Below are positions 1 through 64,000 of a stretch of 64,000 nucleotides of DNA, piece after piece. The stretch spans positions 1-64,000 of the forward strand of contig NZ_JANXMI010000134.1 of the NCBI RefSeq assembly GCF_025354735.1, read 5' to 3'. Made by a program: the position numbers and the translations under genes. Origin of the DNA: Rugamonas sp. (GTDB lineage Bacteria > Pseudomonadota > Gammaproteobacteria > Burkholderiales > Burkholderiaceae_D). How positions within the stretch are numbered: position 1 is the stretch's first letter; each line of letters begins with the position of its first letter. The notes below the pieces were generated by a model that was not told where the DNA came from, ran no database searches, and was given only the letters and a program-made list of their open reading frames with translations.

Positions 1-96
1 AAGTTCGTGATCATTGGCCACTGATTTATAGCCTTGTCGGCCATCCAGATATTGCCGAACCACTGTCAGCTTGAACTGCTCGTTGTACTTGGTCAT
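1..96 (-). CDS. IS3-family transposase OrfA, N-terminal fragment (cut by window edge)
   Basis: Reading the minus strand from the ATG at 96 gives 32 residues beginning MTKYNEQFKL and containing the pattern of the N-terminal helix-turn-helix of IS3-family OrfA proteins, which binds the element ends. The frame stays open to base 1, so the gene continues outside the window. It is too short for the ORF track. The function comes from family resemblance plus the adjacent terminal inverted repeat. Confidence 0.7.
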   Translation of the reverse strand, partial: MTKYNEQFKLTVVRQYLDGRQGYKSVANDHEL

Positions 97-136
97 GAAA
101 AAAACCCAAAAGTTGGTGTCCAACTTTTGGGGTTCA
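1..136 (-). mobile_element. End of an IS3-family (IS150-like) insertion sequence
   Basis: The window opens inside an insertion sequence read on the minus strand. Its terminal sequence, read inward, is TGAACCCCAAAAGTTGG, and it contains a perfect inverted repeat (CCAAAAGTTGG-TGT-CCAACTTTTGG, 106-130). This matches the usual layout of IS3/IS150-group ends just upstream of orfA. The tip is placed at 136 from the TGAACCCC motif. The other end and the target duplication lie outside or cannot be checked. The element sits about 50 bp beyond the stop codon of the FecR-like gene. Confidence 0.75.
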
Positions 137-188
137 GTTCAGGGAGGCTGGCCAGACTTCAACTACCGATGCCGCAACGGCGCGGCGA

Positions 189-2060
189 TCAGCGCTCCGA
201 GGTTTTATCGTTGCGGTCGCGTTCGTCCTTGTGGCGCGGTTCTTCCTTGCGCTTGTCGGCGGCCGGCTCGCGATGCTGCTCGACGGCTTCGCGACGCGGT
301 TGCGCCTCGACATTCTGCCGCCCATCGCGATTGGCTTGCTGCGCTTGCGATTGCGGCTGCGATGACGGCGGCTGCGGCGCTTGCCCGTGCGCCGCCATCG
401 ACTGCTGCGCCTGAAGATGCTGTTGCAGTTGCTGCTGCTGTTGTTGCAATTGCTGCTGTTGTTGCAGTTGCTGCTGTTGCTGCGCCTGCTGCTGCTGTTG
501 TTGTTGCTGTTGTTGTTGTTGCTGTTGTTGTTGTTGTTGTTGTTGCTGTTGTTGTTGCTGCTGTTGTTGTTGTTGTTGCTGTTGTTGCGCCGGCGCGGCA
601 CCGCGCACCGGAATCTCGGCGCCCGGCGCCGGACGCGTCCAACGGCCATCCTGCCCCGGCCGCTGCGCACGGTCGTCATGATACTGATCGCGCTGCGGCG
701 CATTCATCGGCACATTCGCCGTCCCGTTCACCGATCCATTCACCCCGGCCGGCACGACGGGCGACCCGCCATGCGGTCCTTCGCGCCATTCCGGATGACG
801 GCCGTCGCCGCTGCGCGCCACGCCGCCCGGCGACGGCAGCGCCGCCATCGACGGCAAATTGCGCGCCGCGCCCGGCGCCACCAGCACGCGCTGCGCGGGG
901 CTGACCGGCACCATGCGGCGCGCCTCGAATTGCGCGCGCGGCAGCACGGTGACGCCGTCGCGATGATCGCGCCGCTCCTCGAAGCGCTCGACGGTGCGGC
1001 CGTCATGGCTCCACGCCAGACGCCGTCCGACCTCGATCGACACCCGGTACGTCGGCACATAAGCCTCGCGCGGCGACAGCGGATACCAGCCCATGCCCGG
1101 CGCGCGGCCGGCGCCGAACGCGACTTCGCCGCCGCCGACCCAGCCCACCAGCGCCGGCGACCACACCGGCCGGCCGACGCCGCGTCCCGGCGCCCAACGC
1201 CAGCGTTGTCCCACCATCACCCAGCGGCCGTAGTGCGACGGCGCATAGCCCCAGGGCGCGTTGTCGACCCAGGTCCAGCCCCAGGGATCGAGCCAGATCC
1301 AGCGGCCGTCGCGGTAGGGCGCCCAGTCGGCCGCGACCGTGTTCGGCGTCCACAGCGGACCGTAGTCGTTGCTGTCGACCCAGCTGCCGTTGCGGTCCAG
1401 CTCCTCGTAGCCGGTCACGTCCGGCGGCACGTAACGCGACGCGACGGCGGTGTCGTCGCCGCGGTCGCGCGCCTGGGCCCAGTCGTCGAAACCGTCGCGC
1501 CGCAGCAGGCCGGTGCGCACATCCTCCGGCGTGACCTCGACGCTCTTGCCGCTGCGCAGCGACACGATGGTGCCGGCGCCGTCCACCTGGGCCGCGCCGG
1601 CCAGCACGGCGACGGTGGTGGTGTCGGCCACGCGCTCGGTGTCGACCCGCAGCGCGGTCGGCTCGTTGAGGGTGACGCGCGCCTGCGGCGTCGTCAGCGC
1701 GAAGCCGCGCAGCAATTCATCGGTCTTGACGCGCACGTTGGCGCTGCCGTAGTTGAGGCGCAGCTGCAGGCGGTCGTCGTCGAGCTCCGTCACTTCCAGG
1801 TCGGAATCGCCGTCGAGGCGGATGGCGGCCGAGCCGACCCGCACTTCGGCGCGCGCGCCGCGCATGGTGGTGATGTGGTTGGCGCTGGTGACCGGCCAGT
1901 TCAGCAGCGCGACATTGGCCACGCCGTCATTGCCCAGCACCGTCACCTGCCCCTGCACGCTGGAAATGCGGCCCACCAGCTGCGGCGGCTCGGACTGCGC
2001 CAGCGCCGGTCCGGCGAACACGGCCGCCAGCAGCATCGATAAAACTCTATTGCGGCCCAT
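189..2060 (-). CDS. Secreted FecR-like/DUF6600 protein with polyglutamine C-terminus
   Basis: A 623-residue exported protein. It begins with a signal peptide (hydrophobic stretch ending ALAQ), followed by a FecR-like beta-domain (about residues 25-180). Next comes a tryptophan-rich DUF6600 region with repeated motifs such as YGPLWTPNTV, DPWGWTWVDN and WGYAPSHYGRW (about 215-345). The C-terminal third is proline/glutamine-rich and holds an uninterrupted run of 34 Gln followed by Q-rich blocks broken by Ala, Leu and His, ending in a charged tail. The domain pair is common in Betaproteobacteria but has no settled function; a periplasmic or envelope role is inferred from the signal peptide. It appears monocistronic. 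A shadow ORF on the opposite strand reads the same tract as polyleucine. Confidence 0.88.
   Translation of the reverse strand: MGRNRVLSMLLAAVFAGPALAQSEPPQLVGRISSVQGQVTVLGNDGVANVALLNWPVTSANHITTMRGARAEVRVGSAAIRLDGDSDLEVTELDDDRLQLRLNYGSANVRVKTDELLRGFALTTPQARVTLNEPTALRVDTERVADTTTVAVLAGAAQVDGAGTIVSLRSGKSVEVTPEDVRTGLLRRDGFDDWAQARDRGDDTAVASRYVPPDVTGYEELDRNGSWVDSNDYGPLWTPNTVAADWAPYRDGRWIWLDPWGWTWVDNAPWGYAPSHYGRWVMVGQRWRWAPGRGVGRPVWSPALVGWVGGGEVAFGAGRAPGMGWYPLSPREAYVPTYRVSIEVGRRLAWSHDGRTVERFEERRDHRDGVTVLPRAQFEARRMVPVSPAQRVLVAPGAARNLPSMAALPSPGGVARSGDGRHPEWREGPHGGSPVVPAGVNGSVNGTANVPMNAPQRDQYHDDRAQRPGQDGRWTRPAPGAEIPVRGAAPAQQQQQQQQQQQQQQQQQQQQQQQQQQQQQQQQQQAQQQQQLQQQQQLQQQQQQLQQHLQAQQSMAAHGQAPQPPSSQPQSQAQQANRDGRQNVEAQPRREAVEQHREPAADKRKEEPRHKDERDRNDKTSER
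486..587 (-). repeat. CAG/CAA trinucleotide tract encoding 34 consecutive Gln
   Basis: 102 bp of mixed CAG and CAA codons (minus strand) with no interruption, extended by further Q-rich codons down to about 421. The mixed codons make it less slippery than a pure repeat, but recombination-driven length change within the gene is likely. Confidence 0.95.
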
Positions 2061-2154
2061 GGCTCGCTCCCGTCATGATGGTTGATGCCTCGTCAGCTAG
2101 TAACGCGGCACTTTGATGCAGGACTACCGTCCTTACAAATACTTGCAGATTTTG

Positions 2155-2802
2155 TCAGCCGGCCGCCGGCGCGCCGCGCTTGACGAAGAACAGCGCCGCG
2201 CCGACCGCCATCAAGAGGCCGCCGAACACCCGGTTCTGTTTCTTGACGGCGCGCGGGTCGCGGAAGAAGCGCTGCATCGACGACGCCAGCCAGGCGTAGC
2301 TGTGCATGACGATCAAATCGATGCCGCACATCGTCGCCGCCAGGATCAGCAGTTGCGGCAGCAGCGGCGCCCCGTGGGTGATGAATTGCGGCAGCACGGC
2401 GACCATGAAGATGATGCCTTTCGGATTCGTCGCATTGGTCAGGAAGCCGGTCAGCCAGCGCTTGCGCGCCGACGGCAGCCGCTGCAAAGGCGCGGCCTCG
2501 GCCGGATCGTCCAGCCGGACCCTGGCGCGCCACTGGCTCAGGCCCAGGTAAATCAGGTACAGCGCGCCCACCGTTTTGACGATGGAAAACGCCAGTTCCG
2601 ACGCCATCAGCAGCGAACCGACGCCCGCGCCGGCGATACAGAAAATTAGCAACAATCCCGCCTGCAAGCCGAAGATGGTGGCGCTGGCCTTCTTGACGCC
2701 GTACGACAGGCCGTGCGACATCGACAGCACGGCGCCCGAGCCCGGCGAGACGGCGATGATGCAGGCGGCGACGACAAACGTGATCCAGGTTGCGAAATTC
2801 AT
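2155..2802 (-). CDS. LysE/RhtB family amino-acid exporter
   Basis: 215 residues with about five to six hydrophobic segments. The N-terminal segment carries the family signature around SPGSGAVLSMSHG, and NATNPKGIIFM is the second conserved motif of LysE/RhtB exporters. These inner-membrane proteins export amino acids or related small metabolites; the substrate cannot be read from sequence. The ATG at 2802 is preferred over the longer ORF start because it places the first membrane helix at the N-terminus, as in the family, and the extra upstream residues are not family-like. It stands alone between the FecR-like gene and the divergent DUF808 gene. Confidence 0.88.
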   Translation of the reverse strand: MNFATWITFVVAACIIAVSPGSGAVLSMSHGLSYGVKKASATIFGLQAGLLLIFCIAGAGVGSLLMASELAFSIVKTVGALYLIYLGLSQWRARVRLDDPAEAAPLQRLPSARKRWLTGFLTNATNPKGIIFMVAVLPQFITHGAPLLPQLLILAATMCGIDLIVMHSYAWLASSMQRFFRDPRAVKKQNRVFGGLLMAVGAALFFVKRGAPAAG

Positions 2803-3017
2803 GCTGACCCCAAGAGAAAAAGTGGTGAGCCGGCGTCTCATGACGCCAGGCAAGAGCCATTGTAACGGGCGGCCGTGGCGCGGAGCGAAAGCGGCCGCCA
2901 CGCGCCACCGCCGTTGCGGCTGAGGTAAGATGGCCGTTCCCACCATTTCCCCCGCACCCATGCCTTCCGTCCGCCACACCCGCCCCCCTTCGACCGTCCA
3001 CGCGGAGCGCCGCTGAC

Positions 3018-3932
3018 ATGGCCGGCACCAGCCTGCTGGCGCTGCTCGACGACATCGCCAGCATCCTCGACGACGTCGCCCTGATGAGCAAGGTCGCGGC
3101 CCGCAAAACCGCCGGTGTGCTGGGCGACGACCTGGCCCTGAACGCGCAGCAGCTGATCGGCCTGCGCGCCGAACGCGAGCTGCCGGTGGTGTGGGCGGTG
3201 GGCGTCGGCTCGCTCAAGAACAAGGCCATCCTGGTGCCGGCCGCGCTGGCCATCAGCGCGTGGGCGCCGTGGGGCATCACGCCGCTGCTGATGGCGGGCG
3301 GCGCCTACCTGTGCTACGAGGGCGTCGAAAAGCTGGCCCAGCCGCTGCTGCACGGCGCCGCCCACGAGGAGGACGCGACGGCGGCCGCCGCGGACGAGGC
3401 CGATCCCGCCGCGCTGGAACGCGCAAAAATCCAGGGCGCGATCCGCACCGACTTCGTGCTGTCGTCGGAAATCATCGTCATCGCGCTGGGCACCGTGGCC
3501 CAGGCCTCGTTCGGCCAGCAGGTCGTGGTGCTGACCGGCATCGCCGTCGTCATGACCGTCGGCGTGTACGGCATCGTGGCGGCCATCGTCAAGCTCGACG
3601 ATGCCGGCCTCTACCTGAGCCGGCGCGGCGGCGCCGTCGCGCGCGCCATCGGCGGCGTTCTGCTGACGGCCGCGCCCAAGCTGATGAAGCTGCTGTCCGT
3701 GGTCGGCACCGTCGCCATGTTCACGGTCGGCGGCGGCATCCTGACGCACGGCCTGCCCGCGCTCGCCGCGTGGATCGAGGCGGCCGCCCACGCCGGCGCC
3801 GCGACGCCGCTGGCCGGCCCGCTGCTGGCGCCGGCCATCCCCGTCGCGCTCGAAGCGCTGGCCGGCGTCGCCGCCGGCGCGCTGGTCCTCGCCGCCGGCC
3901 AGGTACTGCGTCGCTTCAAACGCCGCAGCTAA
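3018..3932 (+). CDS. yedI: DUF808 family inner-membrane protein (YedI-like)
   Basis: 304 residues starting [21 protein letters not shown], the diagnostic N-terminus of DUF808/YedI proteins, followed by the conserved [20 protein letters not shown] segment. Several hydrophobic helices follow (about 72-100, 145-190, 205-245, 255-290), consistent with a multi-pass inner-membrane protein. Length agrees with the family. The function of YedI is not established; transport has been suggested only from topology. No operon partner is evident. Confidence 0.88.
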
Positions 3933-4183
3933 GCCCGCGCGCCGACGTCGGGAGTTGATCCACCGGATCATCCACCGTGTCCTGTGCCGATGCCATGGCG
4001 TCGCCGTTGTTGTGCGGGTGATGCGGGTGGCGCGTGTCGTGTGGCGCTTGCCGTGCTTGCCGTCGTTGTCGCATACTATCGCCATCGACAGCGCCATCTT
4101 CAATCGGCCGGCTCCGTCCCGGAACTTTTTTCGCGCCGCGCCGTCGAACCTGTGTGTACAACGGTGGACGACCCGGGGGCGTC

Positions 4184-6298
4184 ATGAATCACGAACGAGA
4201 ACAGCAGCGCCTGCACCTTGCGCTCGATGCGGCCAGCATGACGATCTGGGACTCGGAACTGCGCGACGGCAGGGTCGAGCTGAGCACCGTGAAATGGGCG
4301 GCGCCCGGCGCGGCGCTGCTGGGCCTGGCGCCGGACTTGCTGCTCCAGCCCTTCCCCGACTTCCTGCGCTGCGTGCACGCCGACGACCGCAGCGCCGTGC
4401 TCGGCACGATGCAGGACGGCGTCGACCACTACACGGGCTACGAAATCGAATACCGCGTGCTGTGGCCGGACGGCACGCTGCACTGGCTGGCGGCCAAGGC
4501 GCAAGTGTTTTGCGACGCGGCCGGCGCCGCCAGCGACACGCTGGGCATCGTGTGGGACATCACGGCCCGCAAGCGCGACGAGCTGCGCCGCGCGCGCGAG
4601 CGCGAACTGGCCGAGACGACGCTGCGCTCGATCGGCGAGGGCGTCATCACCACCGACCGCCACGGCAAGACGGAATTCCTGAACCGCGTCGCCGAGCACC
4701 TGACGGGCTGGCCCAGCGAACTGGCGCGCGGCCACGACATCGGCGCCACCTTGCAGCTGGTCGACGAGGCCGGCGGCCCCTCTCCCGAACACGTGGCGCT
4801 CAAGTGTCTGCGGCTGCGCCAGGCCATCAACTTGGCCACGCCCAGCCTGCTGGTCATGCGCGACGGCCGCCGCCTGGCCGTCGAGGAATCGGCCGCGCCG
4901 ATCTGGTCCGACGACGGCGAACTGCTGGGCACGGTCGTCGTGTTCCGCGACGTCAGCCACGAGCGCAAGCTGAGCAAGCAGCTGTCGTGGCAGGCCACGC
5001 ACGACACGCTCACCGGCCTGATCAACCGGCGCGAATTCGAAGCCTGCATCGCCGCCGCCCTGCACAGCGCCAAGCACGACGGCCACGTCCACGCGCTGCT
5101 GTACATGGACCTCGACCAGTTCAAGGTCGTCAACGACACCTGCGGCCACTCGGCCGGCGACCTGCTGCTGCAGCTGCTGGCCAAGATGCTGCAACAGCAG
5201 TTGCGCGACAGCGACATCCTGGCCCGCCTCGGCGGCGACGAGCTGGGCGTGCTGCTGCCGCACTGTCCGCCGGAGCAGGCGCTGCGCATCGCCGACGACC
5301 TGCGCCAGGCCATCAAGAATTTCCGCTTCGTGTGGGAACACAACAGCTTCGAACTGGGCGCCAGCATCGGCATGGTCGACATCAACGACAGCAGCAAGTC
5401 GACGACGGAACTGCTGATCGCGGCCGACCAGGCTTGCTACCAGGCCAAGGAGGGCGGGCGCAACCGCGTGCACCGCTACCAGGAATCGGATGTGCGGCGG
5501 GCCCAGCGCCACGGCGAGATGCTGTGGGTGGCGCGCCTGAACGACGCCTTCGCGCGCCAGGCCTTCCGCCTGTACGCACAGCCCATCGTCAGCCTCGGCC
5601 CGCGGCCGGAGCGGCACGACGAGGTGCTGATCCGCATCGACAACGAGCACGGCGGCCTGATCCTGCCCGGCGCCTTCATCCCGGCCGCCGAGCGCTACGA
5701 CATGATGACGTCCATCGACCGCTGGGTGATCCGCGCCGTCTGCGCCCACGTGCGCAGCGTGCGCGACGGCCTGGCGCCCGAGCAGGCCTACATCGACGCC
5801 CACCAGAGGGCGCCGGCCCAGTATTCGATCAACCTGTCGGGCACCTCGCTGGGCGACGAGGGCCTGCACGACTACATCGTCGACCAGTTCGTCGCCCACG
5901 CCATCGCGCCGGAGCAGATCTGCTTCGAGATCACGGAGACGGCCGTGATCGCCAACCTGCCGAAAGCGCACACCTTCATGAGCCGCCTGAAGGCGCTGGG
6001 CTGCCGCTTCTCGCTCGACGACTTCGGCAGCGGCCTGTCGTCGTTCGCCTACCTGAAGGCGCTGCCGGTGGACTTCCTCAAAATCGACGGCATCTTTATC
6101 CGCGACATCGCCACCAACGCCATCAACCGCGCCATGGTCAAGGCGATCAATGAGGTCGGCCACGTGATGGGCATCCGCACCGTGGCCGAATACGTGGAGG
6201 ACGCGCCCACCCTGGCCGTCGTGCGCGACATCGGCATCGACTACGCCCAGGGCTACGCGGTGGGCGCGCTGCGGCCGCTGACGGCGGGCCTGGAATGA
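4184..6298 (+). CDS. PAS-PAS-GGDEF-EAL cyclic-di-GMP signalling protein
   Basis: 704 residues from the ATG at 4184, which follows a G-rich ribosome-binding region (GGGGGC); the ORF-track start at 4034 adds a non-family arginine-rich stretch. There are two PAS domains (about 1-125 and 140-255), a GGDEF domain (about 270-430; signature GGDEL near 349) and an EAL domain (about 465-700; EVLIR near 478, ETETAVIANL-type metal motif and DDFGSGLSS near 611). No membrane segments are visible, so it should be cytosolic. The family makes and/or degrades c-di-GMP. The phosphodiesterase metal ligands look intact; the cyclase signature has Leu in place of Phe, which may or may not reduce synthesis. Confidence 0.92.
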   Translation: MNHEREQQRLHLALDAASMTIWDSELRDGRVELSTVKWAAPGAALLGLAPDLLLQPFPDFLRCVHADDRSAVLGTMQDGVDHYTGYEIEYRVLWPDGTLHWLAAKAQVFCDAAGAASDTLGIVWDITARKRDELRRARERELAETTLRSIGEGVITTDRHGKTEFLNRVAEHLTGWPSELARGHDIGATLQLVDEAGGPSPEHVALKCLRLRQAINLATPSLLVMRDGRRLAVEESAAPIWSDDGELLGTVVVFRDVSHERKLSKQLSWQATHDTLTGLINRREFEACIAAALHSAKHDGHVHALLYMDLDQFKVVNDTCGHSAGDLLLQLLAKMLQQQLRDSDILARLGGDELGVLLPHCPPEQALRIADDLRQAIKNFRFVWEHNSFELGASIGMVDINDSSKSTTELLIAADQACYQAKEGGRNRVHRYQESDVRRAQRHGEMLWVARLNDAFARQAFRLYAQPIVSLGPRPERHDEVLIRIDNEHGGLILPGAFIPAAERYDMMTSIDRWVIRAVCAHVRSVRDGLAPEQAYIDAHQRAPAQYSINLSGTSLGDEGLHDYIVDQFVAHAIAPEQICFEITETAVIANLPKAHTFMSRLKALGCRFSLDDFGSGLSSFAYLKALPVDFLKIDGIFIRDIATNAINRAMVKAINEVGHVMGIRTVAEYVEDAPTLAVVRDIGIDYAQGYAVGALRPLTAGLE

Positions 6299-6340
6299 AG
6301 GACAGGATGGCCGCAAGCACCAGCGTTGATTCCACTGTTT

Positions 6341-6382
6341 TTGATGTAGATCAATCAAAACGGCGGCGCGACACCCTACACT
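6341..6382 (+). promoter_or_regulatory. Class II FNR-dependent promoter of the aer-like gene
   Basis: TTGATGTAGATCAA (6341-6354) is a perfect FNR consensus (TTGAT-N4-ATCAA). A -10 element TACACT lies at 6377-6382, predicting transcription start near 6389. The FNR site is then centred at about -41.5, the defining geometry of class II FNR-activated promoters. No good -35 hexamer is seen, as expected. The gene for FNR itself lies just downstream in the window. Confidence 0.8.
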
Positions 6383-6433
6383 GGCCGCATATCTTGCAAT
6401 GAAGCAAGTAATCGCAGTCTTCAGGAGGGCGCC

Positions 6434-8086
6434 ATGCGCAACAACTCACCCGTCACCGACCGCGAGGTCGAGGTATTGCCCGACCAGGCCATCGTGTCCA
6501 AGACTGACTTGGACGGCAACATCAGCTACGTCAACCCGTATTTCATCGCGATCAGCGGCTACGACGAGGCCGAGCTGATCGGCGCGCCGCAAAACATCCT
6601 GCGCCATCCCGACATGCCGGCCGCCGCCTTCGCCGACCTGTGGGCCACGCTGCGCGCCGGCATGCCGTGGACCGGACTGATAAAGAACCGCTGCAAGAAC
6701 GGCGACTTTTACTGGGTCAAGGCGAATATCACGCCGATCCGCGAGCAGGGCCGCGCGCTCGGCTATATGTCGGTGCGGGTGCGCGCCGACGCCGACCAGG
6801 TGGCCCAAGCCACGCTCGCCTACCGCGCGCTGGGACGGGCCGGCGGCGCCAGCGCCATCCGCAATGGCGCGCTGATCCGCGCCGGCGCGGCCGGATCGCT
6901 GGCGCGGCTGCGCCACACCACGCTGGCCACGCGGATCTGGCTGTGCACCAGCGTCGTCAACCTGCTGCAGGCGGCGGTGTGCGTCCTCAGCCTCGTGGGC
7001 CACGACGGCCCGGCCGGCGCGCAAAGCTACCTCATCTTCGGCGCCACCTTCATCGGCCTGCTCATCAACGTGTTCCTGTGGGCCACCTTGCGCGGCTCCG
7101 TGCTGCGGCCGCTGGGCCAGGCGCTGCGCGGCGCGCGGGCGATCGCCGCCGGCGACCTGTCGGGCAGCTTCGCCAGCGGCGCCACCGACGAAATGGGCCA
7201 GCTGCTGCGCGCGCTCGACCAGATGAACAGCAATTTGATCGCCACCATCCGCGACGTGCGCAACAACGTCGAAACGATGGCCGTGGCCACGCGCCAGATC
7301 GCCGCCGGCAACGCCGACCTGTCCGGCCGCACCGAGGCGCAGGCGGCCAGCCTGGAGCAGACCGCCGCCAGCGTCGACCAGTTTTCCGCCACCGTCAAGC
7401 AGAACGCCGCCAATTCCACCCAAGCGAGCGCGCTGGCGGCGGCGGCGTCGACGGTCGCGGTGCGGGGCGGCGCCATCGTCGCCGACGTCATCGCGACCAT
7501 GGACGACATCAACGGTTCCTCGCGCCGCATCGTCGACATCATCGGCCTGATCGAGGGCATCGCCTTCCAGACCAACATCCTAGCCCTGAACGCGGCCGTC
7601 GAGGCGGCGCGCGCGGGCGAGCAGGGCCGCGGTTTCGCCGTCGTCGCCGGCGAGGTGCGCAACCTGGCGCAGCGCTCGGCCAGCGCGGCCAAGGACATCA
7701 AGCAACTCATCGAAGTATCGGTCGGCAAGGTCGGCGCCGGCATGGTCAAGGCCCGGCGGGCCGGCGCGACGATGGAGCAGGTGGTCGGTTCGGCGCGGCA
7801 GGTGACGGCCATCATGCAAGAGATTTCGACGGCGTCGCGCGAACAAAGCATGGGCGTCGACCAGGTCAACGCCGCCATCGCCCACATGGACCAGGTGACG
7901 CAGCAAAACGCGGCGCTGGTGGAGCAGGCGGCGGCCGCGACGGCCAGTCTGGCGGCCGAGGCGGGCGGACTGACGCGGGCGGTCAGCCTGTTCCAGTTCG
8001 GCCCGGCGCAGCGGACCGGGCGCGCGGCGCCGCCGGCGCAGCGGCCACGGCGAGCGCAGCCGGCCATGCCGCGTTTGGCGGCCTGA
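6434..8086 (+). CDS. aer: Aer-like PAS methyl-accepting chemotaxis protein
   Basis: 550 residues. An N-terminal PAS domain (about 15-125) resembles the FAD-binding PAS of Aer ([26 protein letters not shown]). It is followed by two close hydrophobic segments (about 170-215), a HAMP linker, and the MCP signalling hairpin with the conserved tip around [35 protein letters not shown]. It lacks a periplasmic ligand domain, as in Aer. Such receptors steer motility by redox or energy state. The upstream class II FNR site implies induction under low oxygen. It converges on the fnr gene with an 8-bp gap. The C-terminus lacks a WxxxF-type CheR tether and is proline/arginine-rich. Confidence 0.9.
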
Positions 8087-8094
8087 CCGCGCCT

Positions 8095-8853
8095 TCAGCG
8101 ATAAGGCTCGGTTCCGGCCGCGATGGCGCGCAACCGGTCCGGCGCCAGCAATTCCACCTCGCGCCGGCTCACCGTGAGCAAGCCGTCTTGCTTAAACCTC
8201 GACAGCAAACGGCTGATGCTTTCTATCGTCAGCCCCAGATAGTTGCCGATGTCTTCGCGCGACATGCGCAGCTGGAAGGCGTCGGCCGCATAACCGCGCG
8301 CCGCGTAACGCGACGACAGGTTGACGAGGAAGGCGGCGAAGCGCTGATAGGCCTGCATATTCCCGAGCAGCAGCATGACGCTTTGCTCGCGGCTGATTTC
8401 CTGTCCCATCATGCGGTGAAAGTGGCGCAGCAAGGTCGGCATCTCGCCCAGCAACTGCTGCAAGCGGTTGAATGGAATTTCGCACACATCGCTGTCTTCC
8501 AGCGCCCGCGCGTCGCACTGGTGGCGCTCAGTGCTGATGGCGTCCATGCCGAGCAGCTCGCCGCCCATCTGGAAACCGGTGATTTGCTCGTGGCCGTCGG
8601 CGCGCAACTGGTAAGTCTTGAAATGACCGAGCCGGATCGCGTACAGATTGACGAAGGGATCGCCGATACGGAACAGCGTGGCGCCACGCTCGACCTTGCG
8701 GCGGTGGCCGATGATGCGGTCCAGCTTGTCCATATCGGCCAGGTCCAGTCCCATCGGCAGACACAGCTGATGCATGCTGCACGTGGCGCAGCGCGCGCGC
8801 AGGATCTCGACGGTCACGCCGGGCGACAGCGGGGAAGGCAGGGCGGGTCTCAT
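8095..8853 (-). CDS. fnr: FNR oxygen-responsive transcriptional regulator (Crp/Fnr family)
   Basis: 252 residues from the ATG at 8853; the ORF-track extension upstream is arginine-rich and not FNR-like. The N-terminus has the cysteine pattern C-X2-C-X5-C (CATCSMHQLC) and a fourth cysteine lies after the cNMP-like beta-roll (ERHQCDARALED), together the four ligands of the oxygen-labile [4Fe-4S] cluster. The C-terminal HTH contains MSREDIGNYLGLTIESISR, with the E--S-R recognition pattern for TTGAT half-sites. It should dimerise without oxygen and activate sites such as that at 6341-6354. Confidence 0.95.
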   Translation of the reverse strand: MRPALPSPLSPGVTVEILRARCATCSMHQLCLPMGLDLADMDKLDRIIGHRRKVERGATLFRIGDPFVNLYAIRLGHFKTYQLRADGHEQITGFQMGGELLGMDAISTERHQCDARALEDSDVCEIPFNRLQQLLGEMPTLLRHFHRMMGQEISREQSVMLLLGNMQAYQRFAAFLVNLSSRYAARGYAADAFQLRMSREDIGNYLGLTIESISRLLSRFKQDGLLTVSRREVELLAPDRLRAIAAGTEPYR

Positions 8854-9040
8854 GGCGCCAGTGTAGTGCAGCCGGCGCGGCGGCTTGAAATGGGACCATG
8901 CGGCGATGCGGCGTACGGCCCGGAGGCATTGCGGCATGGCGGCGGGCGGCGGGCGGGACGGGGCGGCGCGATCGGCCGTCGCGGGACGGGCGCGCGGTCC
9001 GGCCGTAGCGATGCGGGCGCCGCGGTTCGGGCCGGCCGAT

Positions 9041-9559
9041 TCAGGCCAGCAGATATTCGCGCGCCATCAGGCGGGCGCGGTGCAGCCGGCTTTTGGTGGC
9101 GGCGGTGGTGATGTCGAGTTGGCCGGCGATTTCAGCGATGCTCATTTCGGCGAAGTCGCGCAGCAAGATCACTTGCAGATAGTCGGGCGGCAGCGATTCG
9201 AGCGCGTTGACCAGCTCGATGCGCAGGCCGGCCGTGTCCTGGCTGGCCAGCCATTGCTCGGCGCGCTCCTCGTCCCAGGGATCGCTGCTGAGCGCCTTGC
9301 GCGCCAGCTTGTGGCACTCGTGCCGCACCACCTGGAACAGCCAGCCGGAAAACGCCGCCAGCAAGCGCACCGACGCGAGCCGGCGCGACAGCACCAGCAG
9401 CGCTTCCTGCACCGCGTCGTCGACGTCGCTAATCAGGCAGGAACGCTGAGCGTAGCGGCGCAGGTCGGGCTGGCACAGGCGCAACAGCTGGGCCAGCGCC
9501 GCCGGATCGCCGCGGTGGGCGGCGTCCAGCACGGGCAGATAACGGTCAGCGAGGGCCAT
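9041..9559 (-). CDS. ECF-type sigma-70 family RNA polymerase sigma factor
   Basis: 172 residues with sigma region 2 (about 10-75: LLRLCQPDLRRYA, DAVQEALLVLSRRL, FSGWLFQVVRHEC) and region 4 (about 115-165: ESLPPDYLQVILLRDFAEMSIAEIAGQL). No region 1 or 3, so it is of the extracytoplasmic-function type. The start overlaps the end of the upstream DUF2892 gene by 14 bp, suggesting translational coupling. No classical anti-sigma gene is adjacent; whether the small DUF2892 membrane protein plays such a role is speculation. Target promoters cannot be inferred. Confidence 0.88.
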   Translation of the reverse strand: MALADRYLPVLDAAHRGDPAALAQLLRLCQPDLRRYAQRSCLISDVDDAVQEALLVLSRRLASVRLLAAFSGWLFQVVRHECHKLARKALSSDPWDEERAEQWLASQDTAGLRIELVNALESLPPDYLQVILLRDFAEMSIAEIAGQLDITTAATKSRLHRARLMAREYLLA

Positions 9560-9773
9560 GGGCCTGCTTGGCGGCCTTGTCGAGACGACGCCCGACCATG
9601 GCGCACATCGGGCAAAAGCCGAACAGGCCGGAGCCGACGATGCCCGCCGCCGCCAGTGCCAGCACGATGCCGGCCGTGCCGCCGATGACGCTCAAGCCGA
9701 TGATAACGGCGGCCACGCCGACGATCACGCGCAACACGCGCTCCCAGTTGGGTACATTTTTCACATAGAACAT
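9546..9773 (-). CDS. Small DUF2892 (YgaP-type) inner-membrane protein
   Basis: 75 residues beginning MFYVKNVPNWERVLRVIVG, typical of DUF2892 proteins, with two hydrophobic helices (about 15-34 and 36-56). A conserved FCPMC cysteine pair follows the second helix. The ATG at 9773 has an AAAGGAG ribosome-binding site a few bases upstream, so the longer track start is not used. The family resembles the membrane part of the rhodanese YgaP, and the CPxC pair hints at sulfur, metal or redox handling. First gene of a two-gene operon with the ECF sigma factor. Confidence 0.85.
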   Translation of the reverse strand: MFYVKNVPNWERVLRVIVGVAAVIIGLSVIGGTAGIVLALAAAGIVGSGLFGFCPMCAMVGRRLDKAAKQAHGPR

Positions 9774-9936
9774 ATTGCTCTCCTTTAGCGTTAGAGGAAA
9801 CCCCTCACCCACTAAGAGGCGGGCAGCGGCCGTTTCGATTCGCGGGCCGCAAATTATTTATTTTCCGGCCGCCGATTTGCATTGCCGCCCGATACTCGTT
9901 AGGCTAGCGCCATCGTTCACCCACGCATCGCATCCC

Positions 9937-10365
9937 ATGGCCGTCGCCCATCCTCCCGTTCTGGACCAGCATCTGTGCTTCAAACTGTACTCGACGTCGC
10001 TCAAGATGACGCAGTTGTACAAACCCATGCTGGCCGCGCTGAACCTGACTTATCCGCAATATCTGGTGATGGTGGTGCTGTGGGAACGGGAAGGGCTGGG
10101 CATCAAGGACGTGGCGGCCCGGCTGCAACAGGACTCCGGCTCGATCACGCCGCTGGTCAAGCGGCTCGAAGCGGAAGGCTATCTGTTGCGCAGCCGCGAT
10201 CCGCAGGACGAGCGCAACCGCGTGCTGACGCTGACGGCGGCCGGCAAGGCGCTGCGCAAGGATGGCGTGCGCATCAGCGAAGCCATCGCCCACGCCTGCG
10301 CGCTGACGCACGGCGAAGTGGCGGACATGATGGGCGGGCTGGAGCGGCTCAACGCGCGGCTATGA
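9937..10365 (+). CDS. ohrR: OhrR-like MarR family transcriptional regulator
   Basis: 142 residues from the ATG at 9937. The N-terminus LCFKLYSTSLKMTQLYKPML carries the conserved reactive cysteine and following tyrosines of OhrR-type organic-peroxide sensors. The winged helix follows (LTYPQYLVMVVLWE, LQQDSGSITPLVKRLEAEG, SRDPQDERNRVLTLT). In the family, oxidation of this cysteine by organic hydroperoxides releases DNA and derepresses ohr. No ohr gene is adjacent here, so its target is unknown; the assignment rests on the N-terminal signature. It is divergent from the DUF2892/sigma operon. Confidence 0.8.
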   Translation: MAVAHPPVLDQHLCFKLYSTSLKMTQLYKPMLAALNLTYPQYLVMVVLWEREGLGIKDVAARLQQDSGSITPLVKRLEAEGYLLRSRDPQDERNRVLTLTAAGKALRKDGVRISEAIAHACALTHGEVADMMGGLERLNARL

Positions 10366-10410
10366 TCGTTGACGCCTTTGCCCGAAGTAGGCTAAACTTC
10401 ATTCAATACG

Positions 10411-10460
10411 GCCCCTTTCAGTTTCCCGGCTTCGGCTAGGTAGTTGCTTAGGGGTTTTTT
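10411..10460 (+). terminator. Possible Rho-independent terminator downstream of the MarR gene
   Basis: GCCCCT and AGGGG arms are separated by a GC-rich stretch that can form a small inner hairpin (CCGGCTTCGG), followed immediately by six T residues. The outer stem is short and the loop long, so this is a weak prediction. It lies about where GC content drops before the Abi_2 gene. Confidence 0.35.
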
Positions 10461-10469
10461 ATTGTCTGC

Positions 10470-11456
10470 TCATTCGAAAGCATCCCATCCATCTACAGCT
10501 CCCATGCCCCCAAGGCTCAAGCCAAGGTGGCGAAGGTCGGGGAAGCTCGCCAGATGGTTCTTTACTCGCAGCTTCCAGCGAGAATGGGGATTGATCGTTC
10601 CCAGCATGTGGCCTGCCATGACAAACAGCATGTAGCAACGGGCTTGCCGATGAGTGTGCCCATGAAAATGCTGAATCCACGGGATCTCTTCCTGCGGGGG
10701 CAGTTTCGGCTGCTCGACGATGTTGCGGTTCCATAGCCGGCAATGATGAGCGCAAACGTTACGAAAATAATTCAGACTACGCAGCCAACCTGCAAAGATA
10801 CGTCCATTGCTGATCCCGTATTTTTTGGCAATGCTATCCTGATCTTTTTCTTGCATACCGCCAAACAACTTTGACATCGTCCCGAAGTCCCAAACTTCGC
10901 AAGCTATCCATATTGCCAGTGGGAGGCCATATTTGCTTTTGTTGTGGATGACGAACTCTTCCTTAGATCTGCTGACCAATCGCGCGTGATTACCTATCCA
11001 TTGATGGTGCTGGGAAGTCCCCGTCTTCACGTCTATTTTTTCCGTGAATGTAGAGTGAAACAGGTCCGCATGTAGATAGGCGAATCTATCGTAATTTCCA
11101 AGCCTATGCGAAATGTCTACCCGCATTGCTATTTCGATTCGTTCGAGCGCATCCATCGCAAGAAGGCGCAACTGCTTGTCGAACACATACAAGTCGACAG
11201 CATTGTGAAAGCTGGCACCATCCTTAAATGTATCCAAAACGACGCGATTGACCTGCTCTCGTTTTTTCGCTTTCGGCGGATAGTCGCAGCACTCCCCGGT
11301 GCGTTCCCGGAACGCAAACCAATAACCGCTAAGTCGGTAGTAGCCGATACGCGCAAGGCAGGCGATAGCTTTATCCCTATCACCGATCAGTAGTCCGCGC
11401 GACTCCAACATGTCGATTTGCTGGTGTTCATCCTTCCATGGTTTGCAGTATGCCAT
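10470..11456 (-). CDS. Abi_2 family (AbiD/AbiF-like) abortive-infection protein
   Basis: About 328 residues. The N-terminus, KPWKDEHQQIDMLESRGL followed by GYYRLSGYWFAFR, is the signature of the Abi_2/AbiD-AbiF family, whose founding lactococcal members cause abortive infection on phage attack. Other family-like segments are FDKQLRLLAMDALERIEIAMR and LRSLNYFRNVCAHHCRLWNR; the latter resembles the R-X4-6-H motif of HEPN ribonucleases, suggesting an RNA-cutting effector (inference). The ATG at 11456 follows a GAGAAAG-like site; a GTG at 11480 is an alternative. GC content is clearly below the flanking core genes, so it is probably an acquired single-gene defence element. Confidence 0.82.
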   Translation of the reverse strand: MAYCKPWKDEHQQIDMLESRGLLIGDRDKAIACLARIGYYRLSGYWFAFRERTGECCDYPPKAKKREQVNRVVLDTFKDGASFHNAVDLYVFDKQLRLLAMDALERIEIAMRVDISHRLGNYDRFAYLHADLFHSTFTEKIDVKTGTSQHHQWIGNHARLVSRSKEEFVIHNKSKYGLPLAIWIACEVWDFGTMSKLFGGMQEKDQDSIAKKYGISNGRIFAGWLRSLNYFRNVCAHHCRLWNRNIVEQPKLPPQEEIPWIQHFHGHTHRQARCYMLFVMAGHMLGTINPHSRWKLRVKNHLASFPDLRHLGLSLGGMGAVDGWDAFE

Positions 11457-11649
11457 ACCAACTTTCTCGGGATTAGGCACTTATTTTATCTGCGGCTGAA
11501 CGGATAGCTCGGTCAATTTTCAACTAAAGCCATATCTTTTTTTGCCCGGCTGGTGCGACTCGCCACCGCAAGCAAAACATCGCTCACGCATTCAAGGAGG
11601 ACGAGTCCGAAGCACCTTGCATGCACACAAGCGACGCATCAAAAATAAA

Positions 11650-11780
11650 TTGCACGCTAATGATTAGTGCGCTATATTACGTCCATGCCGCAGCCATCAC
11701 GTTCCGCCGCGGCAGCAGAAACCGCATCAACATTGTTCAAACCAGCCATATAATTAGCGCGCTAATAAATAGCGCTTTAT
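11650..11780 (+). promoter_or_regulatory. Promoter with repeated SlyA-like palindromic operators
   Basis: ATTAGCGCGCTAAT (11753-11766) is a perfect 14-bp palindrome, close to the SlyA/RovA consensus TTAGCAAGCTAA. It overlaps a consensus -10 TATAAT (11749-11754), so a bound protein would block transcription. A second close match, TTAGTGCGCTAT, is at 11664-11675, a weaker half (TTGCACGCTAA) at 11650-11660, and AATAGCGCTTT at about 11768-11778. The cluster precedes the secreted hydrolase gene. A MarR-family repressor is inferred; none is adjacent. The rest of the 11457-11820 gap shows no gene. Confidence 0.6.
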
Positions 11781-11820
11781 GCAAACCCGCCGCACGACGG
11801 CTACCCGCAAAGGATTCATC

Positions 11821-12591
11821 ATGAACCGCACTTCGATCTCCACCGCCCTGTTCGCCTCCGCCGTCCTGTCCGCCGTTGCCGCCCTGCCGGCGCAAGCGGC
11901 CCCGGTCGCCGACAGCGGCACCACCGTCGTGCTGGTCCACGGCGCGTTCGACGACGGTTCCAGCTGGGACAAAGTGATTCCGCTGCTGCAGGCGAAGGGT
12001 CTGAAAGTGGTGGCCGTGCAAAATCCGCTGACGTCGCTGGAAGACGACGTCGCCGCGACCCAGCGCGTGGTCGATGCGCAAACCGGTAAAGTGGTGCTGG
12101 TCGGCCACTCCTGGGGCGGCGCCGTCATCACCCAGGCCGGCACCAGCGACAAGATCAAGGCGCTGGTCTACGTGGCCGCGTTCGCGCCGTCGGAAGGCGA
12201 CGTCATCGGCAGCATCGGCAAGGATTATCCGACCCCGCCGGGCTCGATCACCCTCCAGGCCGACGCCGCCGGCTATTTGTCGCTGCCGGCCGCATCCGTC
12301 AAGCTCAACTTCGCGCAAGACTTGCCTGCCGCCGCCGCCAATCTGATCGCCGTGACCCAGGGTCCGATCAATTCCAAGGCCTTCGGCACGCCGATCACCG
12401 TGGCGGCCTGGAAAAACAAGCCCAACTATTTCATCGTCTCGGCCAAGGACCGCATGATTTCGCCGGACCTGGAACTGGCCATGGCCAAGAAAATCGGCGC
12501 CACCACCACCACGCTGCAAACGAGCCACGTGCCGATGTTGTCGCAGCCCAAGGCCGTCGCCGACGTCATCATCGCCGCCGCCCAGCGCTAA
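11821..12591 (+). CDS. Secreted alpha/beta hydrolase
   Basis: 256 residues, starting at an ATG preceded by AAAGGA. A Sec signal peptide (about 1-26, ending AQAAP) is followed by an alpha/beta-hydrolase fold: oxyanion-region motif LVHGAFDDGSSW (about 38-49), nucleophile elbow GHSWGG (about 95-100) and late His in TSHVPMLSQPK (about 240). This matches the salicylate esterase/EstC-like group of small hydrolases annotated in many proteobacteria; the substrate is unknown. The upstream promoter is covered by SlyA-like palindromes, implying control by a MarR-type repressor, often ligand-responsive to aromatics. Confidence 0.88.
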   Translation: MNRTSISTALFASAVLSAVAALPAQAAPVADSGTTVVLVHGAFDDGSSWDKVIPLLQAKGLKVVAVQNPLTSLEDDVAATQRVVDAQTGKVVLVGHSWGGAVITQAGTSDKIKALVYVAAFAPSEGDVIGSIGKDYPTPPGSITLQADAAGYLSLPAASVKLNFAQDLPAAAANLIAVTQGPINSKAFGTPITVAAWKNKPNYFIVSAKDRMISPDLELAMAKKIGATTTTLQTSHVPMLSQPKAVADVIIAAAQR

Positions 12592-12744
12592 GCGGCGAGC
12601 GCCGGCGCGCCGTCCCGTTCCATGGACAGCCTCCGCAACGCCCGCGCGTTGTGGCGCTGTCCATTTTTCTTTCTTGCCAAGCCTGGTCTTTGATAGGAGA
12701 ATCGCCCGGCACGCCGCCATTTCGTCGTCCCAGCAAAGGAAAGC

Positions 12745-15700
12745 ATGAAGCCACTCGGCATCAAAGTGAAAGTCGCGCTGGCCACCAGCGTGACGTCGGT
12801 CGTGATCGTCGGCCTGCTGACGGTGTTGCAGATGCGGCGCATGCAGGACGATTTCACCAAAGTGCTGTTCACCCAGCAGACGGCGCTCATCAACCGCACC
12901 GCCGAGGAGCTCGACGACAAGCTCACCATGTTGCTCGGCATCGTCGCGCTGTCGGCCCAGCAGACGCCGGCGGCGCTGATGGACACGCCCGGCCGCCTGC
13001 GCGACTATTACCGCAACCGCGCCGTGCTGTCGCTGTTCGACGACATGCTGGTGCTCGACGCCCACGGCATCGTCGTCGCCGACTTGCCGGAACAGGACAA
13101 GCGCCTCGGCGTCGACGCTTCCGACCGCGCCTACTTCAAGCAGGTGATGGCGCAGAAAAAGCCGCTCATCACCGAACCGCTGATCGGCCGCGTCAACAAG
13201 CAACCCATCGTGCAGATGGTCGCGCCCATCCTCGACGACAAGGGCGAAGTGGTCGGCGTGCTGATGGGCGTGCTGCGCCTGTACAAGGACAATCTGCTGG
13301 GCCACCTGCGCACCGCCAAGGTCGGCCGCAGCGGCTATTACTTCGCCCTCACGCGCGGCGAGGCGCCCGTCTACGTGCTCTACCCGGACGCCCGCCGGTT
13401 GCTGCAGCCGCGCCCGAAAAACGGCAATCCGGCCACCACCCGCGCCCTGCAGGGCTTCGAGGGCACGACCATCAGCACCAACAGCTTCGGCCTGCGCGCG
13501 CTCAACAGCTTCAAGACGCTGCACTCGGTGAACTGGGTGCTGGCCGCCACGCTGCCGGCCGAGGAAGCGTTCGAACCCTTCGACGGCGTGCTCTACCGGC
13601 TGGCCCTGTGGTCGGTGCTGGCCTCGGCGCTGGCGGCGGCCGTGATCGGCTTGATGACGCTGCGGCTGATGGCGCCGCTGGTGCGGCTGCGCGACGCCAT
13701 CCTCGCGCTGCGCCACGACGCCACCCGGTTCACGCCGATCGCCGTCGTCACGCACGATGAAATCGGCGAACTGACGATGGCCTTCAACGGCCTCATGCAC
13801 GAGCGCCTGGCGGCCGACGCCCGCCTGCAAAGCCTGATCGAATTCGCCCCCAATGCGGTGCTGGTGATCGACGGCGACGGCCGCATCGAGCGCTTCAATC
13901 GGGAAGCCGAGCGCTGCTTCGGCTATGCCCGCGACGCCATCGTCGGCCAGCCGCTGGAACAGCTGGTGCCGCAACGGCTGCGCGCCGAGTACGTGGCCTA
14001 CCGCGAACATTTCGTCCATACCCGTTTGAGCGCCGAGCCCCTGCGCATGGGCGCCGACGGCCGCGACCTGCTGGGCCTGCGCCGCGACGGCAGCGAATTC
14101 CCGGTCGAACTCAACCTGAGCGCCGTGCACACCGACCAGGGCACCAAGGTGCTGGCCGTGGTCACCGACATCACCGAGCGCCACCGCCTGCGCCTGGAGC
14201 TGGAAACGCGGGCCCAGGAACTCGAACGCGAGCGCGACCGCGCCGAGGCGGCCAACCGCGCCAAGAGCGACTTCGTGGCCAATATGAGCCACGAAATCCG
14301 CACCCCGATGAACGCCGTGCTGGGCATGGCCTATCTGCTGGGCACCACGCCGCTGACGCCGCAACAGCGCAAATACCTGGCCATGGTGCGGGTGTCGGGA
14401 CAGTCGCTGATGGGCATCCTCAACGACGTGCTCGACTTTTCCAAGATCGAGGCGCGCAAGCTCGACATCGTCCCCATCGACTTCGACCTCGACGAGACCA
14501 TGAACACGCTGGCCACGACGATGACCATGAACGCCGGCGAAAAAGAGCTGGAGCTGGCCATCAGCGTCGACCCCGACGTGCCGCGCCAGCTGCGCGGCGA
14601 CGCGCTGCGGCTGCAACAAATCCTCGTCAACCTGGCCGGCAACGCCATCAAGTTCACCGAGCAGGGCGAGGTGGTGGTGACGGTCAGCGTCGACGCCCGC
14701 GACGCCAGCAGCGCGCTGCTGCGCTTCGAGGTGCGCGACACCGGCATCGGCATCTTGCCGCAACAGCAGGCGCAGCTGTTCAGCGCCTTCGCCCAGGGCG
14801 ACGAAAGCATCACGCGGCGCTTCGGCGGCACCGGCCTGGGCCTGACCATCACCAAGCGGCTGATCGAGCTGATGGGCGGCCAGATCGCCCTGGACAGCGC
14901 ACCGGGACGCGGCAGCAGCTTCTGGTTCAGCCTGTCGTTCGACTTGCTCGCCGTGCCGCGCGAAGAACGGCGCAAGCCGGCCATCGGCCCGCTGCGCCTG
15001 CTGATCGCCGACGACAACCAGACCAGCCGCGAGCTGATCGGCAAGCTGATCCACGCCTGGGGCTGGCAAGCGGACGAAGTCGATTCCGGCGCCGCCGCCA
15101 TCCGTTTGTTCCGCCAGCGCCAGCAGACCGAGCACGCCTACGACGTGGTGCTGGCCGACTGGCACATGCCGGGCATGGACGGCCTGGCCACGGCCAAGGA
15201 AATCCGCCTCGCCGCCGCCGGCCGCAAGCAACCCATCGTCGTCATGGTCAACGCCTTCGCCCGCGGCCGGCTCGAAGAAATTTCCAGCGCGCCGGAAGCG
15301 GACGTGGTGCTCGTCAAGCCCATCACCAGCTCCAATCTGTTCGACGCGCTGCACCAGGCGCTGGCGTCGCAATCCGCCGCCGGCGACGACCGCCTCGCCG
15401 ATGCCGGCATCGCCGGCAGCCTGACCGGCGTCCACTTCCTGCTGGTCGAAGACAATCTGTTGAACCAGACGGTGGCGCGCGGCATCCTCGAACACACCGG
15501 CGCCACGCTCGACGTGGTCGGCGACGGCCAGCAGGCGGTCGACCTGCTGCGCGGCGACGCCGGCCGCTACGACATCGTGCTGATGGACATGCAGATGCCG
15601 GTGCTCGACGGCTTCAGCGCCACCCGCATGCTGCGCCAGGAGCTGCGGCTGACGCTGCCGGTCATCGCGATGACGGCCGGCGTGCTGGCGTCCGAGCGCA

Positions 15701-16740
15701 AGCGCTGCGTCGACGCCGGCATCAGCGACTTCATCGCCAAGCCGGTCGAGGTCGCGGAAATGCTGGCCGTCATCCAGCGCCACCTGCCGGCGCGGCTGCG
15801 GCCGGCGGCGACGGAAACGGGCACCGGGGAAATGGTCGCCGGCGAGAAAACGCCAGCGGTGGGGACGCCCGCCGAACCACCGGCGGCGACGCCGGCTGCA
15901 ACGGCCACACCGGCTGCCACGGCTGCAACGGCCGCAATGGCCACACCTGCTGCCACGGCCACGCCGGCCGCAACGCCCCCGCCGCCGGACGCCGGCAGCG
16001 AGGCCAGGGCGAGCAGCACGGCAGCCCCCGCCCAGCCTTCCGCCATCGATAGCGTGTTCGCCGCCAAGGTGGCGGCCGCGCTGGCCAAACGCAAGCGCCC
16101 CGGCGCCGTTGCGCCAGCCACGATGGCGGCCGCTGATGCCGGCGGCGAAACTCCGGCCCCCGCTGTTGGCGGCAATGTTGGCGGCGCTGGCGGCGACAAT
16201 GTTGGCGGCACTCGCGGCGCTGACAGTAGCATTGATGGCGGCATTGATGGCGCCATTATTGGCTCCGTCGATGAGGCCATTGATGGCACCGCCGACGGCA
16301 ACGCGCATGCCGGCGCGGCTGCCGGGGCCGCCACGACCGCCGCCCACGCCGCATCGCCACCGGCCACCGCAACCGGCGACACGCCGGGCAGCTTCAACAT
16401 CGACAGCCTGCTGCGCGTCATGGGCCGCGATCCGAAAGGCCGCGCCGTGCTGCACAAGATGGTGCGCGGCGCGCTCGACACCGGCATGCAACCGATGACG
16501 GACATCGACCTGGCGCTACAGGAAGACCGGCTGCGCGATGCCGCGCGTCTGCTGCACAGCCTGCGCGGAGCGGTCGGCGCGTTCGGCGCCAAGCGCCTGA
16601 TCGAAGCCACCATCGAGGCCGAAACCGCGATCACCGAGCAGCGCGAAGCATCGCTGCCGGCGCTGTGCGACGCCGTGCGGCGCGAGCTCGAGCAAACGCT
16701 GGCGGCCGCGCGCGCCTGGCTGGTGCGCGACGAGCGCTAG
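12745..16740 (+). CDS. Hybrid sensor histidine kinase (dCache-HAMP-PAS-HisKA-HATPase-REC-REC-HPt)
   Basis: 1331 residues from an ATG with AAAGGA upstream. Order: TM1 (about 10-28), periplasmic dCache-like sensor (35-275), TM2 (285-310), HAMP (to 362), PAS (367-480), and HisKA with MSHEIRTPMN (His near 514). These are followed by HATPase (615-735; DTGIGI, GGTGLGLTI), receiver 1 (750-870; Asp in VLADWHMPG near 804), receiver 2 (895-1010; Asp in VLMDMQMPV near 948), a low-complexity Ala/Thr/Pro/Gly linker (about 1015-1215) and HPt (LHSLRGAVGAFGA, His near 1271). This is a complete BarA-type internal phosphorelay. The output regulator is not adjacent and the ligand is unknown. It is apparently monocistronic. 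Confidence 0.93.
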   Translation: MKPLGIKVKVALATSVTSVVIVGLLTVLQMRRMQDDFTKVLFTQQTALINRTAEELDDKLTMLLGIVALSAQQTPAALMDTPGRLRDYYRNRAVLSLFDDMLVLDAHGIVVADLPEQDKRLGVDASDRAYFKQVMAQKKPLITEPLIGRVNKQPIVQMVAPILDDKGEVVGVLMGVLRLYKDNLLGHLRTAKVGRSGYYFALTRGEAPVYVLYPDARRLLQPRPKNGNPATTRALQGFEGTTISTNSFGLRALNSFKTLHSVNWVLAATLPAEEAFEPFDGVLYRLALWSVLASALAAAVIGLMTLRLMAPLVRLRDAILALRHDATRFTPIAVVTHDEIGELTMAFNGLMHERLAADARLQSLIEFAPNAVLVIDGDGRIERFNREAERCFGYARDAIVGQPLEQLVPQRLRAEYVAYREHFVHTRLSAEPLRMGADGRDLLGLRRDGSEFPVELNLSAVHTDQGTKVLAVVTDITERHRLRLELETRAQELERERDRAEAANRAKSDFVANMSHEIRTPMNAVLGMAYLLGTTPLTPQQRKYLAMVRVSGQSLMGILNDVLDFSKIEARKLDIVPIDFDLDETMNTLATTMTMNAGEKELELAISVDPDVPRQLRGDALRLQQILVNLAGNAIKFTEQGEVVVTVSVDARDASSALLRFEVRDTGIGILPQQQAQLFSAFAQGDESITRRFGGTGLGLTITKRLIELMGGQIALDSAPGRGSSFWFSLSFDLLAVPREERRKPAIGPLRLLIADDNQTSRELIGKLIHAWGWQADEVDSGAAAIRLFRQRQQTEHAYDVVLADWHMPGMDGLATAKEIRLAAAGRKQPIVVMVNAFARGRLEEISSAPEADVVLVKPITSSNLFDALHQALASQSAAGDDRLADAGIAGSLTGVHFLLVEDNLLNQTVARGILEHTGATLDVVGDGQQAVDLLRGDAGRYDIVLMDMQMPVLDGFSATRMLRQELRLTLPVIAMTAGVLASERKRCVDAGISDFIAKPVEVAEMLAVIQRHLPARLRPAATETGTGEMVAGEKTPAVGTPAEPPAATPAATATPAATAATAAMATPAATATPAATPPPPDAGSEARASSTAAPAQPSAIDSVFAAKVAAALAKRKRPGAVAPATMAAADAGGETPAPAVGGNVGGAGGDNVGGTRGADSSIDGGIDGAIIGSVDEAIDGTADGNAHAGAAAGAATTAAHAASPPATATGDTPGSFNIDSLLRVMGRDPKGRAVLHKMVRGALDTGMQPMTDIDLALQEDRLRDAARLLHSLRGAVGAFGAKRLIEATIEAETAITEQREASLPALCDAVRRELEQTLAAARAWLVRDER
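15870..16380 (+). repeat. Low-complexity linker repeats within the hybrid kinase
   Basis: Imperfect short repeats encode Ala/Thr/Pro-rich blocks (PAATATPAAT type) and then Gly/Asp-rich blocks (VGGxxGGDNVGG, DGGIDGAIIGS). They join the second receiver to the HPt domain and are probably a flexible tether. Reading stays in frame throughout. Confidence 0.7.
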
Positions 16741-16806
16741 CGGCGCGCGCGGCCGGCGCCGGCGTGGGCCACTGCGACGCTCACGCCGCCGTGGGCCGAT
16801 GCACGC

Positions 16807-17805
16807 TCACGGCACCAGTAGCGCGCCGTCGGTGGCGAACGTCACGGTCCCGCCGTAGCCCTGCGCGATCGAGCGGACCACCTCGTCGCGCGCCTGTTCG
16901 ACCGCCGGCGACAAATGACCGAGCAGCAGCCGCCCGACGCCGGCATCGCGCGCCAGTTCGCCGATGGTCTTGGGCGGCGTGTGCAGGGTATACAGCACCG
17001 GCGGCGAACGCGGCGGATCGAGCACCACGCTGTTGAACACGAGCAGATCGGTGCCGCCGGCGATGGCGCGCAAATCGGCCAGCGCCTCGGCGTCGAGGTC
17101 GCCGCTGAAGGTGACGCTCTTGCCCGCATAATCGATGCGGTAAATCACCGACGGCGCATCGCGGTGATGGCCGGCGATGGCCGTGATCTTCAAGCCGCCT
17201 TCGCTCAGCGCCACCCTGGGCAGCAGGCCCGGCTTGACGGCGCTGGCGATGTCGGTGACCTGCCAGCTCAGCGGCGCCGAAAAATCGCGCAGGTAGCCGA
17301 ACGCACCCTGCTGGTCGAACAGCAGATGCATCAGCCGGCTGGTCGACGGATAGGCCGCGGCGCCACCGCCGCCGCGCCGACCGTCCGGCCCGAACACGCG
17401 AAACTTGATCGGACCGCCGCCCGCCACCGCGCGCGCCTTGAACAGTCCCGGCAACTCGCCCACATGGTCGATGTGCAAATGCGTCAGCAGCACGATATCG
17501 GTGCGCGCCAGCGACAGCCCGGCCTCGCCGAGGCGGACGAAGGAGCCCGGCCCGGCATCGACGAGGATGCGCGGCACGCCGTCGAGCAGCACCAGATAGC
17601 TGGACGCCGCCCGCCCGGTGGCGCCCGGTCCGCCCGAGCCGAGCACGGCCACCGATAGCGGCGCCGGCGGCGCGGCCGCCACGCCAGGCGGCAGCGGCGC
17701 CGGCCCCAACGTCTGCGTCTGCGCCGCAACCGGCATCGCGACAGCCATCGCCAGGCAGGCCAGCGCCAGCGCCCGGCGGCGCGGATAGACCGGATTGTTT
17801 TTCAT
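16807..17805 (-). CDS. Secreted metallo-beta-lactamase-fold hydrolase (RNase Z/ElaC-like)
   Basis: 332 residues from the ATG at 17805, with a signal peptide (RRRALALACLAMAVAMPVAAQ). The MBL metal motif THLHIDH appears near residue 115, followed by the later ligands SGDLD and GHLSP. The arrangement resembles the RNase Z/arylsulfatase-like branch. As it is exported it probably hydrolyses an extracytoplasmic ester or phosphodiester rather than tRNA (inference). It is convergent with the hybrid kinase. Confidence 0.87.
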   Translation of the reverse strand: MKNNPVYPRRRALALACLAMAVAMPVAAQTQTLGPAPLPPGVAAAPPAPLSVAVLGSGGPGATGRAASSYLVLLDGVPRILVDAGPGSFVRLGEAGLSLARTDIVLLTHLHIDHVGELPGLFKARAVAGGGPIKFRVFGPDGRRGGGGAAAYPSTSRLMHLLFDQQGAFGYLRDFSAPLSWQVTDIASAVKPGLLPRVALSEGGLKITAIAGHHRDAPSVIYRIDYAGKSVTFSGDLDAEALADLRAIAGGTDLLVFNSVVLDPPRSPPVLYTLHTPPKTIGELARDAGVGRLLLGHLSPAVEQARDEVVRSIAQGYGGTVTFATDGALLVP

Positions 17806-17908
17806 ATCGACTTTCTGCGGGATCAATTGCCGACGATACCGCCGACGCCTGCCGGCGTCAATGCGCAATCAGGCCGGCGCGCAGCGGCAGCCGCGCTGAC
17901 CATCACCA

Positions 17909-18253
17909 TTACTGCCTGGTCGAATAAATCGCCTGCGCGATCAGCACATACAGTAAAAACACCAGCGACAGCGTGACGACATAACTGCCTTGGGACAGGG
18001 CGAACCAGGCCCACAGCAGGTTGACCAGCAAGGCCGCGATGAAGAAGACGAAGGAAACAATGCGCACGTTGACGCCGGTACGGCCGTCCGCATAGCTGAT
18101 GCCGAGCGCGCCGGCCAGCGTGAGCGACAGCGAAAGAAAGGCGCCGACGGCGCTGCTGCCCTTGATGACATTGCTGTCGATCGCAGCGACCGCGTACGCC
18201 AGCAGCGCGCCGAGCAGGGCGGCGATCAGACAGTTCAGGGGATGGATTTTCAT
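17909..18253 (-). CDS. Small four-helix membrane protein of the SPFH operon
   Basis: 114 residues, almost entirely hydrophobic, with about four membrane segments (5-27, 37-55, 65-87, 92-110). I do not recognise the family. The ATG at 18253 overlaps the stop codon of the GYF-domain gene as ATGA, so it is translationally coupled and is the last gene of the SPFH operon. A membrane role within that complex is the natural inference; nothing in the sequence indicates catalysis. Confidence 0.75.
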   Translation of the reverse strand: MKIHPLNCLIAALLGALLAYAVAAIDSNVIKGSSAVGAFLSLSLTLAGALGISYADGRTGVNVRIVSFVFFIAALLVNLLWAWFALSQGSYVVTLSLVFLLYVLIAQAIYSTRQ

Positions 18254-18609
18254 CCCTGCTCCCCGGGCGTGAACACGGGCGGCGCCAGCGCCACCAGGCG
18301 CAATACGTCCGGCAGGCTGGCGGCGGTCTGCCATTTGCTGATGCCGGGGCGCCAGATGTAGCTATCCTTGCCGACCTTGCGCTCGCTGATAAGGCGGCTC
18401 AATTCCTGTGCCGAAAACGGCCCGGCCGTGAGGCCGTCCAAAATCACATGATAGTGGTGCTGCGTATCGAGCGGCGGCGTTTGCAGGCCCGGCATGTGGC
18501 TGGCGCGCAAGGCCTGGTTCATCGCCTCCGTCATCTGCCGGGCGACCGCCATGCCCAGCCCGAATTCAACCAGGCGGTTGATCGAGAAAAAATTATCGTC
18601 GTTCATCAT
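18250..18609 (-). CDS. GYF_2-domain protein of the SPFH operon
   Basis: 119 residues. The N-terminal part has an amphipathic stretch (VEFGLGMAVARQMTEAMNQAL). The C-terminal half (about 50-105) is a GYF_2 domain: YHVILDGLTAGPFSAQELSRLI followed by SYIWRPGISKWQTAASLPDV. It closely parallels the C-terminal GYF_2 domain of the upstream SPFH protein, suggesting duplication or interaction with a shared partner. Start ATG at 18609 overlaps the SPFH stop codon. GYF_2 domains are thought to bind proline-rich peptides; here the partner is inferred to be in the same operon. Confidence 0.82.
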   Translation of the reverse strand: MMNDDNFFSINRLVEFGLGMAVARQMTEAMNQALRASHMPGLQTPPLDTQHHYHVILDGLTAGPFSAQELSRLISERKVGKDSYIWRPGISKWQTAASLPDVLRLVALAPPVFTPGEQG

Positions 18610-19970
18610 GCGTCTCCGGGGGACTCGGGCCGCTGCTGCTGTTGCTGCTGCGGTGGCGGCATCGGCGGGCGGGCGCTGGCGATCATGGCGGCCAGCTCGG
18701 GCAGATTGCCGGCCAGCTCCCAGTTGCCCATGCCCGGCTTCCATGCGTGGCTAGAATCGAGCAACTGCCCACCGCGCGCCATCTCCTGCAACTGGGCGTG
18801 GCCGAACGGGCCGGTGCTGACGCCGTTGACGCTGATGTGGTATTGCAGCTGCGGCGGTGGCGGCGGCTGCATCGCCGGCGCGTTCATATTCATCATATTG
18901 GCCATCTGGCCGCCCATCGCGCCGCCGACGGCGAGGCCGGTCATCATGCCGACCGGATTGAAACCGCCGCCACTGCCACCGCCGCTCATCGCGCCCATCT
19001 CGCCGAGGTTGTTGGCGGCCGCCTCCAGCACCCTGGTCTGCTGGTTGATCTGGTGAGCCGCCAGATGCTGGGTTTCGGTTTGCAGCGTCTGGAATTTCTC
19101 GGCCGCTTCGCGCTGGATGCGCAGCGTTTCGCGCATGTTGACGGCGTTGATGTCCTGGGTCTGGTCGAGGTTGCGGATGCTGATGTCGTTCTGCTTCTGG
19201 CGCATGGCCACTTCCAGGTCGGCGGTGATGCTGCGCAGCTGCTGGTATTCCTCGGTGCTCTTGTCGACTTCGATCGTCGCCAGGTCGAAACGGACCAGTT
19301 CGACGCCAAAGTCGGCCCGGAACGCCTGCGCGATGCGCGGCTCGATCAAGTCGTTAATGTCGAGCAGCTTGCGCTCGATTTGCAGCACCGGGATGCCGTG
19401 GTCAGCCGGCGCGTTGCTGATGATGCCCTTGACATACTTGAGCACCGCGTCGCGCACCAGCACGCGGAAATCCTGCAAGTCGAAATGAATCAGCCGGTGC
19501 AGCTTGATGAAGGCGCGGTAGTCGCTGAGCTTGAACTTGATGGAACCGCGCGCCGCCATCCGCACCGGGAAGTCGAGGAAGCGGTTGTCGAACACGTCGA
19601 AATACGGCACGCCGAAGGGCAGGTCTTGCTGGCCCTGCAAGTTGATGAAATATACCTCGGCCTGGAACGGCGACTGCCCGGCGTAGGCCAGGCCGAGGAT
19701 GCTCGTGATGACGGGGAAGTTGGACGTCTTGATGGTCTCGTCGAACGGACCTTCGATAAAGTCCTGGTTGGCGCCATCCTTCTGCTGGTAGACGAACACG
19801 GCCACTTCGCCATCCTTGACCCGCAGGCTGCTGCCCCAGCGGATCGCGTTTTCCTTGTGCGTGCTGTTGGCGGCGCCGCTGGGACGCCACTTCCAGATCA
19901 GGTAGTTTTCTTCGTCGCAGCGGATGACATCCATCATCCCGCCTTCGCTCTTTTTGCCAAATATGCCCAT
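18606..19970 (-). CDS. SPFH-domain protein with C-terminal GYF_2 domain (YdjI-like)
   Basis: 454 residues, starting at an ATG with AAGGTG upstream. The N-terminal ~290 residues match the YdjI/virion-core-protein branch of SPFH proteins (MGIFGKKSEGG, NLQGQQDLPFGVPY, FDNRFLDFPVRMAARGSIKFKLSDY). A Gly/Met-rich hydrophobic linker and a proline run follow (about 330-375), then a GYF_2 domain (YHISVNGVSTGPFGHAQLQEM, HAWKPGMGNWE) and a short polyGln tail. In Bacillus subtilis, YdjI works with the zinc-ribbon membrane protein YdjG and recruits PspA to the membrane. The neighbouring zinc-ribbon gene supports an analogous membrane platform; no PspA gene is in the window. Confidence 0.9.
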   Translation of the reverse strand: MGIFGKKSEGGMMDVIRCDEENYLIWKWRPSGAANSTHKENAIRWGSSLRVKDGEVAVFVYQQKDGANQDFIEGPFDETIKTSNFPVITSILGLAYAGQSPFQAEVYFINLQGQQDLPFGVPYFDVFDNRFLDFPVRMAARGSIKFKLSDYRAFIKLHRLIHFDLQDFRVLVRDAVLKYVKGIISNAPADHGIPVLQIERKLLDINDLIEPRIAQAFRADFGVELVRFDLATIEVDKSTEEYQQLRSITADLEVAMRQKQNDISIRNLDQTQDINAVNMRETLRIQREAAEKFQTLQTETQHLAAHQINQQTRVLEAAANNLGEMGAMSGGGSGGGFNPVGMMTGLAVGGAMGGQMANMMNMNAPAMQPPPPPQLQYHISVNGVSTGPFGHAQLQEMARGGQLLDSSHAWKPGMGNWELAGNLPELAAMIASARPPMPPPQQQQQQRPESPGDA

Positions 19971-20011
19971 CTGTCACCTTCCCCGTATCCGTGATCGCGC
20001 GCGTGGCGGCC

Positions 20012-21010
20012 TTACCATTTCTTCTCGACTTCTTTGGCTTTTTCCTTCTGCGCCACCACGCGGGCGGCGTCCTCGGCCTGGCGCTCGACGGCTTGTTTCG
20101 CCGCCGCGACGCGCTGCTCCGCCGCCACCTGTTCGGCCGCCGCATGGTCCGCCGCCGCCGATTGCTGCGCCGTCTCGGCCGCCACCGCCGCCTCGATTTG
20201 CGTCTGCGCCTTGGCGCGCTTGCCATCCCACACGAAGCGGCTATGCTGGTTTTCCACAGACTTGCAGGCGGCGTCGGCCAAGTCCCAATACAGCTTGCCG
20301 GCGCTGGCGGCCGCGTCCGCGTAATGCCGGCCCTGATAACCCTGATCGGCGCTGGCGGCGATTTTTTCCAGCCGCGCCGCTTCGATGCGGGCGCTGGCCG
20401 TGTACTGGTCTTCGCACTCCTGCACCTTGTTCTGCGCCAGGCGCGAGCTGACCATGCCGGCCAGCGCCAGCAGCACCGCGCCGACGGCCAGCGCGGCGAA
20501 CACCGGATTGCGCCTGGCCTTGATCCGCATGCTGGCGGCGACGCTGCCCTCCAGGCTTTTTGCGATGCCGTCGAATTCGGCCAGCGCGCTGTCGTCGTTT
20601 TTATAAGCGTGCCGGGCGCGGTTCAGCACCTCCATGAATTTGCTGCGCCAGTCTTCGATATTCGGGTCGGGCTGCACGCTCTGGACGATCTTGGGCTGGA
20701 TGAAGAACATCAGCTGCCGCAAGTCGTCGCGCGAATTAGGGACCGGAAAGTCGCGGATCACGCGGGCCCGCTTGTCGGTGACCGCTTGCACGCGGTGGCG
20801 GCCCTTGATGCCCTTGTCGTCGACTTCGCGCTCGATCTCGTCGAAGCGCGCGACCAGGGCGGTGATCGAGCGGTTGGCGTCGACGTCGGTGAATTCATGG
20901 CCGCAAGACTGGCAGGCGGAAACAAACGCGCCCAGTTGCGCGCCGCAGCTCGGGCATTTGTTGACGCTGCCCTTTTTTTGAAAGACAGGCGTTTCTGGAG
21001 ACTGGTTCAT
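20012..21010 (-). CDS. Zinc-ribbon membrane protein with coiled-coil tail (YdjG-like)
   Basis: 332 residues. The N-terminus has a double-CxxC zinc ribbon (KCPSCGAQ, ACQSCGHEF; about residues 19-40). A soluble region, one membrane helix (VFAALAVGAVLLALAGMV; about 185-202) and a long Ala/Glu/Gln-rich coiled coil (about 265-332) follow. The layout recalls YdjG of B. subtilis, partner of the SPFH protein YdjI. It lies directly upstream of the SPFH gene in the same orientation, with a 41-bp gap. The zinc ribbon is cytoplasmic and the coiled coil periplasmic if the single helix is N-in (inference). Confidence 0.82.
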   Translation of the reverse strand: MNQSPETPVFQKKGSVNKCPSCGAQLGAFVSACQSCGHEFTDVDANRSITALVARFDEIEREVDDKGIKGRHRVQAVTDKRARVIRDFPVPNSRDDLRQLMFFIQPKIVQSVQPDPNIEDWRSKFMEVLNRARHAYKNDDSALAEFDGIAKSLEGSVAASMRIKARRNPVFAALAVGAVLLALAGMVSSRLAQNKVQECEDQYTASARIEAARLEKIAASADQGYQGRHYADAAASAGKLYWDLADAACKSVENQHSRFVWDGKRAKAQTQIEAAVAAETAQQSAAADHAAAEQVAAEQRVAAAKQAVERQAEDAARVVAQKEKAKEVEKKW

Positions 21011-21084
21011 AGCGTATTTTCTGAGAGGGAAACAAGGGCCCCGGCCGCCGCAGGGAAGCCGGGGCGGCCGGGGCGAGCCGAGCC

Positions 21085-21699
21085 TTAGCCGTTGAGCGCC
21101 TTGGTGGCGTCATCCGGCAACACGATCTTGTTGGCCTTGGCAAAATCTATCGACCGCTTCAGCGTATTTTTCAAGTTGGTGAGCGAGGTCGGCAGCGACT
21201 TCGCCACATACAGGGCCGCATCGCCCGCCGCGCCGATCGAGCTCACGCCCGGCTTGAAGTTCTGCACGTCGCCCGTCATGCCGGCGTAGGTTTTGACGCC
21301 CTTGACGAGGTCGATCACGCCGGCCACATACATCTTCTTGCTCTCCGCGCTCATGGCGACCTTCTCCGTGCCGAGCGCGTCCTCCAGCGTCTTGCTGCCT
21401 TCGGTCTGGACCAGGGCGGCGTCGCGCAGGCCATCCGTGGTGGCGCCGCTGGTCAGGTTTTTCGCCGCCAGCGCTTCGCGCTCGGCCGCGCTTTTCTTGC
21501 CCAGGGCGCTGAGCAGATGCACGTCCGCGCTCATCACTTGCTGGGTGCCGCCGACATAACTCTGCACCAGCGCTTCGGCCGAGACGCTGCTGCCGCCGCC
21601 GCCCATGGCCTTGCCCAGGCCACCGAGCTGGGCGAAGGAGGGCGCGGCCAGCGTCGCGATGGACAGGCACAGAACCGTGCCGACAAGTTGTTTGCTCAT
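21085..21699 (-). CDS. Secreted protein of unknown function in the SPFH operon
   Basis: 204 residues from the ATG at 21699 with GGGAG upstream. A Sec signal peptide (about 1-23, ending SFAQ) is followed by a Gly-rich stretch and a mostly helical domain. I do not recognise a named family. It sits between the secreted 344-residue protein and the zinc-ribbon gene in the same orientation, so it is probably a periplasmic component of the same envelope system. Confidence 0.75.
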   Translation of the reverse strand: MSKQLVGTVLCLSIATLAAPSFAQLGGLGKAMGGGGSSVSAEALVQSYVGGTQQVMSADVHLLSALGKKSAAEREALAAKNLTSGATTDGLRDAALVQTEGSKTLEDALGTEKVAMSAESKKMYVAGVIDLVKGVKTYAGMTGDVQNFKPGVSSIGAAGDAALYVAKSLPTSLTNLKNTLKRSIDFAKANKIVLPDDATKALNG

Positions 21700-21798
21700 A
21701 ATTGCTACTCCCGCCGACTGAAAAAAGATGGAGCCCGCCCGTCAGCATAAAAAACGGCCCCAACGACCTGCCTATCTGTTTGCTTACCGGTGCAAGCC

Positions 21799-22833
21799 CT
21801 ATTGGATGCCGGCCGCGTTGAGCCGGCTGATGACTTCGCGCGCGGCGGCCTCGGCGGCCTTTTTCAAGCCCTGGTCGCGGGCCGTCGCATTGTCCGGCGC
21901 CACGCCATACCACTGCGTCAGCGGCACCGACGCCACTTCGCGCGGCAAGCCATTGCTCAGGTCCAGCACGCGGCCGGTCACGCCCACGCTCACGCGGACC
22001 ATGCCGGTGGCCGGATCGGGCGAGGGCGGCCCCGCGTCCAGCGTGGCGATCACCAGCAGCGGCACTTGCGCTTTCTTGAGCGTGGCGACGATGGCGCGCT
22101 GGGTGGCCGGCTGCAGGTCGTTGCCGGTCGAGAAATCCTTGTTGATCGATTTGAAATCGCGGTCGCTGATGACGTAGGCCGGATCGACCATCACAAAGCC
22201 GCCCTGGGAAAACAGGCTGCTGATGGCGGTGCCGACGTTGGCGATCGGCAGCAGCCGGTAGACGGTGTCGTCGGCCTTTTGCGTCGAGCTGCCGCCGGTT
22301 TCGACTTGCGCCGTGGCGCGCTGCGCGCCCCTGGCCGTGCCGCTAGCGTCGGCCTCGGCCTCGACGCGCTTGAGCACGCGCGCATCGAAGGAACGCACGC
22401 TGGCCGCCTCGCGCCCGACAAACAGATACACCAGCTGGGACTTGGCCGCGCTGCCGGCCTTGCCGGTATTGCTGGCGCCGCGCAGGGCGGTGCGCAGCCG
22501 GGCGACGTTCAAATCGATGCGCACGGCGATCGAGTATTTGTGGACGCTGGCCTGGTCCTGTTCATTGAGGATGGCGGTGTTGAAGATGAACTTGTCCAGG
22601 TTCTCCGCGACCTTGCCCTCGATGCTGTCGAAGTTTTGCGACTCGGACTCGCCGCTTTCAGCGAAATAGCGCTCCACCGCGGCCAGCTGGGCTTTGACAT
22701 AGGCCTGGTCCTTGACGTCCTGGGTCAAGCCGCCGGCGTAAGAGAGCGTGCCGACGCCCTTGGCCTGGATGACCTGGGCGTGCGCGTGGAGGGCGGACAG
22801 GCACAGCGCCGCCAGCAGCAGGATTTTTTTCAT
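21799..22833 (-). CDS. Secreted protein of unknown function in the SPFH operon
   Basis: 344 residues from the ATG at 22833 (MKKILLLAALCLSALHAHAQ signal peptide); the longer track start lies inside the upstream gene. The mature part alternates beta-rich segments, including AVRIDLNVARLRTALRG and VPLLVIATLDAG, reminiscent of the FlgT/LPP20-type envelope proteins, but the similarity is too weak to name. The start overlaps the stop of the upstream gene as ATGA, so translation is coupled. A periplasmic role is inferred. Confidence 0.78.
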   Translation of the reverse strand: MKKILLLAALCLSALHAHAQVIQAKGVGTLSYAGGLTQDVKDQAYVKAQLAAVERYFAESGESESQNFDSIEGKVAENLDKFIFNTAILNEQDQASVHKYSIAVRIDLNVARLRTALRGASNTGKAGSAAKSQLVYLFVGREAASVRSFDARVLKRVEAEADASGTARGAQRATAQVETGGSSTQKADDTVYRLLPIANVGTAISSLFSQGGFVMVDPAYVISDRDFKSINKDFSTGNDLQPATQRAIVATLKKAQVPLLVIATLDAGPPSPDPATGMVRVSVGVTGRVLDLSNGLPREVASVPLTQWYGVAPDNATARDQGLKKAAEAAAREVISRLNAAGIQ

Positions 22834-24047
22834 TTGCACGTTTCCAGGGTGGTACGGGCCGCCGCCATCTGCGGCTCGATCGGTTGCACGGAGGCGGCTG
22901 AGTCCAGCCATTTGGAGCCGGGCCGGCTCAAGGCGTCGGCAAACTTGGTGTACAGGCCGCGTATGGCGTCCTGATAGGCGGCGAAGTCGTCGCTGTTGAC
23001 CTGGCCGGCGGGCAGCACGGCCGTTTCGCCGTTTTTCAAATTGGTGGCGATGAAGGAGGTATTGAGCTGGGGTTCGAGAAAATTCAGCGTCATGAACGCG
23101 CCATACACATAGGTGGCGCTGACATCGGTTTCGGCGGTTTTAATCTTGGCGAATTTGTTCAGCTTGAGGTCGAACACATAATCGCCTTCGCCGAGTTTCA
23201 GTTTGATGTCGTCGCCGCTTTCCAGGCGCATGGACATGATGCCGCCGACGGCGTGGCCGATATTATTGGGCAGCATGGAAATGCCGAGGCGGGCGGCCAG
23301 CACCGAACCGAGCGAGTCGGCCAGCATCGCTTGCACGGCGGCCGGATGGGCGCGCATGGCGGCGGGAAACTGCGCCAGCGCTTCGGGGCTGATGTCGCTC
23401 TGGCGCACCTGCACCGTGTGCTTGCCCTCGCGCGGCGGCGTGGCCTGTTCCAGACAGCGGGCGAACTGGCTGATCAAGCCCCTGGCGTCGGGCCGGCGCA
23501 GCAAATTGTCGACAAAGCCGGCGATCCGCTCGCGGCTCGGCGGCTGCGGCGTGGCGTCGAACAGCGCCACGCTGACCGGACAACTGCGCACGATGGTTTG
23601 GCTCTTGTAGTCGAAAATAAGGGTATCGCCCCGTAAATTGACGAAGGTCTTGTAATAGCCGCCATAGTTCTCGGTGTCGACCGTCTCGCCGGTCAGCACC
23701 AGCACCGACATCAGGGCGCGATCGTTGCCCAGGCCCACCGCCGCACCGGGCGAAAACTGATAGGCGGCGTTCTTGATCGCGCCGGCCTGGCCGACCACCA
23801 GGCGCGAATAGCTGTTCGCGCCGCCGCCCCGGGCTTCCTGGTCGCGAAACAGCTTGAACGTGTAGGGAAAGCGCTCGGCGGCGCTTTGGAAGTCGCCGGA
23901 AAAAGCGAAGCCGGCGATCGATACGTCGGTGGCCGAGGCGCTCAGCGCCAGGCCGGACAAGACGGTAGCGGCGGCGACACGGCGCAGCAATGTCGCTGGA
24001 AACCAGCCCGGAAATGCACTTGCCTGTGTTGTGAAGGAGGAGGTCAC
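22830..24047 (-). CDS. Secreted protein of unknown function, first gene of the SPFH operon
   Basis: 405 residues. The track start is a GTG at 24047; a downstream TTG beginning LLRRVAAATVLSGLALSASA would give a tidier signal peptide, so the start is uncertain. The mature protein is unrecognised; it has two separated cysteines (RSCPVS, ARCLEQ) and a C-terminal Cys, compatible with disulfides in the periplasm. It overlaps the next gene by 4 bp. It leads a run of seven minus-strand genes ending at 17909. Confidence 0.75.
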   Translation of the reverse strand: MTSSFTTQASAFPGWFPATLLRRVAAATVLSGLALSASATDVSIAGFAFSGDFQSAAERFPYTFKLFRDQEARGGGANSYSRLVVGQAGAIKNAAYQFSPGAAVGLGNDRALMSVLVLTGETVDTENYGGYYKTFVNLRGDTLIFDYKSQTIVRSCPVSVALFDATPQPPSRERIAGFVDNLLRRPDARGLISQFARCLEQATPPREGKHTVQVRQSDISPEALAQFPAAMRAHPAAVQAMLADSLGSVLAARLGISMLPNNIGHAVGGIMSMRLESGDDIKLKLGEGDYVFDLKLNKFAKIKTAETDVSATYVYGAFMTLNFLEPQLNTSFIATNLKNGETAVLPAGQVNSDDFAAYQDAIRGLYTKFADALSRPGSKWLDSAASVQPIEPQMAAARTTLETCK

Positions 24048-24479
24048 GCTGGTCTCTATGGTTGCGATAACGTTCTTAATTTTAGTGCAGTCTAATCACA
24101 AAAATGCGATTGTGCAATAAAATAAAATACCGCTTCGCAACAAACCCATCTATTTCCCCATTGCGGGCCGCCAATAATTCCGCCTTCTCCGCCTTGTTTT
24201 GCTTGGTTTTGCCTTGCTGGGCCGCAGCGTCATTTCACCTATCCCCATGCAGGGCTGGAATCCGCGCGATCTCTTAAAGATTTTTTATTTATCTATACAA
24301 AATGCATAACGATTTATACTATATAAATAATATATACTATATAAATAGTATAAACCGTTTATTTTCATCCAGAAAAATTCTTCAACTCGATCGATTTTTT
24401 TGTCATCAGTATGCGAATTAGCGCACAGTGTGTCGCCGAAAAAGCGCGAAAAATGGCAGTTCACACTGAGAAAGGACGA
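24048..24479. promoter_or_regulatory. AT-rich divergent promoter region with repeats
   Basis: A 430-bp gap, strikingly AT-rich for this part of the window, separates the divergent SPFH operon and SDR gene. It holds a 15-bp direct repeat TATACTATATAAATA (24315-24329 and 24333-24347) and a perfect hairpin TATACTAT-ATAA-ATAGTATA (24333-24352). I see no gene in it. It presumably carries promoters for both flanking units; AT-rich repeats of this kind could bind a nucleoid protein such as H-NS/MvaT (speculative). Confidence 0.55.
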
Positions 24480-25481
24480 ATGATGGATAACCCTAATTCC
24501 TCGCGTCGCGCCTTGATCGGCGCGGCGGCTTCCGGCCTGCTGGGGGCGGCGATGGCCCCTGCCGGCGCGCAACAAGCTGCCAGCGCCGACGCCGCTCCCC
24601 GGCCGCCCGCCGATCCGGTCAGCGCCTATCCGGCGCCGCCATTTCCTTTTCAACAGCAACCGTGGCCCGGCCTGGTCGGTAAAATGTCGCCGCGCCCGGA
24701 CCATGGCGAAACCAGCTACAAGGGCTCGGGCCGGCTCAAGGGGCGCAAAGCGCTGTTGACGGGCGGCGACTCCGGCATCGGCCGCGCCGCCGCCATCGCC
24801 TACGCGCGCGAAGGCGCCGACGTGGCCATCAGCTATCTGCCGGCCGAGGAAGCGGATGCGCGCGAAGTGGTGGCGCTGATCCGCGCCGAGGGCCGCAAGG
24901 CGGTCGCCATTCCCGGCGACATCAAGGATGAAGCGTTCTGCAAGAAGCTGGTGGCCGATGCCGCGCGCGAGCTCGGCGGGCTGGACATCCTGGTCAACAA
25001 CGCCGCCCGCCAATTCTCGCGCGACTCCATCCTCGACATCACCACCGCCCAGTTCGACGAAACCTTCAAGACCAATGTATATGCGATGTTCTGGATCACC
25101 AAGGCCGCCGTGCCCCTGCTCAAACCGGGCGCCACCATCATCAACACGGCCTCCGTCAACGCCTACAATCCGGGCGAGAACATCATCGACTACGCCGCCA
25201 CCAAGGGCGCGATCATGATTTTCACCAAGGGACTGGCCAAGCAGCTGGCGACAAAAGGCATCCGGGTCAACGCGGTGGCGCCGGGACCGTTCTGGACGCC
25301 TTTGCAGGTGACGGGCGGCCAGCCGCCGGAAAAGCTGCCGGAATTCGGCGCCGATACGCCGATGAAGCGGCCGGGCCAGCCGGCCGAGCTGGCGGCCGTT
25401 TACGTACTGCTGGCGTCCAATGAATCGAGCTATGCCACCGGCCAGGTGTATGGCGCCGTCGGCGGCGAGGGCGGTCCGTGA
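24480..25481 (+). CDS. Tat-exported SDR family oxidoreductase (YghA-like)
   Basis: 333 residues from the ATG at 24480, which follows GAAAGGACGA; the track start at 24411 adds residues without family similarity. A twin-arginine-like leader ([17 protein letters not shown]) precedes the short-chain dehydrogenase fold. The cofactor motif is TGGDSGIG, then NNAA, a catalytic Ser in NTASVNAYN, and YAATK for the Tyr-X3-Lys pair. The long N-terminal extension with [11 protein letters not shown] and a C-terminus ending [14 protein letters not shown] resemble YghA-type SDRs, which reduce aldehydes with NAD(P)H. The substrate is unknown. Confidence 0.88.
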
Positions 25482-25582
25482 CGACTTCCTCGCCGGCCGC
25501 AAGCTGGCCGGCCATCGCTGATCCCTGGCGCCGGCGTGCCTGGACGGTCGATTGCCGGGGTCCATTTTTGGCGGTAAGGAAT

Positions 25583-26590
25583 ATGCAAAAGCTTATTGTG
25601 ATCGGTGCGTCGGCGGGGGGCGTGAACGCACTGACGAGCGTTACGTCGGCCCTGCCCGCCAACTTGCGCGCCACCGTGCTGATCGTCATGCACATAGGCG
25701 CGCGCCGCAGCCTGCTGCCCGAGATCTTGCAAAAGCTGTGTCCCTTGCCGGTCAAGCACGCCGAAGACTGCCTTCCCCTGCTGCCGGGCCAGGTGCTGAT
25801 CGCGCCGCCGGACCGCCATCTGACCGTGGAAATTCACGACGGCCAGCCCAGGGCGCGACTGTGGCGCGGCCCCAAGGAACACTACACCCGCCCGGCCATC
25901 GATCCCCTGTTTCGCTCGGCCGCCGCGGCGTTCGACGGCCTCGTGATCGCCGCCATCCTGACCGGTTATCTCGACGACGGCACGGCCGGCTTGCACGCGG
26001 TAAAAACTTGCGGCGGCTATGCCATCGTTCAAGATCCGAAAGACGCGCAGGTGCCCGACATGCCGGCCAGCGCGCTCAGCTATGTCACGGTCGACAATGT
26101 GCTGCCGCTGTGCGAGATCGGGCCGATGTTGACGGCCCTGGCCGCACACGCGCCGCAATGGCCCGCCGGCGCCGGCGTCGGCGCGGCGGACCGGAAACCC
26201 CAACCGCCCGAATGGATGAGGGTGGAAAACCGCTATGTGCGAGGCGTGGGCGACATCGAGGATTTACAGCGCATCGGCATCCCGTCCGGCTATACCTGTC
26301 CCGAGTGCAATGGCGCCCTGTGGAAACTGAATGACGTCATCCCGCCGCGCTTCCGCTGCCATACGGGCCATAGTTTTTCCGCCCGCGTGCTGGCCGAACT
26401 GCAAGATGACACAGTCGAAGCGGCGCTGTGGTCGTCGCTCAGGGCCTTGCAGGAAAAAGCCCGCATGGTGCAGGAACTGTTTGAAGACGCGGCGGTGCTA
26501 CAAGACCCGGAATCGAAGGAGCGCCATCGCCAGCATGCGCTGAAGCTGCAAGCGGATATCGCTACGCTGCACGCCCTGTTGTCCAAATAA
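25583..26590 (+). CDS. CheB-type methylesterase with C-terminal zinc ribbon
   Basis: 335 residues from the ATG at 25583 (TAAGGA five bases upstream). The CheB catalytic domain (about 1-185) has GASAGGV with the nucleophilic Ser, VMHIG with the His and LTGYLDDGTAG with the Asp. There is no receiver domain, unlike canonical CheB. The C-terminal part has a zinc ribbon (YTCPECNG ... FRCHTGHSFS) and a helical tail, a known fused architecture. It should deamidate or demethylate chemoreceptors, perhaps serving the nearby CHASE3 receptor, but lacks the usual phosphorylation switch. It starts about 100 bp after the SDR gene. Confidence 0.88.
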   Translation: MQKLIVIGASAGGVNALTSVTSALPANLRATVLIVMHIGARRSLLPEILQKLCPLPVKHAEDCLPLLPGQVLIAPPDRHLTVEIHDGQPRARLWRGPKEHYTRPAIDPLFRSAAAAFDGLVIAAILTGYLDDGTAGLHAVKTCGGYAIVQDPKDAQVPDMPASALSYVTVDNVLPLCEIGPMLTALAAHAPQWPAGAGVGAADRKPQPPEWMRVENRYVRGVGDIEDLQRIGIPSGYTCPECNGALWKLNDVIPPRFRCHTGHSFSARVLAELQDDTVEAALWSSLRALQEKARMVQELFEDAAVLQDPESKERHRQHALKLQADIATLHALLSK

Positions 26591-26592
26591 AC

Positions 26593-27054
26593 TTAGGGCG
26601 TAGCTGTCGCCTTGGGCTGCCAAAGCTCGATCTTGTTGCCCTCCGGGTCTAGCAGCCAGGCGAATCGCCCGGTCGCGTCATCGCTGCGCTTGAGGACCGA
26701 GACGCCTTTCGCCTCCAGGCGTGCGATAAACGCGTCCATGTCGTCGACGGCGTAATTAATCATGAACGCGCTGGCCGATGGCGCAAAGTAGCTCGTCGAG
26801 GCGGGCAGCACATTCCACACCACCGCCGGCGGATGCTGCGGAGCGTCATAGCGCAGCACCGCGCCGCCCCAGGCTTGCAACGGCAGGCCGAGCACATCGC
26901 GGTACCACGCCACCAGTGCTTTTTGATCTTTCGCTTTGAGGAATATACCGCCGAGCCCGGTGATATGTCCGACCGGCTCGGACGGCGCCGGCTCCGCCGC
27001 CCGCACCAGCAAAGGCAGGACCAAACTACACGCAAAAACCCATCGTATCGACAT
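26593..27054 (-). CDS. Secreted VOC (glyoxalase-like) protein
   Basis: 153 residues from the ATG at 27054, which has GGGAGGG upstream; the track ATG at 27069 lies within that binding site region. A signal peptide (about 1-20, ending VRAAE) precedes one vicinal-oxygen-chelate domain: GLGGIFLKAKDQKALVAWYRDVLGL at the start and WLLDPEGNKIELWQP at the end, with the conserved Glu metal ligand. Family members bind metals and act on small molecules or mediate resistance; no substrate can be assigned. Export of a VOC protein is somewhat unusual. Confidence 0.82.
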   Translation of the reverse strand: MSIRWVFACSLVLPLLVRAAEPAPSEPVGHITGLGGIFLKAKDQKALVAWYRDVLGLPLQAWGGAVLRYDAPQHPPAVVWNVLPASTSYFAPSASAFMINYAVDDMDAFIARLEAKGVSVLKRSDDATGRFAWLLDPEGNKIELWQPKATATP

Positions 27055-27259
27055 TGATAGCCCTCCCATTAGTGTCTCTTATTATATGTTCGTTTGCTGC
27101 GTTGACACTGGCGTTGGCGTCCGGCGCCATCCTATCCATCAGCGGCGCGGCTATTTTTGGACAGTGACAATGCGCGTATGTTCACCGTCGGGAAAGTGCT
27201 AAATTGAGAGGCTGCCCAGTCCCTGTCATTTCCCTCAAACAAACCAGCGGGAGGATATC

Positions 27260-29011
27260 GTGCGATTTTCTGACATCGGCATTAGCCGCAAACTCTATCT
27301 CGGCTTCGGCTCGGTAGTCATTATCCTCGCGGTACTGCTGGCGACGGCCTACACCAACTTTTCGCGGCTGGCGCAGGCCAACGGCTGGAACAACCACACC
27401 CACGAAGTGATGGCGGAAACCAAGACCATCCTGGAAAGCCTGCTCAATATGGAAACCGGCGAGCGCGGCTACGCGCTCACCGGCGAAGAAGCCTCGCAGG
27501 GACCGCTCACCGCCGGCCGGGCCGATTTCACCACGCACCTGGAACAGGCGCGCAAGCTGACGTCGGACAATCCGGCCCAACAAGATCGTCTGCAACGCTT
27601 GCAGCAGGCCGAGCAGAACTGGTACGGCCAGGCGGTCGAGCCGGCGCTGGCGCTGCGGCACAAGGCCAACGACGGCGCCTCCATCGACCCGCTGCTGGTC
27701 TTCGAGCGCGAAGGCCACGGTCGCGCGGGCATGGACGCCATGCGCGTCATGCTCAAGGAAATCGGCGGCGCCGAGGAAGGGCTGCTGGTGCAGCGCGCCG
27801 CCGACGCCATCTCGCTGCAAAACCTCACCGCCAACACGCTGATCTTCGGCGGCCTGCTGACCATCGCGCTGGCCGGCGTGCTGGCGTGGATACTGAGCCG
27901 CAGCATCGTGCTGCCGCTGGAACACGCGGTCCGCATCGCGCGCACCGTCGCCTCGGGTGACCTGACCAGCGACATCCAGTCCGACTCGCGCGACGAGACC
28001 GGCCAGATGTTGCAGGCGCTGGGCGAGATGAACCGCAGTTTGGTCGACATCGTCGGCGAAGTGCGGCGCGGCACGGACACCATCGCCACCGCCACCAGCG
28101 AAATCGCGCGCGGCAACCAGGACTTGTCTTCGCGCACCGAGCAGCAAGCCAGTTCGCTGGAGGAGACGGCGTCGTCGATGGAGCAGCTCACCGGCACCGT
28201 CAAGCAAAACGCCGACAATGCGCGCCAGGCCAACAAGCTGGCGGCGTCGGCCTCGGAAGTGGCGGTCAAGGGCGGCGACGTGGTGGCGCAGGTGGTGCAG
28301 ACCATGAGCTCGATCAGCGACTCGTCCAAGAATATCGTCGACATCATCGGCGTGATCGACGGCATCGCCTTCCAGACCAATATCCTGGCGCTGAACGCGG
28401 CGGTGGAAGCGGCGCGCGCGGGCGAGCAGGGCCGCGGCTTCGCCGTCGTCGCCACCGAGGTGCGCAATTTGGCGCAGCGCTCGGCGGCGGCCGCCAGGGA
28501 AATCAAGACCTTGATCGGCAGTTCGGTGGAAAAGGTGGAAGCGGGCAGCAAGCTGGTCGAGCAGGCCGGCGACACGATGACGGAAATCGTCGACAGCGTC
28601 CGCCGCGTCACCGACATCATGCAAGAAATCGCATCGGCCAGCGAGGAGCAGATCGCCGGTATCGAGCAGATCAACCAGGCCATCAGCCAGATGGACAATG
28701 TGACCCAGCAAAATGCCGCGCTGGTCGAGCAGGCGGCCGCCGCCGCCGAAGCCTTGCAGGATCAGGCGGTCAACCAGGCGCGGGTGGTCGGCGTGTTCAA
28801 GCTCGATGGCCGCGATACCCACGACAAGCCGCCCGCCGCGCGGCCGCTGCTCAAGCCCGTGCCCAAGGCGGCGCCGGCGCTCCAGCGTCCGGCGTCCAAG
28901 CCGGCCCGGCCCGCGCCCGCGCCCGCGCCGGCCAAGCGCGCGCTGCAGCGCAAGGTCGTCAGCGCGAAGGCGGCGGTCAAGGCCGAGGCGGATGGTTGGG
29001 AAGAATTCTAG
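27260..29011 (+). CDS. CHASE3-domain methyl-accepting chemotaxis protein
   Basis: 583 residues, GTG start with GGGAGGA upstream. TM1 (about 12-32), a CHASE3-type helical periplasmic sensor (about 35-185; [12 protein letters not shown]), TM2 (192-212), HAMP and the MCP signalling domain with tip [36 protein letters not shown] Pro/Ala/Lys-rich flexible tail ends in GWEEF, matching the WxxxF-like CheR/CheB tether, so the receptor is likely a high-abundance type that recruits adaptation enzymes. The ligand is unknown. Confidence 0.92.
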
Positions 29012-29412
29012 ATGGCATGTATTCTCGCCAAATATCATCGTAAATGAGCCAAGGGCAAGAATCGATACTGTCGGGCCAGGCGGCTTTTTCGCCGGCTACA
29101 GATCCTGGGTCCCGCTCCCGACCAACTCGACGCCACGATGGCAATTGTCGCCAGCATCCTTTAATTGACGGCTGCCGACCTGGAACTGTCAAGTGTCGAA
29201 CAACTGGGCGCGCAGGCGGGCGCGATCTTTGGACGCATCGCCAACGTCGACGGCGACACCACCGACATATTTTCCCCGTTCCTACGGTGTGCCTGGCACG
29301 AACGCCAGTTGCTGGTCGACCTGCCGGCGGTGTGAGAGGCGTGGATGGGGGCGCGCCCGGCGTTCCTGCTGCGCCGGTCCCCAGGGGCGCCACCGCCAAG
29401 CCCCGGGCCGCG
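29012..29412 (+). other. 400-bp gap with a possible coding remnant
   Basis: No complete gene is supported. A plus-strand frame from about 29166 to 29335 reads ADLELSSVEQLGAQAGAIFGRIANV then WHERQLLVDLPAV and a stop, with GC-rich third positions typical of this genome. It could be the tail of a decayed gene or a small ORF with a TTG start and no clear ribosome-binding site. The region separates core-like genes from the accessory island. Confidence 0.3.
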
Positions 29413-29886
29413 CTAGACACGATGGTCGTAGACGAATTGCCGAACGCGCTCGGACGTGATTAAGGCCGCGTCGGGATGGGCCGGATTGATCAACACATTG
29501 TCTTCCTCGTTGATGATCACCGACGGCACCACCAGCAGTGCTGAAGCACCTCCCGCCAACCAGGCCGAGCCAATCGAACGAGAGATCATGCCTTCGGGAA
29601 CTACATTCCAGCCGACCGGCAAAGGACGGGGCGTAACCACGCGCGCCGCCCACACCGCGTCCAGCACGTCGATGCGCACCGGGATACGGTTCCACGGCAG
29701 CATCATCCCTTTTGCGAAGTGGGCGCGGGTTTCCCAGGCCGCCAGCGAAATCGATGTAGCAGCGTAGGTCACATGCTCGCCGGCGTGGTTCCATCGCGAC
29801 CCGCCGCTGGCGGCTCCCTTGCCGGCCATGTCTTCCGCTGTATAGCTGGTGGTGTCCGAGGCGATGCGCCACAGGCTGACCGTCAT
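29413..29886 (-). CDS. RES-domain toxin (NAD+-degrading)
   Basis: 157 residues matching the RES domain: LWRIASD near the N-terminus, GSRWNHAGEHVTYAATSISLAAWETRAH (conserved Arg, Tyr, Ser and Glu) and a C-terminal NPAHPDAALITSERVRQFVYD. In the family (MbcT, ParT, RES-Xre pairs) these enzymes degrade or transfer NAD+ and arrest growth. Its start overlaps the antitoxin stop as ATGA, the standard antitoxin-first arrangement. Length is normal, so it appears intact. Confidence 0.88.
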   Translation of the reverse strand: MTVSLWRIASDTTSYTAEDMAGKGAASGGSRWNHAGEHVTYAATSISLAAWETRAHFAKGMMLPWNRIPVRIDVLDAVWAARVVTPRPLPVGWNVVPEGMISRSIGSAWLAGGASALLVVPSVIINEEDNVLINPAHPDAALITSERVRQFVYDHRV

Positions 29887-30506
29887 GCTGCCAGCCCGCC
29901 GCGCATACGCTCCAGTACTTGCTCAACCGCGCGCTGCCCTTCGGGATTGCGTAACATGTCGGCCGGCGTCTTGTTCCCCAGTTCAGGCAGCTTTTCATGG
30001 ACCCAGCGCGCAAACCAAGCTTCCAGGTCAAAGGTTTTCATCTGCTCCGGGTCGCCGCTCTCGTCCAGCATCCTGCTCAAGGTGGCCAGCAGGCGCAAGT
30101 AGGCCATGATGCGATGCCCAGCAACGTCAGGCAGCGGCCTGTTGGCGGCTTCGTTGCGCACAAAGGTAGTCTGCGACACACCAGCCAGGCCCATGATCAC
30201 GGAAGCCGGTTCGCCGGTGGCCTTGGCAATCATCTTGACGACGTCGGTTGGCACCCCGGCTTCCACAGCGTCATACAGCTGAACGCCTGGCGCCTCGCGC
30301 ACCCGCTCCACCAGCGCCCTGAGCTGGAGCAGCGAGGTTTTCCCGACACTGCCGGCCTGCCCCATTTGTTTGGCCCACAGAAAATGTATCTTGCTTGCAG
30401 CGGGTTGCGTACGCTCCGCTACGCCCTTGACTGCCAGTTTCCCCGCTGCCCGCCGGCTCCGGTGCGGCACCTTCATTTCACTCGTTGCGGCCATGCTGGC
30501 ACCCAT
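29883..30506 (-). CDS. Xre/MbcA-ParS family antitoxin (DUF2384)
   Basis: 207 residues. The N-terminal ~60 residues are basic and low in predicted structure. A Xre-like HTH (about 85-135: DVVKMIAKATGEPASVIMGLAGVSQTTFVRN) and the C-terminal toxin-binding DUF2384 region (LATLSRMLDESGD, WFARWVHEKLPELGNKTPADMLRNPEGQRAVEQVL) follow. It should neutralise the RES toxin and repress the operon. A start at 30494 is also possible. The N-terminal extension is longer than typical Xre antitoxins. Confidence 0.85.
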   Translation of the reverse strand: MGASMAATSEMKVPHRSRRAAGKLAVKGVAERTQPAASKIHFLWAKQMGQAGSVGKTSLLQLRALVERVREAPGVQLYDAVEAGVPTDVVKMIAKATGEPASVIMGLAGVSQTTFVRNEAANRPLPDVAGHRIMAYLRLLATLSRMLDESGDPEQMKTFDLEAWFARWVHEKLPELGNKTPADMLRNPEGQRAVEQVLERMRGGLAA

Positions 30507-30920
30507 TTGGTTAAATTGTGACAGTCAAATGGTAATCCATAAAACAGCAAGGCTCAATACGTAATTTCGGGGCCGCCTCCTGCTGGGCATCAGTGGGTCA
30601 AGGGTTACCATTAGTGCATCGCCTGCTTTCTTTGATTTCTGCCGAAGTTGATGAGAGCAAATAAAGTTGGTCGGGATGACGGAGGTTAAGTACTTGATTT
30701 CATTGGCCCTAGCACACATGGCAAAGTTGGTCGGAACCTGCAAGTTAGTAGGATTCGCGATGCAACTTGGAAATATAGTTGGTCGAAGGCGGGTGATGCA
30801 CACGTTTGCCCAAGCATTAGGTCTGCTGGCTCAGACTTGATCTGACACGAACTTTCAGATGACTTAGAGTTTAAGAGACGCCTACCGGCCGGCTACAGCC
30901 ATTGGTAATCCAGGCCGGCT
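30507..30920. repeat. Intergenic region with three iterated AGTTGGTCG motifs
   Basis: This 414-bp gap carries AGTTGGTCG three times on the plus strand: cores at 30666, 30726 and 30778, spaced 60 and 52 bp, two of them as AAGTTGGTCGG. No ORF here looks genuine. Related sequences occur downstream of the tniQ genes (44672 and 44732-44747). Iterated short motifs are what transposase-binding sites at Tn7-like ends look like, but terminal sequences and a target duplication were not found, so the role is open. Confidence 0.5.
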
Positions 30921-31112
30921 TCACTCTTTTGGCGCGGCGACTCCGCTGTCCAGCATCGCTAGACGTTCCCAATCTGGCGAACCGAATTCCCTGCCAACAG
31001 GCGCAATGTCCAGCCACGCTTGCTCTTCCGGGGTGCGTTTTAGGTCATATGAGCGTTGCAAACGTCCCTGTGATTGCTTGGTGCGCCGGCGCTTGATCGT
31101 TCTAGCCTTCAT
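30921..31112 (-). CDS. Small basic hypothetical protein
   Basis: 63 residues. The N-terminus is strongly basic (MKARTIKRRRTKQ); the remainder, PEEQAWLDIAPVGREFGSPDWERL, reads like a compact conserved small protein. The ATG is preceded by GGACAGG. I do not recognise the family; it may be a small DNA- or RNA-binding protein or an antitoxin without partner. No close neighbour in the same direction. Confidence 0.4.
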   Translation of the reverse strand: MKARTIKRRRTKQSQGRLQRSYDLKRTPEEQAWLDIAPVGREFGSPDWERLAMLDSGVAAPKE

Positions 31113-31458
31113 CCTGTCCGCCTTATCTATAAATTGCGATCTTTAGCGTCAGCAACGCGTTGCCTATGTGTTGGAGTCGTGTTACGTCCGAATATAACCT
31201 TGAAGAGAAGAATATACGACGCAGCTGCCGACGTCAGCGAGGGCTATTTCGACTCGCTGTCCAGTCCCAGCATACGTCCCGGGAATCCGGCCACGTCTAA
31301 CTAGCGCGTGTCGCCGACCGGCAATCACTGCGGTGAGGAGCATGTTTGAAGCGCGCACCAAGTAGGCCTAGCTCGTCATTGGTCATCCCGGTGCACGGGA
31401 CGCGACCAGCGCAAGCATAGCTCAGGAGTTTGAGCATTTGCTTCAAAACATCGATCCG
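31113..31458. other. 345-bp gap, no supported gene
   Basis: Mixed GC content with short frames only. It may contain remnants of coding sequence in GC-rich patches around 31220-31300, but none is long enough to name. No terminator or repeat stood out. Confidence 0.3.
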
Positions 31459-31923
31459 TCATCTTACTGCCGCATTAAATAATTTGGCGAACTCATCCGA
31501 GAAAATTATGCTAAGTGAAGCGCGCAGGCGCTCGGCATTCTCGTGGCCGTATACCGTCTCGAACCGGTCCTGTGCGTGCTGCCAGAGTTTATTCGACTCT
31601 GCAAGTTTCGCCTGGCCAGCGGCGGTAAGCCTGATGCGTCGGGACCTTCCGTCCGACTCGTTTTTTGTTTGCTCAACATAACCATCTCGCTCCAGCGGTT
31701 TCATGTTGTGGGCCAGGGCCGAACGGTCCAGAGTCATCGTGTGCGCCAAATCCGACATAGTAGGACTGCCAGCCCTGTCTATACTCGACAAAATGGAGCA
31801 CTGGGACATCTTCAGCCCGCAAGGCGCCAAAATGGTGTCATACAGTTGCGTCACTCTTCGGGTTGCTTTCCTGAGCGTCGCGCCGTTACAGAGAAGTGGG
31901 TCGTTGATTGTATTGCTGCGCAT
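31459..31923 (-). CDS. MarR family transcriptional regulator (single domain)
   Basis: 154 residues from the ATG at 31923; the track start (TTG at 31986) lies within the shared promoter region, though the in-frame ATG at 31980 is possible. One MarR winged-helix domain: LRKATRRVTQLYDTILAPCGLKMSQCSILSSI, LAHTMTLDRSALAHNMKPLERDGYV, and the wing ESDGRSRRIRLTAAG. It is divergent from the tandem-domain MarR gene and clearly paralogous to each of its halves, sharing ATRRxxQLYD and LDRSAL. It probably binds the operators in the intergenic region. Confidence 0.85.
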   Translation of the reverse strand: MRSNTINDPLLCNGATLRKATRRVTQLYDTILAPCGLKMSQCSILSSIDRAGSPTMSDLAHTMTLDRSALAHNMKPLERDGYVEQTKNESDGRSRRIRLTAAGQAKLAESNKLWQHAQDRFETVYGHENAERLRASLSIIFSDEFAKLFNAAVR

Positions 31924-31963
31924 GTTGGAAATATAGACGGGGTTGAGAGGAGCAGAATGTCGG

Positions 31964-32021
31964 TTGACAGATATGGGCATATGCAACTATATTCGGAATT
32001 GATGGTATATGCCATCAATTC
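31964..32021 (+). promoter_or_regulatory. Promoter and operators of the tandem MarR gene
   Basis: TTGACA (31964-31969) and TATATT (31988-31993) form a promoter with an 18-bp spacer; GGGCATATGC (31975-31984) lies in the spacer. Just downstream is a 10-bp inverted repeat, GAATTGATGG-N6-CCATCAATTC (31996-32021), with near-perfect symmetry through the centre. The track ATG at 32009 falls inside this palindrome, arguing for a later start. The same 10-mer sits in the promoters at 36.3 kb. Confidence 0.7.
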
Positions 32022-32038
32022 GATCAGGGGTATCAGCA

Positions 32039-33007
32039 TTGCAAAAAGAAACAAATTCGACTCCGCAGGCTGAAGACGGCGATTTAGCCTTCGTCGAACA
32101 AAATCGATGCACCAACGGCGCTTTGCGTCGGGCCACACGTCGTCTATCGCAACTCTACGACGGTCTGTTGGCGCCTAGCGGCCTGCGAAACACGCAACGC
32201 GCCATTTTGGTGACCATTGCACGTTACGGTAGTGCGACCTTAAGTCAGCTCGCCGAATCCCTCGTGCTGGATCGATCCGCCCTTGGCATTAGCATCAGGC
32301 CCTTGGAAAGAGAAGGTTTCGTCGTCGTTGGAATCGACCCGAGCGACAGGCGCAATCGAATCGCCAAGCTGACTCCCGCAGGCGAGCACATAATTGAGAA
32401 TACCGCTCAATTGTGGACTGTCGCGCAAGCGCGTTTCGAAAACAAATTTGGTGCCAATAGAGCGAAGGAGCTGCGGAAAACACTTGCGTTCATCGCTGCC
32501 CAAGACTACGACGGCGCGGCTGCGGTTCGGCAACTGGAGGCTGGAGATCCTTTGCTTGAATTTAACCGATGCAACAACACCGCCTTACGGAAGGCCACCC
32601 GTCGCGTATCCCAGCTGTACGATTCCGTGTTGGCGCCGACTGGTTTGCGCTCCACGCAACGCTCACTGTTGCGCAGCATTGCCCGCTCCGAAAGCCAGAC
32701 CATGGGGCAGCTAGCCACCTCCCTGGTGCTTGATCGGTCCGCGCTGGGACATAATCTCAGGCCGCTAGAAAGGGAGGGGCTCATCGTCCTGGAAATCGAC
32801 CCTACCGATAAACGTAGTCGGTTGGCAAAGATCACCAAAAAGGGGGAGGGCAAACTCCGTGAAACTGCCGTCTTGTGGCAGGTGGCGCAACAGCGTTTTG
32901 AAAACAAATACGGCGCGGCCAATGCGCAATCGCTTCGAGAAGTGCTTGCTGCCATCGCCGCGGAAGAATTCGACAGCGAACTCAAAGCGGATGCGCATTC
33001 CATCTGA
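32039..33007 (+). CDS. Tandem-domain (fused) MarR family regulator
   Basis: About 322 residues from the in-frame TTG at 32039, preceded by AGGGG; the track ATG at 32009 overlaps the operator palindrome. Two complete MarR domains in tandem: first half NRCTNGALRRATRRLSQLYDGLLAPSGL, second half NRCNNTALRKATRRVSQLYDSVLAPTGL, each with its own LVLDRSALG recognition region, wing (DPSDRRNR; DPTDKRSR) and C-terminal RFENK helix. MarR proteins normally dimerise; this one could form an intramolecular pseudo-dimer or bind two operators. It arose by internal duplication and is paralogous to the divergent single-domain gene. Likely controls the hydrolase/AKR cluster. Confidence 0.85.
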   Translation: MQKETNSTPQAEDGDLAFVEQNRCTNGALRRATRRLSQLYDGLLAPSGLRNTQRAILVTIARYGSATLSQLAESLVLDRSALGISIRPLEREGFVVVGIDPSDRRNRIAKLTPAGEHIIENTAQLWTVAQARFENKFGANRAKELRKTLAFIAAQDYDGAAAVRQLEAGDPLLEFNRCNNTALRKATRRVSQLYDSVLAPTGLRSTQRSLLRSIARSESQTMGQLATSLVLDRSALGHNLRPLEREGLIVLEIDPTDKRSRLAKITKKGEGKLRETAVLWQVAQQRFENKYGAANAQSLREVLAAIAAEEFDSELKADAHSI

Positions 33008-33026
33008 GCGTGCGTTCCATTTTTAG

Positions 33027-34148
33027 TCAGGCCGGATCGATAGAGCACAGGAACTTCAGAAGCTGCTCGTTGACCACATCCGGCGCCTCGTGCTGTACCC
33101 AGTGGCCTATGTCATCGAGCTCGATTCCGCCTACAAGACCGGGAAGGCCGGCGCGCATCTGGTCCAGGCTCAGTGGATAGAGTTCTCTCATTCCGTCTGC
33201 CTTGCCCCAGATGAAAAACGAAGGCTGAGTGATCTTCGCTCCCTTGAAGGCCGCCGACAGATAAAAATACGGTTCCGCGGCGCGGTAGTAATTTAACCCG
33301 CCATGAAAACCGGTGCGCTGGAATTCGGCGATGTTATGGCGAACGTAGTCTGCTGCCACCCACGAGGGCAATGCCCCGGGGGCCGGACGATGCAGGCTGC
33401 GCGCAGGGTCCATAGGACTCCACTGCCGGCCGACGGGGGCTGAACCCGATGCCCAATACAGCATGCCTGGAATCGTAACGGCGGCATCGGCCCAGATCTG
33501 ATCGGCGTCGGGCCGTATCTGTTCGAACATATAAAAATCGTTTTGATGGCCTGTCTTGCGCATTTTTTCGAAAACGCTAGTATCGCCGCGCGGGACGTAG
33601 GGCACGCTCAGGCAGAACACCGCCTTAAATCGGTCGGGACGCATCATCGCAGCGTTCCATGCGTGCGTTGCGCCCCAGTCATGGCCCACGAGGACTGCGC
33701 TGGAAATCTTCAGCGCGTCGAGCAGGCCGACCAGGTCGCCAGCCGTTTGCAGCGGCGTATACAAGCTGGGATCGGCGGGCGCCGAGCTGCGTCCATAGCC
33801 GCGCATGTCCGGGGCAATAGCCCGGTACCCGGCTGCGGCGATGGCCTTCATCTGCCGGCGCCAGGTATAAGCGGTATCCGGAAAGCCGTGGCAGAAGAGA
33901 ACGGCAGGGCCGTTGCCCAGCTCGGTGACGTGCAGGGAAATGCCGTTGGTGGCGACGTCGTATTCTTTGAAACCTTCGCCGTCGCCGGCAGCGTCCGCGC
34001 TGGCCATCTGGCCCAACATAAGGCTTGCGCCAACGGCGGCGCCGCTGGCCAGGAAGGCGCGGCGGGAAACAGCCGGCGGCAGAATGCGCTCCTCGCTCGA
34101 AGTTTCATGGTCCGGTTTGAGTTCAGGATTTTTTGCGTCGATGTTCAT
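33027..34148 (-). CDS. Tat-exported epoxide-hydrolase-like alpha/beta hydrolase
   Basis: 373 residues from the ATG at 34148 (GAGGTG upstream); the track GTG is nine bases earlier. A twin-arginine leader (SRRAFLASGAAVGASLML) precedes an epoxide-hydrolase/haloalkane-dehalogenase-type fold: CHGFPDTAYTWR (oxyanion), DMRGYGRSSAP, nucleophile elbow GHDWGATH with Asp as nucleophile, and late His in DIGHWVQHE. The Asp nucleophile fits epoxide hydrolase or dehalogenase chemistry rather than esterase. Third gene of a minus-strand group with the second Tat hydrolase and the AKR. Confidence 0.85.
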   Translation of the reverse strand: MNIDAKNPELKPDHETSSEERILPPAVSRRAFLASGAAVGASLMLGQMASADAAGDGEGFKEYDVATNGISLHVTELGNGPAVLFCHGFPDTAYTWRRQMKAIAAAGYRAIAPDMRGYGRSSAPADPSLYTPLQTAGDLVGLLDALKISSAVLVGHDWGATHAWNAAMMRPDRFKAVFCLSVPYVPRGDTSVFEKMRKTGHQNDFYMFEQIRPDADQIWADAAVTIPGMLYWASGSAPVGRQWSPMDPARSLHRPAPGALPSWVAADYVRHNIAEFQRTGFHGGLNYYRAAEPYFYLSAAFKGAKITQPSFFIWGKADGMRELYPLSLDQMRAGLPGLVGGIELDDIGHWVQHEAPDVVNEQLLKFLCSIDPA

Positions 34149-34166
34149 GATATTCACCTCTTCCTT

Positions 34167-35342
34167 TTAAGCTGACAGCCCTTTGGTTTGAAGCCATGAA
34201 CGCATGGCTTCGATGAGTTCTTGCTTGCGTTCGAGCGGCAACCAGTGGCCGGATGGAAGGCTAGTCACGGAAAGATCCGGGCAGGAGCGGCGCATAGGGT
34301 CTCCGAGGCTGCTGCGTGTGATGTCGCAGATACCGTCAAAGTCGCCGTTGACGAACAATACCGGCTGGCGCAGGCGGCCTTCATCCGGCGCGGCCTGCGC
34401 GTAGGCGATATTCGCGTCATCATTCAGATACCATGCATTGGCCGGACGGAAGCCAGTGACGCGGAAGGCATCCACAAGCGCGTCGAAGTCGGCGGCCGGC
34501 CATAGGGTCGGATCGGGCGGCATGGCCGGCGCGCGATGCGCAGAACCGAACCAGCCGCCATTGCGGCCAACCAGCGCGGAACGGTAAGCTTTGTTCACCG
34601 ACGCCGCATCGCCGCGTCGGTAGATCACCGAAAGGCTGGCCGGGATGTCAGCGTTGAAGTCGCTGACCGTCTGGTCGAAATTGGTCAGGTAGAAACGGTA
34701 ATAGTTCCATTGGCCGTCGGGATATTGGTCGGCGGGATAAAGTGTGCGGTCGACTAGCGGCAACAGGTTCGGTAGCGCGAAGCCTAGCGGTGCATATGGA
34801 ACCGACACCAACACCACACCGCGGCTACGCTGCGGGTGGTGAGCGGCCAGCGCCGCCGCCACCGGACTTCCCAAGTCGTGGCCGACCCATACCGCCGGAC
34901 GCGCGCCGAGCTGGTCGTGCAGCGCCACCATGTCGTCGACGATCTCGCTCACGGCATAGGCGCTGGCATCAGCCGGCACCGACGAGCCGCCGTAGCCGCG
35001 CATGTCCGGCGCGACGCAACGCCAACCCTCGGATGCGAATGCGTCGATCTGCGCGCGCCACATCAAGCCGCTCTGGGGCCAACCGTGAAGGAAGATCATC
35101 AAGGGGCCGTCTGCAGGCCCGGCTTCCCAGTAGCGCGTAGTGTGACGGGGCGATTGAAAGATGTGCGACGTTAATGTCGCCGAGGCCGCAGCGCCGAGGC
35201 CTGCGTCTTTCGCCTCAGCGACCTGGCCCAGCAACAGGCTGGCGCCGATGGCCGCCCCGCCTGCCAAGAAACCGCGACGGGAGATGACTGAACCCATCGC
35301 GGGGGCTGCACTCAATTCTGCAGGATTTTGCTTGATGCTCAT
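34167..35342 (-). CDS. Tat-exported alpha/beta hydrolase (epoxide-hydrolase-like)
   Basis: 391 residues from the ATG at 35342 (AGAGGTGG upstream); the track extension to 35708 runs antisense-like through the AKR gene. Tat leader SRRGFLAGGAAIGASLLL, then LHGWPQSGLMWR, DMRGYGGSSVP, nucleophile elbow GHDLGSPV and late SGHWLPLERK. It is a paralogue of the downstream hydrolase, with similar leader and motifs. Probably co-transcribed with it (18-bp gap) and with the AKR upstream, under the GGGCATATGC promoter. Confidence 0.85.
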   Translation of the reverse strand: MSIKQNPAELSAAPAMGSVISRRGFLAGGAAIGASLLLGQVAEAKDAGLGAAASATLTSHIFQSPRHTTRYWEAGPADGPLMIFLHGWPQSGLMWRAQIDAFASEGWRCVAPDMRGYGGSSVPADASAYAVSEIVDDMVALHDQLGARPAVWVGHDLGSPVAAALAAHHPQRSRGVVLVSVPYAPLGFALPNLLPLVDRTLYPADQYPDGQWNYYRFYLTNFDQTVSDFNADIPASLSVIYRRGDAASVNKAYRSALVGRNGGWFGSAHRAPAMPPDPTLWPAADFDALVDAFRVTGFRPANAWYLNDDANIAYAQAAPDEGRLRQPVLFVNGDFDGICDITRSSLGDPMRRSCPDLSVTSLPSGHWLPLERKQELIEAMRSWLQTKGLSA

Positions 35343-35368
35343 GATGACCACCTCTGACTTTTTCGGGT

Positions 35369-36277
35369 TTAAGTTTGTGGAGCCGTGATGGCGAAGGACT
35401 GGACGGTCACCAGTTGCGGGTCCGGACCGCCGCGCCTGCCGGTATCGAGGGCGTCGATCGCCAGGACTTCGCCCGGCGTCAGCGCGAAGTCGAAGATGTC
35501 GATGTTCTCGGCAATGCGCGCCGGCCGCACCGATTTCGGAATCGGCGAAGTGCCCAGCTCGATCTGCCAGCGCAAGATAATCTGGGCTGGCGTCTTCCGG
35601 TACTTTTTCGCCAGCAGCGCCACGGTCGGATGCGAGAGCGGGTCCTGCACTTCCTTCGACGCCTTGGCCTTTTCGCCGTAGCGTTTGATACCGCCGATAG
35701 GCGACCATGCCTGAGTGATGATGCCGTGGCTGTCGTCGGCTTCGCGCAGCGCGCGCTGGTTAAAGAATGGGTGCAGTTCCACTTGGTTCACTGCGGGAAT
35801 ATGTCCGGTTCGCTGGATCAGCTTGTCGAGATCGCTGGCGTCGAAGTTGCACACGCCGATAGCCCGAACCCGGCCGTCCGCGAGCAATTTGATGGCCGCC
35901 TGGTAGGCTGCGACGGTCGCGTCGAAAGCCGATGGCACAGGCCAATGAATCAGGTACAGATCGAGAAAATCCAGGCCGAGCTTGCGCAGACTGAGCTCGA
36001 ACGCGCGCGGAGTTTGCTCAGGACCGTAGTCGCTCATCCAGACCTTGGTCGTTACAAATACCTCGTCGCGGGCTATGCCGGCGGCACGGATGCCTTCCCC
36101 GACCTGCTGCTCATTCATGTACGCGGCAGCCGTGTCGATGAGCCGGTATCCCGCCGCTATCGCCGAACTGACTGCGGCGACAGTTTCCTCGGGTTCGCTG
36201 TGGAACACGCCCAGACCCACCGCAGGCATGTCGATTCCGTTATTTAATTTATACTTGGGACCTAAAGGGCTTGCCAT
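35369..36277 (-). CDS. Aldo/keto reductase
   Basis: 302 residues from the ATG at 36277 (AAAGGA upstream). AKR signatures: GYRLIDTAAAYMNE with catalytic Asp and Tyr, FVTTKVW with Lys, DLYLIHWPVP with His, VNQVELHPFF, and the cofactor loop IPKSVRPARI for NADPH. It resembles the 2,5-diketo-gluconate reductase/YvgN group, which detoxify aldehydes and ketoaldehydes. First gene of the minus-strand operon with two exported hydrolases; its promoter carries two copies of the GGGCATATGC operator. Confidence 0.9.
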   Translation of the reverse strand: MASPLGPKYKLNNGIDMPAVGLGVFHSEPEETVAAVSSAIAAGYRLIDTAAAYMNEQQVGEGIRAAGIARDEVFVTTKVWMSDYGPEQTPRAFELSLRKLGLDFLDLYLIHWPVPSAFDATVAAYQAAIKLLADGRVRAIGVCNFDASDLDKLIQRTGHIPAVNQVELHPFFNQRALREADDSHGIITQAWSPIGGIKRYGEKAKASKEVQDPLSHPTVALLAKKYRKTPAQIILRWQIELGTSPIPKSVRPARIAENIDIFDFALTPGEVLAIDALDTGRRGGPDPQLVTVQSFAITAPQT

Positions 36278-36291
36278 ATCTACGTCCTTTC

Positions 36292-36348
36292 TTGAATTAA
36301 TTAGTAGCATATGCCCATAATAATGTTAGCATATGCCCTTAATGTCAA
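36292..36348. promoter_or_regulatory. Divergent promoters sharing repeated GGGCATATGC operators
   Basis: Minus-strand promoter of the AKR operon: TTGACA (36343-36348, complement), 17-bp spacer, CATTAT (36320-36325). Plus-strand promoter toward the hydrolase: TTGAAT (36292-36297), 18-bp spacer, CATAAT (36316-36321). The direct repeat AGCATATGCCC-(A/T)-TAAT occurs at 36306 and 36328, 22 bp apart, so each -35/-10 spacer contains a GCATATGCCC copy, as in the tandem MarR promoter at 31964. Binding there would block both directions. Confidence 0.7.
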
Positions 36349-36401
36349 GCGCCGATGAAAGAAATATGAACTGAACCACCCACCCACAGAAGGAGAACAC
36401 C

Positions 36402-37292
36402 ATGACTATCCCACAGCAAGCAGACTTCCCGGCGTACACCGAACACCGCATCGCACGTGATCGCGGCAGCGTCTATGTGCGCGATTTTCCAGGCAGCGGA
36501 CCGGCCTTCGTGCTGCTGCATGGATTCCCGGACAACGCGCACATCTACGACGACCTGATTCCCCACCTTGTGGCGGCGGGCCGCAGGGTGGTGGCACTAG
36601 ATTTTCTGGGCTTCGGCGCGTCCGACAAGCCGGAGGGCGCGCACTACAGTTTCGTCCAGCAACTTGGCGACTTGGAAGCCGTGGTGGATGCGCTGAAACT
36701 GGAGACCATCATTCCGGTCGGCCACGATGCCGGCGGCCCGGCGGCGGTCAACTTCGCGCTGAAACATCCGTCGCGTAGCGCCGCCGTTTGCCTGATGAAT
36801 GCGTTCTACGGCGATGCGCCAGGACTACGGGTGCCGGAATTTATTGAACTGTTCGCCAACAAGGGATTGAAGGCGTTGACGCGGCATTTTCTGGCGAGTC
36901 CCGAGCAGTTCGCATGGCTCCTGGCGTTCCAGCGCGACCAGATGCAAGCCGGCTTGACGGAGGCGCAGAAAGCGCACTACACCGATTTTCTCGGCGCGAT
37001 CATCGACAACAATTTCAGGCAACGGCCGAGTGCCGGGCCGGCTTTTGCGCAGATGACCTATCAGCTAACGGATGAGGTGGCCGCCAATACGGCGCGCCTG
37101 ATCGAGTTTAGAAATTCCGCGGTGCCCTTTTTATTCATCTGGGGAAAAACCGACCCTTATCTTCACGTCACAGCTGCGGAGTACATGAAATCGCAGGCCA
37201 GGAACGCCGCTCTGCATGTCGTAGACGCTGGGCACTGGCCTCAGATAGATCAACCGGTTGAAGTAGCTCGGGTTCTGCTAGCGGCTCATTAA
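36402..37292 (+). CDS. Alpha/beta hydrolase (haloalkane-dehalogenase/epoxide-hydrolase group)
   Basis: 296 residues, ATG with AAGGAG upstream, no signal peptide, hence cytosolic. Motifs: LLHGFPDNAHIYDDLIPHL, DFLGFGASDKP, nucleophile elbow GHDAGGPA with Asp, and late DAGHWPQIDQP with the catalytic His. It groups with haloalkane dehalogenases and epoxide hydrolases by the Asp nucleophile. Divergent from the AKR operon and apparently co-regulated through the shared CATATGCCC repeats. The cluster as a whole looks like detoxification of reactive organic compounds. Confidence 0.88.
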   Translation: MTIPQQADFPAYTEHRIARDRGSVYVRDFPGSGPAFVLLHGFPDNAHIYDDLIPHLVAAGRRVVALDFLGFGASDKPEGAHYSFVQQLGDLEAVVDALKLETIIPVGHDAGGPAAVNFALKHPSRSAAVCLMNAFYGDAPGLRVPEFIELFANKGLKALTRHFLASPEQFAWLLAFQRDQMQAGLTEAQKAHYTDFLGAIIDNNFRQRPSAGPAFAQMTYQLTDEVAANTARLIEFRNSAVPFLFIWGKTDPYLHVTAAEYMKSQARNAALHVVDAGHWPQIDQPVEVARVLLAAH

Positions 37293-37625
37293 AACTGCAG
37301 TTATTTCGCATGTCTGACCAGGCGCGCCGATTTGCGGTGTCGGCAGCCTGGCTGAGGACGGACACCTAAGTCGAGGCTCTAGCCGGATGAGGTTTGCTTG
37401 TGCGCACCTCGCGTACACTGCACCGATATAGCGGTCACATTGCCTTGGACATCTTTCTCCAATCGAGTCGCGCAGGGTTGCGTTGCCCAGCTTCTACTGA
37501 TTTGCGCGGCAAAGGTGCAGCCTCGCTGCTGGGAATTTTTAGCTGAGCATTTAAGAATATATCAAATTGCAAATCGAAAATGTGCTCAAAAAAGCAGCTA
37601 TTCAAGCATTTAAGCCGTTCGTACA
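37293..37625. other. Gap between hydrolase and IS5-type element, no supported gene
   Basis: Mixed composition; no ORF with family resemblance on either strand. AT-rich near 37540-37610, just before the insertion-sequence end. Confidence 0.3.
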
Positions 37626-37925
37626 GGCGTTGTTGCATAAATCGTCCCGCGCCCAGTGCTGACTGACGTTTACACGCCACAGCACATAATGCAGGCTGTT
37701 AACTTTAGGCGTAATTGTGTAGATTCTGGCTTTTTGCCGTGATGAAACGCAAAGATAAATGGCAACGACAAGGGCCAAAGCAGAAATACCGGATCACCAA
37801 CTGGCCGGCATACAACGCTGGATTGATCGCGCGCGGCGACGTGACGGTTTGGCTGGAGACTGACCAGGAGCAGCCTGCCGCTGCAGGACCAGCCAAGCGC
37901 GGCAGGCCCTGTGTGTACGCTGACG

Positions 37926-37933
37926 CCACCATT
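37926..37933 (+). repeat. IS66 target-site duplication, left copy
   Basis: CCACCATT, identical to the copy at 40430-40437; joining them restores the IS5-family reading frame (ADAT-IQMLL). Confidence 0.93.
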
Positions 37934-38015
37934 GTAAGCGTCTTGCCTCAACCGTCTTGACTGGATATTTCATTGTTGGGCAAGGATGGCATTGCCTCGC
38001 TGGGAGCTGCGATTT

Positions 38016-39581
38016 TCAGGCCGTAGCAAGCTGCGCGGCGCAGTTCCATGGCAGGAAGTCGTCAACCCGGTTGACGGGATGCTCGGCGATGTTGGCCAGC
38101 ACATGGCGCAGCCAGGCTTCCGGATCGACGCCGTTGAGCTTGGCCGTACCGATCAGCGAGTAGATGGCGGCGGCGCGCTCGCCACCGCTGTCGGCGCCGG
38201 CGAACAGGTAGTTGCGGCGGCCGATGGCGACGCCGCGCAGCGCCCGCTCGGCGGCCGAATTGTCGATCTCGATGATGCCGTCATCGCAGTAGCGCAGCAG
38301 CGCCGGCCACAGGTTCAGGGCGTACTGGATCGCCGCCGCCGTGTCCGACTTGCGCGACAGTTTTTCGAGCGTGGCGCGCAGCCAGTTACCGAAGTCGTCG
38401 AGTAATGGGCGTGCCCGCAGCTGGCGCACCAACTGCCGTTCGTGCGGCGGTTTGCCGCGAATCTCGGCTTCGATCACATACAGTTCGGCGATCCGCCGCA
38501 GCGCTTCGGTGGTGATGGCCGACGGCCTGGCCGCATGCAGGTCGTAGAATTTACGCCGCGCGTGCGCCCAGCAGGCCGCTTCCTGGATCGTGCCGTCGAG
38601 GTAGAGCGCATTGAAGCCGGCGTAGGCATCGGCCTGCAGCAGGCCGCTGAAGTGGGCCAGGTGGGTTTGCGGATGGATGCCTTTGCGGTCCGGCGTGTAG
38701 GCAAACCAGACGGCCGCCGGCGTGGCGTCGCCGGACGCGCTGTCGTCGCGCACGTATGTCCACAACCGCGCCGTCTTGGTCTTGCCGTTACCCGGCGCCA
38801 GCACGGGAATCGGCGTATCGTCGGCATGCAGCTTGCGGCCGGCCAGCACGTGGCGCCGGATCACGTCGACCAGGGGCCGCAGCAGCGCGCTGGCGGCGCC
38901 GACCCAGTTCGCCAGCAGCGCGCGCTCCAGTTCGACGCCTTCGCGCGCGTAGATCACCGATTGGCGGTACAGCGGGATGTGGTCGGCGAACTTGGCCACC
39001 AGCACGTGCGCCAGCAGGCCGGGGCCGGCGATGCCGCGCGTGATCGGCCGGCTCGGCGCCGGCGCTTGCACGATGGCGTCGCAGCAGGCGCACGCCAGTT
39101 TCGGGCGCACATGGCGGATCACGCGGAAGCTGGCCGGCACCCATTCCAGCTGCTCGGCCACGTCCTCGCCCAGGTGGCGCAAGCCGCCGCCGCAGGCCGG
39201 GCAGGCATCGGCCTGCGGTGGATACACGCGTTCGTCGCGCGGCAGATGATCGGGCAATGGCTTGCGCGCCGCCTTGTTGCGCGGCGCCTTGTCCAGCGGC
39301 GCGCGCTCGCGCTCGGCCTCGCCCTCGGTGGCCTGCAGGTCCTCCAGTTGCAGTTCGAGCTGTTCGATCTGATGATCGAGTTTCTCGGACTTGCGACCGA
39401 ACTGCATGCGCCGCAACTTGGCGATCAGCAGCTTCAGGTGCTCGATCTCGACCTCGGTCGTGGTCAGCTGGGCGCGTAATCCCGCCACCACTTCGTCGCG
39501 CTCGCGCACCGTCTGCTCAGACGCTAGTAACAATGCCTTCAGGGCATCGATGTCGTCGGGCAGGTCGGCGTGGTTGAGCAT
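38016..39581 (-). CDS. tnpC: IS66 family transposase TnpC
   Basis: 521 residues, full length for the family. An N-terminal leucine-rich coiled coil (about 40-95: [22 protein letters not shown]), a zinc-finger region (CPACGG ... CACCD, about 130-175), and the catalytic core with [21 protein letters not shown] and the C-terminal [12 protein letters not shown]. These supply the DDE residues. It should catalyse IS66 movement. It follows tnpB by 30 bp. Confidence 0.95.
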
Positions 39582-39611
39582 GGGGGCGAGTTTACGCGAG
39601 CGGCCCGATGT

Positions 39612-39959
39612 TTACAAGGCCGACTGCGGCCGCCAGGTACGCTCCGGCCGGCGCCAGTCTATGCCTTCGAGCAGCATCGACAGCTGCGCCTGCGTCAGCG
39701 TCACGCTGCCATCGGCGGCTTGCGGCCAGACGAAGCGGCCGCGCTCAAGCCGCTTGGCCAGCAGGCACATGCCGTCGCCGCTCCACCACAGCACCTTGAT
39801 CATGTCGCCGCGCCGGCCACGGAACACGAACACGTGGCCGTTGTAGGGATCTTCGGCCAATGCCGTTTGTACCTTCACCGCCAAACCGTTCATGCCGGCG
39901 CGCATGTCGGTGATGCCGGCGGCCAGCCAGATCCGGGTTCCTGCCGGCAGTCCGATCAT
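39612..39959 (-). CDS. tnpB: IS66 family accessory protein TnpB
   Basis: 115 residues matching IS66 Orf2: TRIWLAAGITDMRAGMNGLA, HVFVFRGRRGDMIKVLWW, GDGMCLLAKRLERGRF. It is required with TnpA and TnpC for transposition of IS66 elements; its molecular role is not settled. The start overlaps the tnpA stop by 4 bp. Not related to the IS200/IS605 nuclease of the same name. Confidence 0.95.
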   Translation of the reverse strand: MIGLPAGTRIWLAAGITDMRAGMNGLAVKVQTALAEDPYNGHVFVFRGRRGDMIKVLWWSGDGMCLLAKRLERGRFVWPQAADGSVTLTQAQLSMLLEGIDWRRPERTWRPQSAL

Positions 39960-40336
39960 GGCAACAGGCGGGCCAGCAACAGCGTCAGCGTGGCCGCGTC
40001 GACCGAGCCTTCCAGCCGCAACTGGGCTTGGCCCACGCTCAGTACGATGACGCCAGATGGACCGCTGGCGAGAGCGGCCGGCACCGGCGGCGTATCGACT
40101 ACCGTGACGGCCAACAGCTGGCTCGGCGCATTGACCTCATTCCCGGCCTCGGTACCGAAACGCTTGCGCCAACTGAACAGCTGATTGGTATTGATCTTCA
40201 ATTCGCGGGCGATCAGCGACACCGATGCGCCTGGAACCAAGGTGCGCGCCACGGCAGCACGCTTGAATGCATCGCTATGCTGGCGATATGGGCCGCGTTT
40301 CGCCCTGGTGGTGACTGGTTGAATTATTGTGTCCAT
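39956..40336 (-). CDS. tnpA: IS66 family accessory protein TnpA (IS3-like HTH)
   Basis: About 126 residues from the ATG at 40336 (MDTIIQPVTTRAKRG); a TTG at 40378 would add 14 residues. Helix-turn-helix region DAFKRAAVARTLVPGASVSLIARELKINTNQLFSWRKRF is typical of IS66 Orf1/IS3 OrfA-type proteins, followed by a less conserved C-terminus. It precedes tnpB with ATGA overlap. Confidence 0.9.
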   Translation of the reverse strand: MDTIIQPVTTRAKRGPYRQHSDAFKRAAVARTLVPGASVSLIARELKINTNQLFSWRKRFGTEAGNEVNAPSQLLAVTVVDTPPVPAALASGPSGVIVLSVGQAQLRLEGSVDAATLTLLLARLLP

Positions 40337-40429
40337 AAATAAATTTGTGGACACAATCAATTTGCGTCCCAAATTCAATCATGGCGACGTGCAGCTCTCA
40401 GGGGAAGACGGCGCTGGATTGACGCTTAC

Positions 40430-40437
40430 CCACCATT
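40430..40437 (+). repeat. IS66 target-site duplication, right copy
   Basis: CCACCATT, directly following the IS66 terminal GACGCTTAC; partner of 37926-37933. Confidence 0.93.
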
Positions 40438-41257
40438 CAGATGCTGCTCGGACTCAAGCAGGTGTTTCGCCTTCCGCTGCGCGCGCTGCAGGGCTTCGCT
40501 AGTGGTCTGGCCAAGCTCGGCATGCCCGATCTGCAGGTTCCCAACTACAACCCTGTGTCGCCGGGCGCGCGATCTGCAAGTGACGTTACCGATCTTGCGT
40601 AGGGGCGAGGCGCTGCATCTGGTCATCGACAGCACGGGGCCTGAAGGTATTTGGCGAAGGCGAATGGAAGGTACGCAAGCATGGCACCTCCAAGCGGCGT
40701 ACCTGGCGTAAGGTACACTTGGCGATGGACGTGAACACGGGCCAGGTTTGCGCAGCACTGATGACGCACCAAGGTGTTGGCGACGCCGCAGTGCTGCCCG
40801 CGCTACTTGATCATATCCCGCCCGATGTGCCGATCGATATCGTTGGCGGCGACGGCGCGTATGACACCAAAGCATGCCACGATGCTATTGCCGCCCGTGG
40901 GGCACCGCAGTCAATCCCGCCGCGCGAGGGCGCTGCGCTGTGGCACCAGCGTCTGCCGGGCGCAACATGGCGCAACGAAGCCATTAGCGCCATCGCTACC
41001 AGCAGCCGACGAAAATGGAAAGTCGCTAGCGGCTATCATCGGCGCTCGCTCGCCGAAACTTTGATGTACCGGTTGAAGGTGCTGACCGGTCGGGAGCTGG
41101 CCGCGCGAACGATAAGCGCGCAGGCAACCGAGGTAGCTGTTCGTGTCGGTGTCCTCAACCGCATGACCGCACTGGCCCGCCTCAGTCCGTCCGTATTGCG
41201 TAAAGTCAGCATGGGTTTGGGCAGATTGTAGTCAGAATGAATTTATGCAACAGTGCC

Positions 41258-41516
41258 GATATCGTCTGTGTGGGCTCCGGTGTAGTGAGCTTCGAAGCGC
41301 AGTGTCTCGACCCGAGCACCGTGCAGGCCCAAAGCAGTCGGTACACCTGTCAGCATGTTTGCAAGGTATAGCGCCCCGACACGTGTTTGGAACACACCAC
41401 CGCCACCGTCGGTGGCAATCGTGCTTATGACTTGGGTACCCTGGAGGGCGCGCGTTGGGGCTTAGATTGCTTGCTCATTGAGAAGGGATTTCGACGCCAT
41501 TCGCACTCCTGCTGAC
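41258..41516 (-). pseudogene. Gene remnant truncated by the IS5-type element
   Basis: The minus strand from about 41500 reads MASKSLLNEQAI, a stop, then an open frame of roughly 70 codons (TRALQGTQVISTIATDGGGGVFQTR, LHGARVETLRFEAHYTGAHTDDI) running into the IS end at 41257. Codon usage looks genuine. It is probably a decayed gene cut by the IS; I could not name the family. The remaining gap to 41624 is non-coding. Confidence 0.4.
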
Positions 41517-41624
41517 GACCATAAATGGTTTTTAGAGAGCCATGATTTTAACCTCACTTTGGAACCTACCTGAAACAGTCCTTCGACCAAGGCTAACATT
41601 TCTTTTGGCCGCACCATGTCAAAA

Positions 41625-44318
41625 TCATGGTGTAGGTACAACTGCTGCTCCTGAGCTATCTAAATTTAAGCGATGAATCATCTCACGCTCATATGGGTAG
41701 ATAAAATCATTCTCAGGATGGCCATATGCGCGGAAACGAGATTGAGCGAAAATTGATATTCGATTTGCCGAATCTTGCGATAAAGCCCATGCTAGCGGCG
41801 GCTCGTGGAGCAGTCGTAGTTCCGTCGGTGCAACCCCATGCAAATGTTCTAGAGCTAAGACTTCTGGAGGACGTTCCATTTGAGCTTTATAGGTATCGTC
41901 CACTGCATTGAGAGTATCTTCCGTCATTGGCCAATAAATAAGATTGGACGGCTTAAGACGTCTGCGTAACTGCTCCATTGCCCAATCGGTACGCCCTTCA
42001 CGCGAATTCACCATGGCTTTTAATGGTGCTTGCAGTTGAGCGAGCAATCCAGGATCGGCATCATTGAGCACTTGCAATACGGGCCTTCCTTCAGCGGGAT
42101 TGCTCGTTATGACATAGGCCTTGATGCGATCAGCAGCTACGTGGTGATCGAGCAACCCGTCTATCACGTCCAGGAGAGTCACGATCCCCGAATTATCAGA
42201 ATATCCACCATCGACCAGTGACTGCTGCGTTACCATATAGCTTTTAGACCATGCGTTCCAGCCGTACACATCACGTGTACGCGGCGGACTGATATACGGG
42301 AAACGAGCACTATCTATCGCATCGGATAGCAATGACTGCCCGAATACTGCACAGTAGCCGTCGTTCGGGCAAAGTAATGGCTGACTCATTACCACCCGTC
42401 GACCATCCTGCACAGATGTGGAGTTGAATAGAACTAGGGGCTCCGTACCATCCACTTCCCCAGCGCGTTTAGCACGGGTGTTGCTGAATGTGTCGACTAT
42501 CGGCCCGATATGCGGCTCGTTTTCCAATAACTTTCGATATTCACGCTTCCAAGATTGCATCAAAATTCCCGCTCTACTACGGAAATCATCCCATCCCGCA
42601 TCTTCAGATCGAAGCCATGTCGGCAACAAACTCAGTGGAATATCTCTAAATAATAAACGAATCATCATCGGCGATAAATAGTCTGCCGAGTTCAAATTGA
42701 CGAGTGGCTGAAGCAACCTCGCATAGCGTTCTTGCGGTACTTTACGCTCCCAGCATTGTTCGCGCAACTCTTTAGTCCAAGGAGCATCTCTACGGCTAGC
42801 GATATAAGTAGCGGTACCTAGAGCGCCACCTGAGACTGCGCTGATCGCAAATACTCTATCACCGAAGACACCGCAGGTTGCTGCGTCTACCGCAGCGAGC
42901 ATAGTGGCCGTATGTGCAGCAGCTCGAGTTCCTCCGCCGGCTGACGCGATGACAATAATCGGCTCTTGATCATTGCTACCGCCATGCAGCGCTTGCCATG
43001 AGTCGTATTGCTTCTGCACTATCGCCCCTGGCAGGCAAATTCCGGCACGGTCATTGCACAAATCGCTATTTAGAGCCACTTCTGGCTGGCGCAGTAGTAA
43101 CGGCGGAACATTAGAGATCAGGGTAATCGCTATAAACCCAGCAATTGCCATAAATCGAAGGACCAGTGGTATTGCAAAAAAGAACAAGAATGTTATCAAT
43201 ACACCGGCAATCAACCATAAAATCACCGCAGCTGGGGCAAACAGCAATTTCGCGGCTTGTTCTGGTACAAGCGCCGCTACGATGCAAAGCAGCACTACCA
43301 GCATTGAAGTACTAAGCACGGTCACCAGGCTACGCCATGGCAACCGAGGCGCTAGTCGCGTAGCCAGCCTTTTAAACGTCAACGCACGGTTGATATTTCG
43401 ATACCAACGTTTTCCTTTTCGATGCAAACCCGCATTGCGACGAAATATTACAAACACCAAATATAAAGCTGGCAGCATCATTGTCACAGGGACAGTCCAA
43501 ACCCAAGTTTGAGCTATAGTTGCCGATCTGGCCACCAAACCTATCTCGACGGTTGCTAAGCCAGTTAAGAATTCCATTACAACAATTGCTAACCCGCGCA
43601 ACCAACTGCGGACAGCAAATTGCCAAGCAAATATCGCATAACAAACGAAGATTCCTAGCCAAGGAACCGTAAAGGCCCACCCATCCATTCCAATGGTTGG
43701 CTGGATACTGCACAACACAACACCAATGCTACTTGCAGCAAATCCGATCGCAAGCTTCTTGCGCCCAAAAATCGAGCTAAAACGGAAATGTAGGAAGACA
43801 GGGCTAAGCAAAAGCAAAGCAATCACAACCAATACCAATTCTATGCTGGCTATAGATGCGGTCGACCTAGACGATTCAAGTAAAATGGTTGAAATTGCAT
43901 AAAAAGGCACTGCTCCGGCCAATCGAGGTATCCAGATTTCGATTTGCTTGGTAAATCGATTACTATTGCGCTCGTGTCCATTCCGATAACTAACCAGAAT
44001 TCGTGCTAAATACCAAATCGTTAACGCAAACACAAGCGACAAAAGTTCAAAAACTATAAATTGCAGTGCCGTTGCACGTACTCCATATGTGAGCCCGCAG
44101 CGGGCTTCATCGGTGCCACAAATTAGCAACAGCGCCTCTAGAAACTCCCCAGTTTGCGGTAATGCAAGTAGTACACCAATAAGCGACGCGGCAGTAACTG
44201 GCAACAAACAGCGCCGCGTGACATCACTCAGTGCGAATAAAAATTCCCACCAAGTACGCAATACGCTCGCATGTGCAGCAACGCCTGATTGGCTCTGAAC
44301 CATTTTTTCCGATGTCAT
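41625..44318 (-). CDS. Membrane-anchored patatin-like phospholipase
   Basis: 897 residues from the ATG at 44318 with AAGGA upstream; the track TTG is 30 bases earlier. The N-terminal half has about ten hydrophobic segments (residues 30-420). The C-terminal half is a patatin-like domain: Gly-rich oxyanion loop ASAGGGTRAAA, nucleophile elbow AVSGGALGTA (G-X-S-G-G) and the Asp of VDGGYSDNSG, so the Ser-Asp dyad is complete. Lower GC than core genes. The architecture suggests lipid hydrolysis at the membrane; patatin effectors are frequent in anti-phage systems, but no sensor partner is adjacent, so that role is speculative. Confidence 0.85.
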   Translation of the reverse strand: MTSEKMVQSQSGVAAHASVLRTWWEFLFALSDVTRRCLLPVTAASLIGVLLALPQTGEFLEALLLICGTDEARCGLTYGVRATALQFIVFELLSLVFALTIWYLARILVSYRNGHERNSNRFTKQIEIWIPRLAGAVPFYAISTILLESSRSTASIASIELVLVVIALLLLSPVFLHFRFSSIFGRKKLAIGFAASSIGVVLCSIQPTIGMDGWAFTVPWLGIFVCYAIFAWQFAVRSWLRGLAIVVMEFLTGLATVEIGLVARSATIAQTWVWTVPVTMMLPALYLVFVIFRRNAGLHRKGKRWYRNINRALTFKRLATRLAPRLPWRSLVTVLSTSMLVVLLCIVAALVPEQAAKLLFAPAAVILWLIAGVLITFLFFFAIPLVLRFMAIAGFIAITLISNVPPLLLRQPEVALNSDLCNDRAGICLPGAIVQKQYDSWQALHGGSNDQEPIIVIASAGGGTRAAAHTATMLAAVDAATCGVFGDRVFAISAVSGGALGTATYIASRRDAPWTKELREQCWERKVPQERYARLLQPLVNLNSADYLSPMMIRLLFRDIPLSLLPTWLRSEDAGWDDFRSRAGILMQSWKREYRKLLENEPHIGPIVDTFSNTRAKRAGEVDGTEPLVLFNSTSVQDGRRVVMSQPLLCPNDGYCAVFGQSLLSDAIDSARFPYISPPRTRDVYGWNAWSKSYMVTQQSLVDGGYSDNSGIVTLLDVIDGLLDHHVAADRIKAYVITSNPAEGRPVLQVLNDADPGLLAQLQAPLKAMVNSREGRTDWAMEQLRRRLKPSNLIYWPMTEDTLNAVDDTYKAQMERPPEVLALEHLHGVAPTELRLLHEPPLAWALSQDSANRISIFAQSRFRAYGHPENDFIYPYEREMIHRLNLDSSGAAVVPTP

Positions 44319-44838
44319 AGCATCCTTGTTCTCGCAATTAATTGCCAAAAATCAAGTTTAACTATACACAATACATTTCCATGGTGCAGTATTATTTGCT
44401 ATGTGATCACGTTTGTTGGAGCCGACACCACATTGATCCGCAGCGCCTGTATCAGTTGCCGTAGGAACTGACCCGGCCGCCCTCACTGGGCCTGCGTTTG
44501 CTTGGACCTGCCAAGGTCAACGAATCTTGGTAGCCTAGTTAATTTGGCGTCGGCGCGAACACCAGCACAATGTCGCTAAATAACGCCGATCAGTGATACC
44601 CTAAATTCAGTCTGCCTTCAGCTCCGGCTCAACGCCAGTAGGTCCCGAATCAGCAACGCAGCTATTATTTATTGGTCGAACTGATGCCATCGTGTTTTAT
44701 TGAACATGCTGATAATCTAAACTTAGCCATCGACCAACAAGTTGGTCTTCTACAAGGAAGAAGCAAGCCCCATAGCTCGCCTATCTTACAATCCAGTGGG
44801 CAGCATGCCCCTTCGACGTCGGCCCGAACCGGCATCGA
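44319..44838. repeat. 520-bp gap with GACCAAC/GTTGGTC motifs beside the Tn7-like genes
   Basis: No gene is supported. TTGGTCGA occurs at 44672-44679 and a perfect palindrome GACCAACAAGTTGGTC at 44732-44747, followed by TTCTACA. These share the GTTGGTC core with the three repeats at 30.66-30.79 kb. The position, just downstream of the last tniQ gene, fits transposase-binding sites of a transposon end or a former end; orientation of the copies is mixed, so the boundary is unresolved. Confidence 0.45.
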
Positions 44839-45921
44839 TTAGATGTTTACAACCCGCCGCTTAAGACAGATATCCCGCAGATGACTTTCGACCTCACTCA
44901 GTTGGGCTCCAACGCTGTTACACGCTGCCTTAAGGCTTTCCCCACCCATGAAAACCTGTATGGCCATGTCCCTAGGAAACCTCGCGATTGACTCATTGCT
45001 CACGCGCTTGTCGACCTCGTTCAGAACCTCCAGCGCATCATCCGAGGAAGGGTATAGAACGGCCAAAATCGCCGCGCAAGCCAGTCCTGGGTAAGAGACA
45101 TGTTTATCGACGCAGGCGCCGTCGATTTTGCGGACGTAGCTTTGTGGGCTTTTGGTTAAAATTTCTGGAAAATATTTGCTTAGCCAGCTATCTGGAAATT
45201 GCTCGGCGATCCAGTCACTGGCAACATGGCGTTTTCCGATTTCACCCACCCGAAGGCCGAGGATGCGACATCGTTCGCCAATGACCTGCGACCACGTTTG
45301 CAGGTGAAGCGGGCGGTCTCTTTGTAGCCAGTTTAAAAGGATGCGCTCCAAACGCAGCAATGCAGGATTACTAATCTCCTCCTCATCATTCAAGACAATG
45401 CCCTCCGCTCGCTTTGATATAAAGCTAGCAGGTTGCACGGCTGTTTTGACAGACTGCGACAACGGAATTCGGTGCTCAATACACCAGTGGACGCCATCGA
45501 TCTGATGCCACCGCCTCAAGTGGCTAAAACCACGAAATCCGAGGTCGAGCTTCGAACACTCTATACACCATCGGAACTTCGTCAAAGCGGTGCCAAAGCC
45601 GCGTCGAGCAATCGTCTGTTTTTGCTTGGACTCGTGTGGGCGGCCGTGGTAGTTTGATATCGGATACATCACGGGCAGCATTGAGTGTCTTGACGTGAAT
45701 ATATTTTGTTCTAGCCCGCAGGCGTTAGCTAATAACCATATAGGTGGCTGATGTCTCTTGTCGGTTGCACTATTCCTTAACAGCTTAATTGCCAGCTCAA
45801 CGGAAGTGATTCCGTTTACCTGGGCAAATCTTTCAAGGATCCCTGCTGCTAGTTCGTCTTTTAACGGTATCGGTATGTTGTGAATCAAATACTGCTCCGG
45901 TGGTAGATTTGCAAGACCCAA
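44839..45921 (-). CDS. tniQ: Second TniQ family protein (short type)
   Basis: About 360 residues. N-terminal TniQ-like region (IPIPLKDELAAGILERFAQVNG), then a zinc finger resembling the family pattern (RWCIECSKLDLGFRGF ... VHWCIEHRIPL). TniQ/TnsD proteins select the target site for Tn7-like transposition. The frame has no ATG near its beginning: the track start is a TTG without a ribosome-binding site, and the frame is continuous with the upstream tniQ gene apart from one TAG codon. It may therefore be made by readthrough or be a detached part of a longer protein. Confidence 0.75.
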   Translation of the reverse strand: MGLANLPPEQYLIHNIPIPLKDELAAGILERFAQVNGITSVELAIKLLRNSATDKRHQPPIWLLANACGLEQNIFTSRHSMLPVMYPISNYHGRPHESKQKQTIARRGFGTALTKFRWCIECSKLDLGFRGFSHLRRWHQIDGVHWCIEHRIPLSQSVKTAVQPASFISKRAEGIVLNDEEEISNPALLRLERILLNWLQRDRPLHLQTWSQVIGERCRILGLRVGEIGKRHVASDWIAEQFPDSWLSKYFPEILTKSPQSYVRKIDGACVDKHVSYPGLACAAILAVLYPSSDDALEVLNEVDKRVSNESIARFPRDMAIQVFMGGESLKAACNSVGAQLSEVESHLRDICLKRRVVNI

Positions 45922-45972
45922 TCTTGCATTGCTGCTTGATTCCGGTCTGCTAATAATTTTTACAGATCCTGT

Positions 45973-47721
45973 CTAGCAGAACATATTTTTCTGATGCGGC
46001 GGTGTGGGCTCGTAGCTCAAAACTGATGACAATGTTTTTATCGTGGAAGGCCACTGCCCAGGATTTGCGATAGCTTTCCTGAGACCAGGCAGCGACCTGC
46101 TGATTTCGTCTAAGGACCGCGCCCCTGATGACGATAGCCAGGCCTCAGCGGCCACCTGCAACGCCGCTGCCATGCGCAGGTCGGCGTTCGCGATTCGCCT
46201 AGGGGCATGGTTTGATCCAACTTCCTTCGAGACACTCTCACACGAATGGCGAAGCCACTCTCTGTCATTGCGATAAAGCCAGGCATAGGCCGCTGGCTCC
46301 AGCTTACGCAAAGCCGCGATACCAATGTAGCTACGCAGATGCGCAATGTAACTCCACGATTGACGTGCCGCACTTCTCCGCTGCTCATGAAGGACCTCGT
46401 GCCATTTGTCCTGGAGGCCTGGTACGGTTCGAATAATCCGCGTCACTGTGCCGATGGAGGATTCGCAGACATCTGCAACCTCGACTTTACTAGCGCCGGC
46501 TTGAAGCATCGATACTGCAATCTCCCATTTCGGGACGAGAAGTTTCTTCGGTCTTCGCGGCGAAGGAATGTGCAATTTAGCTGCCCAAGCAGCCACTGTC
46601 GAATACGATACTCCAGCATACCTAGCAGCGGCCGTCATACTGATCTCTCCTGTTGCAACGGCGGTCAAAAGCTCAGCGTGTTTGCTCTGCAGCCCAAATT
46701 GAACTGGCAATTTGGGGAAGCTTTCGTCATCGCACTTTGCCCATTTTTGTGCGTTATCGTATTCGCCCTGAAATTCAGCAAGATTTTCAAACCAAAGGGA
46801 TATCCACACTAGATTTCGGAGCGGATGCGATGCAGCACGGCCAGACAGAATTCTCTGAAGCTGGACAGCTAGTAGATCGCTGCTTGCTTGATGATTTAGC
46901 CCTGGAAGTTTGATTGACCAAACGGCCAAATCATCAAGGTATGAACGGATTTTTGGCCATTGGATGCGGCCACTTCCATGCGTCATATGCAATGCTGCCA
47001 AACGGCCCCTGATCGTATATGCAACTTGCGCCGCGTCGGCGAATCGGCCGGCTTCATAGCACAGCAAGTCTGTACTAAGGCGGCTCAATTTTGACAACCA
47101 TTTGGCCTCCCTGGAAGTAGGCAGCAGCTGGTCTGAAATGTTTAAAGACGCACGTTCATCAATGACCGGCAAGGCCCATACGGATCGAAATAGTTGCTTT
47201 GCGCGCGGTGGATATACCGTCAAGGACATCTGATGTTGCACGCAAATCCAAACACCAGGTAATTGGTGGCTACGTCTCCAGTAAGGCCACCCATGACTGG
47301 ATAAATCACCGGCGACACAAGCTGGACATGCCTTTAAAGGATGAGCCGCTCCGAGGCCGCTTGTGAGTAAACCCAGTCGATACTTCAGGTGAGAAATTCC
47401 ATCCCCAAAGAGTGCGGTCTCGGCGACGTCACCGTGGGCCTTAGATTTGAACGGCAGATAAAAAGGTAGTAGGGTCATGCGTTGCATGATTACCTGAGCT
47501 GGCCCCAGGATACCGAAGCCGCGCTCCGCCAATGCCGTCAGGCGACAAGGAAAGTCATGCGCAAGGCCAGCACGTGCATCGCCAAAAAGCTGAACGCTAG
47601 TGTTTTTATCCAGGCCGTTGGCCGTCAGTCGATGATATCGGCTACACCAGCTAAATAATGTTTCGTCTGGTAGCGGCGCTAGACAAACAGGCAGATCTCC
47701 CTGCTCAACTTGCATTCTCAT
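45973..47721 (-). CDS. tniQ: TnsD/TniQ family target-selection protein
   Basis: 582 residues. N-terminal TniQ domain (PLPDETLFSWCSRYHRLTANG) and the characteristic zinc finger CPACVAGDLSSHGWPYWRRSHQLPGVWICVQH (about 115-150). A long C-terminal part includes an HTH-like segment (ISMTAAARYAGVSYSTVAAWAAKL, about 370-395), as expected for a DNA-reading TnsD-type protein. It should recognise the attachment site and recruit TnsC. The start overlaps the tnsC end by 17 bp. It ends in TAG, with the frame continuing into the second TniQ. GC content is moderate. Confidence 0.88.
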   Translation of the reverse strand: MRMQVEQGDLPVCLAPLPDETLFSWCSRYHRLTANGLDKNTSVQLFGDARAGLAHDFPCRLTALAERGFGILGPAQVIMQRMTLLPFYLPFKSKAHGDVAETALFGDGISHLKYRLGLLTSGLGAAHPLKACPACVAGDLSSHGWPYWRRSHQLPGVWICVQHQMSLTVYPPRAKQLFRSVWALPVIDERASLNISDQLLPTSREAKWLSKLSRLSTDLLCYEAGRFADAAQVAYTIRGRLAALHMTHGSGRIQWPKIRSYLDDLAVWSIKLPGLNHQASSDLLAVQLQRILSGRAASHPLRNLVWISLWFENLAEFQGEYDNAQKWAKCDDESFPKLPVQFGLQSKHAELLTAVATGEISMTAAARYAGVSYSTVAAWAAKLHIPSPRRPKKLLVPKWEIAVSMLQAGASKVEVADVCESSIGTVTRIIRTVPGLQDKWHEVLHEQRRSAARQSWSYIAHLRSYIGIAALRKLEPAAYAWLYRNDREWLRHSCESVSKEVGSNHAPRRIANADLRMAAALQVAAEAWLSSSGARSLDEISRSLPGLRKAIANPGQWPSTIKTLSSVLSYEPTPPHQKNMFC

Positions 47722-49147
47722 CGTTCATCTCCGGGGTCTCAACTGCTAACTTCTTCTTGCTACCAGAGCGCTGCTCCTGAGTGACTTTCCGGAATAGCGA
47801 TGCCCCGTCCAAAAGAGACTGCGCTGATACTGCAGTTCGCTTCGGCATTCGTAACACCTTTACTTCGCTGCCATTAGCTGATACCGATTCTGAGGAGCGT
47901 CGCAGCGTGCGGAGGGTGGCTTGCGCATCTATGCTTAACGTGCCCTCGATCAACGCGGCGGAGACATCAGAGGGAAATGCTTGAGCTTGAGTAGGCGATT
48001 TTGATTTAGCTCCAGCGGCGGCCGGCACCACATGGCGTTCAGTAAATGCACAAACTAAGTCGGGCCGCCGCTCCGTGTTGTGCGTAATAGCAAGTGAGGC
48101 TAGATCCTCGATGTCCTTGCGATATGCACTGTATGCACGACTACCAAATGCCAAACGCACCTCAGTCATTGTGACGACGGAGCGTCCGTGGTGTGCAGTC
48201 TCCCTATAGGCTTGTAGCAGCAGCTCGCGCAACGCGCGAAATAGGCCAGCCGTAAGCCTGTGCAATTCTTCAATCTCCGCGTCGGTTTCGATTTTGAAGC
48301 AATCAGGAGCGACCCTCAAATATTCCTTGATGCTATCGGACCATAATTCATCTTTCGCTGCTGGGGGTTCCACAACATAAGGCGCCGCCAGCAATCGATT
48401 TTTCTCCTCTTGCGGCCGCTGCAAGAGCTTGTTCACCAACGAATAATTAGCCACAAAAATTAACGGAACACCAAGACTAGCCAACATCATAATGAGCTGC
48501 GTTGTCTTCACGCTGGCAGTGCTGCTCTGCGTAAAAAACTGCATTTCATCGACAATTAGGGCGGACGTAGCTGTGGTGGAAAACCACAGCCTCACGTGCT
48601 CCATCAATGTCTTGTTATCCCGCTTCATGCTAACAAGAGCAACCGGGTTAGCGAGCTCTTCTAAGACCCCGCGTATAGACTGCTGGCCACCGATTCCGAT
48701 GCGTCGAACTGGACAAAGCGTCAACCGCTGGCAGTCACTTACGAACTGCCCCTTGTTGTCGAGGGCACAAATTCTTTCAAACGCTTTTACCAAAGAAGAT
48801 TTGCTAACGCCTGCCAGCCCTGTCAGGCAGCGAATGCTGTGAACCTCGCAGGGTGCCAATACTCCCGCGCTTCGCTGCCGATTGTAGTCCTTCAAAGTCG
48901 GAGAGGTCGATGCCGAAAAATGTGCGGCGTGGACTACGAACGATCGCAATATTTCGATATGCTGTACTCCTGGGACGAAGATCTCTTTCCAAGCTTGTTC
49001 AAGCCTGCGGCAGGCCTCTTCAAGATGCAGTGCTTGTAGCCCCTCTACCGGCTTCACAGCGAGGTAAGCTGCCTGCTTAATCACCTCGTCGCTATCAAGT
49101 TTACTGAACCATGAGAGCCATGGCGGTTGGCATTGTAAAGTGTTCAT
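47705..49147 (-). CDS. tnsC: TnsC/TniB-like AAA+ ATPase of a Tn7-like element
   Basis: 480 residues. AAA+ ATPase with Walker A GLAGVSKSS (near 130; the usual Gly before Lys is replaced by Ser) and Walker B ALIVDEMQFF (near 215), then a sensor region (GVPLIFVANYS). In Tn7-like systems TnsC links the target selector to the TnsAB transposase and gives target immunity. The C-terminal ~130 residues are a low-conservation extension. Start overlaps the tnsB stop as ATGA. Confidence 0.88.
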   Translation of the reverse strand: MNTLQCQPPWLSWFSKLDSDEVIKQAAYLAVKPVEGLQALHLEEACRRLEQAWKEIFVPGVQHIEILRSFVVHAAHFSASTSPTLKDYNRQRSAGVLAPCEVHSIRCLTGLAGVSKSSLVKAFERICALDNKGQFVSDCQRLTLCPVRRIGIGGQQSIRGVLEELANPVALVSMKRDNKTLMEHVRLWFSTTATSALIVDEMQFFTQSSTASVKTTQLIMMLASLGVPLIFVANYSLVNKLLQRPQEEKNRLLAAPYVVEPPAAKDELWSDSIKEYLRVAPDCFKIETDAEIEELHRLTAGLFRALRELLLQAYRETAHHGRSVVTMTEVRLAFGSRAYSAYRKDIEDLASLAITHNTERRPDLVCAFTERHVVPAAAGAKSKSPTQAQAFPSDVSAALIEGTLSIDAQATLRTLRRSSESVSANGSEVKVLRMPKRTAVSAQSLLDGASLFRKVTQEQRSGSKKKLAVETPEMNDENAS

Positions 49148-51270
49148 CGGCGACCACCTGCTCGAAGGTATTCGGCCACCTGTTGCGCTTCTTCGCGTGA
49201 CGCGCCCTTTGATCTTCGAGAGCGGCCAGACTTCACTTCCGACTGTTCAAATGGCTTGCCTGTGTAGTCTTGGAAGGCCGTCTCGTACTGTGCTTTTACC
49301 GCCAAGCGATGCGATTTCAGTTCCAGCTTCGCGTCGCGTCTGATTTGTTGCAGCTGCTCGATCTCCAAGACCGAAATATAGAGCTGTTCCTGCCCATCTC
49401 GTATAGCCAACATAGCGTCTACTTGGACTAAATGCCCTCCTATGTCTACCCATAAGTGGCGTACGCAAGTATCCAAAATATATCCGGTTAAGACGTAGCG
49501 GCCCAAGTCATGCGCTTTCTGCAGGATTCCAGATTGCTTCAGCTCCTCGGATTCAAATCGTGAATCCTTGAAATACACGGCATCATCGCGCACGGTCACT
49601 TCTACCGGCAAAAGACAAGCACGCACCGCCTCATCGAAAACGGTAGGTATAGAAACGTTTCGGCCTTTGCTATCAAGGTACTTCCAAAGGCCGACCGGAG
49701 TAGGAAATACATTCTCACTCAACGCGAGGTTGTTGAGCCGGTCGGTAACGTCAATGCATTGGTTGTCGGCGATCGTACGCATGATTTCCTGCACAGCGAT
49801 CTGCGGAATCGTCAGCCTAGTCTCCAAATAATGCGGCTTGCCTTTTTGGTTAACCTGCTTGGGATGGGTAGTCTCGATGGAGGCCTTGGACTGTCCAGAA
49901 TAACTTGGGGCCGCCTCTTTGATCATCGCATTTAGCCCTTCAATTGCGAGCTCGGCCTTTGCTGTACTACCTGGTCCCCGATCATTAACGATGTGCGGCG
50001 AGAGGCCAATGCTTGGCCAATCATCGTGGCAGATATCAATTCCAAACAGGCCGCAAAATTTCATCTTATCGATCGCGGCGCAAAATAAAGCCATGCGATA
50101 CGCAGCTGCGGTTTCGGATCCAAACGAAAAGCCAATACCTACAATCATTCCCGAGGTGATACAGCGGATGCGCACTACCCACAGAGGCGGTAGGTGACTG
50201 CCTTGGAGGTAGCCCTTTGCCACTTGTATGCAGCAATAAGCGTCCTGCTCTGTTCGCTCCATTAGATTACCTACACTTTCAGCAAAGCGTCCCTGCGAAT
50301 GCCACAAGGTGTCTCGGCCGCCTGCGTATCCATATTTATAGGTCTGTCTCACCTCAAGGGGGAACTCCAAATTCACGCGATAAGCAAATTGTCCGAAGGA
50401 GGGAAATGGCCTTCCCGCCGGATGAACAAACACCTTTCTGCCAGATGATTTATTTTGAACAACACAGCCGAAAACGGAGATTAATGTACGGTGATAGATA
50501 CGGTTGAAATGCTGACCTGGGCCAGCGAACGTTCTGTACCCCTCCAACATCCTTTTGATCATCTCAGGATCATTGGCGTTGTAGCCATGATTCGCGCCAT
50601 ATAGCCGGGAAGGGCGTCCAAATTTCTTCTGACGTCCGCTTCGATCCCAACGTCCAATGCGATTTACAGCGTAATGCAGTGCCCATCGGCTGAGGCCAAA
50701 GCAAACGTATGCATAGAATGCAATTCTCAACCGCATTTCGTTCTGCCTCGGCTTGCATGCCCTTGCATGTGCGTTAATGACCGCATCAGGGGCATCAGCT
50801 GTCAGTACTTGGTCGAGGTTTTGCACCAGTGGCCATAGATGCAGCATCGTCTGATCGATACGCTGGTCATGGCTTCTTTTTCTCGTTTTGCCATGCAGTG
50901 AATAAGCCCTAAGTTCATCAATCGATAAACTTGCTAACCAAGGCGGAAGCTCTTCCTGGTGCTCACACGGCGCTATTAGCCCTGCGTCAACCCCTTGCTC
51001 AAAACTGTAGCGCGATAAATAGTGTAGGACGGGCTTGAACGCGAACGACGGCCGCGATGAAGACTTCGCTGACTTATGTGAGATGGGCGGAGCAGTACCC
51101 ACGTCAGCGAGGCCTGCGTCCATGAGGTTTTTCTCCGATAATTCGGAGGGACCGAACTCGACCAACAGTACGCGCTGCTTCGCGGCGTCGCTCCGTAGTA
51201 GATGATAGACCCGTCCTTTTTTAAGCGTTTCGAAGCCTTCAAACGCGCAGAGCTGAGTACCTGTTTGCAT
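49144..51270 (-). CDS. tnsB: TnsB-like DDE transposase (Mu transposase C-terminal domain)
   Basis: 708 residues. The integrase-type catalytic core has Asp in RTEQDAYCCIQ (near 343), Asp in HIVNDRGP (near 430) and Glu in SKASIETTHP (near 466), giving a DDE triad in the order typical of TnsB. A Mu-C-like beta-barrel and a basic tail (KSGRSRRSKGASREEAQQV) follow. It should bind the transposon ends and join 3' ends to the target. It begins 9 bp after tnsA ends and overlaps tnsC. Confidence 0.9.
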   Translation of the reverse strand: MQTGTQLCAFEGFETLKKGRVYHLLRSDAAKQRVLLVEFGPSELSEKNLMDAGLADVGTAPPISHKSAKSSSRPSFAFKPVLHYLSRYSFEQGVDAGLIAPCEHQEELPPWLASLSIDELRAYSLHGKTRKRSHDQRIDQTMLHLWPLVQNLDQVLTADAPDAVINAHARACKPRQNEMRLRIAFYAYVCFGLSRWALHYAVNRIGRWDRSGRQKKFGRPSRLYGANHGYNANDPEMIKRMLEGYRTFAGPGQHFNRIYHRTLISVFGCVVQNKSSGRKVFVHPAGRPFPSFGQFAYRVNLEFPLEVRQTYKYGYAGGRDTLWHSQGRFAESVGNLMERTEQDAYCCIQVAKGYLQGSHLPPLWVVRIRCITSGMIVGIGFSFGSETAAAYRMALFCAAIDKMKFCGLFGIDICHDDWPSIGLSPHIVNDRGPGSTAKAELAIEGLNAMIKEAAPSYSGQSKASIETTHPKQVNQKGKPHYLETRLTIPQIAVQEIMRTIADNQCIDVTDRLNNLALSENVFPTPVGLWKYLDSKGRNVSIPTVFDEAVRACLLPVEVTVRDDAVYFKDSRFESEELKQSGILQKAHDLGRYVLTGYILDTCVRHLWVDIGGHLVQVDAMLAIRDGQEQLYISVLEIEQLQQIRRDAKLELKSHRLAVKAQYETAFQDYTGKPFEQSEVKSGRSRRSKGASREEAQQVAEYLRAGGRR

Positions 51271-51279
51271 AGGAACCCC

Positions 51280-52269
51280 TCAGGCAGTCTGGCGAGAAAA
51301 CCAACTCGCGAAAACAGCAATAGGATCACGACGTTCAGCTTTGAGCGGGTGATCAATAAAGATCGCCTCGTCCATCAGCTCAGCACGAACATCGCGCTGC
51401 CAAAGGGCGCGTCCAAATGCCGACCGCAATGCATCAAGGGACACGTCATATCGATGCACCATTGAAAGCAAAATATCCAATGGTCGCTGCGTCGTTCGCG
51501 TACTGGCTTGCAGTCGTTCGCAAAGCTCAGCGTAGATCCCGGCGTCTAGTTCTGGGGCTCGATGCATCATCAACAATAAGCTCCTGATATTTTGCAAGAA
51601 CATATCAGGCAGATCGCGGTCTACGATTCGTATTGTGGGAATGCCGGCATCGAGATAGTAGCGCTCTTCAATCGCATGGCGCATTTCAACGGCAGTGCGC
51701 TCTTTCGCTGGCGCGCGTGCAGGCTTATCGGCGAGAATGAGACGGCTGCTAAATTCTTCCTTACTGCCTTTGATGGTCCAGTTCACGCAATACGGACCGG
51801 CCTCGTCGGCAAGGAACAGGAGGAAATCACCGATGAAGGGAAAAGGGACGGGGACTCGGCCCGGCCCGTCTGGGTGGTCGATGTATATCCAGTGGTGGTG
51901 GTTGATCACATCCAGTCGTTCGCAGACATCGATTGTTCCGCGCAGTGGGTGAAGGATCATCCCGGTCGCGCGTTCATGACTTGAAAGTGGATGCGGCCTC
52001 GCCTCGGTTGCGAGCATTCGCTGTTCATGGATTTCAAATAGCGATGGATTGTATAGCGCGACCAGGAGAGCTTTTTGCTCTACCGATGACAGCGCATGGC
52101 AATAGCGCCCGAGCTTGTCAGACCAGACCTGTGCAGGCCGGCTCCTTGCCGGCGCCTCTTCGCGCGTTGCTCGTATCGCTGGGTCGTAGTCGGGGCTGCA
52201 CTTCGGCGGATCTTGACGGCGTAGTACTTCTTTCAGGCGTGACTGGCCGATGTGTTTAGGCTGAGCCAT
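51280..52269 (-). CDS. tnsA: TnsA-like endonuclease of a Tn7-like element
   Basis: 329 residues from the ATG at 52269 (GGAAAGGAAC upstream); the track start lies 33 bases earlier. The core matches TnsA nucleases: SSVEQKALLVALYNPSLFEIHEQ (Glu), PFIGDFLLFLADEAG (Asp) and NWTIKGSKEEF (Lys). A segment ERTAVEMRHAIEERYYLDAGIPTIRIVDRDLP follows, as in the TnsA C-terminal part. TnsA cuts the 5' ends so that elements move by cut-and-paste. First gene of the tnsA-tnsB-tnsC-tniQ-tniQ operon. Confidence 0.87.
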   Translation of the reverse strand: MAQPKHIGQSRLKEVLRRQDPPKCSPDYDPAIRATREEAPARSRPAQVWSDKLGRYCHALSSVEQKALLVALYNPSLFEIHEQRMLATEARPHPLSSHERATGMILHPLRGTIDVCERLDVINHHHWIYIDHPDGPGRVPVPFPFIGDFLLFLADEAGPYCVNWTIKGSKEEFSSRLILADKPARAPAKERTAVEMRHAIEERYYLDAGIPTIRIVDRDLPDMFLQNIRSLLLMMHRAPELDAGIYAELCERLQASTRTTQRPLDILLSMVHRYDVSLDALRSAFGRALWQRDVRAELMDEAIFIDHPLKAERRDPIAVFASWFSRQTA

Positions 52270-52331
52270 GGATGTTCCTTTCCTGCCGGGCGCAGCCGGC
52301 ACTCAAACAAAATAAATGGAAAAGGAAGCCC

Positions 52332-52436
52332 TTGACTCAGGTCCATGGGACGAGTACATTGAAGTCGTGAACTGAAATGTGAGGGGCTTCCTCGCTACGC
52401 AACGCCACTGGCTCCTAACCCAGTGGCGTTTTCGTT
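52332..52436 (+). ncRNA. Candidate small RNA divergent from tnsA
   Basis: On the plus strand TTGACT (52332-52337) and TACATT (52355-52360) have an exact 17-bp spacer, predicting a start near 52367. An 11-bp perfect hairpin AACGCCACTGG-N8-CCAGTGGCGTT (52401-52430) followed by TTCGTTTC resembles a terminator, giving an RNA of about 70 nt with no ORF. The 5' part also contains GGGCTTCCT (52384-52392), complementary to AGGAAGCCC at 52323-52331. No CRISPR repeats or cas genes are present. Confidence 0.45.
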
Positions 52437-52438
52437 TC
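52401..52438 (+). terminator. Strong hairpin followed by T-rich sequence
   Basis: Stem AACGCCACTGG/CCAGTGGCGTT, 8-nt loop, then TTCGTTTC on the plus strand. No plus-strand protein gene lies upstream, so it either ends the candidate small RNA or has another structural role. Confidence 0.6.
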
Positions 52439-52500
52439 TGCATGCTCTACATGATCGGCTCCGTAAATTTGATATATCGGGCGAAAAAAATTACTCTGAA

Positions 52501-52788
52501 CTAGGTCGCGCTTCTCCGAGGCCCAACTGCTTGAGCTCTTTGATGGCTCAACCAAGTCGCAACATCTATGGCCAGAGCGAAGCTACCGCGACGATGCTGG
52601 ATTTTGAAAATGGGAACTGGGACTGTTCCTCTGGACAGCGCACGTTGAAATGAAGCAGACGACTGATAACCCAGCTCTTTAGTCAAGGCCGTTGACCCGA
52701 GTACGGAGCCGTATTGGGACTGCAATCTCGCAGAAAGCTCTTCAGCAATTTGCCGCGTATCAGTCAAATCAGCGTCGATGGTATCCAT
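52501..52788 (-). CDS. Small predicted HTH DNA-binding protein
   Basis: 95 residues from the ATG at 52788 with GGAGCAAC upstream; the track start is 153 bases further. The middle part reads GSTALTKELGYQSSASFQRALSRGTVPVPIFKI, the look of an excisionase/MerR-like winged helix or plasmid-type DNA-binding protein, followed by FALAIDVATWLSHQRA. It lies upstream of tnsA in the same direction and may regulate the transposition genes or be part of the element end. The family is not firmly identified. Confidence 0.65.
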   Translation of the reverse strand: MDTIDADLTDTRQIAEELSARLQSQYGSVLGSTALTKELGYQSSASFQRALSRGTVPVPIFKIQHRRGSFALAIDVATWLSHQRAQAVGPRRSAT

Positions 52789-52888
52789 TGTGTTGCTCCG
52801 TCCGGTGTAGTACTGATGGTACGATTTTGCGAAGCTCGGGACTAGAGGTGAAAGTTGAACGTGAAAAAATTTGCGCGAGTTAACGTAA

Positions 52889-53728
52889 GTGCTTGATACC
52901 ACTACAAAATCATTAGAGGAACTGGGTTTCGCATCGAACATGCGAAAGTCGTTCAGCCCTAGAAAGCGTCATGTTGTAGACATGATCGCTACGATTTGCT
53001 GGTTTCACGCGCTGAGAATTCATCTGGATGCGAGTACCGTCGTAGCAGTGCAGCGTGCGATAGAGCCGGTGGAAATCGGAGATCCGGATGGGGTTTACCG
53101 GCGGTGGAGGGAATACCATAAAGGGAGACACTCGCCGCGCCGCCGTGTAATCGATATGTGCAACGAGGTGTGCCCGCAAGCTGTCGCGGTATATCGATCG
53201 CCGTTGTGGTGTGCCCTACGACTTGATCGGCCAATCGATCAGGTTGCTAAATCCCTCCTCGGAACTACATGTCGCCTTGGCGATGAGTTGATTAAACGAA
53301 TGTGGAATTTTCCTGAAAATTCCAGGCCGCATGTGGATCCACGCTGGATGCGTAAACGAGGTATGGCGATGCTTCGGCAAGGGAATCTAGAAGGGTTAGC
53401 CGTGCTCGTCGTTTGCATGCGACTAGCAGCTTCACAGGGGCTGAGTCGATTGGCAGTGACCTTCTATCGATACGCTGCTCACTGTATGAAGACCTTGGGC
53501 ATTTGGTTTTATGCACTGGGCGTCGCCCAAGGGTTAAGCGAATACTTAGAAGATGATCTGCTTCCAATATGTGGCGATGCGGCGTTTCTGGGAAACTTTA
53601 GCTCTGTGCACTATCTCTCGCAAATTCAATCGATGGGAATCGAGCTAAAACGAGTAGTGGCCGCTAACAATAACAGGCTCACTGCCATTGAAGAGGTCGA
53701 GGTAGTGATAGGTTGGTTGGATTTGTAA
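52889..53728 (+). CDS. Hypothetical protein, unrecognised
   Basis: 279 residues from a GTG; the ATG at 52940 is an alternative. Mostly helical with several Arg/Trp-rich segments (GDPDGVYRRWREYHKGRHSPRRRVIDMC, LEGLAVLVVCMRLAASQGLSRLAV). No catalytic motif or membrane segment is evident and I do not recognise the family. Divergent from the HTH gene and convergent with the RHH gene, it sits between the Tn7-like module and the candidate defence operon, so it may be transposon cargo. Confidence 0.6.
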   Translation: MLDTTTKSLEELGFASNMRKSFSPRKRHVVDMIATICWFHALRIHLDASTVVAVQRAIEPVEIGDPDGVYRRWREYHKGRHSPRRRVIDMCNEVCPQAVAVYRSPLWCALRLDRPIDQVAKSLLGTTCRLGDELIKRMWNFPENSRPHVDPRWMRKRGMAMLRQGNLEGLAVLVVCMRLAASQGLSRLAVTFYRYAAHCMKTLGIWFYALGVAQGLSEYLEDDLLPICGDAAFLGNFSSVHYLSQIQSMGIELKRVVAANNNRLTAIEEVEVVIGWLDL

Positions 53729-53770
53729 CCCCTCAGTCTTTCGTTTGGATACTACTATAAATGTGGGGTA

Positions 53771-53998
53771 TCAAAGCCCGACGACCTCCGTGACTACCTT
53801 TTTATCCTGATCTATAACGGCGATGCGGTTTCCCCTAGCCTTGGCTTCTGACGCAACATGGTAGAGGGCAACAGCTCGCCGCAAAATTTGGCTTTTTGTG
53901 GTCCCGTGGGCAGACGCCAGATTTTCCAGTAGATCATTCGCTTCAGGAGACATATCCAGGCTCACTCGAACAGCTGCCGACCGCTTTTTGGTATTCAT
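53771..53998 (-). CDS. Ribbon-helix-helix (CopG/MetJ-type) DNA-binding protein
   Basis: 75 residues: RSAAVRVSLDMSPEANDLLENLASAHGTTKSQILRRAVALYHVA is a ribbon-helix-helix domain typical of antitoxins and plasmid copy-control repressors. The short tail carries ARGNRIAVIDQDKKVVTEVVG. No toxin gene is adjacent. Upstream repeats GTGTA-N5-TACAC and a further TACAC (54011-54036) are probable autoregulatory operators. Confidence 0.82.
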   Translation of the reverse strand: MNTKKRSAAVRVSLDMSPEANDLLENLASAHGTTKSQILRRAVALYHVASEAKARGNRIAVIDQDKKVVTEVVGL

Positions 53999-54010
53999 AA
54001 TCCCCCCAAT

Positions 54011-54036
54011 GTGTAAATTCTACACATATTCTACAC
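54011..54036 (-). promoter_or_regulatory. Probable RHH operator repeats
   Basis: GTGTA-AATTC-TACAC inverted repeat (54011-54025) followed by a second TACAC at 54032-54036, spaced 11 bp from the first, close to one helical turn. It lies just upstream of the RHH gene start, as expected for autorepression. The rest of 54037-54331 shows no gene I can support; it presumably holds the promoter of the defence-like operon. Confidence 0.55.
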
Positions 54037-54331
54037 ATCTTTGCATTCTGGTCCACCTCCGCGATATCGCGTAACTCAACGGCATTGGCAGCCAACAACA
54101 CCTTCGTTTCTTCAGATACAGGACCTCATCCGCACCCCTGCTTCAACTTCATCACTCTGGATATTGCGCAACGTGCAAATGATGCCCGCCGCCGCCACGA
54201 TCTATTGAGTATTGCCCTGAATCTCGTGTCAAAAAGCCATCGCCATACCGGCATTTTTTGTAGGGGATATCGTTGCAATCGTATAGAATTCAGTACTTAA
54301 ACACGCCGCACAACGGTATTGAAAGTGACCG

Positions 54332-54529
54332 ATGAAAGTACTGTTTGATACTAAAAAAGTACAAAAAACGGGCCGTATTGCGCTCAGTGAACAACTCCTA
54401 CGCAATGCCGGGTTGCAAGAAGGGGACTCCGTAGACATCTATTTCGACGCATCTTCAAAGCGAATTATTCTGGAGCGGGCTGATGCCTCGACTCAGCCAA
54501 GCCACGAAGGAAAAGGAAAAAAAATATGA
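54332..54529 (+). CDS. AbrB/MazE-like swapped-hairpin DNA-binding protein
   Basis: 65 residues: KVQKTGRIALSEQLLRNAGLQEGDSVDIYFDASSKRIILER is the SpoVT/AbrB/MazE fold, with G-R-I at the swapped hairpin and the G-D-x-V turn. First gene of the operon, its stop overlapping the next start as ATGA. An operon autoregulator is the likeliest role; an antitoxin role is possible but no MazF-like partner is present. Confidence 0.8.
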   Translation: MKVLFDTKKVQKTGRIALSEQLLRNAGLQEGDSVDIYFDASSKRIILERADASTQPSHEGKGKKI

Positions 54530-55431
54530 TCACTGCCAACGAGCGATTCTCTGGCCATGAGTCATTTATTTGCCGATACGGATGGCTGCCGAAGATCTTT
54601 CACGCTATATCGCAAGACCCATTGCTCCTCAAACAAGAAGAGCAGGCAATGCACACGCTTGGAATTGGTCGAAATATGGTCAAGTCATTACAATTTTGGG
54701 CCGAGGCAACCGGAGTGATCACGAGCGCCGGCCCCAAAGGACACATTCCTGGGCCTATCGGAATATGCGTGTTTGGAAAGGACGGTTGGGACCCATACCT
54801 CGAAACCCTTGAGACACTTTGGCTAATGCATTGGCAATTGAGCACAAATGCAGGCCTAGCAGCCTGGGCCGAAGTGTTCGGTGAGGGTAAGCAGGTTCGG
54901 TTCGATAGGCCGCGCTTAGTTGCGGCGTTGGCCCAGCGTGGCGAGAAATCATCGCGTCCGTTGGCAGCTAGCACCCTCGAACAACACGCTTCCATCTTCA
55001 TCCAAACTTATTTTCAGGCAGAGCGCGGTACAGATGACACTTCATGGTGCCCGCTTCAGGATTTGGGATTAATCACAGCAGCAAAGAGCGAAGATAACCG
55101 CATTCTTTATAGCACTGAGGGAAACGCGCCTGTTGGATTGTCGCTCCGTGTATTTGGAATGGCTCTCGTTGATTTCATACTACGGCAGTCCAACGGAACT
55201 TTTTCGGTTGACTTTGGCAGTGTCTTAAAGGGTGCCAACAGCCCCGGTATCGTGTTTCGCATGGACGAGCATCAACTCAGACATTTTATTGACGCTGCAA
55301 TCGCTGGGGCTTTTGAAGGGGCGATGCGGTTCGTCGATACCGCGGACACGCAAAGCGTTATCTTGCTCCCAAAAAAACTAAATTCACAGTATCGCTTGCG
55401 GCTGCAAGAAGAGGCACTAGAACATGCGTAA
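54526..55431 (+). CDS. DUF4007 family protein
   Basis: 301 residues opening with ERFSGHESFICRYGWLPKIFHAI, the hallmark of DUF4007, and continuing with LGIGRNMVKSLQFWAEATGVI, which looks like a winged-helix. The C-terminal part is unassigned. DUF4007 genes are commonly found beside large ATPases and PAPS-reductase-family proteins in defence-type loci; molecular function is unknown, and a DNA-binding or specificity role is inferred from the helix-turn-helix-like region. It overlaps the upstream gene by 4 bp and the downstream ATPase by 8 bp. Confidence 0.85.
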   Translation: MITANERFSGHESFICRYGWLPKIFHAISQDPLLLKQEEQAMHTLGIGRNMVKSLQFWAEATGVITSAGPKGHIPGPIGICVFGKDGWDPYLETLETLWLMHWQLSTNAGLAAWAEVFGEGKQVRFDRPRLVAALAQRGEKSSRPLAASTLEQHASIFIQTYFQAERGTDDTSWCPLQDLGLITAAKSEDNRILYSTEGNAPVGLSLRVFGMALVDFILRQSNGTFSVDFGSVLKGANSPGIVFRMDEHQLRHFIDAAIAGAFEGAMRFVDTADTQSVILLPKKLNSQYRLRLQEEALEHA

Positions 55432-58400
55432 CAACATAATCGACTATCTGGCCTTCGCAGGAAGACACACACGCTCTATCTCCCTGGTCCGCGATCTCTA
55501 CGACAACTGCACCATCGACGGCTATCTACTTACCCCTAACAGCGTCGGGGCAATACGTCAGATTGGTGAGGGAATTGCTTTAGGTCGTGCTCAACGAGCG
55601 TGGAAGATTGTTGGTCCTTACGGCAGTGGTAAGTCCGCCTTAGCCATAGTGCTGGCGCAACTCTTCGCTGGACCTAAAGCGCATCCCGCCGCGTTAAAAA
55701 AGTTGTGCGATATTTCAACGCAAACGGCCGAGCTATTTGAGAAATCTGATCGACTCTCGATACCAGTGGTGGGCGCCCGAATTTCATTTGGACTTGCACT
55801 TGCGACTTCGATATTTGAGGCTGCAGAACAACTTAGTAAATTCAAGCTCTTAGCTTCATTCAAGAAGCAGTTTGATTTCGAAAATCGAACCTACAAGGGA
55901 CGACCATTTGCCGCAACAGCTGGTGAGATGGCAGCTACATTTTCGGAGATCGTTGTCATGGCAGGGCAGCAAGGCCTAGTCCTTTTTATTGACGAGGTCG
56001 GAAAATTTGTCGAATACGCTGCGCTCAATCCAGAAGAAGGCGATCTGATTGCGCTTCAACAAGTTGCAGAAGCGTCATGCACAGCAAACGACGATAAATT
56101 AGTCGTCGTTGCAATGCTCCATCAACACTTCGCTAGCTACGCCTCGGGAATTGGACGAGCCCTTAACGACGAATGGCACAAAGTTGCTGCGCGTTTTGAG
56201 GAAGTGCCGTTCGATGAACCGGTTGAAAGGTACGCCCACTTTGCGAGACATGCCCTTGGGACAACGCCAGATGCCTTAAGAGTCAAGAGTTTGGTCGCAG
56301 AGAGCCGCAAAGTTTACGCGCACGCGTTGAAGAGGGGGATCTTGAGGGCCCCATCCGTTAGTGATAAGAAGCTTTTCGAAAATGCAGAGCTTATCTATCC
56401 GCTGCATCCTCTAACACTCTGTTCACTTGCTACGGTTTCAAAACGCTATGGTCAAAGTGAGCGTTCCTTCCATGCCTTCTTAAACGGAAGTGAGCCTAAA
56501 GGATTGCGTGAATTTGCCGAGCACAACACACTTGGGGCTTGGTACCGGGTAGCGGATCTATACAACTTTCTGTCAGAAGGATACGGTCTTCGCTTCCGCG
56601 ACTTGGGGGCTGAGCGTAGATGGGCATTTGCTCAAGCAGTAATTGAGCGCTTGAGCCTTGATGCGCCTTCGACTTTAGTTCTAAAGACTATCGCGGTTTT
56701 GGAGCTATCCCAATCGGGTGTATTCGTCCCAATCACCGCAGAAACGATTTCGTTTGCATTGGGTGAAGATGACCCAAAGGCTGTCGAATTGACGCTAGCG
56801 AGTCTTTTGGAGCAAGGCATTTTAGTCAAGCAGCGCAGCTCGGCAGCGTATGCTATGGCAGTCTCCGAAGCGGTCAATATCGAGGCGTTGTATGAACGGG
56901 CTGCGCGCGCAAGTGAGGGAGACTTAGCAATAAGCGGGATTAGTAAAACACTATCCCAGCGCCACGTGGTTGCGACGCGTCACTATGCCGAAACAGGAAC
57001 TATTCGGACAATGGGTATCCTCGTTGGGACAGCAGATGCATGGCCGCAGCAACCGGCGGGCAAATCTGATGAAGCAAAACCTGACGCGTGGCTCAAGATA
57101 GTCCTGGTCGTAAAGGGGTCAACCTCCGAAACGCTAGCGTTGGCCCGCTTAAACAAAGAGCTTGATCCCCTCAGCGCGATCACCTGCTTACCCGTATCTA
57201 GCGAAGGTCGCGCGGCGTTAGCTGAGCTTGCTATCTGGCAAACCGTTTCGCGCGAGGTCAACAGTAAACGACTCGACCCGTGGACATCTCGTTACGTCGA
57301 CGGTCGGCTGCAGAACGCTAGCGAAACAGTTGAACGTCTAGTGACTTCGGCATTGATGCCTCATTCCGAGCAGCCCGGTCCTTCCTATTGGAATTCTGGT
57401 CAATTGATTCGCGGAAGCGAGCTCATGAATGCGAACCAAGTGGCGTCTTGGCTGTTCAAAAAGGTGTACAGCCGAGCACCGCGTATTGTCAACGAGCTCA
57501 TCAATAAGGAAAAACCAGCGTCGGCGATTGTTCTCGCACGACAACGATTGTTCGATGTGATATTAAGTGGTGAACCCACGCGCAAAATTTGCGGTGACAA
57601 CGAATTTCCGCCGGAGCGCTTGATACAAACCACATTGCTTCGTGATACTGGAATATGGCAAGAAGCCGACGGGCGCTGGGAATTACGAAATCCAAGCGAA
57701 GACGCTCTTGTAGACATTACACCCGTCTGGAACGAAATATGTGTTCAGCTGAGCGCTGAGTCGCCGCGCACTTTTTCCGGTGTCCTGGAAGCGTTAGCTG
57801 CACCGCCATTTGGAGTTAGAGCAGGTCCCGCAGGGATCTGGGTAGTGCTTTACCTTTGGGTAAATCGCGCTCGATGTGCGGTATTCGAGCGAGGAACCCT
57901 TGTTCTTGAGCTTACTGCGGAACACTTGCAGCGGATGTACAAAAGCCCTAACAACTTTACATTACGCGCACTCGAAAACGCGGAAGGAAGCAAGAAGTTA
58001 ATTGATGAATACCGAGTTGCACTTGCGAGCATCGGCTGTTCTGTCGAAAGTAACACAACGTTCCTAGAAGTTGCCCGGACATTGTATCGATGGTTTACAA
58101 GGCTCCCCGATTATACGAAGCAGACTCTGCAACTTGGAAAGGACGCCGCGCTGATCAGATCGATGCTAAACAAGGCCACGGATCCCATTCAACTATTAAC
58201 GCAGACTCTCAGAGAAAGTCATCTAGAGACCAAGTCCAATTTGGAGTTCTCCGAATGGCTAGCGAATGCCCTAACCGATTTGGGAATGGCACATCGTCGT
58301 CTTCAAGACAACGTTGCGAGCGAACTGAGCAAGGGCTTCGGTATTAGCGGTTCCTTAAGTCGGGTAAGAAACCAACTCCAAGCGGAGTGTTCAAAAGAAG

Positions 58401-58858
58401 CGTCACGACTTGCCGATGCGAAACTGCGGAGTTTTATTCTGCGATGTACTGATCTATTGCATACTGATGAAAAATGGTTAGACTCCGTTGGGAGTTTAAT
58501 TGTGCAACGGCCCCTAGATTCGTGGATTGATGACTCCATGAGCAAGTTTCAAGAAGGACTTTCTGACCTTTGTGGCCGATACAAACGCTGGATGCAATTG
58601 GTCATGCATCGAGGAGAAGCTCCGCGTGCTGCCGACAGATTTGTCGGTCTCACTTTCACAATGTCCGGTGGAGAAGAAGCATCAGTTTTCGTAACAACGA
58701 ATGACACATCTAAATCGATTTCAAAGGATCTGCTTTCGCTGGTCCTAGCCTCATCCAAAGGCGATCCCGAGTTGGCAGCCGCTGCCTTGGCGCAGGCTCT
58801 GGTTGATTTGCAGGGTGACGCGCATGGCGTAATCATGAAAGAGGTGGAAAATGGCTGA
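55424..58858 (+). CDS. Large P-loop ATPase of the DUF4007 operon
   Basis: 1144 residues. Walker A GPYGSGKSALA near residue 64-74 and Walker B LVLFIDEVGKFVEYA near 185-199. The rest is a long helical body with RRW-type and EVA-type segments and no second recognised enzymatic motif. The IDEVGKFxEYA Walker B type resembles large ATPases of BREX-like and phosphorothioation-associated systems, but I cannot assign it to BrxC or DptF. It is cytosolic, with 8-bp overlaps on both sides indicating strict co-expression. Lower GC than the host core. Confidence 0.85.
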   Translation: MRNNIIDYLAFAGRHTRSISLVRDLYDNCTIDGYLLTPNSVGAIRQIGEGIALGRAQRAWKIVGPYGSGKSALAIVLAQLFAGPKAHPAALKKLCDISTQTAELFEKSDRLSIPVVGARISFGLALATSIFEAAEQLSKFKLLASFKKQFDFENRTYKGRPFAATAGEMAATFSEIVVMAGQQGLVLFIDEVGKFVEYAALNPEEGDLIALQQVAEASCTANDDKLVVVAMLHQHFASYASGIGRALNDEWHKVAARFEEVPFDEPVERYAHFARHALGTTPDALRVKSLVAESRKVYAHALKRGILRAPSVSDKKLFENAELIYPLHPLTLCSLATVSKRYGQSERSFHAFLNGSEPKGLREFAEHNTLGAWYRVADLYNFLSEGYGLRFRDLGAERRWAFAQAVIERLSLDAPSTLVLKTIAVLELSQSGVFVPITAETISFALGEDDPKAVELTLASLLEQGILVKQRSSAAYAMAVSEAVNIEALYERAARASEGDLAISGISKTLSQRHVVATRHYAETGTIRTMGILVGTADAWPQQPAGKSDEAKPDAWLKIVLVVKGSTSETLALARLNKELDPLSAITCLPVSSEGRAALAELAIWQTVSREVNSKRLDPWTSRYVDGRLQNASETVERLVTSALMPHSEQPGPSYWNSGQLIRGSELMNANQVASWLFKKVYSRAPRIVNELINKEKPASAIVLARQRLFDVILSGEPTRKICGDNEFPPERLIQTTLLRDTGIWQEADGRWELRNPSEDALVDITPVWNEICVQLSAESPRTFSGVLEALAAPPFGVRAGPAGIWVVLYLWVNRARCAVFERGTLVLELTAEHLQRMYKSPNNFTLRALENAEGSKKLIDEYRVALASIGCSVESNTTFLEVARTLYRWFTRLPDYTKQTLQLGKDAALIRSMLNKATDPIQLLTQTLRESHLETKSNLEFSEWLANALTDLGMAHRRLQDNVASELSKGFGISGSLSRVRNQLQAECSKEASRLADAKLRSFILRCTDLLHTDEKWLDSVGSLIVQRPLDSWIDDSMSKFQEGLSDLCGRYKRWMQLVMHRGEAPRAADRFVGLTFTMSGGEEASVFVTTNDTSKSISKDLLSLVLASSKGDPELAAAALAQALVDLQGDAHGVIMKEVENG

Positions 58859-59678
58859 GCAAAAACGCGTTAGACACATTTTGAGTCTCTCTGGCGGCAA
58901 GGACAGTGCCGCGCTGGCGATCTACATGCGCGATCGCGTCCCGGAAATGGAATATATCTTTAGCGATACCCAGAAAGAACTGCCAGAGACCTACGAATAT
59001 TTGGAGCGTATTTCCAGCTTCTTGGGGAAAGAAGTAGTTAGACTAAATGCGGATGTGGGCTTCGACCATTGGTACGAAATGTATGGTGGAATGATTCCCT
59101 CTAACCATCGCCGGTGGTGTACTCGTGCATTGAAATTGAAGCCCTTTGAGCAATACTGTGGCGACCAAGAGGTCATCAATTATGTCGGTCTTCGTGCCGA
59201 GGAGAATCGTAGTGGCTACATAAGTCACAAGCCTAACATCACTGCAGTTTATCCTTTTAAAGAAGATGGCCTCGTTCTTCGGGACATTGAAGAGATTCTC
59301 AGAACGTCCGGCGTGGGCATGCCTCCATACACTCAATGGGGCCGCACTCGTTCAGGATGCTATTTTTGTTTCTACCAGCAGAAGATCGAGTGGGTAAAAC
59401 TCAAGGAAACGCACCCTGATCTCTACGATAAGGCAAAAGCATATGAAAAGCCTTATGAGAAAACTGGCAATTTCTTCACTTGGAGCCAAGGCGAGAGTCT
59501 TGAGGAACTTGAACAGCCAGCTAGGATGGATCAAATTCGCCGCGAACACGTAATTCGGATAGTACGACAAAAGGATCGGAAGGAGAATGCAACTCTTGCT
59601 GAGGTGTTTTCTGAAGCTGACAGAGCAGAGGAACCAGAGGATGACGATGAACAAGGCTGCCTGATATGTCAACTGTAG
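58851..59678 (+). CDS. PAPS-reductase-family protein (DndC/BrxP-like)
   Basis: 275 residues. The PP-loop motif SLSGGKDSAALA (near 13-24) binds ATP; RRWCTRALKLKPF carries the conserved Cys and basic residues. Further cysteines in SGCYFCFYQQ and the terminal CLICQL could hold an Fe-S cluster, as in DndC. In Dnd and some BREX loci such proteins activate sulfur or nucleotides for DNA modification or restriction. There is no cysteine desulfurase (DndA) or DndD/E here, so classic phosphorothioation is not shown. Overlaps the ATPase by 8 bp. Confidence 0.88.
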   Translation: MAEQKRVRHILSLSGGKDSAALAIYMRDRVPEMEYIFSDTQKELPETYEYLERISSFLGKEVVRLNADVGFDHWYEMYGGMIPSNHRRWCTRALKLKPFEQYCGDQEVINYVGLRAEENRSGYISHKPNITAVYPFKEDGLVLRDIEEILRTSGVGMPPYTQWGRTRSGCYFCFYQQKIEWVKLKETHPDLYDKAKAYEKPYEKTGNFFTWSQGESLEELEQPARMDQIRREHVIRIVRQKDRKENATLAEVFSEADRAEEPEDDDEQGCLICQL

Positions 59679-59710
59679 ACGTGGTACCTCGCTAATTAGA
59701 ACGGGTTAAT

Positions 59711-62143
59711 ATGGCATTCGAATTCAAAGCACGAGTTTTACTCGAACTAGGAGCAGAGCTAATCAGCTCCGACGCGGTTGCAATTTATGAGCTGGTCAAA
59801 AACTCGCTGGACGCAGATGCCACTATCGTGCGGATTAGTGTTGACATTGCTATGCAGTATTCGACGTGGCAGCAGTTGACAGATTTGTTGCATGGGCAGA
59901 TACATCTGCGAGACCTATCCAAACCCGGCGATTTTTCGATTGAAGAGTTCAACAACGAAATTTCCATGCACCTCGACCCGTCGGCCGCGGCGCCATCAAT
60001 TGAATGCTTCAAGGCGGCTTACGGGCAGCCAAAATCGTTTGAAGAGGCGATTTTCAATCTGTCCTTAGCGTATGAGAAATCGAACAAGATTTCTGTCCAA
60101 GACAATGGTCGCGGGATGTCGTTCGCAGAACTGAAATCAAACTATTTGACAGTCGGCACGCCGGAGAGATTAAAGGCGAAACAAGATGCCATCGCCTTGA
60201 CTCTCGGATCGACTCCACGTCTTCAATATACAAAGACAGATGCCAAACTGCCACTGGGCGAAAAAGGTATTGGGCGCTTATCCGCCATGCGAATCGGTCA
60301 TTGCATAACCGTGCAGTCTAAGGGACTTAACGAAAATAATTGGAACTTTCTTGAGCTCGACTGGCGACCTGCGTTTAATGATCCTACCTTAAACGCGGAT
60401 GCGCCTGAGCTGGACTTCCAACCTCGCGCTGCAACTTGCGCTTCAACTGACGTGGACAAAACGGGTACCAGCATCTTTATTTCTGACTTGCAGTCAGACT
60501 GGTCGCGCGAAAAAATTCAACGGATTGCCAACAGCGATTTGGCGAAATTAGCGGACCCTTTCGCAAAGGCAAGAGCTAACAAATTTATGGAAGTGGTCTA
60601 CCAAGGCACTTCTATTTCCGTGCCAACACTGGACCCTGAGCCTCTTGGTCACGCTGATGCGATCGTTGAAGCCACGTTTAGATATGAAGCTAACGGTGCA
60701 CCGAAACTCGCGGTACACATCAATTACCTCACACACAAGAAGGAAAGGACTCTCCACATTGAAGGTGATCATCTTCGGGCTTGCGTTCGTGAGGAAATGG
60801 GCACGAAGAAGAATGCAAAGCCGAAGTTTCAAGTTGATGGCGAAATTGTAGCCCGCGCATTGGAGCACCTTGGCCCATGGGATCTAAAGTTTTATTGGTT
60901 CAACCGCGGAAGAATTCAACGCAACCAGCGTGAGATCTATGACACTCAGGTTAAAGGCTTCTTGGAACAGTGGGCCGGTGGATTCCTTGTGTATCGTGAT
61001 GGGTATCGGGTTTACCCCTATGGTGAACGAAAAGACGATTGGCTCGACTTGGACCGTAAGGCGTTGGCGTCGAGTGCATATAAGTTGAATCGAGCCCAGA
61101 TCGTAGGATATCTCCGGTTTTCGTCAATTGCGAATCCGATGTTACTTGATCAGACGAACCGAGAAGGGTTCCGAGACTCAACTGATAAGGAGGCGCTTCG
61201 TCGGCTGCTTAGGTGCATTACTGCCGGCTTCGTCCGACAATTTCTTGAAGAGGTTGATCGGGACGTTGAGCAACCGATTGAAGAGGTAAAACTGCTCGTT
61301 AGTGAGCGGATTTCGACCTCAAAGGGGTTGGCAATTGAGAGTTTGAAACGTATTCAAAGCGGAGCTCCCTCGGAATCCAAAAATGTCGCAACTGTAATGC
61401 ATCACTTGGAAGAGGTCAGCGATGCGTGGGAGCGCGCGAAATTACGGATCGAGAGCTTTGACAAAGAGATTGAGGGTTTTATTCATTTGGCTGGCGTTGG
61501 GCTAATGCTCGAATTCATAGCGCATGAGTTAGCGAGAGTCACGCAGGACACCCTAAGGGCAGTTGTATCAGGAAAAATGTCGCCACAAGCGGTAGAAGCC
61601 CAACTGAAGACGCTCGAAAAGCGACTTCGCATATTGGATGAACTCAGCATTCCTGGTCGTCAAATTCGTCAGCAAAACAGCATCTTAGAAATTGCCCAAC
61701 TTCTCGTAGACTTCCATCAATCGAAGGCCGCCCGAATGGGAATTCAACTGACGATAGCGCCACTGTTTGAGAAGTCACCGTGGCAAGAAAGAGTCGAGAA
61801 GGGACAAGTTCTTCAGATCTTGGACAACCTTCTGAGTAATGCTTTTTATTGGCTCGACAATAGATTAGATCGATCAGTTACTGGCACAATACACGTCGAA
61901 CTCGATAAGTCTAGACGTGAAGTTCGGGTGACAGACAATGGTCCTGGCATTCCAGATGAGCGCGCCGAGGCAATTTTCGAGAAGTTCATGACTACGAAGC
62001 CACCACGGGAGGGGCGCGGTCTCGGCCTATATATAGCACGGCGATTGGCTGAGGAAAATGATGCGACTTTGGAACTGGCTCCTGCAGATAGCGATGGCAT
62101 GGCGCGCACGTTCGTACTTGCCTTCGGAAAAAAAACCGACTAG
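59711..62143 (+). CDS. Protein with two GHKL ATPase domains (HSP90/MutL-like plus histidine-kinase-like)
   Basis: 810 residues, no membrane segment. The N-terminal GHKL domain has DAVAIYELVKNSLDADAT, VQDNGRGMSFAEL and LGEKGIGRLSAMR, typical of HSP90/MutL-like HATPase_c_3. After a long middle region comes an H-box-like helix (LEFIAHELARVTQDTLRAV, near 600), then a second ATPase with DNLLSNAFYWLDN, VTDNGPGIP and REGRGLGLYIARRLAEEN, as in histidine kinases. It could sense an input through the first domain and phosphorylate its own His. The next gene looks like its receiver partner. Confidence 0.87.
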   Translation: MAFEFKARVLLELGAELISSDAVAIYELVKNSLDADATIVRISVDIAMQYSTWQQLTDLLHGQIHLRDLSKPGDFSIEEFNNEISMHLDPSAAAPSIECFKAAYGQPKSFEEAIFNLSLAYEKSNKISVQDNGRGMSFAELKSNYLTVGTPERLKAKQDAIALTLGSTPRLQYTKTDAKLPLGEKGIGRLSAMRIGHCITVQSKGLNENNWNFLELDWRPAFNDPTLNADAPELDFQPRAATCASTDVDKTGTSIFISDLQSDWSREKIQRIANSDLAKLADPFAKARANKFMEVVYQGTSISVPTLDPEPLGHADAIVEATFRYEANGAPKLAVHINYLTHKKERTLHIEGDHLRACVREEMGTKKNAKPKFQVDGEIVARALEHLGPWDLKFYWFNRGRIQRNQREIYDTQVKGFLEQWAGGFLVYRDGYRVYPYGERKDDWLDLDRKALASSAYKLNRAQIVGYLRFSSIANPMLLDQTNREGFRDSTDKEALRRLLRCITAGFVRQFLEEVDRDVEQPIEEVKLLVSERISTSKGLAIESLKRIQSGAPSESKNVATVMHHLEEVSDAWERAKLRIESFDKEIEGFIHLAGVGLMLEFIAHELARVTQDTLRAVVSGKMSPQAVEAQLKTLEKRLRILDELSIPGRQIRQQNSILEIAQLLVDFHQSKAARMGIQLTIAPLFEKSPWQERVEKGQVLQILDNLLSNAFYWLDNRLDRSVTGTIHVELDKSRREVRVTDNGPGIPDERAEAIFEKFMTTKPPREGRGLGLYIARRLAEENDATLELAPADSDGMARTFVLAFGKKTD

Positions 62144-62204
62144 TCGGGAAATTGCAGATGCCTCTGCAACGTGTGGATCTGAAGTTCAGAGAAAAGAGGA
62201 AAAC

Positions 62205-64000
62205 TTGTCGCTCATTATTGCAAAAGCAGTCGTTATCGACGATGCGTTTGGCCCACCCGCTTCAGGCGCTATCACTTCTTTAGAAAAAGATGATTGGGGT
62301 GACTTCGTCGCGAAAGACTCAAATGCATTGAGTTCGCTACGTGCCGCATTTGGTGATCTTGTTGATCTATCTGACGACGAAATGATTGTGCGACTCAGTG
62401 GGGAACCGGCCAACCTGCGCAAACTGTGGATCAGCTACAAAAAGAAGGAGCTAGTTGACGCCCAGCTCGGTCGCCTTTTTGACATGGCGAATCAAGCTCT
62501 AATAGCAAAGGCAGATAAGGCGAACACAGTGGTTGACGTGCTAAGCGGTCTGATAGGCGCTCAAAATGTGTCATATTTCGACAGTTACGAGGACGCAGCC
62601 GGAGCGCTCGCGAGTGCTGACCTGGCAGTTGTCGATTTTTATCTCGATAACAACGACGACGAGGCGACAGCTTTGCAGCGGATCGCAGATGCTGCGCCCG
62701 TTCTGATGAAGCCGAAACTCTTGTTCTTTATGTCGTCTGTCGCCTCCCTTGATCTTCAAAAAAAGGTCCGTGGCAAAATTAATCTTCGAACGGCCTTTTT
62801 CGATGTAATGCGGAAAAGCGAAATTACGGCAGACTTTCTAAAAGCGAAGGTTGAAGCGAGACGAAGTTCGTACGAGAGCAACCTCGCACTAGAATCGATA
62901 ATTGATGAGGCGTTGAAGTCTACGAAACAAGCCGTGGAAGAGTTTCAAATAGCCTGTCAAGAATTGGAAGTGCATGATCTGCGGCTATTAGACCTCACTC
63001 GTCTGGACGCTGAGAACGAGTCACTTCAAGAATATTTGACGTGGCTCTTTTCCGAAGCTCTCGCTGCTAAAGCACGCCGTCTTGCCTTACCTAAAATTAT
63101 TCAAAAGTCCATCGCACCGCAGTCCATCGGTTTTTCCGGCCAGGTAGAGCAAGGGCAGATTCTTTTCGACTTGTACTCTGAAGTCGTTTTCGCGCCGCCA
63201 ATAGCTCAAGGAAAACCTATTCGCTTTGGCGAATTGCTTCGTACTGAAGGCGAAGACGAGAGATTTCTTCTTGTTCTTACCCCGGCTTGTGATCTTCAAC
63301 GTTGTGAGCCGACGAAGATGGTGCTGTGCACAACAGCGACCTGCACCGCATACAGTAGTCCGAAATCCTTGGCAAAAGACAAGCTTTTCGGAAAACAGGC
63401 CGACGGTCGATTGTGTCATCTGTTCACAGAACGAAAGAATCCGGAAACTCCCGACTTCATACTTCTTGATTGGCAAGTGGAGAGCGTCGAGACACATACA
63501 GTAAGGGACTTATTAGGGCCCAATTACGAACGAGTTGGTGTCATGAATGAACTTTTCGCTCATGAAGTTAAAGAAGAAGTACTCCGAGCTATTGGGCGTG
63601 TTGGAACTCAAATCGATCCGCCCCCTCCGTTGGCGCTACGGGCAAGTATTCGCTGGAAGAAAAAGGATGGGGCAGACGATGCGGCAGTCACGGCTAGAAT
63701 GCCAACCAACGCTTTCGCCGCAGCGATCCTTACCTACTCTGAACAGAAAGAAAAGCCAAAAAAAGTACCTACGGTCATTCTTTCGGATAATTTTCGCCAA
63801 TGGGTAAAAGATACGGTGACGGCTTCGTTTGAGGGGCAGGAGATTCCGGCGAAGCTGACGAACGCGCTAACGTCCGTGCAGAACGGTATTCAGTTTAAAT
63901 TGAGCAAAACTACGTTCACGTGCAATGAAAACGGCTTGATCATAAAAGTGCTGGAGCCCGGTGAAGACCCAGCCCCCGATCCAAAAGCGTGGCTTGAAAT
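62205..64000 (+). CDS. Receiver-like (response-regulator-type) protein, 3' end beyond window
   Basis: Not in the ORF track because the frame is open to the window end (about 598 codons seen). The TTG at 62205 follows AGAGGAAAAC and gives SLIIAKAVVIDD, a receiver-type beta-1 with acidic pair; an in-frame ATG at 62094 would overlap the kinase gene. The likely phosphoacceptor Asp is in AVVDFYLDNN (near 145), with FFMSSVAS after it. The receiver is interrupted by a helical insertion. The C-terminal part (residues ~250-598) is unassigned and contains RFLLVLTPACDLQR, with Cys and Asp. It probably is the output of the GHKL kinase. Confidence 0.75.
   Translation, partial: MSLIIAKAVVIDDAFGPPASGAITSLEKDDWGDFVAKDSNALSSLRAAFGDLVDLSDDEMIVRLSGEPANLRKLWISYKKKELVDAQLGRLFDMANQALIAKADKANTVVDVLSGLIGAQNVSYFDSYEDAAGALASADLAVVDFYLDNNDDEATALQRIADAAPVLMKPKLLFFMSSVASLDLQKKVRGKINLRTAFFDVMRKSEITADFLKAKVEARRSSYESNLALESIIDEALKSTKQAVEEFQIACQELEVHDLRLLDLTRLDAENESLQEYLTWLFSEALAAKARRLALPKIIQKSIAPQSIGFSGQVEQGQILFDLYSEVVFAPPIAQGKPIRFGELLRTEGEDERFLLVLTPACDLQRCEPTKMVLCTTATCTAYSSPKSLAKDKLFGKQADGRLCHLFTERKNPETPDFILLDWQVESVETHTVRDLLGPNYERVGVMNELFAHEVKEEVLRAIGRVGTQIDPPPPLALRASIRWKKKDGADDAAVTARMPTNAFAAAILTYSEQKEKPKKVPTVILSDNFRQWVKDTVTASFEGQEIPAKLTNALTSVQNGIQFKLSKTTFTCNENGLIIKVLEPGEDPAPDPKAWLE

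Follow-up and report, generated by a model that had tools for sequence, protein, structure and literature searches.

In Tn7 (TnsABCD plus TnsE), separate TnsA and TnsB proteins, TnsC and a glmS-homing TnsD go together with asymmetric multi-site ends, a right end pointing towards glmS and a two-pathway lifestyle. Type I-B1 CRISPR-associated transposons (CASTs; Tn7743, AvCAST) carry a glmS TnsD and a second, small TniQ that acts with Cascade. Faure et al. (2023), in the part of their survey that concerns such pairs, counted 998 dual TniQ-TnsD loci, CAST and non-CAST together, and proposed that target selection is direct for the large TniQ/TnsD and partner-mediated for the small one (PMC10293859). 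Benler et al. (2021) described plasmid-borne Tn7-like elements without a recognisable tnsE and allowed for plasmid selectors yet to be recognised (PMC8649781).

Exploring the first 64,000 nucleotides of a Rugamonas sp. contig (NZ_JANXMI010000134.1; hereafter the window), we found a Tn7-like element that resembles Tn7 in all the features above, its second pathway being a predicted one, whereas it has no TnsE match, carries a second, short TniQ instead and encodes a TnsB only distantly related to that of Tn7. It resembles type I-B1 CASTs in pairing a glmS TnsD with a small TniQ, but it is without cas genes or array and its short TniQ is nearer to Tn7 TnsD than to CAST TniQ. A large TnsD paired with a small TniQ is also the make-up of the dual TniQ-TnsD transposons of the survey, whose account of these loci, as far as it treats the small TniQ, gives it a target only in CASTs (PMC10293859), whereas members of the clade studied here lie, without CRISPR, both beside glmS and at plasmid sites other than glmS. 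The dual-TniQ kind is already catalogued; added here are a bounded member, a clade-wide pattern and plasmid empty sites. The explanation we favour, and consider reasonably probable, is a two-pathway Tn7-like cut-and-paste transposon whose TnsD would lead to glmS and whose short TniQ would lead to plasmids, and which was probably disabled later, behind a second element.

The tns operon and its two TniQ proteins

The tns genes lie on the minus strand between 44839 and 52269, running leftward in the order tnsA-tnsB-tnsC-tnsD(TniQ)-tniQ. Neighbouring genes overlap or are separated by short gaps, compatible with one operon, and the catalytic motifs are intact. The first-pass annotation had described TnsA, a DDE TnsB, an AAA+ TnsC and two TniQ proteins in one operon without cas genes or a repeat array, and all five genes were recovered at that place. 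In the TnsA endonuclease (51280-52269), E75, D159 and K178 (numbering from a GTG at 52302) are invariant among nine aligned TnsA proteins, and a start at 52269 agrees better with the relatives than the longer open reading frame from the GTG. The profile of the TnsB DDE transposase (49144-51270, 708 aa) matches Tn7 TnsB (7pik, 2.3e-17) with more than 500 residues aligned, fixing the triad as D343-D430-E466, which is invariant in aligned relatives. The AAA+ regulator TnsC (47705-49147, 480 aa; AAA_22, 5e-6) has a variant P-loop, GLAGVSKS, where the alignment gives the family consensus GLAGVGKS. TnsD (45973-47721, 582 aa; PF15978, 8.9e-19; TniQ, 4e-16) combines a TniQ domain with a helix-rich C-terminal region, the C-terminal half being helical in the structural model, and is by homology the predicted glmS selector. 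The short TniQ (44839-45921, 360 aa; PF06527, 9.7e-12) has a zinc finger and is without the long C-terminal DNA-binding extension. Pfam and PADLOC call both proteins TniQ, while the TnsD family is matched by the long one only. TnsA, a DDE TnsB and an AAA+ TnsC with their catalytic motifs, together with two TniQ-domain selectors, make the locus Tn7-like, and one large TnsD plus one small TniQ make it a dual TniQ-TnsD locus.

Upstream of tnsA, a small HTH-type protein (52501-52791, minus strand) is a possible tns regulator. Divergent from its gene is that of a 279-aa protein without a Pfam match (52889-53728, plus strand). The two genes (window 52501-53728) occupy the same position in loci L090 and L091 and are not present in L087 or L089.

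A scan for PF18623 (TnsE), a single C-terminal profile set against very divergent TnsE families, gave no match in the whole host genome, three relatives and two plasmids; in every genome the control panel stayed below the cut-off. Between 30600 and 64000 a search for CRISPR-like arrays gave nothing, the scanned proteins of the window element had no cas family match, and neither a cas gene nor an array is annotated in the plasmid stretches examined. By its genes, the element would be neither a canonical Tn7, defined by TnsE, nor a CAST, defined by a cas effector and an array. The same searches bear on the idea that the short TniQ is a relic of a CAST whose CRISPR module was lost. A small TniQ beside a large TnsD is indeed the layout of CAST I-B and I-D (PMC10293859), but the model of the short TniQ (mean pLDDT 80) matches Tn7 TnsD 1-318 best and CAST TniQ weakly, in agreement with the sequence profile (sequence 2e-19 and fold 8.6e-7 for Tn7 TnsD 1-318; 0.039 and 0.037 or worse for CAST TniQ). 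A CAST origin was rejected on these two comparisons, and we regard it as highly improbable.

Genomes were scanned with the window TnsB alone, which gave no match, and with a TnsB alignment query, which gave 53 loci, mostly from betaproteobacteria and Pseudomonas. Long TnsD and short TniQ occur together in 35 of the 57 loci with TnsB, many of the remaining loci being cut by contig or flank ends. In the trees called for by the first-pass annotation, long and short proteins form separate clades (local supports of 0.99 for the long proteins, and 0.96 and 0.82 for two short groups). In pairwise distance, both correlate with TnsB (0.91 for the long and 0.88 for the short proteins; permutation tests), which points to co-inheritance and not to function, because shared ancestry alone would give the same correlations.

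Element ends and the glmS site

A repeat search confined to the window did not reveal the ends, which were found through relatives at glmS. Two genomes of the same order as the host (G156 and G151) have homologous elements immediately 3' of glmS with AATAAAGTTCGTCGG direct repeats at 20-bp spacing at their ends, and this motif was then located at both ends in the window contig. The element spans 33.6 kb, from 30649 to position 64242 of the contig, which is 242 bases outside the window (30649-64000 within it), with AGAGCAAATAAAGTTGGTCGG inverted at both ends; the same right end stands beside glmS in G417. The left end (30649-30790, plus strand) holds three TnsB-type sites, near 30659, 30720 and 30772, and the right end two, 20 bp apart. 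These inverted multi-site ends are predicted TnsB sites; the ends of several relatives were read by eye with a single motif. The span 44839-52269 given at first thus holds the core module of a larger element. A discrete insertion, on which the first reading had been staked, is what the inverted ends delimit: they bracket the module together with the DUF4007 operon and the patatin-like gene, and both neighbours, earlier proposed as cargo, are therefore cargo. The target site duplication matches at 4/5 positions in the window copy (AAGTT / AAGTC) and is exact (ACAGA) in one plasmid relative. If the target duplication is taken as 5 bp, the right end begins 5'-T(G/A) and the left end one base later, a one-base asymmetry that is the same in three elements (G151, element 2, NZ_CP087161.1).

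On this contig glmS occupies 114323-116152, which is 50 kb rightward of the window element, and a second Tn7-like element (64243-114298, 50 kb) lies between them. Its ends differ (TGC.GTA.G.GAACAAAAGCGCTTCGCG) and it carries copper-resistance genes and two TnsD/TniQ genes of its own; no TnsB was identified within it. CTTGT flanks it on both sides, and it landed 24 nt past glmS, within the last 7 nt of the window element. Removing the second element in silico, together with one CTTGT, restored TGACAAGAGCAAATAAAG / TGACAAGAGCAAATAAAGTTGGTCGG 17 nt beyond the glmS stop, indicating that the window element inserted first and the second element later. In relatives the right end is 17 (G151), 16 (G156) and 18 nt (G417, of the same genus) from the glmS stop, a fixed short distance that identifies the site as attTn7. 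The 16-18 nt set this subfamily apart from Tn7; in the Pseudomonas relatives the distance is 23-25 nt. The terminal TG is absent from the present right end of the window element, removed by the later insertion, so this copy is probably trapped and immobile.

The junction was reconstructed by removal of the second element because no relative had an empty site matching both flanks of the window element; the comparison of related genomes proposed at the outset yielded the ends and the glmS site and stopped short of such an empty site. Homologues of the window genes at 8-17 kb lie about 7 kb past glmS in G431, which belongs to the same genus and lacks a TnsB-site end at its glmS, and the chromosome appears to continue at 8-17 kb of the window. 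The left flank at 29.4-30.6 kb was rejected as an empty-site anchor, as it lies away from glmS in relatives. Just outside the left end (29401-30497) is a RES-Xre toxin-antitoxin pair, read by eye, with 80-94% identical copies elsewhere in the genus. Other genus members carry different Tn7-like ends in this glmS-adjacent place, which makes attTn7 here a busy site. G151 offers another tandem attTn7 arrangement: on contig C9, from about 627595 onwards, the first element is immediately followed by a further right end of matching type.

Cargo of the element

The DUF4007 operon (54526-59678, plus strand) encodes SspB (DUF4007), SspC and SspD, clear members of SspABCD-SspE / SspFGH defence by PADLOC (3e-113, 1529 bits and 3e-119, respectively), and is, on these matches, an SspBCD DNA phosphorothioation (phage) defence operon; the block is predicted to be functional. 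SspA, SspE and SspFGH were not seen beside SspBCD, the PADLOC scan for SspE and SspFGH having omitted the last protein. Unlike in the described systems, their place is taken by a two-HATPase protein (59711-62143) and a protein of up to 666 aa (62058-64058), both on the plus strand (59711-64000 within the window), which may form an undescribed effector pair for phosphorothioate defence. SspBCD is followed by this pair both in the window (54526-64058) and, in the same gene order, in G151 (C9, 617673-627244), the block lying on opposite sides of the tns genes in the two. Relatives of the pair also occur without visible SspBCD in locus L096.

The patatin-like gene (41625-44348, minus strand) encodes a membrane protein whose patatin-like motifs were read by eye, with no Pfam match at 0.001. 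IS66-type genes and an IS5-type remnant, read by eye from translations, lie inside the element at 38016-41231, and the left arm (31459-37292) holds MarR regulators, alpha/beta hydrolases and an aldo/keto reductase, found with Pfam except for the reductase, which was read by eye.

Plasmid-borne relatives and target selection

A plasmid search with the short TniQ of the window itself gave no match. The clade is present on two Pseudomonas plasmids, NZ_CP087161.1, typed as conjugative, and CP027478.1. The former carries two elements with the full gene set, one at 82270-117177 with the duplication ACAGA and an IS5-type insertion in tnsB, and one at 120917-138495 with CCCAG/ACCAG and an IS3-type gene between the two TniQ genes. 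Their joined flanks match empty plasmids at 607/607 (NC_022739.1, NZ_CP083747.1) and 608/608 positions (NZ_CP083747.1), the two insertion sites being about 3.7 kb apart in NZ_CP083747.1. In CP027478.1, the right end of an element that looks decayed lies inside a stretch annotated as a helicase gene in many megaplasmids. These three were the only plasmid insertions found, and they have no obvious common motif. That they are pseudo-glmS sites was rejected, since against the glmS end they score below most random plasmid stretches. Being unlike the glmS end, they are not explained by TnsD homing.

Relatives lie on plasmids yet yielded no known plasmid-targeting gene, which makes the short TniQ a good candidate targeting factor. 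Tentatively, the protein could itself select plasmid targets, unaided or helped by a small partner (the HTH/279-aa pair, for instance), and so replace TnsE and CRISPR, a proposal to which we give somewhat less than an even chance. Were the short TniQ instead to assist or regulate the TnsD pathway, capping the TnsC filament or serving as a heteromer partner, the plasmid insertions would come from low-specificity transposition; its place as last gene of the same operon in the window would fit, as would its retaining chiefly the TnsC-contacting core of Tn7 TnsD. However, most relatives have it on another strand or apart from tnsD, it was kept over long evolution, the three plasmid sites do not look like the end of glmS, and in CAST I-B and I-D the two members of such a pair act as separate selectors (PMC10293859, PMC11406308). 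We consider a helper role unlikely. Less likely still is that the short TniQ picks out a different place on the chromosome, or a particular DNA structure (replication forks, for example), and not plasmids as such. In favour, the plasmid sites have no shared motif, and in locus L127, on a 235-kb contig, the right end lies at a terminator-like site other than glmS; but such cases are few and L127 may lie on an unrecognised island or plasmid.

The preferred reading remains that of two pathways, and the alternative target selection suggested by the first-pass annotation is supported by conservation of both TniQ proteins, by their separate clades and by relatives at glmS and at non-glmS plasmid sites, plasmid DNA being the putative target of the short TniQ. 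In this two-pathway model, TnsA and TnsB would cut and join the ends and TnsC would act as the switch. TnsD, its role assigned by homology, would bind the glmS end and place the element 16-18 nt beyond the stop codon, its right end facing glmS, while the short TniQ, alone or with a partner, would bring TnsC to another target class, most likely transferable-plasmid DNA. The element, which carries the Ssp defence and other cargo, was the first to enter at glmS; the unrelated copper-resistance Tn7-like element inserted afterwards, 24 nt past glmS, displacing it by 50 kb and deleting the terminal TG.

The locus shows, at base level, a Tn7-like element that inserted into the end of another one at a shared homing site and probably immobilised it. 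The clade joins two survey observations, the roughly 1000 dual-TniQ loci and the plasmid-borne Tn7-like elements that have neither a recognisable tnsE nor a known plasmid selector, and is a clean system for asking what a small TniQ recognises. If the short TniQ does select plasmids, it would give Tn7-like elements a third route to mobile DNA.
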